Below, one piece after another: positions 1 to 64,000 of a stretch of DNA of 64,000 nt (position 1 is its first letter; each line of letters opens with the position of its first letter). Source of the DNA: Bathymodiolus brooksi (Eukaryota > Mollusca > Bivalvia > Mytilida > Modiolidae); contig OY804579.1 of assembly GCA_963680875.1 (NCBI GenBank), positions 18,213,804-18,277,803 of the forward strand, given 5' to 3'. Made by a program: the position numbers and the translations under genes. The notes under the pieces were generated by a model. That model was not told where the DNA came from. It worked only from the letters and a program-made list of their open reading frames with translations, and made no database searches.

Positions 1-168
1 GAAAGTTTATTATCATTATATCCCTTTCCTCTCCATTTGTATATTCACTAAAAGCTAAGGTAAAAATGCTGTTATTTCAATGACCACCAAGACTTATAAA
101 TAAAATGGATGCCAATATGTCGTTGAAAGTTTTGGTGCCAGAAAAGTTTGAAGATGCCACAACGGTAA
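1..168. other. Non-coding edge of window
   Basis: AT-rich sequence with no coding exon, repeat or RNA gene that I recognise. It ends where the 3' terminus (minus strand) of the tandem-repeat element starts. Confidence 0.5.
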
Positions 169-3100
169 CCAGAGGCTCTCAAGAGCCTGTATCGTTCACC
201 TGGTTATAAAAAGAAGCAATTGGTCCTTTGTAAAAACTATGTCCGGCAGTGGTAGTCATCTTGGAATTACGATCAACATAAAAAAACACAAAGTTTGTAA
301 AGGACCTTCCAATGATTGATGCACAGTTTAGGTTCAATCAGTGCAATAGCTTCAGAGAAGAATATATTTCTGTATTTTCTCCATATGGTCCTGTGTTAAT
401 ACTACATAGATGCCAACCCCTTTTTGGTGCAATCAGTAACAAAAAGTTGAGATGTCAGTAATTTGTGATTTTTTTCAGTAATCATAATTTTTCATAAAAT
501 TTTACCATAATCGTACTACAGACTAGGCACAAAGTGATGAGCAAATGATTTCCTTTATTTGTGACAACTAGATGTAAAATTGATGAGCAACAAAAAGAAA
601 TAAAAAGTTAAGTTTTAATACATGTATGTTCACTTACAAATGTATTCTATGTTTCAACTTACTGTCGATAGAAATGAAAATTTCCTGAAGTGGCCCTCCC
701 TCACCCTCCCATGGAATAATTAATGTCCAATTCTGGAGTGCCTGATATGTTGTTGACTTGGCACTTTTGAACTGTTCTGTTGTATATGTGTGTTCATCCC
801 GACCACCGTGCTGAATGGACAAGTCTTGTTTGCAATATTTGCAGTAGGCATAATGTTCCCATATCGATTTCATTAGGCAAGAGAAGAATATTCGGGATGA
901 AATCGTTGCCCCAATTTTCTTTTCTTCGCTGCAGAAGCTTCACTTGTTCCCTCAGACATCGCAAAATTGACAAAAACGTGCTGTGTTCATTAACTACTCA
1001 GGATCAAACAAGAAATGGATAGATCGTTTTCTACTATAGATAGTCCCGAGAATCCCTAAAGGATTAAATAATTGAAATCCCTCAAGCGCTTATCATTACG
1101 CGATTTTAACATACAATGAAGCGTCTAAATGATCACAATGATATTTAAATGGGGAACGGTTTCGGGCCGGCAATAATCGGAAATCCGTAACAAGTAGACT
1201 GTTGATCGTAACACCGTAATTTTGGCCTGAAATTCGTAACAATTACGGAAAAATCGTAATGGTTGGCATCTATGATACTATGACCTGTGGTGGCAGCCAT
1301 CTTGGATTTCCGATCGGCATAAAAAACAGAGGACCTTCCAATGATCATTCCTGGGCAGTTTGGTTTCAACTGTCCAAGTGGTTTCAGAGAAGAAGCGTTT
1401 TGAAACATTTTTCCCATAGGGTCCAATGTTAAACTAAGTCCTGCCGTAGCCGCCATTTTGAATTTCATATCAGAACAAAAAACGTAAATTTTGTAGAGGA
1501 CCATCCAATGAACATTCATGTACAGTTTGGCTTTAATCATATTTGTAGTTTCTGAGAAGAAGGCATTTGAACATTTTCCCATAGGGTCCAATGTTAATCT
1601 ATGTCCTGCGCTGGTGGCCATCTTGGATTTCCGATCGGCATAAAAAACACACACTTCGTAGAGAACCTTCCAATGATCATTCCTGGGCAGTTTGGTTTCA
1701 ATTATCCAAGTGGTTTTAGAGAAGAAGCATTTTGAAACATTTTTCCCATAGGGTCCAATGTTAAACTAAGTCCTGCCGTAGCCGCCATTTTGAATTTCAT
1801 ATCGGAACAAAAAACGTAAAGTTTGTAGAGGACCATCCAATGAACATTCATGTACAGTTTGGCTTTGATCATATTTGTAGTTTCTGAGAAGAAGGCATTT
1901 GAACATTTTCCCATAGGGATCAATGTTAATCTATGTCCTGCGGTGGTGGCCATCTTGAATTTTCGATCGGCATAAAAAAACAGAAACTTTGTAGAGGACC
2001 TTCCAATGATCATTCCTGGGCAGTTTGGTTTCAATTGTCCAAGTGGTTTCAGAGAAAAAGCGTTTTGAAACATTTTTCCCATAGGGTCCAATGTTAAACT
2101 AAGTCCTGCCGTAGCCGCCATTTTGAATTTCATATCGGAACAAAAAACGTACAGTTTGTAGAGGACCATCCAATGAACATTCATGTACAGTTTGGCTTTA
2201 ATAATATTTGTAGTTTCTAAGAAGAAGGCATTTGAACATTTTCCCATAGGGTCCAATGTTAATCTATGTATTGCGGTGGCGGCCATCTTGGATTTCCGAT
2301 CGGCATAAAAAACATAAAATTTGTAGAGGACCTTCCAATGATCATTCCTGGGCAGTTTGGTTTCAATTGTCCAAGTGGTTTCAGAGAAGAAACATTTTTC
2401 CCATAGGGTCCAATGTTAAACTAAGTCCTGCCGTAGCCGCCATTTTGAATTTCATACCGGAACAAAAAACGTAAAGTTTGTAGAGGACCATCTAATGAGC
2501 ATTCATGTACAGTTTGGCTTTAATTATATTTGTAGTTTCTGAGAAGAAGGCATTTGAATATTTTCCCATAGGGTCCAATGTTAATCTATGTATTGCGGTG
2601 GTGGCCATCTTGGATTTCCGATCGGCATAAAAAACAGAAACTTTGTAGAGGACCTTCCAATGATCATTCCTGGGCAGTTTGGTTTCAACTGTCCAAGTGG
2701 TTTCAGAGAAAAACATTTTGAAACATTTTTCCCATAGGGTCCAATGTTAAACTAAGTCCTGCCGTAGCCGCCATTTTGAATTTCATATCGGAACAAAAAA
2801 CCTTAAGATTGTAGAGGACCATCCAATGAACATTCATGTACAGTTTGGCTTTAATCATATTTGTAGTTTCTGAGAAGAAGGCATTTGAACATTTTCCCAT
2901 AGGGTCCAATGTTAATCTATGTCCTGCGATGGCGGCCATCTTGGATTTCCGATCGGCATAAAAAACAATAACTTGGTAAAGGACATTCCAATGATCATTC
3001 ATTTACAGTTTGGGTTCAGTCAGTTCCTTAGTTTCAGAGAAGAAGATCTTTGAAATTTCAGCCAATCAGAGCACATTATTGGCCCTGGCAGCCATATTGA

Positions 3101-3282
3101 ATATCCAACTAGAACGAAAAACAGCAACTTTGTAGAGGACCATCCCAGGAACATTCCTGCTAAGTTTGGTTCCAATCGGCCCAGTGGTTTCGGAGAAGAA
3201 GCTTGAAACGTGAAAAGTTTACAGACGACGGACGCCAAGTGATGGCAATAGTTCACATGGACCTTTGGTCCAGGTGAACTAA
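169..3282 (-). mobile_element. Pearl/Helentron-like tandem-repeat element, copy A
   Basis: Read on the minus strand, the element starts TTAGTTCACC (3282 downward) and ends with a stem-loop followed by CTGG (172-169). The head holds an imperfect hairpin, TGGACC-AAA-GGTCCA inside TTCAC/GTGAA. The tail holds AGGCTCT-TG-AGAGCCT. The body is a tandem array of about 332 bp units, each made of two diverged ~166 bp halves (landmarks: GGACCCTATGGG, GGAAGGTCCTCTACAAAG). It is the same family as 22081-27003 on the opposite strand. It has no transposase and is broken by an 870 bp insertion at 405-1274. The short open frames across the array come from the repeat and are not genes. Family assignment rests on architecture (known bivalve pearl elements have ~160 bp core repeats); boundaries are inferred from comparison of the three copies here. 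Confidence 0.75.
405..1274. mobile_element. 870 bp TIR DNA transposon remnant with 6 bp target duplication
   Basis: Perfect 14 bp terminal inverted repeats: CATAGATGCCAACC at 405-418 and its complement at 1261-1274. Direct repeats ATACTA flank the insertion (399-404 and 1275-1280). The undisturbed sequence is seen in copy C near 26760-26785, where the target reads through without the insert, so the boundaries are supported by an empty site. On the minus strand around 873-700 there is a CxxC...H-type stretch with SIQHGG that resembles the N-terminal zinc finger seen in hAT/KRAB-like transposase-derived proteins. No full transposase remains. Confidence 0.8.
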
Positions 3283-3496
3283 TAAGCCGTAATTCAAAGA
3301 ACAGACAATACAATGGTTGCCAGAACTAAACAGAAAACTAAATATTGAACAACATGCACACCACTAAAAACAGATTAACTTTAGTGTTCCCGATAGGATG
3401 GGCAATTCCTGCTTAACTGGTGTGACACATGAAGTGTTAAAATCTGGTGACGAGTCATAATAGAGGAAATGAAACTGCACGCGTTGTCGTGTTGTG

Positions 3497-4757
3497 ATAC
3501 CCCCACTCGCTCTACATAAGTTGATGTGTAGTAAAGTATTAGATTATAGTGGGACTTACGTGGTGGAGAGGTGTAAAGAGTGTTGGAATCAAGAGATGTG
3601 TATCCTCCCAGGGCAGTTGGCTAGTAAACGTTTGGAATGATGTATTACAGATTATTAGATATAAATATTATACATAGCTAATTAAGGAAATAATTTATAG
3701 CAGCAGCTCGTAAGGGAACATGAAAAGGGCTATAACTCTCGCAAAAATCAACCATTCGTGAAATCGGTATCATATGTATATACTCAGATCATGGCCAATC
3801 AAGATACCAAATATGAATAAAATGCGACAAAAGACAAATGACTAGTTGCATACACAAGATGTGCAAACGGACTTATGGTCAAACAAACATGAAAAGGGCT
3901 ATAACTCTCGCAAAAATCAACCATCCGTGAAATCGGTATAATATGCGCATGCTGACTGAGATCATGGCCAACCAAGATACCAAATATGAATAAAATGCGA
4001 CAAAAGACAAATGACTAGTTGCATACACAAGATGTGCGAACGGACTTATGGTCAAACAAACATGAAAAGGGCTATAACTCTCGCAAAGATCAACCATCCG
4101 TGAAATCGGTATAATATGTGCATGCTCAGATCATGGCTAACCAAGATACCAGATTTGAATAAAATGCGACAAAAGACAAGTTGTGTACACAAGATGTGCT
4201 GATGGACGTATGGTCAAACAAACATGAAAAGGGCTATAACTCTGCAAAGATCAACCATCCGTGAAATCGGTATAATATGCGCATGCTCAGATCATGGCCA
4301 ATCAAGAAACCAAATATGAATAAAATGCGACAAAAGACTAGTTGCGTACACAAGATGTGCGAACGGACATATGGTCAAACAAACATGAAAAGGGCTACAA
4401 CTCTCGCAAAGATCAACCATCCGTGAAATCGGTATAATATGCGCATGCTTAGATCATGGCCAATCAAGGTACCAAATATGAATAAAATGTGACAAAAGAC
4501 AAATGACTAGTTGCGTACACAAGATGTGCGCACGGACATATGGTCAAACAAACATGAAAAGGGCTATAACTCTTGCAAAAATCAACCATCCGTGAAATTG
4601 GTATAATATGTGCATGCTCAGATCATGGCCAACCAAGATACCAGATTTGAATAAAATCCAACAAAAGACAAATGACTAGTTACGTACACAAGGTTAAGGG
4701 ACGGATAAACGGACAAGGGTATTCCAGTATACCCACCAACTCTGCGAGTGGGGGTAT
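3497..4757. mobile_element. TIR element carrying six ~165 bp tandem repeats
   Basis: Terminal inverted repeat ATACCCCCACTCGC at 3497-3510, with its exact complement at 4744-4757. Inside, a unit starting CATGAAAAGGGCTATAAC recurs at 3719, 3888, 4061, 4223, 4384 and 4553 (spacing 161-173 bp). No coding capacity. No clear target-site duplication was seen. The unit size is like that of copy A/C, but the sequence is unrelated. Confidence 0.75.
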
Positions 4758-6392
4758 AATGACATGATTCTTATTATTCTCAACAGAACTTTGTCATTTT
4801 TTTACACAGATATTCCATGGTTAACCAAGTCATGATGACACCCATTTTTTTTCAAAGTGATGATTTCAACTTTACCAATAGGAATTCTTGGTTCTGTAGT
4901 TTCCTTGTTAGCAGCAACTCTCTATCAAGGAAACACTGATAAAAACCAAAAGCTCTGGATTATCATATCAATTTAAGGAAGGACACTTCATAGGCAGGTG
5001 CTGCTGGAATGTTGCTACATATAAATGGAAAGGTCACAATGTCAATGGGAAAATTGAAATAAAATCTTCTAAAGTTTCCTTACTAACCGGTCCTCGCTCA
5101 ATTTATAGGTGTATGTTAAGGTTTGAAGCAGACCTAGCTGTATCAGTTGTATCCTTTATTTTAAACTCCATGGAATAGATACGATCAACATGATCACCAG
5201 AATTGGAATTATTTGGTGAAAGGGCATTATCTATGCATTTAAAATGATTCATGTTGGTTTTTTCTTGATTCAATGAAATATATTGCCTTGTTTCAAAACA
5301 GGTAGACATGTATATGTATTTACTCATTTATTATTAATTTGAATTCCAAAATGTGATTCCAGTTTAAACTTAAATTTTTTTTGTTTCGCCCAATGAAATG
5401 CAAGGAAACTGAAATATGCAAATAAAATGGAATTCCTACGCTCACGACTAAATGAGAATTACCTAACTTTTTTCAAAGACATAATGACAGAGGATAAACA
5501 GAATGTGAATCTATTACCTATACATGTAATACTCAGAGTGATCAAACAATATCTCAACTTGAAAATTATACTGTACATCAACAAACAACATTGGTATTTA
5601 TGTTTTATACATGTCCCCTGAAGCAAAATGTTAGGTCATAATGTACATGATGAAATAAGTAGTAGCTATAACTAGGAATATATTCTACCAACCAATTCAT
5701 TTTGTGAAACAACCATTTACTTGTAACTTGATTTAAGAAATAGGCCTTTCTTATTGTTAGATGTTGTGAAAATTATACGACATTAAAATATTGGAAAATA
5801 AACTGTTTGGGCTACAGAGTAAATAATTTCAAATATTGATTTTCTTTAAATTTATTTTGACACATATAATATATAATTAAGAATTTTATGATACAAATGA
5901 AAATGAAACATGAAGCATTCACAAACTTCGAGTCACAAAAATAAAAATAAATCTCTTAGAAAATGTAAATGAGTAGATTTTCTAAGAAATAAAAAAAAAT
6001 TATATAACAAAAAAAAAAATTAAATAAATAAACAAATAAAAACGACCAGATCGTTGTGTTTAATTCACCGTCACAATCAATATTGCAGTGGTAAATATTT
6101 TTACAAAAATTCATCAGTTGGACGTACGTATTACACATGTCAAGTATTTTGTAGTTGAAAAAAAAGATACTAATGATACTTCATGATTTCCTTTTATACA
6201 AATGTCATCAAAATTCATTAAAAAAAGTCCTGGTTCATAAAACGCACACACACACACGCGCATTAAATTTGCTGACCCATGCATATCTCACTTAATCATC
6301 AGACAACCCAGGAAATGTCTTGCGTCAAATTCTCGTCACGCATAAATACTATCCTTATAAAATAAATACATGATCAAATATACAAATTTATA
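4758..6392. other. Non-coding stretch downstream of UBE2S
   Basis: AT-rich sequence with poly-A/T runs near 5990-6040 and a short CA tract near 6245. It includes the UBE2S 3' UTR (minus strand, just below 6393). No coding exon or named repeat was recognised. Confidence 0.5.
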
Positions 6393-9300
6393 TCACAATC
6401 TTTTTAACACTTTTTTCTTCTCCTTTTTCTTTTTGTCTATCATTTTCTTGTCTCCCGCATGTTTTTTTGCCATTGGTCCTTCTAAACAGTTTTTACTAGG
6501 TGATGCTGGAATTTCTGCCTCTTCTGATGAGGATAATCTAAAAATAGATATTTTACCATACTGAATAAATAGTTTCCAGAATGTAGCCACACCAAATACA
6601 GTTAGAAGTATACAACAAGTTCACATGTTGTGCCTATCTGCCATAAACTATCTTGTAAATTCTACCTGGTTTATCTTATTTACAGTTGTTCAAAGTTGTA
6701 TTTTTATTTTTAGGTACTGGAAATAATTAAGAAATAAATCATGGAAGCCAGAATGTGTTTTGAGTTTTAACATGGATTGGCAGATATTAGTATTTTATCC
6801 CCAGCCCCTGTTAAAACTCAAAACACATTCTGGCTTCCATGATTTATTTTGATTCTGATATGCTTAAGGGTACCAATATAGTAGTATACTTTGATTGGAA
6901 GACGGCAATTTATATTTACATTTGCGGAAAATGTCGCACACAATTTATACTGCCAATGGAAAAGTCAGTCACATTCACCGGCACATGTGCGAATGAGATG
7001 ATGCCATCGATAAATCGCTTGTTTGTCTACAAAGCGAAAGAAGGACGTCATGTTATAATGTAGGATAAATAACTATCATACTTTGTGGTATTATGGAATT
7101 GTTTGTTTGAACAAGTTGTGTTTTGATTTTTCATAATTGATCAAGAACAAGTTTTTTTTTAAAGTTAAAAATCTTGTTTGCTTTAATTTTTACTCAACCC
7201 ATAAAAATAATCATTCATGTATTGTGGGCCCATCAAACTAGTTTTACCCTGGCACTTTTCATGAAAGGGCATACACCAACCAAGCCAGGAAAGTGAATGG
7301 ACATTTACGTGTATATGAATAATGTAGCCTCTGTTCTATGATTTTTCGATTGGATTTTTTAATTGTTCCAATTGTGTGCTATTTTTTGTATATAGCCACA
7401 AAAATAATCATTCATGCATTATGGGCTTATAAAACTAGCATAACGCCACCGCTTTATATTGAAGTGTCTGTACCAAGCCAGGACAGTGAATGGTCATGTA
7501 TATGTGTATTAGAGGTATCAATTTTGCCTCTGTTCTACGATCATTCAGGAGCCGTCATGTCCGTGAACGTATGGTAGTTGGATTTACAACTACCTGTGCA
7601 ATCAGTGCCTATCACTACTAAAGTTGTGAGTTCAAGACCTGTACATGGCGAGGTGTATTAGATACAACATTATGTGATAAATTTTGTCAGTGACTTGCGG
7701 CAGGTCGGTGGTTTTCTCTTGATACTCCGGTTTCCTCCACCAATAAAACTGACCGCCACGATATAACTGAAATAGTGTTGAAAGTGGCATTAAACACTAT
7801 AAACCAAATGATAATTCAATTCGATTTTTGAATTGTTCCATCAGTGCAGTGGTTTTCTTTTTCATTTTATACACTTACTTCAATGGTTTAGCATGAATTT
7901 CTGTGTACAATTTAGCTCTCGTGGAATAATCTTCATACTGTTCTAATAATAATTTTCCTGCTTCCTCATTTAATGCAGACTCTGGATTTGGTACAATTAA
8001 TAAACATTTTATTGTCTGAAATTACAAAAATTAACAAGTCAGAGTACAGGTATAGATGTCTATAATTATATAGTTTTGTAGTATGCATTGTGGCAGATTT
8101 CTGAATTTGCTTGTATTGACAAAATTTCAGGTGAAAATATTAATTTATTACTATGACATCTAACAAATACACACTGCTGCTTCCAGTACTATATTTTGTT
8201 GGATTGTCCTAAATATTAATTATTTTCATCAATCTTAAGAGTCATTTGTAGCCCTTTCAAAGTTCAACAATCAATACACAGAGGCACTTAAAACGGTAAA
8301 AGAAATCGAGGACAGGAACAGAACATTTTGATATCAAGTCTTTCTGTGTCATGCCTTCATTCCTTCAATTCTTACATGTATGTTCTCTGAGAGAAAATCA
8401 AGTCTCCCCATTTTAGCAAGTGTGGTCTGTCCTGGTTATATGTACTTTTAAATTCCTTTCTACCAATATTTGTTATATATAATGTATATAAATTATAATT
8501 TAGTTGATTATTTATAAAGAACAAAATAATATGGAAATAAGTTGAAAAACTGTCTTCCCTTTTACCAGTATCCTTGTCACCTTGTGTCCTATTCAATATT
8601 CATTACTTGAACAGCAAAAGAATACTTGTACTTTAACTAGAAATAATTCTTTTGGTAACTAAATGTGACTGTTTCAAGTACATGTACAATCAACATAATA
8701 CTTTTTTTTTAAAGAAATTTCAAACATTTTGTTTTAATTTAAACACCAGGGCCCGGTTGTTCAAAATACTAGATAAAGTTACCCACTGGATAAAGTTGTC
8801 CACTGGACAACTACTTATCATCCAGTGGACAGCTAGCCAGTGCCAGTAGATACAATTGGTTGTTCAAAAGCAAAGGCTAGATATCCACTGGATAAAATTT
8901 TGTCCAGGGGACAACTCCTTAATTCTTTGCACTTCCTGTGTAAAAGCAATCCAGACCCAAAAAAAAGATAAAAAAAAGGGTCTGCTAATATCAGCGACAT
9001 TTCAAGTTATTTTTCAGGCAGTTCAATTTATTTGTAGCGATCTGCAAATGATTTATGACCAATCATTTTGTTATCTTTGTGTTGGAGCTGGGAATTTATG
9101 TTTCCGTAGAATTTTTTTTCAAAGTTTTTGTTAGCCAAATTATGATTAATCACACATTTGTTTTACTTACACAGTTTATTAGACAAGTTCTTTTAAGCGA
9201 AACCTTTTTTTTCAGATCATGAAATAATACAAATGTACTCCAAAGTAAATATATGTTTAAATAAATTGAAGCTAGTTACTTCATATCTTTCCTAAAAGAT

Positions 9301-12300
9301 TTATCGGTATCGAGTCAAGGGCAAAAGTAATTAAAGGGTGTGTCATTTATGTCTTGTAGAATAATTCGGGGGGGGGGGGTATGTAGATAAAAATATGAAG
9401 ATATATTTATTTTACGAAAAACACAATTTTACAAAACTTTAGAAATATTTTATTATGATCCAGTTCAATTATTGTACTTAATGATGTAGTGTAAAGGAAT
9501 CTTACAACAATAAAATCCAAATTGTGTTCTGGAAGACATGGAATCTATTGAAGTGGGCTTGCCTGAAATAAAGTGACATTTTTGGGACTACGCGCTACTC
9601 CCTATATACCGGTACATGTAAATATCAAGATTTACAAAATATGTTGATTGGATCTTGGGACATTTAACGTACATGTCTTAGGATTGGATATTTTCACAGA
9701 AATCTACACACGTACACTGAATGACATTTTTCATACTGTTGTCAAAAACAAATAAAATAAATAATATTTATTTCCAATTTTTGAGAGACAAAAAAAAAAG
9801 AATTATCAATTAAAATCGATCTCAAGTTTAAATCCAAAACAACAAACAGATCTAGTAAACAATTTTCCAGAACAAATGTCATCATTAGCCATTCTTCCAC
9901 TTTTGAGGTTAAAAAAAGGGAGGGTCCTTGTCACAGTTCATCAAAAGTATTTTTACTGATCAATTGAAGGCACGGTAAATAAATTTTTCTGATCACATTT
10001 CACAAAAATATATAACCCAATGTAATTGATAAGGTATTTGTTTTTACCATTTCTACATACTCACTAGTCGGCTCTATTTTGTCAACAATTGAATGGTGGA
10101 TGTGTCCAGTATTTCATGTAATATTGACAATCGGGTTGAGAAAAAAAAAAACAACAAAGAAAAAACACATTGAAAAAAAAGGTTCATAAAAACGTAGATG
10201 AGAGGCGTATATCATAAAGAATGTAAAATAAATTTGACTGAAAATGATTCACGGACAATGTCCCCATCACGATTCACGGCAAAAAAAAACCAACAAAAAT
10301 ATTGGGGAAAGAAAAATTCACGAATACGGAAAACCAAATGCACCCACCAATTTTTTTCAATTATACCTCTCTTTAATTTACTGGCATTGCACAACAAACT
10401 AAATCCGAAATCAGTTCTGATGGAATGCATGTTTTCTCAATTTTTTTGTATAGCATTTATTTATTTACATTTGTATTTAAAATTTGTCTATTTATCTTAG
10501 TTCCTGTTATGTGTAATCTATTTCCAAAAAGGGGAATACTATTTTTCAAATTGAATAGAGGAAAACTTCATGACAACAAACAAAAAATCTAATGTAATTT
10601 CAATTGGCGATCATATTTATCCACTGGATAAAACTTTATCCGTACCATATTAGACTGGACAAAGTTGTCCAGGATAATTCATATTTGTCCAGTGGATAAC
10701 TTTTGAACAACCACATTAATCCAGTGGACAGAAGTTGTCCAGGATAAATCATATTTGTCCAGTGGATAACTTTATCCATTGCTTTGAGCAACCGGGCCCT
10801 GAAGGCCAGCAATAACATTTAATTATAATAGTATCTTATCACTTACAAGTAAAATATGTTTTATTCCTAATTCTGCTTTCCAGTCTTTCTTTAATGTATT
10901 TACACATATTTCACCATTTTTTGCAACATTTGGATGAAATATTTTTGTTAAAAAAAATCCTTTTGGTGGTTCTGATGGAAAATTTCTCCCCAACACTAAT
11001 TTCATTCTAAATGATCCTCCGGCATAAGGTGTACCAGCTGAAAAACAGAAAATAAGAAATATTCATAAACATAGATTAGATATAGTAGGAATTCAAAAAT
11101 ATTTTAAAATCTAATTTATCCATGTCACAGCTATTGTTTTTCTAGTTCCAGAAATGTACAGTTCTAAGAAAGTACTTCTACAGAAAAATAATGGGTCTGA
11201 GAGCTTTCTAGGATATTTACCAAAGTTGGAATGGAATTACATTGACAATATTGACAATCTGCTGATACAACTAGTGGGTCCAACTAGCAATTAAATCGGT
11301 GCATTTATATTTCATTCCATATTATAATACTACTATGTTCAATATTTGACTCCAACAAATTGATAACCTATTTATTCTGGTCTCCCACGAAGACCACTTG
11401 ATATTAAATCTGTTCGAAGTATCAGTTATGATTTGTTTTGTCCCAACAGTAACCAACAGACTCTACCTTCCAAGATAGTAGTCAGTTATAACTACAAGCA
11501 TTTACAATGTATTAACCCTCCTATTGTACATGTTGTAATGTCCATTTTTATGCCGTCATTTATTTGTGATGGCGGTAGTATGTGAAATATATGCAGTCTT
11601 CGAAATTAGACTTTCGAATTTACTGGCCAGAAAACTTCAAAATTAGAATATTTATATAGATTCTATTGAAAAAATTTGGCAAACGTCACTGGTCCGAATC
11701 AATTTTCACTGGCCGTGGGCCACCGGACCACTGCTAATGTCGATGACTGTATATGTATGTGGTCTTTTTGAGTTGAAGCAAATCTATAAAGGTATTCATA
11801 TCGTTTGTTATTAAATCTGTTAGAAATAATAGTTATGATTTTTTTGTCTAAAGAGTAATGGTCTTTATCCAGCAGATTCTAGCTAGTAGTCAGTTAACTA
11901 CAAGCATTCATTGATCCTGCTATTGTTATATCCATGTTTATGTTGTAATATATTTTTGAGATACAAAAAAATGTAGTATGTGGTATTATTTAGCAGAAGC
12001 AAATCTGTGCTGGTTTTTTATCGTTTGTTTAAATATATATTGCTGTTGGAGATCCAGTTATAAAGAAGGGAGAGTTGGGATCCCATTAACTGTTTCTGTC
12101 CCAAGCCAGGACCTGCACTTCCAACGTCACACATGGTCTTTTGTGTTCAGCGAATTCAGTTGAGATGAGAGGTGGTTGTTCATTTTGTTGGAATTGGTGG
12201 AATTGAATGACAATCACTGTTTTAACTCTTTTCATAATGGTTTAATTTATTGGTGGAGGAAGGACAGGTGGGGATACACAACACTATCATTAAAATACAA

Positions 12301-14130
12301 CTTTTCAGATACAGCTAAAAGTGAAGGAAAATACATTTTTTTGTAACAAGGTGATTTAATTCACAACCTAAACTTTATAAATTTTGACAAATTATATTTA
12401 TGATTAAATTCACACATTCAGGAATAAAATAACCAGAAATTCATGTCAACTAATGATATCCTTCACAATAATAATACCACTGATTTGCTACTTTCCTTCA
12501 AATAGTTATGGTAGAACCAACTATACATGTACAGTCAAACCTGCATTAGTGACTGCCTCTGTTAAGCAATAACTTGTATTATGTGACCTTTATTTTCATT
12601 TCCCTTCACAGTGCATTTCATATCAATTAAACCTGTATTAAGTGACCACCTGCCTTATGTGACCCTATTTCACTGTTCCCTTGTGAGGTCACATAAGGCA
12701 GGTTTTACTTTCATAAAAAATATGACAGAGATGTATTCAATGTGTGAACCTACATGTATGACAAATTTGTCATACTACATTGTATATATGTTATATGAAC
12801 ACAATTTCATATTGTACCTGGGCCTTCTATCTGTGCTTGAATATCTGTTATGTCTTCATCATTTGGAAATATTTTAATACCCTCAGGCGGGTCATTACAC
12901 AAATCTGCTATTTCTTTAGCCACACCTCTGATAACTTGTGGCGATAAATTTTCTACATTTGAAACCTACAGTAATAGAGATTACAAATGAACATTATTGA
13001 CAAACCAAAAAAGAACATTTCTTACTAGAAAAAACATTGTTGGAGCATGTACATGCATGTAAGGAGTGACCATCATGGTCATTGTCGCATGGTAGATGTA
13101 TTCACAACTAGTTGAACTACAGAACCTACAATGTATACATCAGTATTTATCATCACTAAAGTTGTTAGTTCGAATCCCACTCATGGAGAGGTGTATTCAA
13201 TACAACATTGTGATCATTCGTCAGTGACTAACTTCTGGCAGTTTCCTCCACCCTTTAATTAAACTGACTGTCATGATAAACACATGATGTTTTACTACTT
13301 GAGCCACTTGCTTTGCTGGATCAGACACGGGGAGAATCAAAATACAATTCTTAAGCATCGTCCCCTGGTGTCTCCTCCAGCTAAGTAATCGCATACATGT
13401 AGTCCATTCTTCAACCATACGATACACTGCAACTATACACTACTCATTGCCTCTCCTCGGGTCGTGCTGCCGAACACAGCCTATTTATTTATTTATATAT
13501 TTTTTGTAACATATATCATTTAAATAGTTAGAATTGTCTTGTTTAAGAACATATGTCTCCATTCTGTATTGTTGTAACTGTTGATATAATTATGAATGTA
13601 TATTTGTTATTGCCCCTTGAGGGACCTTAATTGGAATAAAAAATATTGTATTGTATTGTATTGTATAACTGAAATATTGTTAATATATTGTTTATATATT
13701 TCAAGAAGTCCCACGATCAAATACCATCTGAGACATTGTGTTTTTCAGTGATAAAATGTGCTCAATTTCAATATAACTGCACCCTTTCTTCAATCTAAAA
13801 ATATTGATAGTGCTACAATGTCAATGATTGAATGAACAGAAATTAAAAATGTTGTTAGTTTTTCTTTAATGTTCTTGCATACATTTTAAAGGAACATATG
13901 AAAGTAGGATATAAATAAAAGAACAGAAACTTTGTTTTAAAGCAACAAGTCATCTTCTTTCATTGTTAGAACAGATTTTAACAGTGAAATTTCAGTTCTT
14001 CACCTGTGCCTCAAAACGAAAATGCTGAAAACAAATGCAATTTATACGGACTTTCTTATATTTCCCATCGTTTTCTTGAACTAAACTGTAAAATGTGTGA
14101 CAATATACCACCTCTACTTACATTAGACAT
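6393..14130 (-). CDS. UBE2S: Ubiquitin-conjugating enzyme E2 S
   Basis: E2 enzyme that elongates K11-linked ubiquitin chains on substrates of the anaphase-promoting complex (family knowledge). Coding exons on the minus strand: 14122-14130, 12818-12965, 10847-11037, 7879-8015, 6393-6537. Sum 630 bp = 209 aa plus stop, and every junction is GT-AG with matching phase. The first coding exon holds only ATG TCT AAT. The UBC fold covers residues ~10-155. The catalytic cysteine lies in [13 protein letters not shown] (Cys97; Cys95 in human, two residues earlier). [11 protein letters not shown] follows. The C-terminal tail keeps [10 protein letters not shown], a lysine-rich run, and ends VLKRL, like the LRRL tail that docks on APC/C. 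Length is close to the human protein (222 aa), with a shorter linker before the tail. Divergently paired with ARL6IP1. Introns hold SINEs, a TIR element and a 41 bp hairpin. Confidence 0.96.
6732..6849. repeat. Perfect 41 bp inverted repeat (hairpin)
   Basis: Arms 6732-6772 and 6809-6849 are exact complements, separated by 36 nt. The arm contains ATGGAAGCCAGAATGTG. It lies in UBE2S intron 4 (6538-7878). It may be a foldback element or a hairpin RNA source; no function is assigned. Confidence 0.85.
7195..7545. repeat. Diverged tandem duplication (~200 bp period)
   Basis: The segment starting ATAAAAATAATCATTCATG at 7200 recurs in diverged form from ~7398. Both copies continue to an AAGCCAGGA...GTGAATGG landmark and a CCTCTGTTCTA landmark. 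It lies in UBE2S intron 4. Confidence 0.55.
7545..7806 (+). repeat. V-SINE (RUDI-like), plus strand
   Basis: tRNA-like head (GTATGGTAGTTGGATT, degenerate B box GAGTTCAAGACC), central V-domain with TACTCCGGTTTCCTCCACC, and tail GTTGAAAGTGGCATTAAACA. It lies in UBE2S intron 4. This is the least interrupted plus-strand copy near the gene. Confidence 0.75.
8749..10801. mobile_element. ~2.05 kb element with GGGCCCGGTTG terminal inverted repeats
   Basis: The left end CAGGGCCCGGTTGTTCAAA and right end TTTGAGCAACCGGGCCCTG are inverted. Both ends then carry iterated, mutually inverted blocks of GTCCA(C/G)TGGATAA type (8790-8910 and 10618-10770; two direct ~80 bp copies on the right). No transposase was recognised. 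No target duplication is visible. It fills most of UBE2S intron 3 (8016-10846), between the exons at 10847 and 8015. A run of ten G is at about 9369. Confidence 0.65.
11390..12250. repeat. Diverged ~420 bp tandem duplication plus dispersed repeat
   Basis: TATTAAATCTGTT...AGTTATGATT, then TAGTAGTCAGTTA and ACTACAAGCATT, occurs from ~11400 and again from ~11812. The second copy is followed (12100-12245) by a repeat with GTTCAGCGAATTCA and GTTGGAATTGGTGGAATTG that also occurs at 38285-38450 and 55885-56030. All lies in UBE2S intron 2. Confidence 0.55.
12535..12715. repeat. Dispersed 'CAAACCTGCATTAGTGAC' repeat
   Basis: Two tandem CAAACCTG/TAAACCTGTATTAAGTGACC segments, with a partial inverted copy (GTCACATAAGGCAGGTTT). 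Related fragments occur at ~34885-34960 and 59668-59735. It lies in UBE2S intron 2. Confidence 0.45.
13063..13690 (+). repeat. V-SINE interrupted by a LINE-like tail fragment
   Basis: SINE head from 13063 (GACCATCATGGTCATTGTCG, B box GTTCGAATCCC near 13168) is cut within its distal part at ~13283. The missing end (TAACTGAAATATTGTTAA) resumes at ~13667. The insert (~13283-13666) ends in CCCTTGAGGGACC, AATAAAAAATATTGTA and (ATTGT)n, a typical non-LTR retrotransposon 3' end. It lies in UBE2S intron 1. Confidence 0.6.
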
Positions 14131-14502
14131 TTTTTCTGTTATTTATAGCTCAAAATATGTTTTAATATCGCTGTGAAGGGAGCAAATTTCCCCAAATTAT
14201 TCAAATGTCAAAAAATTTCTTGACCCAATTCGAAATTAAATTGATGAATCCACGTTTAAACGAGATTCTTTTTTTGACTTTTCAAGAACAAATAATATTT
14301 AATCAAAATGAAATTTTGATGATAAATCTCTAATTCTCACATGAAAATGTCTTTATTTGTAAAAAATTAAATTAATATAGTAAATATTGAGAGAAAAAAA
14401 TAATATCATGATAAGGAAAATTCTAGAGATACCTTGAATTATTTGGAACACATCTGAATTCATCATTACTCTAACGATATGCTTATTATAAACAAATCAG
14501 AT
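14131..14502. promoter_or_regulatory. Shared divergent promoter region of UBE2S and ARL6IP1
   Basis: The two start codons point away from each other, 372 bp apart (UBE2S ATG ends at 14130 on minus; ARL6IP1 ATG begins at 14503 on plus). The interval must hold both 5' UTRs and core promoters. It is AT-rich and I see no clear TATA or CpG island. The promoter role is an inference from geometry. Confidence 0.6.
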
Positions 14503-17500
14503 ATGGCCGAAGCTGAGACAAATGAGATGGTAGCTACAATGTGCAACTAGTTGCAGACAGTGCAAAACCAAATATTAAATAACTATTATACACAATATTT
14601 AAGATGGCAAATGAAATGATAGCAATGTGCAACTAAAAAAATAACTACCATACACACAGAGGTCACAGTAACAATCGATATATCGATACCGTATGAAAAT
14701 GATACTGATACATGGATAGGAAATGACAAGACTCGTCACTTTCTATTTTAGACTTTCAGTTTACTATGCGGGAAAGACCAACACCATTCATGATTATGCG
14801 ACCTTTTTCATAATGCAAATTAAGAGGAGACTAATATACAATATACAATACAATACAATACAATATTTTTATTCCAATTAGGGTCCCTCAAGGGGCAATA
14901 ACAAATATACATTCATAATTATATCAACAGTTACAACAATACAGAATGGAGATATATGTTTTTAAACAAGACAATTCTTAACTATTTAAATGATATGTTA
15001 CAAAAAATATATAAATAAATAAATAAAATATAAACCAACAATATGCTCGTATTTCAAAAATGATAAATAAGCACAATTTATTTTTGTTCTGGAAAAAGTA
15101 AGATTATATAAAGTTCCCTCGTTAATATCGCCCTGGCTGTTTAGTTTGGTTAATGGTGTTTAATACCACTTTCAACAATATTTCAGTTATCGTGGCAATC
15201 AGTTTTATTGGTGGAGGAAACCAGAGTACCTTTAGAAAACCACCAACCTGTCGCAAGTCGCTGACAAACTTTATCACGTAATGTATCGAGTACACCTCGC
15301 CTGAGCGGGATTTGAATTCACAACATTAGTTATAGGCACTGATTGCATAGGTAGTTATAAATCCAACTACCATACGATCACGGCCACGACGACCCCCTCA
15401 CGTGAATAAAATGGTTTCAGGTTGATTCGGCCCAGGTCGTTCCGGCCCAAGTCAATCCGGCCCTAAGTCGATTCGGCCCCATTTGAAATTAAATACTTTT
15501 GAACTGAAATACACAAGTGTTTATCATTTCAAAAAATTTTTGATCGATTTTAATTTTAAAAATTCAAACATTAGAATTTTTTGTGTGTAATCAAGAAATC
15601 AATAACGTACTTGTTAAATAAATATATTTATTACAATTAAATGATGATCATACAGCAGTTAGTACTGTCTGATTAGTGTACAAGTCTTTGATTGTACTCT
15701 AAATTAAGCTACACCCAAGCTAATTTTATTGTTTGATATTATAAAATCAAGGGTAGTAAAAACACAAGAACTCAAAACCCAAGCTAATTTTAGGGTGTGA
15801 GAAATTTGAAAGTCTTTGTCTGCCGCGCTGTGGCTATAAATAAGGAACTATGACTATAACTTTCATTCATTCCTTCCATGATGTCTTACCCATGTGTAGT
15901 GTGTTCCAGATCTGTCAGACCATGGCAGCAAGCTCTAGAGTGCGACTCCTGTGGAAACTAGTTATCTCCCGCTTATCATTCGGAACACACTTTCTGTTTG
16001 ACGTTCAGGTTTGCTAGTTTACAACGTAATATTTATAGTAGGGCCGAATCAACTTGGGGCCGGATCGACTTGGGCCAAAACGACTTGGGGCCGAACTGGT
16101 TTGGGGCCGGATCGACCTGATACCAATAAAATTATTAAGAGCAAATGCACCTGAGAAACAAGCATGGTCAGCATCATTAGACTTGCATTTAGACCAATGT
16201 CTACATGTACAATGAATATAACACAGTTTACACTGTATAGACACTGACAAAAAAATCAAACTATTGACGAGAAGTATTGTTTCCAAAATTTCTGTTTATC
16301 TTGTAAAAAATGCATTGCCATGTTAAGAAAGCTTTTCATAATATTGCAACAGTTCTGTTTTTATTTTTTGGCAAAATCTCAATAAAACTGAATAATAAAA
16401 AAACCAAAAAACTTTATAGTATAAAATTGATCTAAAACAAGCATAAACTTTTTTTAGAAGAGGAAGCAATAATTGAGATGGCGAATAAACTTCTGACTAA
16501 ATTTCATTTCCGGTTATGACAAAGAATTTGTTTTCTATAGTATTCATCTCTTTTTTTTTTTACTACCTTATTTCTACCATTAAGAGCGATGTTCCCTGGT
16601 TCTTCTTCCAAATTATTTGATTGCTTTTAAAAGGGTTCATATAATTGATTGTCATCCCACACATATACAGGGACATGTATATACAAAAATGTATCATATT
16701 GTAGAATCTTAGAACTTCTCACTTTATTAATATTCTCAGACACAAATACATGTAAACATAGGTCAAATACACATATGAATCTATATCAATTCGTCATAAA
16801 ACAAATAAGCTTAATAGTTACATTAATTACAATAGAAAATATTTACTAGTATATAAAATTAAATGTTATATGTGTAATTTATTGATAGTAGTTTTGTCGA
16901 ACAATGAATTAAATGTTAAATGTGTAATTTATTGATAGTAGTTTTGTCGAACATTGAAATAAATGAATAAGCCATCTGTGTGTGTATTTGACCATGCATT
17001 ATTATTTACAATCAATTAAACAAACTTGACACAAAAAATAATATACTGATACTTAAAGAAGATAGCTAGCATGCTGATGTCTCTATAGAAAATATACATT
17101 GTCATTTTTGAATTGTTATTTCATATTTGGCTTCATTTTATTTCATGTTAACAATATACTGGTACATTTAGAAAATTAACCATTAGTCACATAGGAATGA
17201 AATTTAAAAAAAAACACTGGCTATTAGTTTTACAAATGTATTTGCTTACTTTTTTTGGTCATATTTCAGGAGCAGAATACCGGTATTAGATTGGAAACTA
17301 TGAAAAGGGATTTAGAAGGATGGAGGGAGGTTTTACTACCTTTAAATGGTCTAATAAACTGGGACAAACCATACCACCCAGCTATTATTGTTGGACTCAA
17401 CACATTCATCTTCTTGTAAGACTTAAGACATTACATTAATATTAGGGGTATTAATTGATAGGGTATAATGTTGTACTTGCCTTCTATATTGGAAACTCAG

Positions 17501-20500
17501 TATGTGAAGTATGATTTAACAGTGTTAATATATTACATGTTCTACTGTTGCCACCCTAATCTTCACATATATTCAACTGTCATATGGTCTTGCAAGTTAC
17601 ACAATAAAAAGCCTGTGTTTTGGTGCTTAATATACATGTATACAATAGATTTTTTCCCCCATTAATTAATTTTTAATTTGTTATCATATTGAATGTAATT
17701 ACATTGACATTGTACATTTTGTATGTTCAATCTACACATTTTTGTGAATGATGAAATTCAGATATGAGATTAAAGTAGAAAGAATTTGAATTATCATGAT
17801 TATTGAAAGAACGAGTACTCATAGGAACAACAATTACAATGGTAAAATAATGTTAGCAATGTAACTTCTGTAAGAGCTTAGGTATAAGTGATGAGGAAGT
17901 TGCAAGGATCAAATCTATCACAAATATAATTGAGATCGCAAAGGATGTAGATGTTGGAAATTAACTTATAAACAAAACTTAATGGGTTGTATGTAACTGT
18001 TAGCTTCTCTGTAACTACTAGTATATGTTTGTTTGTTTGTTTGATGGTGCTTAATGCCACTTTCAACAATATTTCAGTTATATCATGGCGGTCAGTTTTA
18101 TTGGTGGGGGAAACCTGAGAAAACCACCGACCTGCACAAGTCACTGATCTACTTTATCACATAATGTTGTATCGAGTACACCTTGCCTGAGTGGGTTTCG
18201 AATTCATAGCATTTGTGGTGATAGGCCCTGATTGTATAGGTAGTTATAAATCCAACTATCATACGATCACGACCATGAAGGCCCCCTTAACTTTTGTATT
18301 TACAAAACTTAATATGTTGTATATAACTATTAACTTATGAGAATAAAATTCATTCATTTATTCATTCAAATACTGAAATTTGATTGAGTTTTTGTACATG
18401 TACTATTCTGTAATGTTGAATTGTGTCTACTTTTCTTTTTCAGCCTTATATGGTACTTTGAGCCATCAATATTAACTACATTCTCTCTGATTGGTCTAGC
18501 TGTAGGGTTAATCGACTTCTTAGTTCCTCTCGTTGGTCAAAAGTTGATGTCATCAAAATGGTAAGGCTACTGTCTCATCAATCCAATATTAAATGTTCAA
18601 AGTTATATACGTATAATTATAAATTTAGAAAAATATAAACCAAAGCTTGGTAGAGGAGGTTCAGCAAAATCACTGAAGTGTTGTCAAATCAACATAAAAC
18701 TTGTACATAGTATTAACCATTTTCAATTGTCATTTGCAATGTCTGACACAGTCTGCCAATTTCTGTTCATCCATAAAGATTTTTACATGAAAAGTTCATA
18801 AAAATAGATTTAGCTGTTTAAGGCACTATAGATATTCATTAGATTGATGGAGTATCATAATCTAAAATATATTTAGATTTTCAAAGGTTTGTATATAATT
18901 ATCCTTCATAGAACAATTTAAACTAAGAAAACATTGCGTAATGATCTGAACATGAATAAAACTGTCTTACATCAGTATCTATCAGATATATAACTAACTT
19001 CCTTTTAGAACTTTATAGAAGGATTGCATTCAAATATGAATTTTTTATTTGATAACCAATGAAAGTGGGTGAAATTACATTATTACTATGATTGAGCAAG
19101 ATTTCTTTTTCTATAACAGGACTGGAAGAGAAGAGAGACAGTATGAAGACATTTGTATCCGTATAATGAATGCCAAGACTCATTTCTGTAACTTTTATGA
19201 TGCTATGGTAGAGCTAAAAACCAACAGACCAAAAATGGTAAAAATAGAGCTTTAATAACAATATAAAGTCATTAAACCCTAAATATTTAAGTAAAGTATT
19301 ATCTTTGTTCTGTAAAATTTTCTATACTACACCACATGATAGCCTAACTGCTCTTTGTGACTGTATTAATTGTAGGTGTGGTGGAGGGACATATTTTGCC
19401 ACTGTATGTTGATTGTTGTTTAATGTCAACAGTATTTCAGCTATATAAGAATTTGAATTTGAATTTTGGTGTTTAATGCCACTTTCAGCAATATTTCAGC
19501 TATATCATGGCGACCAGTTTTAGTGGTGGAGGAAGCCGGAGTACTTGGAGAGAACCACCGACCCTGGGCAAGCAACTGGTAAACTTTATCACTTGCGGCT
19601 GCGAGTCGAGTGCACCCTTTTTAGCTCACCTGACCCAAAGGGTCATGTGAGGTATTGCCATCACTTGACATCCGTCGTCCGTCCGTTAACTTTTCATATT
19701 TTAATCTACTCCTCTGAAACAACTGGACCAAATGGAACCAAACTTGGCAGAAAGCATCTATATAAGGTCCTCTATAAAGTTTCTTCATTTCGTCCCATTC
19801 CGCCAACAAATATGGCCACCAAGGGCAATTCTTGTTTCTGATTGGCTAATATTAAAAAAATCTTCTCCTCTGAAACTGCTTGGCCAAATGGAGCCAAACT
19901 TGGCAGGAGCATCTATGTAAGATCCTCTATAAAACTTCTTCATTTAGTTACATTCGGCCAACAAACATGGCCACTGTTACTAAAAATAGAACATATGGTA
20001 AAATTGCACGTTTTTGGTAATAACTCAAAAACGTTAATAATATCAGAAATCTGACGGGGTAAAAATGATCAGCACAGCAAGATCTAACTACCCTGAAATT
20101 TTGAAGAAAATCTGATTACCTATCTTGGAGTTATTGCCCTTTTTTTCATCAAATTTTCAAAATTTTAATACTTTTCGTTTTTTATTTCAAAAACTATAGG
20201 AGATAGACGTTTAGTTTAAACAGCAAACATGTGCAACATGTCAAGATATACATGCCCTGCAATTTTGAAGTAAATCTGATTACCCGTCTAGGAGTTATTG
20301 CCCTTTTTTAATTTAACATTTTTGTCTGATATTTCAAAAACTATTAGAGATAAAGGTTAAGTTTAAATTGCAAAAATGTGCAGCATATTAAGATCTACAT
20401 ACCCTGCAATTTTGAAGTTAATCTGAGTACCCAATATGGAGTTATTGCCCTTTTTTCATCATTTTTTAGCTCGCCTGACCCAAAGGGCCATGTGAGGTAT

Positions 20501-23500
20501 TGCCATCACTTGGCGTCCGTCGTCCGTCTGTTAACTTTTTCATATTTTAATCTTCTCCTCTGAAACAACTTGGCCAAATGGAACCAAACTTGGCAGTAAG
20601 CATCTATGTAATGTCCTCTATAAAGTTTCTCCGTTTCGTTCCGTTCCACCAACAAATATGGCCGCCAAGGGCAATTCTTGTTTCTGATTGGCTACTGTTT
20701 AAAAAAATCTTCTCCTCTGAAACTGCTTGGCAAAATGGAGCCAAACTTGGCAGGAAGCATCTATGTAAGATCCTCTATAAAGCTTCTTCATTTAGTTCCA
20801 TTCGGCCTACAAACATGGCCACCAAGATTAATTCTTTTTCCTGATTGGCTAATGTTAAAAAAATCTTCTCCTCTGAAACAGCTTGGCCAAATGGAGCCAA
20901 ACTTGGCATAGATGGTCCCTGGGTGTGTCCCTTTCAAAATTGTGTCCGACAGCCCCACCCTCCATTCAAAATGGCTGCTGTTTTTTAAGGTAATGATTAT
21001 CTCCCTTTGAAATTTGCTTCAGTATCATTCTATTGTCAGGTGAGCGATACAGGCTCAGTGGGCTGAGCCTCTAGTTTGTAATTTACAAAGCTGGGCGCGA
21101 ACCCACGCCGTATTGGTGATGGGCTTGTATGAGTTGTTAGATCCAATGACCTAACTCATTGAGCCACCCGGGCCCCCATTCAACTGTATAATGTACATGA
21201 CAATAACCATTATGCAAACTGTTAATCAGCATGTTTAATGTACTGGTGGTTGGCAATGAGATGAGTATATCAACAGATATTCTGATTTATCCCACATTTG
21301 CACCCGTTGGAAAATAGCCTGCGCACCACACTCCCGTTTCTTTATCCTAGTGTTCTATTAGGATAACTCTGTATGAAGAATGTCTGTTTTTTGTATAAAT
21401 TACAATATTTTTGGTACAAGTTTGTCAGGACACAATGGAAAAATGTTCAAATATCTATTCAGACAATACAAACCTGCTTGAAATCAATCAGACAAGCAGA
21501 TGAGTCTCGTAGCTATGTAGCTGGAGATCAACTGAAAATCTAATAACATTCAATGTTTGGTCAATCGTCATATCAAATAATCTGTCATTCATATTTAGAA
21601 GCTCATACCTGCTTTAATGTTAAATACCTCAAGATTGTATATGTTTAATCACTGATTGGTTACTTGAACTGTGACCTCTGTCTGATTTCATCCAATACCG
21701 AGTGTAGTTATATATTGGTGGATTGCCAGATGAAATATCAAAAAGACCTCTAACAAACATCAAATTTTATATAGATTTCTTCCAGTTACAGTAGCACACC
21801 TTTCTTTACCAAAGTTTTGAATGCTGTTTTCCTCCATGAGTTTGGAATCCATGTTTGATGACATCATCATAGTCACTTCTTGTGTAATGTTCAATTACTG
21901 GAGTGGATTTCCCATATTTCTAAATATAGAACAGATAGTGACACCAACTTTTAACCCCCCCAAAAATGGTGAATATCACAATTTACGAAATAACCACCTG
22001 GAGTGCATTGAACCAATGAAAATTACTATATAAATATACATTGTACTATGTAACAATGAAGTTGAATATGAATGAGTTTTTTAGTTCACCTGGACCAAAG
22101 GTCCATGTGAACTATTGCCATCACTTGGCGTCCGTCGTCTGTCGTCTGTAAACTTTTCACATTTCAAGCTTCTTCTCCGAAACCACTGGGCCGATTGGAA
22201 CCAAACTTAGCAGGAATGTTCCTTGGATGGTCCTCTACAAAGTTACTGTTTTTCGTTCCAGTCGGATATTCAATATGACTGCCAAGGCCAATAATATGCT
22301 CTGATTGGCTGAAATTTCAAAGATCTTCTTCTCTGAAACTAATGAACTGACTGAACCTAAACTGTACATGAATGATCATTGGAATGTCCTTTACCAAGTT
22401 ACTGTTTTTTATGCCGATCGGAAATCCAAGATGGCCGCCATCGCAGGACATAGATTAACATTGGACCCTATGGGAAAATATTCAAATGCCTTCTTCTCAG
22501 AAACTAGAAATATGATTAAAGCCAAACTGTACATGAATGTTCATTGGATGGTCCTCTACAATCTTAAGGTTTTTTGTTCCGATATGAAATTCAAAATGGC
22601 GGCTACGGCAGGACTTAGTTTAACATTGGACCCTATGGGAAAAATGTTTCAAAATGCTTCTTCTCTGAAACCACTTGGACAGTTGAAACCAAACTGCCCA
22701 GGAATGATCATTGGAAGGTCCTCTACAAAGTTTCTGTTTTTTATGCTGATCGGAAATCCAAGATGGCCGCCACCACAGGACATTGATTAACATTGGACCC
22801 TATGGGAAAATATTCAAATGCCTTCTTCTCAGAAACTACAAATATGATTAAAGCCAAACTGTACATGAATGTTCATTGGATGGTCCTCTACAATCTTAAG
22901 GTTTTTTGTTCCGATATAAAATTCAAAATGGCGGCTACGGCAGGACTTAGTTTAACATTGGACCCTATGGGAAAAATGTTTCAAAATGCTTCTTCTCTGA
23001 AACCACTTGGACAGTTGAAACCAAACTGCCTAGGAATAATCATTGGAAGGTCCTCTACAAAGTTTCTGTTTTTTATGCCGATCGGAAATCCAAGATGGCC
23101 GCCACCGCAGGACATAGATTAACATTGGACCCTATGGGAAAATATTCAAATGCCTTCTTCTCAGAAACTACAAATATGATTAAAGCCAAACTGTACATGA
23201 ATGTTCATTGGATGGTCCTCTACAATCTTAAGTTTTTTTGTTCCGATATGAAATTCAAAATGGCGGCTACGGCAGGACATAGTTTAACATTGGACCCTAT
23301 GGGAAAAATGTTTCAAAATGCTTCTTCTCTTAAACCACTTGGACAGTTGAAACCAAACTGCCCAGGAATGATCATTGGAAGGTCCTCTACAAAGTTTCTG
23401 TTTTTTATGCCGATCGGAAATCCAAGATAGCCGCCACCGCAGGACATAGATTAACATTGGACCCTATGGGAAAATATTCAAATGCCTTCTTCTCAGAAAC

Positions 23501-26500
23501 TAGAAATATGATTAAAGCCAAACTGTACATGAATGTTCATTGGATGGTCCTCTACAATCTTAAGGTTTTTTGTTCCGATATGAAATTCAAAATGGCGGCT
23601 ACGGCAGGACTTAGTTTAACATTGGACCCTATGGGAAAAATGTTTCAAAATGCTTCTTCTCTGAAACCACTTGGACAGTTGAAACCAAACTGCCCAGGAA
23701 TGATCATTGGAAGGTCCTCTACAAAGTTTCTGTTTTTTATGCCGATCGGAAATCCAAGATGGCCGCCACCGCAGGACATAGATTAACATTGGACCCTATG
23801 GGAAAATATTCAAATGCCTTCTTCTCAGAAACTACGAATATGATTAAAGCCAAACTGTGCATGAATGTTCATTAGATGGTCCTCTACAAACTTTAGGTTT
23901 TTTGTTCCGGTATGAAATTCAAAATGGCGGCTACGGCAGGACTTAGTTTAACATTGGACCCTATGGGGAAAATGTTTCAAAATGCTTCTTCTCTGAAACC
24001 ACTTGGACAGTTGAAACTAAACTGCCCAGGAATGATCATTGGAAGGTCCTCTACAAATTTTATGTTTTTTATGCTGATCGGAAATCCAAGATGGCCACCA
24101 CCGCAATACATAGATTAACATTGGACCCTATGGGAAAATGTTCAAATGCCTTCTTCTCAGAAACTACAAATATTATTAAAGCCAAACTGTACATGAATGT
24201 TCATTGGATGGTCCTCTACAAATTTTACGTTTTTTGTTCCGATATGAAATTCAAAATGGCGGCTACGGCAGGACTTAGTTTAACATTGGACCCTATGGGA
24301 AAAATGTTTCAAAACGCTTCTTCTCTGAAACCACTTGGACAATTGAAACCAAACTGCTCAGGAATGATCATTGGAAGGTCCTCTACAAAGTTTCTGTTTT
24401 TTTATGCCGATCGAAAATTCAAGATGGCCGCCACCGCAGGACATAGATTAACATTGGACCCTATGGGAAAATGTTCAAATGCCTTCTTCTCAGAAACTAC
24501 AAATATGATTAAAGCAAAACTGTACATGAATGTTCATTGGATGGTCCTCTACAATCTTAAGTTTTTTTGTTCCGATATGAAATTCAAAATGGCGGCTACG
24601 GCAGGACATAGTTTAACATTGGACCCTATGGGAAAAATGTTTCAAAATGCTTCTTCTCTGAAACCACTTGGACAGTTGAAACCAAACTGCCCAGGAATGA
24701 TCATTGGAAGGTCCTCTACAAATTTTCTGTTTTTTATGCCGATCGGAAATCCAAGATGGCCACCACCGCAATACATAGATTAACATTGGACCCTATGGGA
24801 AAATGTTCAAATGCCTTCTTCTCAGAAACTACAAATATTATTAAAGCAAAACTGTACATGAATGTTCATTGGATGGTCCTCTACAATCTTAAGTTTTTTT
24901 GTTCCGATATGAAATTCAAAATGGCGGCTACGGCAGGACATAGTTTAACATTGGACCCTATGGGAAAAATGTTTCAAAATGCTTCTTCTCTGAAACCACT
25001 TGGACAGTTGAAACCAGACTGCCCAGGAATGATCATTGGAAGGTCCTCTACAAAGTTTCTGTTTTTTATGCCGATCGGAAATCCAAGATGGCCGCCACCG
25101 CAGGACATAGATTAACATTGGACCCTATGGGAAAATATTCAAATGCCTTCTTCTCAGAAACTAGAAATATGATTAAAGCCAAACTGTACATGAATGTTCA
25201 TTGGATGGTCCTCTACAATCTTAAGGTTTTTTGTTCCGATATGAAATTCAAAATGGCGGCTACGGCAGGACTTAGTTTAACATTGGACCCTATGGGAAAA
25301 ATGTTTCAAAATGCTTCTTCTCTGAAACCACTTGGACAGTTGAAACCAAACTGCCCAGGAATGATCATTGGAAGGTCCTCTACAAAGTTTCTGTTTTTTA
25401 TGCCGATCGGAAATCCAAGATGGCCGCCACCGCAGGACATAGATTAACATTGGACCCTATGGGAAAATATTCAAATGCCTTCTTCTCAGAAACTACGAAT
25501 ATGATTAAAGCCAAACTGTGCATGAATGTTCATTAGATGGTCCTCTACAAACTTTAGGTTTTTTGTTCCGGTATGAAATTCAAAATGGCGGCTACGGCAG
25601 GACTTAGTTTAACATTGGACCCTATGGGAAAAATGTTTCAAAATGCTTCTTCTCTGAAACCACTTGGACAGTTGAAACTAAACTGCCCAGGAATGATCAT
25701 TGGAAGGTCCTCTACAAATTTTATGTTTTTTATGCCGATCGGAAATCCAAGATGGCCACCACCGCAATACATAGATTAACATTGGACCCTATGGGAAAAT
25801 GTTCAAATGCCTTCTTCTCAGAAACTACAAATATTATTAAAGCCAAACTGTACATGAATGTTCATTGGATGGTCCTCTACAAATTTTACGTTTTTTGTTC
25901 CGATATGAAATTCAAAATGGCGGCTACGGCAGGACTTAGTATAACATTGGACCCTATGGGAAAAATGTTTCAAAACGCTTCTTCTCTGAAACCACTTGGA
26001 CAATTGAAACCAAACTGCTCAGGAATGATCATTGGAAGGTCCTCTACAAAGTTTCTGTTTTTTTATGCCGATCGAAAATTCAAGATGGCCGCCACCGCAG
26101 GACATAGATTAATATTGGACCCTATGGGAAAATGTTCAAATGCCTTCTTCTCAGAAACTACAAATATGATTAAAGCCAAACTGTACATGAATGTTCATTG
26201 AATGGTCCTCTACAAACTTTACGTTTTTTGTTCCGATATGAAATTCATAATGGCGGCTACGGCAGGACTTAGTTTAACATTGGACCCTATGGGAAAAATG
26301 TTTCAAAACGCTTCTTCTCTGAAACCACTTGGATAATTGAAACCAAACTGCCCAGGAATGATCATTGGAAGGTCCTCTACAAGGTGTGTGTTTTTTATGC
26401 CGATCGGAAATCCAAGATGGCCACCACCGCAATACATAGATTAACATTGGACCCTATGGGAAAATGTTCAAATGCCTTCTACTCAGATTCTACAAATATG

Positions 26501-28058
26501 ATTAAAGCCAAACTGTACATGAATGTTCATTGGATGGTCCTCTACAAACTTTACGTTTTTGTTCTGATATGAAATTCAAAATGGCGGCTACGTCAGGACT
26601 TAGTTTAACATTGGACCCTATGGGAAAAATGTTTCAAAACGCTTCTTCTCTGAAACCACTTGGACAGTTGAAACTAAACTGCCCAGGAATGATCATTGGA
26701 AGGTCCTCTACAAAGTTTCTGTTTTTTTATGCCGATCGGAAATCCAAGATGGCTGCCACCACAGGTCATAGTATTAACACAGGACCATATGGGGAAAATA
26801 CAGAAATATATTCTTCTCTGAAGTTATTGCACTGATTGAACCTAAACTGTGCATCAATCATTGGAAGGTCCTTTACAAACTTTGTGTTTTTTATGTTGAT
26901 CGTAATTCCAAGATGACTACCACTGCAGGACATAGTTTTTACATAGGACCAATTGGTTTTTTTTATAACCAGGTGAACGATACAGGCTCTTGAAAGCCTC
27001 TGGTTTTTATTCAGCCAGGTTTCTATCATAGTTGATACAGTAAGATTATTACCTTATCATTCATAATTATCTTCACTTTTTATTTGTATATTAGTATTTT
27101 ATTATACTAGTATTTCCTTTTTATTTCAGTATTTTGTCGTTGTCATGGGAACGCTTAGTACATTTGCATGGATTGGATGTAAAATGGATAATCTGTGGAT
27201 GACTTACTTTCTTTGTAAGTATAGTTAGGGTTATGGTGTTTAACGCCACTTTCAACAAAATTTCAGTTATATCATGGCAGTCAGTTTTATTGGTGGAGGA
27301 ACCGGAGAAAGCCACTGACATGCCGCAAATCACTGACAAACTTTATCACATAATGTTGTATTGAGTACACCTCATCATGAACATGATTTTGACTCACAAC
27401 TTTTTTTTCTAGTCAAGTGTTAAGGTTTGACAACACCTACACAAGGTAGAGGTTTCACCAGTCAGTTTTTTTTATAACGTGCTCTTCCCTCCCCTTTAAG
27501 TCAGTAAGTAACGATATAACAGACGCATACAGAAGAAGTAATTCTAAGAATATTTTAGTATGTTTACACATACATGTACCAGCTTAAGTTTTTAGGATTA
27601 ATTTAGGGCTAGGGTTATGGTGCTGCTTAACGCCACTTTCAACAATATTTCAATTATATCGTGGCGGTCAGTTTTATTGGTGGAGGAGACCGAAGTACCC
27701 GGAGGAAACCACTGACCTGCCGCAAGTCACTGACAAACTTTGTCACGTAATGACTATGTTGTATGGAGTACACCTCACCATAAGCAGGATTCAAACTCAC
27801 AACGTTAGTGGTAATAGGCACTGATTGCATAGGTAGTTATAAATCCAACTACCATATGATCATGACCACGACAGCCCCTAGGATTAATTGAGACTTATTT
27901 CATATTTCCTATGTAATTTTATTTTTCTTATAGCGAACTTCATCTTGTTGGTGCCTGGAATCAGACAGAATGGAATTCTTCAGAAGTACTTTGGCAGATT
28001 AGCTCATTTCATCAAGACATTAATTCAAGGAAGGGTCAAGAAGTTCAAATCCAATTAG
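14503..28058 (+). CDS. ARL6IP1: ADP-ribosylation factor-like 6-interacting protein 1
   Basis: ER membrane protein of the reticulon-like hairpin type, which shapes ER tubules (family knowledge). Coding exons: 14503-14529, 17270-17415, 18444-18560, 19120-19237, 27130-27214, 27934-28058. Sum 618 bp = 205 aa (human 203). All later junctions are GT-AG in phase. The first exon (MAEAETNEM, donor GTAGCT) is the least certain; it is chosen because it keeps frame and starts MAE like the vertebrate protein. Hydrophobic segments at ~47-62, 70-88, 128-144 and 149-165 form two hairpins. Hallmarks are LEGWREV, DFLVPLV, RPKMYF and [15 protein letters not shown]. The C-terminus KKFKSN fits a KxKxx ER-retrieval pattern. 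Intron 5 (19238-27129) is inflated to 7.9 kb by two tandem-repeat elements. Confidence 0.93.
14841..15028 (-). repeat. LINE-like 3' tail fragment, minus strand
   Basis: (ACAAT)n followed by ATTCCAATTAGGGTCCCTCAA and a body ending TATATAAATAAATAAATAAA. It is the inverted match of 13495-13666. The pair flanks the UBE2S/ARL6IP1 promoter. It lies in ARL6IP1 intron 1. Confidence 0.6.
15142..15404 (-). repeat. V-SINE (RUDI-like), minus strand
   Basis: Starts GGTGTTTAATACCACTTTC, then V-domain GGTGGAGGAAACC and a B-box complement GGGATTTGAATTC, and ends in the head region ACGATCACGGCCACGACG. It lies directly next to the 712 bp TIR element. Confidence 0.75.
15413..16124. mobile_element. 712 bp hAT-like MITE with 8 bp target duplication
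   Basis: Imperfect terminal inverted repeats (GGTTTCAGGTTGATTCGGCC at the left; GGCCGGATCGACCTGATACC at the right), flanked by exact 8 bp direct repeats AATAAAAT (15405-15412, 16125-16132). Subterminal iterations of a GGCC(G/C)...TCGA...TTGGG motif occur three to four times at each end. No transposase. An 8 bp duplication is typical of the hAT superfamily; that assignment is inference. It lies in ARL6IP1 intron 1. Confidence 0.8.
16858..16965. repeat. Tandem duplication, ~54 bp x 2
   Basis: ATTAAATGTTA(T/A)ATGTGTAA...GTTTTGTCGAACA(A/T)TGAA occurs twice, head to tail. It lies in ARL6IP1 intron 1. Confidence 0.8.
18033..18290 (-). repeat. V-SINE (RUDI-like), minus strand
   Basis: GGTGCTTAATGCCACTTTC start, V-domain, B-box complement GGGTTTCGAATTC, and ACGATCACGACCATGAAGG end. 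It lies in ARL6IP1 intron 2. Confidence 0.7.
19460..21178 (-). repeat. Second-subfamily V-SINE split by element B
   Basis: The SINE starts GGTGTTTAATGCCACTTTCAG (19465), with GACCAGTTTTAGTGGTGGAGG, and stops at GAGTGCACCC. It resumes at ~21075 with TTTGTAATTTACAAAGC, B-box complement GCGCGAACCCACG, and ends GAGCCACCCGGGCCC. The copy at 34071-34342 is the same subfamily, uninterrupted, which proves the 1.45 kb insertion. Confidence 0.8.
19621..21074 (+). mobile_element. Pearl/Helentron-like element, copy B
   Basis: Starts TTAGCTCACC and ends in an 8 bp stem-loop AGGCTCAG-TGGG-CTGAGCCT followed directly by CTAG. The head hairpin is TGACCC-AAA-GGGTCA. A second, partial head begins at ~20467, so the copy is a partial dimer. 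The body has 120-130 bp repeats with CTCCTCTGAAAC, TTGGCCAAATGGA and CCTCTATAAAG. It lies in ARL6IP1 intron 5. No coding capacity. Confidence 0.75.
22081..27003 (+). mobile_element. Pearl/Helentron-like element, copy C with ~13-14 units of 332 bp
   Basis: Begins TTAGTTCACC with the hairpin TGGACC-AAA-GGTCCA and ends AGGCTCTTGAAAGCCT-CTGG. The landmark AAGATGGCC recurs at about 22431, 22760, 23092, 23755, 24087, 24419, 24752, 25084, 25416, 25748, 26080, 26414 and 26747, a period of ~332 bp. Each unit is two diverged ~166 bp halves. A block of five units is repeated at an offset of 1,661 bp (e.g. 23912 matches 25573, 24091 matches 25752). The open frames of up to 230 codons restart in every unit and shift with T-run length; they are repeat artefacts. 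It lies in ARL6IP1 intron 5. Confidence 0.85.
27228..27395 (-). repeat. Degenerate V-SINE, minus strand
   Basis: GGTGTTTAACGCCACTTTC start, GGTGGAGGAACCGG domain. Truncated before the full tRNA head. It begins ~15 bp inside ARL6IP1 intron 6's sister position, just after the exon ending at 27214. Confidence 0.65.
27608..27884 (-). repeat. V-SINE (RUDI-like), minus strand
   Basis: Starts near GGTGCTGCTTAACGCCACTT and contains GGAGACCGAAGTACCCGGAG. Ends CATGACCACGACAGCCCC. It lies in the last ARL6IP1 intron, about 50 bp before the final exon. Confidence 0.7.
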
Positions 28059-28880
28059 TATCTGAATTGTTAAAGCATTAACAATTATCCAAGTCCCCAT
28101 CTTTTGTAAAATCTTTGTCATCTATTTCTTATACATATGTAGAAGAGTTTGTGGTGTAAATTTTAATAATTTTACTTTTGTTAGGAATAGTGCATTGTTT
28201 TGTAGATATTTAGCGATGAACTTGTTATAAATATATATGTATATATATATATATATATATTACGAATTTAGTTTGTTACACATATTTTCATTGGTTATTC
28301 AACCCTGAATGTCAGCATATATTCGGAAAACAGACGGGGTATATATTTTCTGTCCCCAAAAACGATTAAAACATGGACGACAAAGCATTACGCTTCACTG
28401 AATCAATGGTATAATACGGAATAATAAATGTATTTTTACCAAATTAAATGCTGTTTTTATACTCAAAACAACTGCATGAACAAAAAATATTACAACGGTT
28501 AATTCCGTCACAAACACCTGATCGATTCAGCAAACTCCTATGTTCCGCTGTACCATAACAAATAAACAAAACTTTGAGCCTTGAAAACTTTCGACGTCAT
28601 GGGGCCACACCAAGGTTTTATTTACATTTACATAAACTGTTTCGCAAACCCGTTGTTTTGTTATGTGACATATTAATGTTATATTTATAAAGTTCATAAA
28701 ATTTACTATTTTCCTACATGAAATATGACGCGACACATATTTTGACGTCATTGAAGAATGACGTCAAAGGTACAGAAACGGACATCTAGAGATACGAAAA
28801 ATGAAAATAAAAGAGACAAATTTATTTAATACAGTTGGATGTTGTATTTAAAAAAACCAATGGTTAAATCCGTAATATAT
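28059..28880. other. ARL6IP1 3' UTR and following spacer
   Basis: Sequence after the ARL6IP1 stop codon. It contains an (AT)n tract at about 28235-28260. The 28300-28370 stretch (GAATGTCAGCATATATTC, CAGACGGGGTATATA) resembles the arms of the hairpin at 28882-29020. No other coding sequence was seen. Confidence 0.5.
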
Positions 28881-28881
28881 C

Positions 28882-29020
28882 TGTTATTCAGCTATCAGAC
28901 AGGGTATATAATGTGACATTCCCGGCTTACGATGTATATTCTCTTCGGCTGCGCCTCAGGGAATATAGATCCTAAGCCGGGAATGTCACATTATATACCC
29001 TGTCTGATAGCTGAATAACA
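28882..29020. repeat. Perfect 48 bp inverted repeat (hairpin)
   Basis: Arms 28882-28929 and 28973-29020 are exact complements (core CAGACAGGGTATATAATG), with a 43 nt loop. The absence of any arm mismatch implies recent origin, gene conversion or selection. Confidence 0.9.
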
Positions 29021-30130
29021 TATAATGTGTGTGTGTGAGATCACAGAACTTCTGGAAATGGAAAATTTGATACATGTACATGTATTTCAAGTGTTTACTA
29101 TTTAAATCTGGAAATTAGTTTATTAATCGTTATCAGCATATGAATTTTTAAAGTTAGTTGTTATATTAGTAATTTGATGTGATATCTTCAACAAATAGTC
29201 TTTCAGTCTACGACTCTAACAGTGATCCTATTGCCACTGAAATCATTCTTAAAATTTGCTATGTTTTTCTATGTTCGGGTCAGTGAATTTTGAAGTCATG
29301 GACTGTTTTTTTTTTTGTAGATACACAAGAATAAGTCTGACACAAAAAATCATTTAAATAATATCATTCATTTTTACAATTGAAATACTATTTTATTTTT
29401 TGCTTATGTGAAGATTTTTTTGAAGAAATGTATTTTAAAAATTGTGTGTTTTTGGAAATCAATCTATTTTGACAAAAAAGACATCACATGTTAAATTAAA
29501 TATTTTCAGAAGTTCTTCCTAGTCATGTGTTTCTTCTTAATAGTTTTTTATAGACAATATATCCAGTTAATGATCTGTAAAAGTTTTGAGCTAAAGCGAA
29601 TACTGCATAATAAATAAAAATTGATCTTTGATAGTAACACAACTGTAAAATACTGTCCAGATATATTAGATATTGAAGAAGATAATCTAAAAGACAATTT
29701 GCATATTTCCAGGTTGATTCTAACATTCTATACATTTTTATAGAAGTTATTTCCCTTTAAGGTGAACAAAAGAGTCTCCTTTAATTCAAAGTTCAATGAA
29801 AAATTAAATAAATTTGCCCCTTAATCAGTACAAAATTTTATGTTGTAATAACTTGTGAATTTTCTTGTTGATGTTAATAAAACCGTAGATATCAAATTTA
29901 GTGTGCATGACACGTTTCTGTGCATGACACGTTTCTGAAATAACTATTTATATTTTTAATACAAGGTTCAAATATCTACAACATATAAGAAAATTTCACT
30001 GAAATTCTCTGTCCTCACCGTTGCTCTTCCTAGAACAAATACAATTTTGCCCATCGTTAGGAAAATAACTCCTATTATTTTTTTTTATAAAAAAACCTAT
30101 AATTTTAGAATAAAATTGGGAATGTGCAAA
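29021..30130. other. Non-coding spacer
   Basis: AT-rich. It includes a short direct duplication GTGCATGACACGTTTCTG (29903-29938), part of a dispersed family also at ~36975-37015, 39735-39800 and 39960-40000 (shared TAGATATCAAATTTAGTG). No coding exon recognised. Confidence 0.5.
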
Positions 30131-30469
30131 TGGTTTAATACATGGCATGTACCAAAAGGTTTAATACATGGCATGTACCAAAAGGTTTAATACATGGCAT
30201 GTACCAAAAGGTGTTATACATGGCATGTACCAAAAGGTTTAATACATGGCATGTACCAAAAGGTTTAATACATGGCATGTACCAAAAGGTTTTATACATG
30301 GCATGTACCAAAAGGTTTAATACATGGCATGTACCAAAAGTTTTTATACATGGCATGTACCAAAAGGTTTAATACATGGCATGTACCAAAAGGTTTAAAA
30401 CATGGCATGTACCAAAAGGTTTGATACATGGCATGTACCAAAAGGTTTAATACATGGCATGTACCAAAA
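30131..30469. repeat. 26 bp minisatellite, 13 copies, palindromic core
   Basis: The unit GGTTTAATACATGGCATGTA + CCAAAA is repeated 13 times with few substitutions. Each unit holds TACATG-G-CATGTA, an almost perfect palindrome. The open frames on both strands are repeat artefacts, because 26 is not a multiple of 3. Confidence 0.95.
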
Positions 30470-32350
30470 GTAAATTTCATGAGGCAATGCACTAAGCGAT
30501 GATATTGTATCCATTTTGTATCTAAGTAAAAAATATAAACAACATTTATTAACGAGGCCTGCTTAATTTAGAGGTGTATATAGTTTAAAGTCTGGTGTTG
30601 TAGATTTTAGAAGCAATAGATAATATTTAATAGATACCGGTAGTATAGTAGTTCTGATAGATAATAATTGGCGTGTCTGGTACATACATTTTTTGTAAAT
30701 AAATATATGGCGTCATTATATTGGTGCAGCTTGAAAGAGGGTCTCATTGTGGAATGAAACAGATACACAGATGATTATTTTTAATCAATATTGCTGGATT
30801 GTTAGAAATCACAAGTAGGAATAAAGGAAAACAGGGGAGAAAATGCCAAAACATTTAGGGTATAACACAGGGTAATGCATCCCTTTTAAAATTATGAGTA
30901 AAACAGATTGGAAACTCCCTTAATTATCAGTATTACTGGTATTACCTGGAAGGAATCTGTCAATAAGACCCCTTTTAATTTTATATTCATAATCACTCTT
31001 AAGACTGGAAATGCTATTTGTTGTGCTTTCAGTATTTAGTAGATTATAAGGTTCTCATTAAAACTATGACCAATACTTCAATCAACATTTGGTTCCATTC
31101 CAGAACAAAATCTAAATTGAGCATGTCTTAATCTGAAGAAGCCCCCCCCCCCCCCCCCCCCCCAAGACTCAATGGGGTAACACACTTGTTATTTGTTGAC
31201 AAAGTATAACATATTTGAGCGAATATTTATGAGAATTGTTCATTACCGAGAAAACTAACTTGATGTCTTGTATACATTTACACAATAGTAGACTGAAACA
31301 GCATGTTCGTTCATTGACACAATGTTGGTGTCACATATTTTATAACCTAACTAATATACAGAGATTAGTAGAAGGAATGGAACTTCTTGTTAACATGGAG
31401 TAAAGACCATTGGTCATTGATGTAACCAGTATGTAGTATATTATAATACGTTACCATAGTTTTCAATATTGAAGCATAATTTTGTTAAAAGGACAATATT
31501 TTCTTTAATTTTATCTAGACCATCTTGTTCATTGTGGAAAGGAAAGGTCTCTTTGCTCTCAATGTATTATGAAAGAAAGATCTATATTAACATTGAAAGT
31601 GCAGCATTTGTTGATAAACAAAATATCTTTTAAACAGAAATGAAATGATGTATGTGAAAATATGAGAGACTTACGATAGACATGCATATGACTAAGTTGG
31701 TCATGAAGGGTTCATCAAAAGTTGTCTTGGAACGGTGATGAAGGATTCATCTGAAGTTGCCTTCAAATGGTAGATACAGAAAATATTGCTCCAACAAATC
31801 TACATATTTGTTATAAATGTGCCAAAATTGTAATTTGAAAAAATTTCAATAAGTTAATTTATTTAATGTAAAAGGTAAATTGAATATACATCAACATGAA
31901 TATCACACCTGTGTATTTTTTTCTATGGATTCAAAAAAAAAAGATATACCAAAAGATTCAACATTCAATTTGCCAATTTTTATATACAAATGTACATGTA
32001 TGTGTTGTATGGGTGTTTTTAAATAATTAGGACATTGCTGTGACTATTATAACAGAAATTAAAGGTATAATATTAATTGGTGCTTAAACCTGCTAGTTGA
32101 ATTGATAACCATTATGATTCAAATTTAAAGTGAATGGTCAAAAATGTGGTTTGTTTAATTGAAGAAAGAAAAATAAATTGAAGATAACTAAAATTGGGAT
32201 TTGTAAATTATTAGAAGATAAAATAATAATGGTAATTTTTTTCATAATAACTATTTTTATTATTTAGTGCCTTTTGTGTTGACATTTTTATTCATCATTT
32301 ACCTACTCATCTTTAACTAGTTTCTAATTATCCTTATATATATATATATA
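30470..32350. other. Non-coding spacer with a poly-C run
   Basis: AT-rich intergenic DNA. A run of about 21 C is at 31143-31163 and a (TA)n tract near 32336. No coding exon or RNA gene recognised. Confidence 0.5.
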
Positions 32351-32356
32351 TATGAT

Positions 32357-32643
32357 AGACTCAGATCAGCGTCCGGACTCAAATCGACGTACATTCCAAA
32401 TACTCAGATCTATGGCCGATTTATTGGTTAAGAGTTGGGGCATACGTCATTGGACGTTGTTTTGAGAAAGTGAGAAACGGCCATAGATTTGAGAATTGGA
32501 CGCTGATTTGAGAATTTGAAAAAGGACGTATATATGAGAATTGGATGCCGATTTGAGAATTTTAAAAAAGGACATCTGAGGTACAGATGTCTGTGATGTA
32601 GAAATCGGACATGGATTTGAGGATTGGACGTCGATCTGAGTCT
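32357..32643. mobile_element. Small TIR element with internal repeats
   Basis: AGACTCAGATCAGCGTCC (32357-32374) and GGACGTCGATCTGAGTCT (32626-32643) are inverted repeats, 16 of 18 matching. The interior holds two to three copies of a GATTTGAGAATT(G/T) block. It is embedded in (TA)n sequence. No coding sequence. Confidence 0.55.
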
Positions 32644-33847
32644 TACATATATATGACATGTATGAAGGGTTTCTACACAATCATTTACAGTGTTTGTCAA
32701 AATTGAGTCGCATACAGAGTATGAAAAGACTGAAAGATTTTTTGAGTAAAGAAACGATCTGTATAAAAAATGACTGTATATAGAATTTATTCTCTTCAGA
32801 TATTGCAGTTTTCACATGAGTTAGATTTCAGCAATACAGAAATAATGTTCTAATATAATATATACCATTCTAAATAATCAAAAGCATTATAACGTCTTTT
32901 CAATTTTCTGTATTGTATACTTCAGCTGAAAATATTTTTAATTTAAATTTTAAATATGATAAAAAATTGTGAAATCGTTTTGGAAAATATGTATAGAAAT
33001 CATTTCCATAAGTATAGGACAAATTTATCCCAAGAATAATTTTTAATTCAGTTAGTGGATCCTTTAATTTAGGTTAAATTTCCAACATTTCATATGTACA
33101 TATAGTTACCCAAGAGTTTTTGTCGTTTTCATTTGTTTCATGATTATTCAGTTTGTATTATTTGTGTTGTATGATATATTATCTTATGTTATTTATCAAA
33201 ATTTTTTTTGATATATTTATTGTTTTGTTATTTCATATACATGGTTTGTATACATCATTAATTTGACTGATTTATCTCAGTTATTTTTTTGTTTGTATGA
33301 GTTTTCACTTAATAAGTATTTAATGATAGATATTTACTAATTTGATAGTGCTACAGCAAAATTCCTTCAAGTCGTCTCAGATTTGTCAAATAATTTTTTT
33401 TTGTTAGTCTCACCTATGACAACAACAGTTAATTACAATGAAGTAGAAATCTCATAAATTTCAAAAGTTTGTACCAAGTAATTCTTGGGAAAAGCATTAA
33501 ATATTTGTCTGTTATTTTTAGTAACAGGATGCATCATTCATTGGGATAAATCTTAATATTGGTAACATTTGACGATGCATTATGCTAATATGGTCGCATT
33601 ACAAAATTATGTCACTGTGACCTTTTGTTTGTAAAAAAAAAAAATAATGTGTAAAACTTTTTTGCAAGTACTTTTTTATGTATCTTCACATTGGTCTTTT
33701 TTTTTCGTTCTTTAGGCTATAGGCTAATTTTATAGTGATGTTTTACTGTGTTATAGATTTCATAAAAAAAACTGGTGCTGAATTGTTACATTTTTGAGGT
33801 AGTCTTCAGAGAAAGATACATGTAATTGTTAACAATTTAAAGGATTA
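32644..33847. other. Non-coding spacer
   Basis: AT-rich with T-runs. Nothing recognised. Confidence 0.5.
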
Positions 33848-34342
33848 AGATCAGGGTTAGGGAGTGCTTAACATCATTTTCAGCAATATTTTAATTTTAT
33901 TGTGACCGACATAATTATTGGGGTAGGAAACCACAGTACATGTACCAGGAAAATAATACAGACCCCCTACAAGTAATTGACAATGTTTATCACATAATGA
34001 TTGTACAGAGAATGCTTCACAAATCAAACTCACAAACTTGAGTGGTGGTAACAACTGATTACATAGGATTTGATTTTGATTTTTGGTGTTTAATGCCACT
34101 TTCAGCAATATTCCAGCTATATCATGGCGACCAGTTTTAGTGGTGGAAGAAGCCGGAGTACCCGGAGAGAACCACCGACCATGGGCAAGCAACTGGTAAA
34201 CTTTATCACTTGCGGCTGTGAGTCGAGTGCACCCTATTTTGTAATTTACAAAGCCGGGCGCAAACCCACGTTGTATTGGTGATAGGCTTGTATGAGTTGC
34301 TAGATAATCCAACTACCTATCTCATTGAGCCACCCGGGCCCT
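33848..34342 (-). repeat. Two adjacent V-SINEs, minus strand
   Basis: A degenerate copy (33848-34070) is followed directly by a well-kept copy of the second subfamily (34071-34342: GGTGTTTAATGCCACTTTCAG to GAGCCACCCGGGCCC). The second one is the uninterrupted reference for the split copy at 19460-21178. Confidence 0.75.
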
Positions 34343-35270
34343 TGATTACATAGGTATATGTGTGCAAACCCCAAGATCTCTGCCACAGATCCTACTGTTA
34401 GCGACTTTAAGCAATATATCAAATGTAACTACCGGTACTTGTATTATTACCCATGTTTTACACTTTGGTTACTTTGATTTTTTTTTAAATATGTAAACAA
34501 ATATATTGTTTAGGCTTGTCTTACACTCAATTATACTATGTGCTTGTCATTAAAGACTTCAAGGTGACTCAGAAGATGGACAACACCAATACAACCATTG
34601 TTTCTTAACTTTTTACTTTTTTATGTGTTCATGTTCACTTACTTTGTGAAACACTTTATTCATCATATTAGATGTAGGTAATGTATATTTTCATCTGTTG
34701 ATAACCTAATTTTGATTTTGCATTTGAATTTTTTATGCAGCATTATTTGTAAACAAGATTAAAATCGTGCGGATGGTATGTTATACTTGTGCGTGCCATT
34801 ATATAAAATCTGTTACAGCAATGATATTTGTTTTTCTATTAATTCAGCCTAAAATACAGAGAGACGGAAGACAAGTCATATACAGTTAAACATGCCTTAA
34901 AGACCACTTATATTCAGCTAAAAAGACAAAATCTTGTGTTAAAGAACCTTCATTTTCAATTTTCATCATAGTGCACCTGTCTATCTTTCTTCCATTTATA
35001 GCATCCTGATTACTCCTTTGATAGCTTCCATTTTTTCAAATTAATTTGGACCTTAATAAAGACACCAGCTGTATTAAAAGACTTTTCTCTCTCTGATGAG
35101 TGGTCTCGGGGTTTCTCTGTACATTTTTTGTCTTGGCATTGCCTTGTCAGGTAAATTCGTCTCTTTTTGAAATTGTCTATGCTGGGTCCGTTGTTACATA
35201 GTGATATATTTACATGTACCTCTACTATGGTACTCATAGTAATACAGTTCCTTGAACAAAATTAATTTAA
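34343..35270. other. Non-coding spacer
   Basis: AT-rich. It contains a fragment of the CAAACCTG-type dispersed repeat (TTAAACATGCCTTAAAGACC, ~34885-34960). No coding exon recognised. Confidence 0.45.
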
Positions 35271-35775
35271 AAGACTTTTTTCTCTGAAATCATTTGGCCA
35301 AATTAAACCAAAATCAGCTGAGTCAGTCCTTGGATTGTCCTCTTGTCAAATTTTATTGGTCAGCTGTGCACCAAATCAAATATGGCCCTGGTTACTTTTG
35401 TACTAAAAATGGATATTTATTGAAATAAATGTAGCCAAAAGGTTTACATTTTTTCTGGAATGGGCAGAAATTTAATACATAAGTACTTGGTAATGAGTTG
35501 TTTTACATCTATTCCAGGTTTTCCTTTAATCACACTAACTGTGCTGAATACATATTATGGTTTTTGATTTCACAGGAATTTGATGGTTCAACCCTAAGTT
35601 GATATTTGTGTGTCTTAATATACAATAGTATTGGCCTAATGTGCACATTGTCCACTTCTGTTCTCTACACTCTTGTTTGAATTTTTCCTTAACACATCAT
35701 TTGAAAAGAGATATTTTATATATCAATAAGAAACATGACTGTGGGCAATACATGCTCAGGTAAGCCTCCAGTTTT
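35270..35775 (+). repeat. Decayed relic of the pearl-like element
   Basis: Carries CTCTGAAATCATTTGGCCAA, TTGGATTGTCCTCTTG and, at ~35750-35770, a degraded tail CATGCTCAGGTAAGCCTCCAG matching the AGGCTC...GAGCCTCTAG stem-loop. Strongly diverged. Confidence 0.5.
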
Positions 35776-38160
35776 GTTAAAATGTATATGGTTTTATCTA
35801 TCTTTGGGTATATATGTGAACCCTTCAGAACATGCATCAGGAAAATATATTGTGTCTAATTAAAAATCCACAATTCACTGCTGAAGACTAGAGGGTTTTT
35901 TCTGTTCAGAGAACATTAATACAGTATACATGTAGACACAAAAATATAAAATGTGCAAGTTCTTTACAGTGATCCCTTTAAGATATTTGATATACAGGAA
36001 AAAAATACTACCAGAAGTATATTAAAAAAAAAGACGTCTTGGGTGTTCTAATTCGCCCCAAAGACTTGTCGGTACTCTTTATTTAAACACCAGAAAGTAT
36101 ATTTAAGAAAGCAACGAAAAGAGTCCTGATAATAAGTTTAATTTAAAATATTTTGTTCAGTCAGTGCATTAGACACGTGATCAGGAATGCATTATTATGT
36201 TGTCTAGCTAACGTGTGTAAAGTTGGGTTTTATTGAACATACACTTAAAAATCTTGCCCCAAAAATAAGATGAAATGTGACGTTTGCAATTTAATTCCTA
36301 ATAATAAAGAGTTCAGATCAAAACTTGGGAATTGAGAATAAGACACAGACATTCAATGATCGCGTTATGTAATTTAACGGCCTTTTCGATATTATGAAGC
36401 TAAAACTTAGAAGAGAGATCTTAAGAATTACATGCACAATACAATTGGTTCAACACAACATGATAGTTGTTTGTGAAACTATTGCAAAGAAAGGAAATTT
36501 GCACACCTACAATGTACCAAGCAACAATTTAAAACGACATCAGGGACGACTAAATATGCAAATTATATTCGTTGAAATTGTCTTCTTATTGATATTTGAG
36601 ATGGTTAATTGAGTGTTTGATTATTAGTATATAAAAGTGTCTAAATGGTTCCTTATTGTCAGACTGGTTCACCAAAATAATAGCACAATCAAGAAACAAC
36701 ATTATTCGTTCTTGTTTGATTTACATGTTTAGATGTAAGAAATATTCATATACACACATGCCCATGCTCTATCACACCATTTTACATAGAAAAAAACATC
36801 ATCACTTTGTTTTTATGAAAGTTTGAAGATGCCAAAGGGGTGTGAACCCGTAAATTGGAGAAGGAAATACAATACAAAGGCAAAAAAGAAAAAGGGAAAA
36901 GCCATAAATATTGATTTACAAAACACCACACAGACAACTAACGATTGAGTACAAAAAAACGTTGTGTTACTATTGTTAATAAAAACGTAGATATCTAATT
37001 TAGTGCGCAGGATTCAACAATCCGATGATAGGTCATGTATAATGTAAGGCCGGTATTGATATTACGACACACGGAACATATTCAAGGTTATTTGTGATAC
37101 AAATGTTCCTTAACGGTTAAGTCATAATGGCGACCATAAAACGTTCGAGGTGTTGACTTCTACTTAACCACAAGGAACCATTGGTTCAGTAGCCTCCTTG
37201 TTAACAGCAACCATCAATCGAGAAAATCATGAGAGGAACCACAGACCCTTGATATAATCCTTTTTTAATATTGAGCAAATAAAATATGCTACAGGTAAAA
37301 TTGGTGGTTCGATACCCAGTTTGGTATTCGATTTGTATTACTGCTTCTCTGGGATGGAGATATTCCTCCTGTATAAATTAGTCTAATTTGTAACTCCGAC
37401 TTTAAAAATGAAATATTAAAGGTAAAGCCATTTATTATTGTAGCATAAAACAATTCTAACAATTGGTAAATATATAACACTTATATAGTGTAACTGTAAC
37501 ACTATACTTACTAGTTTTTGTTTTGTTTTATGTATTCAGAGCTATCGAGGCATATTAAAAATATCATGTTATAGGCCATAGATTTCCTTTCTGAAGTCAT
37601 CGAACGTTTTCATTAGTACACAATTACTACATCGTCGTCATTTGCTATTTACTTACTATAAGTTGAAGAAAATGTCATAAAACATACCAAATAAAGGTAA
37701 GAAATAAGAAACATAATTTTATTTGTATATACATGCATAGTGTAATTCGACTAAAGTTTGCCATTACCCCTGTTACAGTGTTAGTATATAATGGTCAAGC
37801 AACATTTATAATATTTTGCACGATGTTGCATTTATTTGACGACCTATGATTGGATAAAATAATTCCTAAAAAATAACGATAGAAGGCAGAACCATATATG
37901 GAAATCTAGAGAATAAGATTAATACGCTTTACTGGCCAATGGAAAATTCCATTCCTAAGAATAACGATGCAGACGATAGATAAACGTGCAGTTACGAAAC
38001 GATGCAGACGGAAAATTACAGGTCAGTGGGAGGTGCTTAAGTTTGCCTAGTGACTATTACGTCTTTAGACTTAGATCTTCCAAGAAAGTCCGTCAAACAT
38101 AGATCGTGGAAAAAACTTAATTACTGTTTCAAGTTATAAATCAGCCACATCGTACAAAAA
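35776..38160. other. Non-coding spacer upstream of the CARD gene
   Basis: AT-rich. No coding exon recognised. A short palindromic pair GTTCTAAGCTCCC / GGGAGCTTAGAAC (38162-38174, 38240-38252) lies just downstream, 230-310 bp before the CARD start codon. Confidence 0.45.
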
Positions 38161-38284
38161 TGTTCTAAGCTCCCGTGACCGATTAGCGCGAACCCTTCAA
38201 CTATTTACTTGCCGTCTAAATAATCATAGTCGGCCACTAGGGAGCTTAGAACTTATAATTAATACCGATTTAACACCGCAACAT

Positions 38285-38450
38285 TTTTGTACCTGTTCCA
38301 AGCCATTTCTGGATTTTCAATGCCATACATCGTGGTCTTTTGTTTGTTCAATTGCTTGAATGAAGTGAGAGGTAGTTGTTCGTTCTGTAGATATCGGTGG
38401 AATTGCTGACCACCACTGTTAAAACTATTTTTCTTCAAAATGTATACTAT
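38285..38450. repeat. Dispersed repeat abutting the CARD exon
   Basis: Shares GTGGTCTTTTGT, GTTGTTCGTTCTGTAGATATC-like and TCGGTGGAATTGCTGACCAC blocks with 12100-12245 and 55885-56030. It ends about 15 bp before the likely splice acceptor (TATTCCAG, ending ~38466) of the CARD exon. Confidence 0.6.
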
Positions 38451-38478
38451 TAATTGTATATTCCAGAAAAAAGAAACT

Positions 38479-40497
38479 ATGGCAGCAAAATACAGCACAG
38501 TGTGCATCACCAAAAATCTTGTGTTTATCAAGGAAAATATAGCTTCTGTGGACAGAGTGTTAGACTTGCTTCTAGAAAATGACGTCATACAGATGGCACA
38601 AAGGGAAGATATTATTGCAAAGACACCAGGAGAACGGGTCCACAGTATGATTGAAATAGTCCTGAAGCGTAGAGCACAACAGATATTTATTGACTCCTTA
38701 AAAAAGACTGGACAAACGCTTATAGTGGACAGGATTTTAGCAACACAGAAGGAAGTGTCTGGTGAGAAATTATGAAGACGTCTCAAAAATACATGTACCC
38801 AATGATATCACAATTTTGTGATAACAATTTCTTGCATCAAAAACATTCTCTCATTAGAACGAATCGGTCATTGTTTCTAGACAGCAGCATGTACTCCATT
38901 TCGACCATTCAAACGTTTCGACCACAATATTTCAGCAATACAATTCAGTCCTCTATTTATATATAATCTGCTAGATGTCATATCATTAGCAAAGTAATCA
39001 GATTATATATATAATGTTTGTTGTATCTCTTTTTGTTTATTTGCAATTTCGTGTCTCGTCCGTTATGAGATGTACTGCGTACCCTTGGCGAGCACATGGG
39101 TTCACCGCGGTTGTTTGGTGCATGAGGTCCGTGTTGTTTATCTTATTATCGGTTTTCTCTAATGTTTATTGATGCAATGTTACGTGATTACGTTCGACAG
39201 TGACTTACGGACAATATGTACTAGCACAAAAATTGTGGTTATTCGAAAGGATCCAACATCGTACTCATTCTATCAACATAATATCAGTAAGCGGTAATTG
39301 TCAGTTGATTATGTGAGCAATGAAAAACTAAAGTTTAAATAATACCGAAATGTACACAAAAAGTAAAGCTACCCTCAATGTGTGGCAACTTTAACAGATC
39401 TTCGTCTTAGCCGTATGTATTCATTAGATATTATAGTTGTGTACTAGTTACCACGATACGAACGGTGATGTACCACGGTATTAGTTAATTTGTCCAAGTT
39501 TGGTGTACTGAATAGTTGTACCACAATAGCCTGTAGTTTGTCACACTGATAGGAAAATATAATTCTGTGGTTTTTTTTTCTATAAATACTTCATCTCTTA
39601 TCCTGTAATGTTCGAATTCCACACTGTGGTTTTATGGGGCCAAACCTCTCCACTTAGTGAAATGATGCGGTCATGCAAATGACTACTACTTATGAATAAA
39701 ATGCCAACCCTTGCATAATTAATTGGATGGGCAGCGTAGATATCAAATTTAGTGCACACGACGCGTTTCTGCCCGGGAATAATTTTCATCAGGTACACCC
39801 GAAATCGAAAGATTGGAAAGCCAAATAATTTACAGTTTTGGGAGTAAAGAACGTTCTAATAGTGAACATAATGCATTTAATCTTGGCGACACAGAATATG
39901 TCATATTTAAAACATTATAGTTCTGTTAAAAAGAGCCAATGACATTAATACAAACGTATATATCTAATTTAGTGCACACGGCACGTTTCTGGAATAACCT
40001 TCATCAGGTAGGTTCATATTCAAAAGACTGGAAAGCTAAAATAATTTAAATGTTCTTGTGAGCAATAAAACCAAAGGGCCTAAACAGAATTCTATCGTTT
40101 AAATACATATATATGTTAGATAGTACTACACAAATCCATTGGAGGACATACAAGGAAAACAATAGTTAACTTTGATCCAAAATATAATTGACAATACAAT
40201 GTATCACCTTTCATCTGTATGATTATAAATATACGAAAACTTCATAAAATATTCATGCATCGTTTCTTTTGTGGATTAGGATATGTCTGATCTTCACATT
40301 TGTTGGTAACCGGATTTTGCTTCAAGAATGCAAACATAAGGATAACATTTTTCTAATCTGTGAAATGTACACCAAGCAAAATTACGAATGATGGTGGATG
40401 AGAAAGTATTTTTTCTATTGATGTGCAACTTATTTCAAAATCTATTTGTTTTATTTCAGGTCAGAATAGGGAACCAAAACTACACACGGCAAGATAA
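38479..40497 (+). CDS. Small CARD-only protein
   Basis: Two coding exons, 38479-38761 and 40460-40497, join in phase (donor GTGAGA, acceptor TTTATTTCAG): 321 bp = 106 aa with stop TAA. Residues ~5-95 match a caspase-recruitment domain: IKENIASVDRVLDLLLENDV, then a variable loop, TPGERVHSMIEIVLKRR, and the closing LKKTGQTLIVDRIL helix. CARDs bind each other in apoptosis and innate signalling (family knowledge); nothing else is present, so this would be an adaptor or a decoy. The start is taken at ATG 38479, because a good acceptor (TATTCCAG) ends just upstream at ~38466, implying a non-coding 5' exon. An alternative upstream ATG at 38440 would need the exon to extend through that acceptor. Which CARD subfamily it belongs to cannot be told from the sequence alone. 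Confidence 0.8.
38970..39590. other. CARD gene intron, unremarkable part
   Basis: Intron sequence. A fragment with GTACCCTTGGCGAGCACATGG and following T-rich text resembles a common bivalve dispersed repeat (compare 57237-57420), but only loosely. Confidence 0.35.
39610..40050. repeat. Dispersed repeat cluster in the CARD intron
   Basis: GGTTTTATGGGGCCAAACC...GTGAAATGATG (39630-39720) recurs at 42358-42470. The TATCAAATTTAGTGCACACG...CGTTTCTG...TTCATCAGGTA block occurs twice (39738-39800, 39960-40010). Confidence 0.6.
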
Positions 40498-40611
40498 TAT
40501 ATTTTATGTTTGAATAGAAAGACAACTATTCTGTTACTTAATATATGTCTTTAATTTTGTCCTGTTTCTTTCCTGTCGCCATTTTCACGAAATACACTGT
40601 ACCAATAGTTC

Positions 40612-40775
40612 TAATCGTCTTTATCGTCACTTTCAACAAATCTTCAGTTATATCGTGACTACCGGAGTTATTAGTGAAGAAAACCTGGTCACTGTAACAA
40701 CGGTGTCACGTTTGTTGCTAGACGCCAACGACACTAATCACTCGACCATCTAGCACCCCGTGATGTAAGGACATT
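40612..40775 (-). repeat. Degenerate V-SINE, minus strand
   Basis: CACTTTCAACAAATCTTCAG and TTATATCGTGACTACCGG are recognisable. The tRNA-like head is lost. It lies between the CARD stop codon and the coiled-coil reading frame. Confidence 0.45.
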
Positions 40776-41033
40776 ATCATGAAAGATTTTTGATGTAATC
40801 CTTATAGAACTATTTTCCATGTTGTTTTAGCTCTGATATTCAATTGACAATCTCACTAGAAGTGAAATATTCAAGATGCTTCGTGTTTTAATTTCTATGG
40901 TTAATATTCAAAGCAATTTAAAAAAAAACATAAATAACAAATAACATTAAAAGTATTTCTTCGTAGCTATAGGTACAAATGTATAGTTCTGTTTAATATA
41001 ACTTTGTTGAAATGATTTTTTTTTTTTTTTCAG

Positions 41034-41756
41034 ATGTCATTATTGTCACCAAAGATAGCAACGTATGTACCATTTCATAGAGAACGCACTAGTACGTCAT
41101 GGCAACAGAGAGATCAATTTCAGCCAGACACCTATAGACGGTCACAGGATGAAGCATACAAAAGTCAAGTTGAAAATCTGCTAGAGACAAAACGTCAAAA
41201 CGAGAAAAAAATTTCGCCACCTTGAAAATGAAATGGAGACAATCAAGAAGTCAGAGAAAAAGAAATACAAACAATTGGAGAAAGAACACAAGGAACTGAT
41301 AAAGTTGATGATTTGAACAGCAAACTACTTTTGCGCGAAAAGACGATGGTCAACAATGCAGGCGTTAGGGAAGACGAGGTTGATTCAACACCAAAGACTG
41401 AAAATGCTTTCTTAGATTTGAAAAAATCACAAGAAAATTTTGAAAATAGGTTGATGAAAGAAATGTCGAGAGGGCAACAACAACTATTGAAAGTAGTTGA
41501 AATGCAACAGAAGACAATAGCTGACGTTACTTCTAAGCTAGAGAGCGCAACAGTAAAATTTGAAGCTTACGTTGATAAAATGGATAATCGAAATGATACA
41601 AGTGAAAATCGTAAATCAACTGCGAAATCGGTTCCTTCATGTGACTCATTATTGCCTCCATTAAACCAGACAAATAAACTTGGGAAAAGTATTTCCAATA
41701 CAATGGCACGTCAAGAATCGTTCCATTACGACGTTGGAGTACCACAGAAAAGGTAA
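41034..41756 (+). pseudogene. Coiled-coil protein reading frame with two compensating indels
   Basis: A T-rich tract and CAG directly precede ATG 41034, so this looks like an exon with a spliced 5' UTR. Frame 1 runs to 41211 (ends in RQNEKK). The frame is then shifted through 41205-41300, where coiled-coil-like ENEMETIKKSEKKKYKQLEK is read one base over, and returns to the first frame from ~41301 (VDDLNSKLLLREKTMV) to the stop at 41756. One extra A in the A7 run at 41205-41211 and one missing base near 41300 explain this. The intact frame would give ~240 residues rich in Glu, Lys and Gln, predicted coiled coil, with a Ser/Asn-rich end. It does not join the CARD exon: that phase gives an early stop. 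An AAAAG|GTAATG donor overlaps the stop. It could be a real gene with sequencing error, or a young pseudogene. Function unknown. Confidence 0.5.
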
Positions 41757-42074
41757 TGTTTGGAATATAACCATCCAACATATTAAACTATCAGACAATC
41801 TCCATCTCCAGAAATAACTTTTCGTTGCTGTAAATAGTGCTGTGATGTTTTATACATTGATTCTGTATTTGTTTGTTTGTTTTATGATAAAATATAGGTT
41901 TACTTGCACATTTTCTGTTCAATCACGTTTATTCTTATAAAAAAATATTCATACTACCTTAGTATCGACCTTGGAATTCCATTTAACACAAACAACAGGC
42001 TGTTTTGCAGAGGATTATTCTAGGAACATTCCAAAAAAACTTTGATTTCGTTTTTAGTGATAAATTGAAAAACA

Positions 42075-42245
42075 AACAAATACCAAACTGTTGGAACAAT
42101 TCCAAAATACCACACTGTTGGAACAATTCCAAAATACCACACTGTTGGAGAACAATTCCAAAATACCACACTGTTGGAACAATTCCAAAATACCACACTG
42201 TTGGAACATTTCCAAAATACCACACTGTTGGAACAATTCCAAAAT
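42075..42245. repeat. 27 bp minisatellite, ~6-7 copies
   Basis: The unit ACTGTTGGAACAATTCCAAA + ATACCAC is repeated, with one 2 bp insertion that shifts frame. GGAA and TTCC form an inverted pair in each unit. A plus-strand frame crosses it (peptide NNSKIPHCW, then IPKYHTVGT after the shift). Confidence 0.85.
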
Positions 42246-42357
42246 CAAACATCAAAATCGTAGAAAGAGGCAAATTCGATACCTCTAACAAATTTGATGA
42301 TCGCTCACTTTCCTGTCTTAGCACAGACACTTCATTAAAAAGTGACAGGGTTAAACT

Positions 42358-42470
42358 AGTTTTATGGGGCTAACACTCCTCTCTTGGTGAAATGAGGCAA
42401 TCATGCAAGTGTTTTCCACATTTGAGTAAAATGCCAACACTCAAATATAGCAGGGTGGACAGAGTTATTA
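42358..42470. repeat. Dispersed repeat, second copy
   Basis: TTTTATGGGGCTAACACTCC and TGGTGAAATGAGGCAATCATG match 39630-39720. Confidence 0.55.
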
Positions 42471-42776
42471 TAAAGAACCCCATAATCTTGAACATTATAT
42501 ATAATATATTTAATCTTAGTGTAGAAAATTTGTTAAAAGATTTTCCAATTATGTTATGTATCAGAGTTGCTGTCTTTGTAAAATAAATCTTAAGTATAAA
42601 TTTATTTTAATGATTTATTTTGTTGCTTGTTGCCTTGTATTAGGAAATGATACATATAGGCTATTCATATTATCCAATCCTTTTCATTTTTTGTAATAAA
42701 AATTGTTTAAATAAAATTTACTATACCTATCCAGATTGCGGTTAGACAATTTTGTAGCTTGTGATTAAAAAAATAT

Positions 42777-43150
42777 AAACCATGTCCTGCAGTGGTTGTC
42801 AAATTTTGGATATCATATCAACAAGTACAAATTTAAAACTTTCCAAGGGTCCACCCAATGATTATACATGCAGTTTGTGTTCAATCAAGTTACTAGTTTA
42901 AAACATACTTTTATTTACCATTTGGTTGTATGTCAAAAATATGTCCTGCAATGGTGGCCATCTTGGATTTCTAACAGAAACATTTTGTAGAGGTTCATCC
43001 ATTGAACATGCTATGCCAAATTTACTTTAGAATATGGTTGTGGTTTCAGAGAATTTAACAATATTTTTCTAATAGGATCCCATGATAAAATTTTGTCCTG
43101 CAGTTGCTGTCATCTTGGATTTCGGATTTACAAAAAAGAAGACATAGTCA
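42777..43150 (-). repeat. Decayed relic of the pearl-like array
   Basis: Minus-strand matches to the 332 bp unit: ATGTCCTGCAATGGTGGCCA, TCTTGGATTTC, TTTTGTAGAGG and CCATTGAACAT. Two to three units, strongly diverged. Confidence 0.6.
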
Positions 43151-43489
43151 TAAAGCTCAAAAGTTTTAGTGGATCATATAAGGCACACTCCTACCTTGTA
43201 ATAATTCCATAGCTGACAATAAGTAGGTATGCAAAGATTTGAGGAATTTATGTTTAAAATGCAGGACAAGTTGAACATATAAACTATTTGATGAAATATT
43301 CAAGTAAAAAAGCAATAACTCCTTCAATAATGGTCCCATCAAACTGCTGTAATTAATGTGTGAATCTACATAATAAAAGAGGGTGATCTCCAACAAGAGA
43401 GGTATTTCAAGACAGATCTCACTCTATATATATTATCACATATAAACAAAAAGGTGACATTTAGACTGACCCACCGACAAGCATGGGAT

Positions 43490-46400
43490 GATTTATTTTC
43501 CAATATCTCCCTACTACCACACAAGTGGAGGGATAGAAATGTTTTCTAATATCTCTCTACTACCACACATGTGGAGGGATAGAAATGTTCTCCAATATAT
43601 CCCTACTACCACACAAGTGGAGAGATAGAAATGTTCTCCAATATCTCCCTACTACCACACAAGTAGAGGAACAAAAAGATCTCCAATATCTCCCTACTAC
43701 CACACAAGTGGAGGGATAGAAATATTCTCCAATATATCCCTAATACCACACACCTGGAGGGATAGAAATGTTCTCCAAAATCTCCCTACTACCACACACG
43801 TGGAGGGATGAAAATGTTCTCCAAAATCTCTCTACTACCACACATGTGGAGGGATAGAAATGTTCTCCAATATATCGCTATTACCACACACGTGGAGGAA
43901 TAAAAATATTCTCCAATATCTCCCTACTACCACACAAGTAGAGGAATAAAAAGATCTTCAATATCTCCCTACTACCACACACGTGGAGGGATAGAAATGT
44001 TCTCCAATATCTCCCTACTACCACACAAGTGGAGGGATAGAAAATTATCCAATACATCCCTACTACCACATACGTGGAGGTATAAAAATATTCTCCAATA
44101 TCTCCCTACTACTACACAAGTAGAGGAATAAAAATATTCTCCAATATCTCCCTACTACCACACAAGTGGAGGGATAGAAAATTCTCCAATACATCCCTAC
44201 TACCACACACGTGGAGGTATAAAAATATTCTCCAATATCTCCCTACTACCACACAAGTAGAGGAATAAAAAGATCTCCAATATCTCCCTACTACCACACA
44301 CGTGGAGGGATAGAAATGTTCTCCAAAATCTCCCTACTACCACACAAGTGGAGGGATAAAAATGTTCTCCAAAATCTCCCTACTACCACACACATGGAGG
44401 GATAGAAATATTCTCCAATATATCCCTAATACCACACACCTGGAGGGATAGAAATGTTCTCCAAAATCTCCCTACTACCACACACGTGGAGGGATGAAAA
44501 TGTTCTCCAAAACCTCTCTACTACCACACATGTGGAGGGATAGAAATGTTCTCCAATATATCCCTATTACCACACACGTGGAGGAATAAAAATATTCTCC
44601 AATATCTCCCTACTACCACACACGTGGAGGAATAAAAATATTCTCCAATATCTCCCTACTACCACACAAGTAGAGGAATAAAAAGATCTCCAATATCTCC
44701 CTACTACCACACAAGTAGAGGGATAAAAATGTTCTCCAATATCTCCCTACTACCACACAAGTAGAGGGATAAAAATATTCTCCAATATCTCCCTACTACC
44801 ACACAAGTAGAGGAATAAAAAGATCTCCAATATCTCCCTACTACCACACACGTGGAGGGATAGAAATGTTCTCCAATATCTCCCTACTACCACACAAGTA
44901 GAGGGATAAAAATGTTCTCCAATATCTCCCTACTACCACACACATGGAGGGATAGAAATGTTCTCCAATATCTCCCTACTACCACACAAGTAGAGGGATA
45001 AAAATATTCTCCAATATCTCCCTACTACCACACAAGTAGAGGAATAAAAAGATCTCCAATATCTCCCTACTACCACACAAGTAGAGGAATAAAAAGATCT
45101 CCAATATCTCCCTACTACCACACACGTGGAGGGATAGAAATGTTCTCCAATATCTCCCTACTACCACACAAGTGGAGGGATAGAAAATTCTCCAATACAT
45201 CCCTACTACCACACACGTGGAGGTATAAAAATATTCTCCAATATCTCCCTACTACCACACAAGTAGAGGAATAAAAAGATCTCCAATATCTCCCTACTAC
45301 CACACAAGTAGAGGAATAAAAAGATCTCCAATATCTCCCTACTACCACACACGTGGAGGGATAGAAATGTTCTCCAATATCTCCCTACTACCACACAAGT
45401 GGAGGGATAGAAAATTCTCCAATACATCCCTACTACCACACACGTGGAGGTATAAAAATATTCTCCAATATCTCCCTACTACCACACAAGTAGAGGAATA
45501 AAAAGATCTCCAAAATCTCCCTACTACCACACACGTGGAGGGATAGAAATGTTCTCCAAAATCTCCCTACTACCACACACGTGGAGGGATAGAAATGTTC
45601 TCCAAAATCTCCCTACTACCACACAAGTGGAGGGATAAAAATGTTCTCCAAAATCTCCCTACTACCACACACGTGGACGGATAAAAATGTTCTCCAAAAT
45701 CTCTCTACTACCACACATGTGGAGGGATAGAAATGTTCTCCAATATATCCCTACTACCACACACGTGGAGGAATAAAAATATTCTCCAATATCTCCCTAC
45801 TACCACACAAGTAGAGGAACAAAAAGATCTCCAATATCTCCCTACTACCACACACGTGGAGGGATAGAAATATTCTCCAATATATCCCTACTACCACACA
45901 CGTGGAGGTATAAAAATATTCTCCAATATCTCCCTACTACCACACAAGTAGAGGAATACAAATATTCTCCAATATCTCCCTACTACCACACAAGTAGAGG
46001 AATAAAAAGATCTCCAATATCTCCCTACTACCACACACGTGGAGGGATAGAAATGTTCTCCAAAATCTCCCTACTACCACACACGTGGAGGGATGAAAAT
46101 GTTCTCCAAAATCTCCCTACTACCACACATGTGGACGGATAGAAATGTTCTCCAAAATCTCCCTACTACCACACACGTGGAGGGATACAAATATGCTCCA
46201 ATATCTCTCTACTACCACACATGTGGAGGGATAGAAATGTTCTCCAATATATCCCTACTACCACACATGTGGAGGAATAAAAATATTTTCCAATATCTCC
46301 CTACTACCACACACGTGGAGGTATAAAAATATTCTCCAATATCTCCCTACTACCACACAAGTAGAGGAATAAAAATATTCTCCAATATCTCCCTACTACC

Positions 46401-46885
46401 ACACAAGTGGAGGGATAGAAATATTCTCCAATATCTCCCTACTACCACACAAGTAGAGGAATAAAAATATTCTCCAATATCTCCCTACTACCACACAAGT
46501 AGAGGAATAAAAATATTCTCCAATATCTCCCTACTACCACACACGTGGAGGAATAAAAAGATCTCCAATATCTCCCTACTACCACACACGTGGAGGGATA
46601 GAAATGTTCTCCAAAATCTCCCTAATACCACACACGTGGAGGGATAGAAATGTTCTCCAAAATCTCCCTAATACCACACAAGTGGAGGGATAAAAATGTT
46701 CTCCAAAATCTCCCTACTACCACACAAGTGGAGGGATAAAAATGTTCTCCAAAATCTCCCTACTACCACACACGTGGACGGATAGAAATGTTCTCCAAAA
46801 TCTCCCTACTACCACACACGTGGAGGGATAAAAATGTTCTCCAAAATCTCCCTACTATCACACAAGTGGAGGGATAAAAATATGT
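43490..46885. repeat. 3.4 kb minisatellite, 45-46 bp unit, roughly 75 copies
   Basis: The unit reads CTCCAATATCTCCCTACTAC + CACACACGTGGAGGGATAGAAATGTT with variants. Main variants: ACACGTGGAGG (contains the palindrome CACGTG), ACAAGTAGAGG and ACAAGTGGAGG, combined with either GGGATAGAAATGTT or GGAATAAAAAGAT. Around 44933-45530 a five-unit block repeats at 227 bp. Frames of 60-77 codons on the minus strand are repeat artefacts. It lies in the spacer between the coiled-coil locus and the amine oxidase gene. Confidence 0.95.
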
Positions 46886-47310
46886 TCTCAGTTTCTCAAC
46901 TTACATAAAATCTACCAAAATAACAATAAAATAACAATTATATTTACTTTTTTTACTTTTTTTATTTGATTTCATTAAAAAATTATGTTGCTTAAAATAG
47001 TATCATTTAACAAAAATATATTTAACAAGACAATGTCATGTATTATATACATTCAGGTTGTACTATATTTTAAATACACCAACCCAGCATACAATAAAAA
47101 ATATATCATTAAATACACAGCATACAGAGCAGAACAATTGTACTTGATTTGTAAAGATATTAGAAAGTTTAATGTGATGTACCATAAGTACTACACTACA
47201 GTAATTGTCACACAATAACAGAGTAATATCAGATTTATATATAATATTACAGCAGTTCCCTCTCACCTCAAGCCACCTCTCTTATCAGGCCATATTTCAG
47301 ATTGGTTTGG
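46886..47310. other. Non-coding spacer
   Basis: AT-rich, T-runs and A-runs. Nothing recognised. Confidence 0.5.
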
Positions 47311-47312
47311 TT

Positions 47313-47985
47313 TGGTTGGTTTATAGTGTTTCATGCCACTTTATAAGAATAATAAGAATAAGAAAACTTTATTTTGATTCGGCACATAATAAAACAGTAC
47401 AACATAAGCTTTTTACCGAATATACATTAACAATAAAACAATACAAGTCACATGCAAAGTTACAAACTAAAATAAGCTAAGACATACAGGCATAAAAAGG
47501 AGGACTGTGTATAGATCTGAACAAGAACCCACGTGGCAAGTGCCTCTTTGGACTCTTGTTCAAGATCCACACACAGATGCTCAAACATAAAGCAGCATTT
47601 AAAAAAGAAGCAGCAGGTAAAAAAAAAAAAAAATAATAATACTGAATACTTAAAACTGGTACTAACATAATCAGTAAAAGCAGCACTTGTCTAACTAAAA
47701 AATCAAAGAATATGAAATTTTCAAGCCAAACTAAAAAAAATTAAATAAACTTTCAATTATATTTCAGTTATATTGTGGCAGTCAGTTTTATTGGTGAAGG
47801 AAACCGGAGTACCCAGAGAAAACCACGGACCTGTCGCAAGTAACTGACAAACTTTATCACATAATGTTGTATCGAGTACACCTCGCTATGAACGGGGTTC
47901 AAACTCACAACGTTAGTGGTGATAGGCACCGATTGCACAGGTAGTTGTAAATCCAACTACCATATGATCATGACCACGATGGCCC
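47313..47985 (-). repeat. V-SINE split by a ~400 bp LINE-like fragment
   Basis: The SINE start (AGTGTTTCATGCCACTTT, ends 47342) is separated from its remainder (CAATTATATTTCAGTTATATTG, from ~47750; V-domain; B-box complement GGGGTTCAAACTC; end CATGACCACGATGGCC) by 47343-47748. ACTTT is duplicated at both junctions. The insert begins ATAAGAATAATAAGAATAAG and TTTATTTTGATTCGGCAC, i.e. a reversed LINE-like 3' tail. Confidence 0.7.
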
Positions 47986-47989
47986 TGCT

Positions 47990-49900
47990 ATATTTCACAT
48001 CCACTGAGATAGTTAAATACTGGTAAATTGTCCCCTAAGAGAGAGACCATCGCTCTTATAAAGCCACTTATTTATGGAAGAAAGGCGTGTCTTAAAGAGG
48101 GGGACTACATTATTCATTATTATATGACAGGCGCTTTTACTTTAATTTCATTGGCCAACCCTTTAGCACCTGTCTTCTAAGTTTTATAATCACTCCTGTA
48201 TCTAACAAGGTGAATATAAGAATTGAACACCTGACACAGAGCCTAAAAATATACAAGGCAGGTTAATATAATATTCCACCATTTGGCACAGAGCCGAAAT
48301 ATGTACAGCTCAGGTGAATATAAGATTTGATCATCTGGCAAAGAGCCAAAAAATATATAGGTCAGGTTAATATAAAATTCTAACATCTGGCACAAAGCAC
48401 AGGAAGAAATTTACAAAGATTTAAAACTCTTCATATTTTCTTAGCAAAACTTATCTTTGAATCATATAATAAAGAAATTGATGGTAATGACTTGATTTCC
48501 ACTGATATCATGATTTACAACCCCCAGAAACATGATAGTCACTTCAACTCTGTCTCTGTAAAATTTATATATCCTTACATCATTTTGACTGAATTTAAAA
48601 CGAAAAGAACTATTTTGTTTCCTTTTTCTATAATTATTGTTGGATTTTATTTTTCTTGTTCCTCATAAATTAATTGTCATACTACACAAAGACCACATCT
48701 ATAAACAACAGGGCTGATTCATTGATCACAATCTCTGTTAAACTAGAAAGAGATTTTACAAAGTGATATTTCTTTTTAAAAGAAACATAATCGATTGTCT
48801 GAAACATATACCGTTTCTTGCTTCTTTAGTCATCAAATTATTCATATAGTATTTCTAGTGAATTCATTCTTTGACTAATTGCAACTATTATGAATCAAAT
48901 AGTTATTTACAATTTATTATATAATTGCACCAGAATAAAAGTAAGGCTGAGGTATGCCCTACATCCATGTTAACCATGTATATGAGACTAAAAATAACAG
49001 CTCTGAAGAACATATTTATAAAGGATTCATTTCTATACCTGTCATCACAAGAGTAGCCTACCAAATAAATAAAAGTAGATTTTTATATATTTTAAAATAG
49101 CTATTTCAAGGCAAAGTTACAAATAAAGGAATTCATTTTCACATCATATATCACAGAATAATCAAGAGAGTATAGGTTACACCCACATCATACAAAGCAG
49201 TTATGAACTTTCCGCATCCTTTCATCACACATACAAGGTATTCATATCATAAAAAAAAACTATGGAATAGAGGTTTAGAGCTTAGGGTTATGATGGAATA
49301 GAAAAATGTTTTTACTTTACATTAAGTTAAAAAGGAAAGGGTGCATGAAAGTATAGCAAGGGGAGAAAAACTTTAAACTTCCGGAAAAGGAGGGATAGAA
49401 TATGTTTGTTATTTACAAGTAGTATAGGTCTAGAGAATTGAATTCCATTTTTTGCAATTATCTCCCCTTTTGAGACTTTTTTTTTTCATTTTTAGTAATT
49501 CATTTCTACCAAATATAAGAGCCTAATTCCTTTCTTAATTGATTATTAAATTTGGAATACACACACACACATTGCATAATTCTACAAAAGATTAACACAA
49601 AATTTTAAAAAACCGGAGACAAAAATATGACAATAAAGACACAAAACCATACAATGATAATATACATAGACCACTCTAAATATACAAACGTAATTGAGAT
49701 TACATGATCCACAAGATCCCGGGCTGTTATTAGTGTTAAAAAATTATACCTGTATATTCATTTTCTTATTTTCAAGTGACTGAAATCATGTTGACACACC
49801 AAATAAAAATATTCCAAATATTCCACAAGATAAATCGGTAAGCAAAACAGCAAAAAATAAAAATAAGACACTATAGTGCATAGTGAGTCCAACTCAAAAT
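47990..49900. other. Spacer downstream of the amine oxidase gene
   Basis: Includes a ~62 bp degenerate tandem repeat (48209-48420; landmarks TCTGGCACAGAGCC-like and CAGGT(T/G)AATATAA, about four copies). A short CA tract is at 49560. The rest is AT-rich and holds the amine oxidase 3' UTR (minus strand, below 49901). No other coding sequence. Confidence 0.5.
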
Positions 49901-52900
49901 TCATTTTCGAATTTTATAATAATACACTGCAAACAATAAAGATGATCCAATGACAGTTCCTATCCCCATTGAAAACTTTAGATAAGAATAAGACCGTTTT
50001 GTTGGCATTTTGTTAGTAGATACTGTGAATGCATCCTGCATTTCTTCATAATCAATAGCTTGAGGGTGAAATCTATAAATAACCTCTAACGCCGCTCTCT
50101 TTCCTGCCTGCACTGCTCCATTCATAAAGCCACACCATCTAGTGGCAGATTCTGAACCCGCAAAATATATTCTGAAAAAATATGGTGCTTTAATTATAGT
50201 TTGGACAGAGTATATTAACATCTACATTCTTTACATTTATTGATAAAAAAACATTTTAATGCAAGGATATTTAAATTCCTTATCATAAGCTAATGTACAG
50301 AAAAGTAACTTCAACAATGCAATGATATCAGGCTCACGAAAAGCTATGACATCTTGTCAAAGATTAATACACAGACAAATCAACAGGCTCAAAGAAAGTC
50401 ATATAACCATACTTAACAAAAGACAAGTAATAAATCTTCTAAGTTGAAGGAAAGTAATGTCATTTTGTAAAATCTTAATACCAGTATGCAGCCAGGTCAT
50501 TGTGCCTAAGGATAGTTAAATTATTTTGTCAACAGTTTATTGTTAAACAGTCAAGTCATCACACTCAAGAAAAGTCATATCATTAGGCTAATAAAAAAAG
50601 TCATGCTGTCTTGTCAATTACATTATTGTTTTTAATAGAAATGTCAAATTGGGTTTTATGTCACACTGACAGATAATTTTCAGTATCAGTCAGTCCGTTG
50701 ATATTTAAAATATCATTCTTGAAACTTGAAACTTTATTAAATACTGTATAACCGGTAATTTCTGCGGTGTGAAATTTCTGCAGTTTTGGTCTAAAAAGAA
50801 GACATTTAATTTTTGCAGATTGAAAATCTCGGCACCGAAAAAAAATTGTTTCTATTACAGGAAGCAACAACTGAAGCGATGTTACGATAAACAACTGGTG
50901 CACAGGACAGTGGTTCTTAGAAGTAAAAACATATTTAGTTCTTTGGAAAGTTTTCAAAGGTTACAGCTTCTGAATACGCATTTGGTTAACTTCAAATTTG
51001 TCTTAAGAAACTATTTGTTCACTGTTTTCTCGATCTAGATTGTAAACAGGAAATACAAAGTCAACAGTTGGATTGATATCGGTATAATTTTTGATATTTC
51101 GGATATATATTTTTCATGTCGAATTTTCATACTTTATATCATATAGCAATTTTTTAAAAAGAATTATGATTAGAAACAATTATATTCAATTCTTTTAGTA
51201 TAATGTAGATATAAAAACTTGGGTTAACCGGAATTCTACTACCAGTACATTTCTATCTGTTTGGTTTTTAGATGAACCCTGAGATCACACAGTTTGATAT
51301 TATTAAATCGAAACTACTACAACAATAAAAAAAAACACTAATGTTAATTTATGTAATAACAATTTTAAACATTGCTCTAATAAACTTTATTATGATTGTA
51401 AACATTTAATCATGTGATTGTTTCAATTATTGTCGGTGTCAGCTTGATACAATCGTATTTCTTTATCTGGATTAATTGTAATATTAACAATTAAAAATCA
51501 TCATGTCACAGCTAAATAACCTTTAATTCATGTTGTGTAAACACTTATAAAGTACCAGTTGTTTTTATCTGGATATAGTAATTAGGACTAATTAAATATT
51601 TGACACTTACGGTGGAGTATGGAGTTGGAGTTAGAGTTTGAAAAGGTATTTTGTACGGGACATTAAACATTTATTTTACATAATATTCTGCAATTTTAAT
51701 TTCTGCGGTCTGGAGTTGACCGCAGAATACCGCAGAAATTACCGGTTATACAGTATCTCAGTCGCAGATAACTGCGAAACAGGAGACAAAATACATACAA
51801 TCACATACAAACAAACAGCTAAACAGAGATTAGACAACAATCTAATTATTCAATTGACAAGACTCACTACCTTTAAACATATATATAGATATAACTGGCC
51901 TAATAATATCTCTCGACCAGCACGTGCTGATTTTGTAAATCTTTCACGTGGTCATTACAAATTGATCCCTTAGTGGCATTGATGTTACAGACATATTTCA
52001 AAACAGTGGTGATGTTTTTCTAACATATAGAGAAAATCTATTCAAAAGTGGAATATTACAGTGCGACAATAAACCTTACATTTTATGATTAGTGGGTACA
52101 TCAATGAAGTAAGTCGGAATAAATTTTGAACGCATCTGTACTAGTGTCGGATTTTTACAAACAAACAAATAGTGAAATTCATTACCAATCAATTGATCTT
52201 CACATAAAGTGCAATATCTCTCATCTGATGGTATATTCCGCCATCTTCCGGTTTCGATGGGGAGTTTTAAGTTTACAGGTACGTAATTTACTTATAGATA
52301 CTCTGTTAATCGCTGTGAATTTTAACAGATATGGCTCAATGAGATCAAAGATAAAATGTACAAATTACTGATCAAAACAAAATACAAAGACAAGTCATCA
52401 GACTCAGAGAAATGAAATACTTGGTCCAGATCAATACAAGATTAGCATAGCAAAATAACCTATTTTGTCACAGTGGTGAATTAAGAGCATAGTATAGTAC
52501 ATGTAATTTGAAATGGTTACCTACAAAATATACATTCAATTGGATTTTGGAACTGTTTTGACAGGGTGGTATTTTCTGTTTTTTCTATTAGATTTTGGAA
52601 CTGTTCTGACAGGGTGGTATTTTCTGTTTTTTCTATTAGATTTTGGAACTGTTCTGACAGGGTGGTATTTTCTGTTTCTTTCTCCTCATTTTACTACTAC
52701 AACTTACACACATGATAGATTAAAGATGCTTAAAACATGTGAATTAATTGTCAACTGAAACGACAAAAACATTTAATTACCTGTCAAAGGAATCACGTAA
52801 TCCACTAGCAAAATAAGGCATGGATCCAGGTGCTGCACTGCAGATAGGGCTACCTTCAATGTAAGGTTCCAATCCCCAGTCTTTTTCCCTGTAATCTTTG

Positions 52901-55900
52901 TATTTCCAAACATCTTCACCAAAAAATTCAGACAAACTTTTCAATATTGCAGACTGTCTATCTTCTGACTTTTTTTGAAAGAAAACAAATCAATCAGCAC
53001 AATCTTTATGTTTTTATACATTAATTGAAAAAAGTGCAATTTTTATCTCAAAGAAATCAAAATCATTCACAAAGTAGGTAAAAAGATTAAAAATTTGATC
53101 TCTACGCTGACATTGTTTCAACAAAATGTAAATAAATAAGTCATATGTGTTAATCCTTCAAAACTTGGGAATGGGAGAACTCGGTCTGATGGAGGTGAAC
53201 GCAGAGGAGGGATTTTGTGTAACACATAGAAGCAATGTACTTGTACATGTATTTAGATGTCATTGATGATTCTTGTTCGCATCTAAATGAACAAAACGAT
53301 GAAAATTCACATAAATCATATTCATTTCTTTAAGGCCACCTAGGTTTTCTTGGCTGTGATCGAATGGTAGTTAGATTGACATCTTTCCATGCAATCACAG
53401 CCTAAACGACTAAAGTTCTGAGTTTGATTCTTGCTCTGATGAAGTGTCCTCAATACAACTTTATACAGTAAAGTATGACAGTGACTTGCACTAGGTGGTT
53501 GGTTTTCTACAGGTACTTCACTCTTCTTCATAAATAAAGTAGAACAAAGCAGCATAGCTGAAATATTGTTGAAAGTGACTTTAAACATACAATAGTCATA
53601 TTTATTGTGTAAAGCTGTATTGTCCTAAATAATTCTGTGAGATGTTTTGTTGCTGAGAGATTTTTCTTGTCAATAAATTTTTGCTTCTACATGTACTTCA
53701 GATTACCTGCTAAGCTTGCAGGCATGGAGGAAATATTACCTGAAGATGAGAATGAAAGACAAAGTTTACTACAATGTCTTCAAATATCACCAATTAATTA
53801 ATATTAGTGTAAAATGAGTCCAGAAATAGTGGAAACTGGTCCTGTTTGAGCAAATTTTCTACAGATCAGTGAACAAAGGTCTTGCTTGAGAAAATTTTGT
53901 ACTTCTACATACAAGTTGAACTGTAAAATCCAGAATTTCAATAAAAACAGAATTAGGTTTCTACTAATTATACGATGGTTGACACAAATGGTCTAATTAA
54001 TAAAGTACCCACTGATTGTTGCTGCCACTGAACTGCTTGTTTGCCACCTACAAATCCTACTAGTGCAGCATTTCCTTTAGATGTGGTGGCATCATAGACA
54101 ATACTTAGTGGTCCTTCATCACAACCCTCCATATCTGTTTTTCCTCCAATAGTCACAATCTCTCCAGATTGTCCAGCTTCTCTCCAAAAAGCCTGTAAGT
54201 ATACTGATTTAACTATTTAATGTGAGCAATGTACTGCACTCTGCTTGTATCTGTACGAGGCTTTCAATTTAATAATAAATACGAAGGGATTCCTTTTATA
54301 GAAAGGGTAAATAAAACATGACGGAAAATAAATTATTCAGATGAACACAGACAAATGTGGACATTTCGAAAAATTTGTAATATTTCCCATAAATAAATTA
54401 CTTTATAATATATGAAAAAAGAACTAATTCAAATAGTTTTAAATCCAATTAACTGCAGATTTGTTTCAGAAATATCATGAATTTATAAGAGAGAGTGAGT
54501 GAACGATCAATGAAAGTGTTTATAACTATTGTATGTAACATATTCCTGAAACTGTCATTTGCTTATCAAAATGTAAAAACCAGACTTGTCGGGTATGGAA
54601 ACTTTACATGAGAACATAATCTTTTTAGGAAACTAAGATTGGCAGGTTGGATTTGAGATCAGACTTAAAACTTACTTTATCATATGTAATAATAGCTTTG
54701 TTCAGTAAACTTACTTTATCATACGTCATAATAACTTCGTTCAGTAAACTTACTTTATCATACGTCATAATAACTTCGTTCAGTAAACTTACTTTATCAT
54801 ACGTAATAATAACTTTGTTCAGTAAACTTACTTTATCATACGTAATAATAACTTTGTTCAGTAAACTTACTTTATCATACGTAATAATAACTTTGTTCAG
54901 TAAACTTACTTTATCATAAGTAATAATAACTTTGTTCAATAAACTTACTTTATCATAAGTAATAATAACTTTGTTCAGTAAACTTACTTTATTATACGTA
55001 ATAATAACTTTGTTCAGTAAACTTACTTTATCATATGTAATAATAACTTTGTTCAGTAAACTTACTTTATCATACGTAATAATAACTTTGTTCAGTAAAC
55101 TTACTTTATCATATGTAATAATGATTTTGTTCAGTAAACTTTCTTTATCATATGTAATAATAACTTTGTTCAGTAAACTTACTTTATCATACGTAATAAT
55201 AGCTTTGTTCAGTAAACTTACTTTATCATACGTAATAATAACTTTGTTCAGTAAACTTACTTTATCATATGTAATAATAACTTTGTTCAGTAAACTTACT
55301 TTATCATACGTAATAATATCTTACTTTATCATACGTAATAATAACTTTGTTCAGTAAACTTACTTTATCATACGTAATAATAACTTTGTTCAGTAAACTT
55401 ACTTTATCATACCTAATAATAACTTTGTTCAGTAAACTTAGTTTATCATACGTAATAATTACTTTGTTCAGTAAACCTACTTTATCATATGTAATAATAA
55501 CTTTGTTCAGTAAACTTACTTTATCATATGTAATAATAACTTTGTTCAGTAAACTTACTTTATCATATGTAATAATAACTTTGTTCAGTAAACTTACTTT
55601 ATCATACGTAATAATAACTTTGTTCAGTAAACTTACTTTATCATACGTAATAATAACTTTGTTCAGTAAACTTACTTTATCATACGTAATAATAACTTTG
55701 TTCAGTAAACTAATTGGCATTCTCTTCATTATTTCAGTTTTTGGTGCAGGAAGACTTGGCTGGAAATTCATCTTATCTGTGAACAGTTTGTTCATATAAT
55801 AATTGTCACATAAAAACTCCATAAACAATCATGAAAAAACTGTTTCAAAATTTAAAATAGTGTATTATTTGTGTCTATCACAAACAAGGGTCTGGATTTT

Positions 55901-58900
55901 CAATGCGATATGTTGTGTTCTTCTTTTGTGTTCAGTGAATTAAGGAGAGAGATGATTGTTTGTTTTGTTGATATTGGTGGAATTGTTGACCATCACTGTT
56001 CAAAAATTCTTTTCATAATTGATTATGTAATCTTATGCTATAAATGTCTATATAAATATATGACCCCACGATGACCTTTATACCTTTAAGAAATTTTCAA
56101 CAAAACACTGTTGCATTCTTGTAATTCATCAATTTCATTAAAAGAAAGTATTATATATTTCCAGATGAGCAGAGAATGGTTGAGACTATATTGTAAAATG
56201 TTATTTTGATAAAAATGGCAGATTTCAAGAATGAGATGAGGTGATACAAAAATATATATTAATACACATAAATTGACTCTACATTGAAAGAGTAATGACA
56301 TAATTTAATTTGGAGGCATAAATACAAAGTTCCATCATTATCAACGGAAACAATATTAAAACGTACTAAGGGGCCATCATGGCCATGATCGTATGGTAAT
56401 GGGATTTTTAACTACCAATGAAATCAGTGTCTATCACCACTGATGCTGTGAGTTCGAATCTCGATCAGGGCGAGGTGTACAACATTATGTGATAGTTTAT
56501 CAGTGTCTTGCAACAGGTCGGTGGATTTCTCTGGGTCCTCCAGTTTCCTCCACTAATAAAACAGACAGCTGCGAAATAACTGAAATATAGTTGAAAGTGG
56601 CATTAAACACCAACAAACAAACAAACAAACAAACAATTAAAAGTACTTACATGTCATATTAGGGGGTGTGGCTATTATCACAGATTTACATTTAAATACG
56701 GCACCATTTAGTGTTTTAACCGTTACAAAATCTTTTGTCTGAAAATAAATCAAGAATAAAAACTGTTAAACGTTTTCTACACAAAACATGTATCGCTACT
56801 TCTTTTAATAATATATGGACAGACTGACAAGTATAAAAAAACAAGCTCCATTTTTAACTATTTGCTGATCGGCCAAGAAAGACTGGATTCAATTTATATG
56901 AAAGATGAGAACAAATCATATTTATCTACAGCTCTACACAGACTGGACTAGATTTAGCCATCATTCTTATAAATATGAGTAATAAAAACAATAAATATGA
57001 GATTCATGCTATATTGCATACTGTTAATATCAAATCTAGAATTTAGGAACAGTTGCAAATAATAAGAATTCATAAATTTGAAATACTAAAATTGGTTTAT
57101 TTTGTGTACAACGATAAAAAGATTTATAAATCTTGAAAATCAGGTTCTGGAAAAATGCAAATCTAAGTTAAAATCTAAATTAATCTGGTTCTTTTCTCAT
57201 TTATGACTTATCACCAGATTTTGTAACAAGAGTATCATGATGGGGGCCACATGTGGAGGAGGAACTGCTTACCTTTCCAAAGCATGAGTACACCCTCGGA
57301 TTTAATTTCCTGTGTATTGTTTTGTAGAACATTGTTTGTCCTTTTGTCCTTTCTCTTTTTGCCATTATATTGTCTGTCCTTCTTCGATTTACTTCTTCTG
57401 ATTACCCTTTGGTATCTTCAAACTCTTCTTAAGGGGGTACCATACACTACAGGGAGATAACTCTTTAAAATCAGTTGAACGTTTTGATCATATGATGTTT
57501 GTATGCAGATTTCAAGCATCTCGGTGATCAAAACCACAGAGAGAAAAGCTGATATGTGGCTAGTGAATTTATAGCTCTGAGTCTGTTGGTTGGAATTTGT
57601 TAAAATTATGATATTTATTACAGTGGATATATTCAAACACACTGCCAAAAAAATAAGAAAATTAAACGAGCAGATCTAATTTTACCTGAAGTGTATGGTT
57701 CCACCTTTATTAAAACAATATTATAAAATTTAGTTAAATTTCATCTAGAGTTGTTTAGTATTGACAGATTGATTGTTTATTAATATAATTAAAATCAGAT
57801 CTCCTCACTTGCAGCTGCATCATGTACTGTAATAAAAATGTAAGTAACTATAAGAAATATAACATACTTGTTCTATACTGATTACTGGGTGACCTAGTTT
57901 CACAGCACCCTTTCCTAGTTTTTCTGCCAATCTGATGGAAATCTGTTGTGCTCCTCCCTACATTTAGAAAAGATCAAAAATGAAATATCAAGTATCTCTT
58001 CCACAAACTGAATTATCTATATTTAAATACAGCCTCAAGTGAAATGTAACAAGGGACAAGTTAAAAGTAAATATATTTCATCTTCAATGTTAATTTTGCA
58101 TTAATTGCAAATTCAATTTAGAAAGGAAAAGATCATCTCATTTTATTTCCAAAAGAAGATAGTGGCATAGCAAAAAATAAAATGCAGAAAGGTAAATCTA
58201 GGCCAGAATCTTAACAAGCAAATTAAAAGCTATATTTTGCATTTTGTGATACATGTCCATGTAGAAGCTTTTGCACAAATGCTACAGTAAATTGAGTAAT
58301 ATAATGTTATGGTTATGGTGTTTAATGCCACTTTCAACAATATTTCAGTTATATCGTGGTGGTCAGTTTTATTGGTGGAGAAAACCTGAATACCTGGAGA
58401 AAACCACACACCTGCTGCAAGTCACTGACAAATTTATCACATAATGTTGTATCGAGTACACCTCGCCATGAGTGGGATTCGAACTCACAACGTTAGTGGT
58501 GATATTGACAGAGTAATTTAAAATGAAAATACATGTAACAATAATAAATAACATTAAATCAATTTTATTAGAGAGACAACAAACTATTTTATTTTAGATT
58601 CATAAACCAGACAAAATTGTATTTTCTACAGCAAAATAAAGCAGTAGTGCATGTTTCATATTTCAAACATATGTGCTGAGGTTCAGTTTTGGAGTCCATC
58701 AATATCCATCAAAATATCTATATCCTTTCACCTGCTATCAAGTGAGTGAGTGAGTGATTGTTGTTTAATGCCAACTCAGCAATTTTTCAGCTATATCATG
58801 GTGAGAACAAGTTAATTTTCAATGAGATGATGATAAGTTTCGCTTTGTACTAGACCAACATGCTTAGTTGGATTCTTATAGTGCTAGCTCACTGAAACAA

Positions 58901-61900
58901 CAAACCATGGGTGGACATGTCGCCCCACTCAGATACATTATCCTGATTCTGAGCCAAACGGACCTTCTCAATAATGCTGCTTGCTTAGCGAAAATTTTAT
59001 AGTCTTTAGTTTGACCCGATCTGGGCTTTATCCCACGATCTACCACACTCGAGGTGAGCATGCTAACCATTACAACACCGATGCGGTTGACCTGTATTCA
59101 AAATCGCTATTCATAATTACAGATGATTGAATAATAACCTTTATTTTTAATCCTTGTCCACAGTCCTCTCCTGCCTCAACCATCTTCTTAAAAGATCCAG
59201 CCGCGTTCGTGTATGACAAATAATATAACAGTGAAATCTGTGATAATTCTACTCCCATCATGCATCTGGTGGCTGACACAATAGAATCTTTTGCACCTAT
59301 AATGAACTTTTAAATACAATCCAGAACATTTTATCTATTCTGTTCTCTGCAATTTCATTGTGTTTATGAGGTATTGATACTGACAACAAAAGCATTATTA
59401 AACCATTAAAAAGCATGTATAAACAACATATATAGATTAGTATGGGGCCCCTATGCTCGTGGTCCAGCGGGCATTTTCCCAGTGTGCCCATGAGTTAAGA
59501 TGGCACTGATTATATTGTAGTGATCAGTTTATTGGCAGATAAAACCAGAATGGACATGAATATACAGTATTAAATATTGACCTTCTGCATTAAGTCATCT
59601 ACAAACTTTATAACATAGGGTTGTGTAGAGTGTTCATAACAAACCATAGTGGTATTAACACTAATGCAGTCAAACCTATATATAAAGACCACTCAAGGGA
59701 ACCTGAAAATTTGGCCTTTATGAGCAGTTTGACTGTAATTACATTGGTAAAAATACACTTCTGACTATGGTAGTACCATACAATCACGATATATATCCTC
59801 AGCAAGAAAAGTAAAGAAAAGCACAAAATATTTCACAATAATCTTCATGTATTTTTGGTAAAGGGAGAAAAACTATTTAGTTACTAAGACAACTGAGATC
59901 TATTTTCAATTTTGATCTTAAAAAAATATTTTTATCAAAGACATGACCTACATTTTCAATGAGCTCCTTCTGTCTTGTTACTTGTTATAATTTTAGAATA
60001 TACCCATTTTTAATATTTGCATTAATTTTTCCTACAACTAGGTATATACCTTTGGTCCAAGCATTTTGGTTGATAAATTCTTCCACTGTTAATGAATCCC
60101 ATTTTTCAGCATGTGGACATCTTTTATATGGCTCATTAATATCTGCCATCTTTGCCATTTTTTCAAGCTAAAAAAACATAATTATTACACTAGACCCCAA
60201 AACAAAATTATTACACTAGACCCAGTATGTTCTCTGTTATTAGTAAATTTATCTTTTACAATTCATTTTAACTACCCGTAAAAGAATTTAACATTATAAA
60301 TTTTTTTCACTTCGAAAAAAAAATGTATACATATGTATAAGGTAGCTGCAATAATGTAGCTCCTGTGACAAACTTGTGTCTCGGCAGAGCTACAACGCGG
60401 TCCCATTCGTCACAATGGAGCAAAAAAAAAGTTGCAGTTGAAACATAAAAACTCACTATTTACGCTTCAAACATTTCATTATAACTATTACTGATGATCC
60501 CAGTCCTTGTTAAATCGGTTTGGCTGAGAAATATATGCTTTTCAAAGGTAGCAACAACCTTGTTCAAATTTATCGGTCGTTTTCCATAACCGGAAACTAC
60601 GGAAGGCGGAGCTTTTCTAAATATGGTATTTCTTACTACACGCTGATGTAAACATTCACGCCTAAATCGCCAAATATGGTATCGACATCCAAATAGTGAG
60701 GCCGGAAATGACGAAATTCAAAATGTTCAGAGAGAAGATTTTTATTTTGTGGGAATTACATTCTAAAATACTGGTAGGTGATAAAAACTTGTTATAATAA
60801 TGGACAAAAGGAAAGGTCATGTCTTATTATTGATAAATGCAGGCGTCAGAAGCTCTGTAAGCGAGCGCAAAAAATCTTGGCGGCTGCTCCATTACGTGTG
60901 ATGGCATCCCGTTATAACCCTTGCGAGTAAGCGAGCATTTAGGGTTTTATTATTAGAACTAATGTATAAGGGTACTAAACACTGTAATTGCACTCTGACT
61001 AAATGAGAACACTAATGGATAGCTGTAATGAATAAATATAAAGTGAACTGTATATTTATACACACAATGCAACACTTTCAGCAACTTTTCATGTTTTATA
61101 TCTTTCTGGGTGTAGGATTCTTAGGTTGTTGCAATGTGTCTGTTTTTGACCTTTAATGATCTACGTCCTTTAGGTTAAAATGTCAAATTTGGACCTTCAA
61201 AGGTTTTGGATGCTTCAGTTATTGCAGAGTGTCTGTTGTTGGACCTACATCATGGGCGTAGGAAGCTTAAGTTGTGCAAAGTGTCTGTTTTGGACCATCA
61301 AGCATATAGGATGGTCAGGTTGTTGCAAAGTGCCTATTTTGGACATTCAAGGGTTTAAGGTTTCTATTGGGTCCTGTTTTGCCTGAAATTAAGAAGAATA
61401 TAAATTTAATGATCAACTATACCTTCTTAAGTAATGAATTCAAGTCTAACAGTGCCAACACAGACAAAGATGGAATGGCTGATATATAGCTTGATATTTT
61501 GTGACCTCCAAGCTGCATAAACTTTTTCCCTGTTATATACTGGTTGTAGGTTTCCAAATCTAATTCTCTCAACAGATCCAACACATCTACTTGAGATCTG
61601 AAAAAAAATATAGTAAAAATAAATATACTCAGTTACACACAGTCTTTGCATTAATTTTTTTCACCTACTTGCTCGAAAGCCAAAATGGCAGGTGGGTTAG
61701 CGTGAAGACTGGGTACAGTAAAGAATATGCATTCTGTTAGGTTTTATTGTTAAATAATTTTGCAACAACCAAATTCATATTATTTATTACAATATGAAAA
61801 TTATTTTCTATTTCAAACGTTCTTATAGATGTACAGATTTGTTTTTTTTACCACAAAAAAATGAAAATGATTACTTTAGCATTGAAAGATAGAGTACTAG

Positions 61901-63187
61901 TACTTACGTGCTGACCCATTGTCCACCAAGATCAAAGATATCAGTCCCAGAAGCTGTCTTAAGTGGAACCGACAATGTCCTTCCACCAACTCTATCTAAA
62001 AAATATTTACTATTACATTGTAGTAAGAAAGGCTATGCCACCAACTCTATCTAAAAAATATTTACTATTAGTAAGAAAGTCTATGCCACCAACTCTATCT
62101 AAAAAATATTTACTATTAGTAAGAAAGGCTATGCCACCAACTCTATCTAAAAAATATTTACTATTAATAAGAAAGGCTATGCCACCAACTGAACTCTATC
62201 TAAAAAATATTTACTACCGGTATAACCAGTAGTAAGAAAGGATATGGATGTATATGAACATGAGAGACTATCCAACATTACACTTAGACTATGGAAAATT
62301 GCTTATAGATCAAATGAAAAGCTATCAAATAGTTAATTTTTTCATTCATCAAACATTGGATAGCTCATCTGCTATCTATCCTGTGGGTATTGGTTTTAGC
62401 CACTGGAATATTACCCAAAGATAATGATAACAATGAATGCCAAGTGATGACAATGACTCACATAAACTTTTGGTTCAAGTGAGCTAAAAAGTAGCATTTT
62501 TTCTTTATGCATAGAATGCACATGTACCCACAGTATCTTGACGTTTTATATGGCGAAATAGAGAAAAATCTGTATAAAATCTGTATATTATATATATAAA
62601 GACTATAATATACAGATTTTTCTCTATTTCGCCAGATAAAACGTCAAGATACTGTGATGTACCACATATGTGCATCCAGACCTGGAAGAAATAATTGGGG
62701 TCCCATTCCAACAATTAGTAATCAAAACCATTACTATAAAATATGCCACGGCTCCAGCAAGTGGCATAAAAAGCCGTCGGACGGCAGAGGAATCTCGTAC
62801 TACCATAATACAAGACGATCGCAATTTTTTTTCGATCGACCTCTAAAAAGGAACGCGCACTAAATTTGATATATATGGTTTTGTTCGATTTAATAGGGAT
62901 TTTTTTTACATGTTGCAATACTTTTGGCCACATATTCACAGGCACTTGCACATACTGTACGTTTTAATTTTATTGTGGTGAATTTTTAGTTTTTACTTTT
63001 GTTTTGAAAGTGTACTATGCCATGAGGCATGATGCCTACAATCATGTGATAGCTATAAACTAACTTAACCTTTAGCCTCTAGAACAACGTATTTCAAATT
63101 TGGAACCCTTTTTGAAATAGTGTAAGCTGATGTTAGACCAGAAATTCCAGCTCCAATTACCACAACATCAAAAATTTCGTCCGCCAT
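49901..63187 (-). CDS. Monoamine-oxidase-like flavin amine oxidase
   Basis: FAD enzyme that oxidises amines to aldehydes, probably anchored in the mitochondrial outer membrane as MAO is. Coding exons (minus): 63070-63187, 61908-61995, 61423-61597, 60050-60167, 59139-59296, 57868-57957, 56651-56738, 55676-55776, 54013-54192, 52781-52968, 49901-50171. Sum 1575 bp = 524 aa (human MAO-A 527). All phases agree. The exon 9/10 junction may instead be 54009 / 52964, giving the same length. Residues 7-17 are the dinucleotide site [11 protein letters not shown], then [39 protein letters not shown] (Lys aligned to MAO-B Lys296), and [14 protein letters not shown] hydrophobic tail segment lies at ~501-520, followed by KIRK. 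Ser412 (in [11 protein letters not shown]) sits where MAO has the FAD-binding Cys, and Phe replaces a cage Tyr in CGFMNGA. Introns 1 and 8 hold boundary minisatellites. Confidence 0.93.
50741..51756. mobile_element. 1,016 bp element with perfect 27 bp terminal inverted repeats
   Basis: ATACTGTATAACCGGTAATT + TCTGCGG at 50741-50767, and its exact complement at 51730-51756. It has an inner short palindrome TCTGCGGTC...GACCGCAGA near the right end. TA at both tips could be a Tc1/mariner-type target duplication. No transposase seen. It lies in amine oxidase intron 10. Confidence 0.75.
52540..52680. repeat. 48 bp tandem repeat, 3 copies
   Basis: GATTTTGGAACTGTT(C/T)TGAC + AGGGTGGTATTTTCTG... is repeated three times. 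It lies in intron 10 of the amine oxidase gene, ~100 bp from exon 10. Confidence 0.9.
53330..53592 (+). repeat. Degenerate V-SINE, plus strand
   Basis: GTGATCGAATGGTAGTTAGA head, degenerate B box GAGTTTGATTCTTGC, and tail GCTGAAATATTGTTGAAAGT. It lies in intron 9 of the amine oxidase gene. Confidence 0.6.
54667..55713 (-). repeat. 39 bp minisatellite made of the exon 8 end plus its splice donor
   Basis: The minus-strand unit AGTTTACTGAACAAAGTTAT + TATTACGTATGATAAAGTA (39 bp, 13 codons: [13 protein letters not shown]) is repeated about 27 times. The first unit is the real end of exon 8 (ending GATAAA at 55676), followed by GTAAGT. All later units lie in intron 8 (54193-55675). Almost every unit keeps GATAAA|GTAAGT. 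Exceptions are a lost donor near 55441 and a changed one near 55141. A truncated unit at ~55305-55325 breaks the frame, so about ten units next to the exon remain open in frame. Confidence 0.95.
55885..56030. repeat. Dispersed repeat, third copy
   Basis: TTTGTGTTCAGTGAATTAAG, TTGATATTGGTGGAATTGTT and GACCATCACTGTT match 12100-12245 and 38285-38450. It lies in intron 7 of the amine oxidase gene. Confidence 0.6.
56369..56635 (+). repeat. V-SINE (RUDI-like), plus strand
   Basis: GGGGCCATCATGGCCATGAT start, B box GAGTTCGAATCTC, V-domain GGTCCTCCAGTTTCCTCCAC, tail GTTGAAAGTGGCATTAAACA, then (CAAA)n. It ends ~15 bp before the exon 7 donor of the amine oxidase gene. Confidence 0.75.
57237..57425. 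repeat. Fragment of a common bivalve-type dispersed repeat
   Basis: GGGGGCCACATGTGGAGGAG, TGTGTATTGTTTTGTAGAAC and a T-rich GTCC(T)TT...TTTGGTATCTTC end. It resembles a repeat I associate with mussels; the match is from memory. It lies in intron 6. Confidence 0.4.
58308..58505 (-). repeat. Truncated V-SINE, minus strand
   Basis: GGTGTTTAATGCCACTTTC to GGGATTCGAACTCACAACG (intact B-box complement). The head stops at GGTGATAT. It lies in intron 5 of the amine oxidase gene. A more decayed relative spans ~58745-59090. Confidence 0.65.
59500..59735 (-). repeat. Decayed V-SINE and CAAACCT-type repeat
   Basis: GTAGTGATCAGTTTATTGG and ATAACATAGGGTTGTG are SINE relics. AGTCAAACCTATATATAAAG with an inverted end CAGTTTGACTGTA follows. 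It lies in intron 4 of the amine oxidase gene. Confidence 0.4.
61107..61350. repeat. Degenerate ~66 bp tandem repeat, ~4 copies
   Basis: A GTTGTTGCAAAGTGTCTGTT-like motif followed by TTGGACC(T/A)TCAA recurs four times with divergence. It lies in intron 3 of the amine oxidase gene (60168-61422). The rest of that intron (60300-60960) has no recognised content. Confidence 0.6.
61980..62225 (-). repeat. ~48 bp minisatellite made of the exon 2 acceptor and exon start
   Basis: The minus-strand unit contains AATATTTTTTAG|ATAGAGTTGGTGG, i.e. the 3' splice acceptor plus the first 13 bases of exon 2. The exon-side landmark begins at 61991, 62046, 62094, 62142 and 62195, so five copies with spacing 55, 48, 48 and 53 bp. 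The first is the true exon 2 boundary (exon begins at 61995). The others lie in intron 1 (61996-63069). Confidence 0.93.
62435..62490 (-). repeat. Relic head of the pearl-like element
   Basis: CAAGTGATGACAATGACTCA and CTTTTGGTTCAAGTGAGCTA match the complement of the TTAGCTCACCTGGACCAAAGG head. It lies in intron 1 of the amine oxidase gene. Confidence 0.55.
62529..62656. repeat. 46 bp inverted repeat (hairpin), one mismatch
   Basis: Arms 62529-62574 and 62611-62656 are complementary at 45 of 46 positions (core GGCGAAATAGAGAAAAATC), with a 36 nt AT-rich loop. It lies in intron 1 of the amine oxidase gene. Confidence 0.85.
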
Positions 63188-64000
63188 CGAGAAATCGAAA
63201 GTAGAGCGACCTTTAACCTTTTAGTATATAGCCAGGTCAAAATAAACGTAATACAGTTTGACTAATAACAAAATATTAAATTCATAATAAGACGCACAAC
63301 AATAACCACTCTAAGCGATTAATTTCAATTTTATATAATTGGTAAATTAGAAGATCAGTAATGTCAGCAATCAATTTTTGTTATTTTAAATTGAAAGTAA
63401 AAACAAAACCCAAGCATCTTTGACCAGGATTACGTGGCGTATAGTAATCAATCGTAAATAGAATATTTTTATTTGGCATATATGAAATACAGAAATTTTG
63501 TATAGAATAGAATATATTGTTATTGCCTAATCATAGGGCCCACATGAGGCATCATTAACAATACAAACATTCATGATTGATAAATGAGACCTACACACAA
63601 AAGAAAAAGGACATAGTTTAAGGTTTTTATACTTCTAAAAATATAAATATAATTATTATTATTTGGTGGATCATGTTCTGGTTTGTCCCCTATATCTCAG
63701 ATCCAGTGTGAAACTTAACATATGTTCCATGTTCCTTAACAAGTAGTAAACCTGCTAAAAACACCAAGGGACGGTGCTTCTGACACACCCTATCTGATAA
63801 TTACATTTTCTCACAATTATATAGTAAATAATTATATATAATATTAAATACTTATCACATACTATATAGAATCTATATAATAAATAAAAAAAAATAGTTA
63901 TATGATTAATATAATATAATTAACTTCAAATTATATAAATATTAATTTTTACTGTTCAAAAATAATCAATTGATAAACGCCACCGCACTAATCAAATATA
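63188..64000. other. Upstream region of the amine oxidase gene
   Basis: Holds the 5' UTR and presumed promoter just above 63187. Very AT-rich past 63780. No coding exon or named repeat seen. Confidence 0.45.

Follow-up and report, generated by a model that had tools for sequence, protein, structure and literature searches.

How is the end of an exon chosen when the splice donor that closes it recurs, almost letter for letter, many times over in the intron that follows? This question is raised by a 64,000-nucleotide stretch of DNA from the bivalve Bathymodiolus brooksi (the window, which is the whole stretch that was analysed), on whose minus strand an intact gene for a flavin amine oxidase, with 11 exons and no stops, runs from 63187 to 49901. 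The parts of this gene on which the first half of the argument depends are the following.

49901 to 63187, minus strand: coding span of the amine oxidase (MAO-like) gene; 11 exons, 524 aa, introns all GT-AG, joined exons open.
55676 to 55776, minus strand: exon 8, with a length of 101 nt, of which the final 36 nt (55711-55676) represent the repeat unit within the exon.
55675 to 54193, minus strand: intron 8, 1483 nt.
55670 to 55675, minus strand: first donor, GTAAGT, which gives the family spacing.
54676 to 55675, minus strand: donor array, made up of 25 complete copies of 39 bp and a truncated one of 25 bp, which together carry donor positions 1 to 26.
55300 to 55324, minus strand: truncated copy, 25 nt with 14 nt missing and donor GTAAGA; it breaks the exon frame and leads to a stop after VRYYYV.
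54670 to 54675, minus strand: last (27th) donor, GTAAGT, followed by the unique intron sequence TTTAAGTC and taken as the original intron start.
54013 to 54192, minus strand: exon 9, which opens with GCT TTT TGG (AFW) after the acceptor TACTTACAG.

Among the matches listed by the protein search, the closest relatives of the window protein are P0001, an ENA contig of 1921 bp (98%), and proteins of Mytilus edulis and M. galloprovincialis (72%). The homolog set comprises the 120 listed of 927 matches, drawn from 8000 scored candidates in a protein database clustered at 90% identity. With P0001 as a proxy, assignment to the MAO family is based on an Amino_oxidase domain (PF01593, E 5.8e-59) and on a predicted MAO fold, since an AlphaFold2 model of P0001 built from 40 sequences (mean pLDDT 91.1) had human MAO-B and MAO-A as its best Foldseek matches (E 4.1e-47, TM 0.83). 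The flavin-site lysine of the family is not found at its aligned position. In each of the five phmmer alignments displayed, whose partners are MAO-A and MAO-B, the flavin-site lysine (Lys296 in MAO-B) falls on Asp311 of the window protein and the Glu that follows it falls on Lys312, such that the pairing of Lys296 with Lys312 proposed in the first-pass annotation is off by one. This lysine is no firm requirement in the wider family, because the column holds K in only 26 of the 120 listed homologs. The alignment to MAO-A also places Ser412 of the window protein over the FAD-linking Cys of GCYTAYFPPG, and the window enzyme may bind FAD non-covalently because both this Cys and the flavin-site lysine are replaced in the alignment, by Ser412 and Asp311, respectively.

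Exon 8 ends in GATAAA and intron 8 starts with GTAAGT, and the array takes up the first 1000 nt of the intron with a TRF score of 1829. Its 39-bp unit, GTAAGTTTACTGAACAAAGTTATTATTACGTATGATAAA, is made of GTA and the final 36 nt of exon 8, the same composition that the first-pass annotation had described, and the annotation's central observation, a minisatellite made of an exon end together with its 5' splice donor and holding about 27 donors, is borne out by the counts obtained here, which come to 27 donor positions, 25 full copies and a single truncated one. The full copies carry 25 differences from their consensus over 975 sites. GTAAGT is found at 23 donor positions, each in the exact context AAA/GTAAGT and identical to the first donor, and the other four comprise one GTAGGT, one GTAAGA and two dead sites (CTAAGT and GAAAGT), with GT thus kept at 25 of the 27. 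The 27th donor leads into unique intron sequence, GTAAGTTTTAAGTC.

Is an array of this kind real, or are its copies an expansion introduced by the assembler? The copy number in the window is checkable only with reads, and it is here that a reading of the array as artefact finds its footing. Evidence from separate contigs came from a search with the read-through open reading frame (three matches) and a search with a small profile (eight matches), in which five proteins from short contigs carry exon 8 and the remaining three matches hold a dispersed repeat only. At the protein level, P0124 and P0125 are the same as the window through the tail of intron 7, exon 8 and the first units, and the truncated copy of the window closes both of them; another sequence class is represented by P0121 and P0122 (FTGKMNF, intron start VSFKSY), which pass from the unit into the same intron start, VSFKS. 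Extra units number two in P0124, one in P0125, one in P0121 and none in P0122; among these, the ENA contigs that hold exon 8 with two and one extra units plus the truncated copy measure 678 and 2295 bp, respectively. P0123, from a Mytilus-like contig, shows no array, a result that collapse of short reads could also give. With tandem units and the same truncated unit present in separate ENA contigs, the donor array is no artefact of a single assembly. Moreover, the differences among units are patchy and correlated between neighbours, and a de Bruijn graph of the window array indicates that short-read assembly shortens such an array and does not lengthen it. From the exon to the array end, the shortest path passes through no extra unit at k=25, one at k=31-41 and two at k=51; from the exon to the truncated copy, it passes through none at k=25-41, one at k=51-79 and two at k=91. 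Expansion by the assembler is, on this evidence, so improbable that we give it almost no weight.

The same collapse makes the copy numbers of the short contigs untrustworthy. P0121, P0122, P0124 and P0125 were considered as proof of copy-number polymorphism and rejected, because de Bruijn collapse yields 0, 1 and 2 extra units too, and P0122 was likewise rejected as proof of an empty site, since a collapsed array also gives 0 extra units. In viral contigs, scanned for exact occurrences of the 39-bp unit, there were 0 matches, as expected. Separately, P0121, P0122 and P0126-P0128 have in common a stretch like IRPSLRRDVLWYT.VRPSV, which in the other sequence class lies after the start of intron 8 and which recurs in other ENA contigs, one of them 265,603 bp long; it is probably a dispersed repeat inserted in intron 8 of that class.

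Which of the donors, then, ends exon 8? Translation of the joined exons gives the 524-aa product from donor 1. With donors 2-10, one of these nine positions lacking GT, the protein would gain between 13 and 117 residues without loss of frame, and the frame is open with 0-9 added units, that is for donors from 55675 to 55324, and meets stops beyond; the first-pass annotation had placed the open stretch at about ten units, down to ~55325, which agrees. Donors 11-27 (17 of the 27 positions) reach a stop because of the truncated copy and yield a 435-aa product. Use of the downstream in-frame donors would create length-variable isoforms, with 13n residues inserted between Lys312 and Ala313 beside the flavin site. 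Ten donor positions, nine of them with GT, permit this, and the identity of 23 of the 27 donors means that donor strength alone gives no preference. Nor does exon size alone exclude any of units 1-4, because an exon 8 extended by them would measure 140-257 nt, which is a normal size.

The homologs argue against such isoforms. The numbering of the junction as Lys312/Ala313 is right by alignment, and no insert lies between these two columns in any of the 120 listed homologs of 927 matches (MAFFT alignment); the P-to-W span measures 17 residues in 119 of the 120, the remaining one lacking part of the span. The claim that the first donor gives exactly the spacing of the family thus holds across the listed set. 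No full-length protein with inserted units is present among these 120 of 927 matches, in a database whose clustering at 90% identity could conceal minor isoforms, since one with few units could be grouped, for example, with the 10 members of the P0001 cluster. All five exon-8 proteins also read intron sequence before or after exon 8 (P0123 by inference) and, judged by that sequence, come from unspliced DNA or RNA. In the confident P0001 model the junction falls in a tight turn (residues 281-283) that a strand (273-280) precedes and a short helix (284-287) follows, predicted to be a poor place for tens of extra residues. Finally, the units show no sign of coding constraint, with 5 synonymous and 9 nonsynonymous among 14 distinct change types where ~30% synonymous would be expected. 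Taken with the matches that proved to be dispersed repeat, these observations make length-variable isoforms very improbable.

P0001, the only long relative in spliced form, was a candidate for proof that the array allele uses its first donor. It is presumably a cDNA and is spliced at the canonical junctions, both between exons 8 and 9 and between exons 1 and 2 (LEAK/DRVGG). It was rejected as proof because it has Ile292 in common with P0122, which shows no extra unit, and because the Gly codon with which exon 8 starts in P0121 and P0122 is compatible with its Cys279, whereas the codon of the window is not; its source may be an allele or a species without a long array. For the array allele we infer use of the first donor from the frame, the family spacing and precedent. 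The first-pass annotation had offered either strict choice of the first donor or a length-variable loop at the active site. The former fits best, and the latter finds no positive evidence in the 120 insert-free homologs.

A second array lies at the other kind of boundary in the same gene and had no place in the finding of the first-pass annotation.

61983 to 62219, minus strand: acceptor array, in which the exon 2 acceptor TAAATATTTTTTAG/ATAGAGTT (slash at the exon start) occurs five times in tandem at a spacing of 48-55 bp.
61908 to 61995, minus strand: exon 2; the full protein results only from the 3'-most acceptor (exon start 61995).

The five alternative exon starts are 61995, 62050, 62098, 62146 and 62199, and some 13 nt of exon sequence belong to each copy. 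Splicing to any of the four upstream acceptors would yield a product of 46-83 aa, and no insert at the exon 1-2 junction occurs in any of the 120 listed homologs. The acceptor array mirrors the donor array, in that the exon-proximal site keeps the frame at both, this being the upstream site on the donor side and the downstream site on the acceptor side. The symmetry is partly a matter of selection, because only the 3'-most acceptor keeps the protein. Of five arrays in the gene with a unit of at least 20 bp, two span a boundary (p 0.039 under random placement), an excess that is weak because the five were picked after inspection.

Several other repeats and features were observed in the window. 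A 26-bp stretch is duplicated (2.0 copies) at 60173-60223 on the minus strand and leaves 5 nt between itself and the start of exon 4 at 60167, such that the sequence ahead of the exon 4 acceptor is doubled and the acceptor itself is not. The minisatellites at 42078-42245 (plus strand) and 52535-52683 (minus strand) have a common motif by eye, AAAATACCACACTGTTGGAACAATTCC and AAAATACCACCCTGTCAGAACAGTTCC, which may represent a dispersed repeat family within tandem arrays. A 46-bp repeat with about 74 copies fills 3.4 kb at 43499-46881, downstream of the amine oxidase gene, and satellite arrays with a 165/332-bp period occupy 1328-3055 and 22315-26950, their open frames alike and on opposite strands. 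An open reading frame at 38410-38775 (plus strand) has a CARD-like match to PF00619 at 23.5 bits, just under the gathering score of 23.9.

The first-pass annotation knew of no described case like the donor array; however, there are precedents in intron 7 of the human coagulation factor VII gene (F7) and in the mirages of lancelets. In F7 intron 7 (IVS7, HVR4) the donor lies in the first of a series of 37-bp repeats, and only the most upstream donor is reported to be used (PMC6627357, citing Borensztajn 2006). A 5'-to-3' scan is the model proposed for this donor, PMC2423196 citing that model only, and the repeat polymorphism is named in PMC3166910 as well. The two arrays are alike in unit size, at 37 and 39 bp, whereas F7 is reported to hold four to seven repeats (PMC3492156) and the window 27 donor positions. 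Moreover, 37 bp is not a multiple of 3, such that F7 copies would shift the frame, whereas the 39-bp copies of the window keep it. Use of the first donor in the window would parallel the reported use of the most upstream F7 donor, and the family spacing in all 120 listed homologs agrees with such use.

Lancelet mirages, reported from Adh3, the globins BflGb6 and BflGb9, TnC and PGBD5, are minisatellite-like tandem duplications over exon-intron boundaries, both 5' and 3'; they are described as length-unstable, with copy numbers that differ between haplotypes and reportedly with no disturbance of splicing (PMC3087553, PMC3902484). The window shares with these accounts the presence of tandem repeats over both donor-side and acceptor-side boundaries, and in both of its arrays the tandem unit spans the boundary and carries the splice signal. 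Its units of 39 and 48 bp also fall within the 10-160 bp given for lancelets (PMC3087553). The differences are of degree and of lineage, with 3-6 copies of 150-160 bp reported for BflGb6 against 25 full 39-bp donor copies plus 5 acceptor copies in one gene here, and with lancelets belonging to another phylum than the bivalve. Human segmentally duplicated genes offer a further comparison, in that boundary tandem repeats, like those of the window, are reported to be able to shift sequence between exon and intron, and introns to form from tandem arrays (PMC2812944). In that account novel introns arise and 66% of the intron modifications are accompanied by transcripts in which the repeat is kept, whereas among the proteins matched in the 90%-clustered database no transcript retains the window array as coding sequence. 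Among the titles and abstract openings listed by the literature search there was no mollusc case of a boundary minisatellite. The window arrays are a genuine, copy-rich and doubled example of the known mirage type and not a new type.

How could such arrays arise and yet leave the protein intact? The motif AGTTT is found at both breakpoints, at the start of the unit in the exon and, after GTA, in the intron beyond the last donor. We hypothesize that a slip between these two 5-bp matches made the first 39-bp duplication, by which one AGTTT, situated 36 nt ahead of the exon 8 end, became joined to another within the donor (GTA/AGTTT); the microhomology is only suggestive, because about 8% of random 39-bp pairs have at least 5 matching bases. 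Local duplications would then have expanded the array to about 25 copies, as the breakpoints and the pattern of the units suggest. Local duplication predicts that neighbours share variants, and sharing between neighbours exceeds that in shuffles (6 versus 2.6, p 0.018). With near-identical donors in almost every copy, the spliceosome would take the exon-proximal one, exon 8 would stay at 101 nt and the array would leave with intron 8, a course to which the frame, the family spacing and precedent all point. A mirror event at the exon 2 acceptor would have left the most downstream copy as the functional one. If, at both boundaries, the site closest to the body of the exon is chosen, the pattern fits exon definition, whereas a pure 5'-to-3' scan accounts for the donor side but not for the acceptor side. 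In-vitro splicing of duplicated donors follows proximity rules that often favour the intron-proximal site, and such a preference would predict the opposite choice to the first donor. The extra copies themselves are most likely neutral. Overall, we consider it highly probable that both arrays are neutral mirage-type minisatellites, removed with the intron through exon-proximal splice-site choice.

A different question is whether the number of copies matters to the animal. An alternative hypothesis treats the array of ~27 donors as a platform for U1, a cluster of binding sites whose copy number tunes the recognition of exon 8 or blocks early polyadenylation, such that the level of monoamine oxidase follows. 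The 23 exact GTAAGT sites within about 1 kb invite this hypothesis, as does human F7, where repeat number reportedly correlates with mRNA level (PMC3492156). The units themselves speak against it, as they show no sign of donor conservation: the 9 donor columns of 39 hold 3 of the 25 changes (5.8 expected) and 3 of the 14 types (3.2 expected), these being small numbers. The Mytilus-like P0123, in which no array was seen, stands against it as well, in so far as collapse has not mimicked that result. A role of the array as a U1 platform that sets exon 8 recognition, and hence the animal's monoamine oxidase level, is therefore unlikely. Were it true, it would, together with the acceptor array in intron 1, give a single mussel gene splice-site arrays of variable length at donor and acceptor boundaries alike.

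Neutral minisatellites spliced out by exon-proximal choice remain the preferred reading, and mirage minisatellites now extend from lancelets and one human gene to a bivalve. The assembled copy number exceeds those of F7 (four to seven) and BflGb6 (three to six), the two systems to which the comparison applies. For gene annotation, exon ends beside such arrays may be mispredicted. More broadly, a gene with a near-identical donor array and a near-identical acceptor array is a natural test of splice-site choice. Under a 5'-to-3' scan the first site would be used in each array, under exon definition the exon-proximal one in each, and under intron definition the opposite of the latter.
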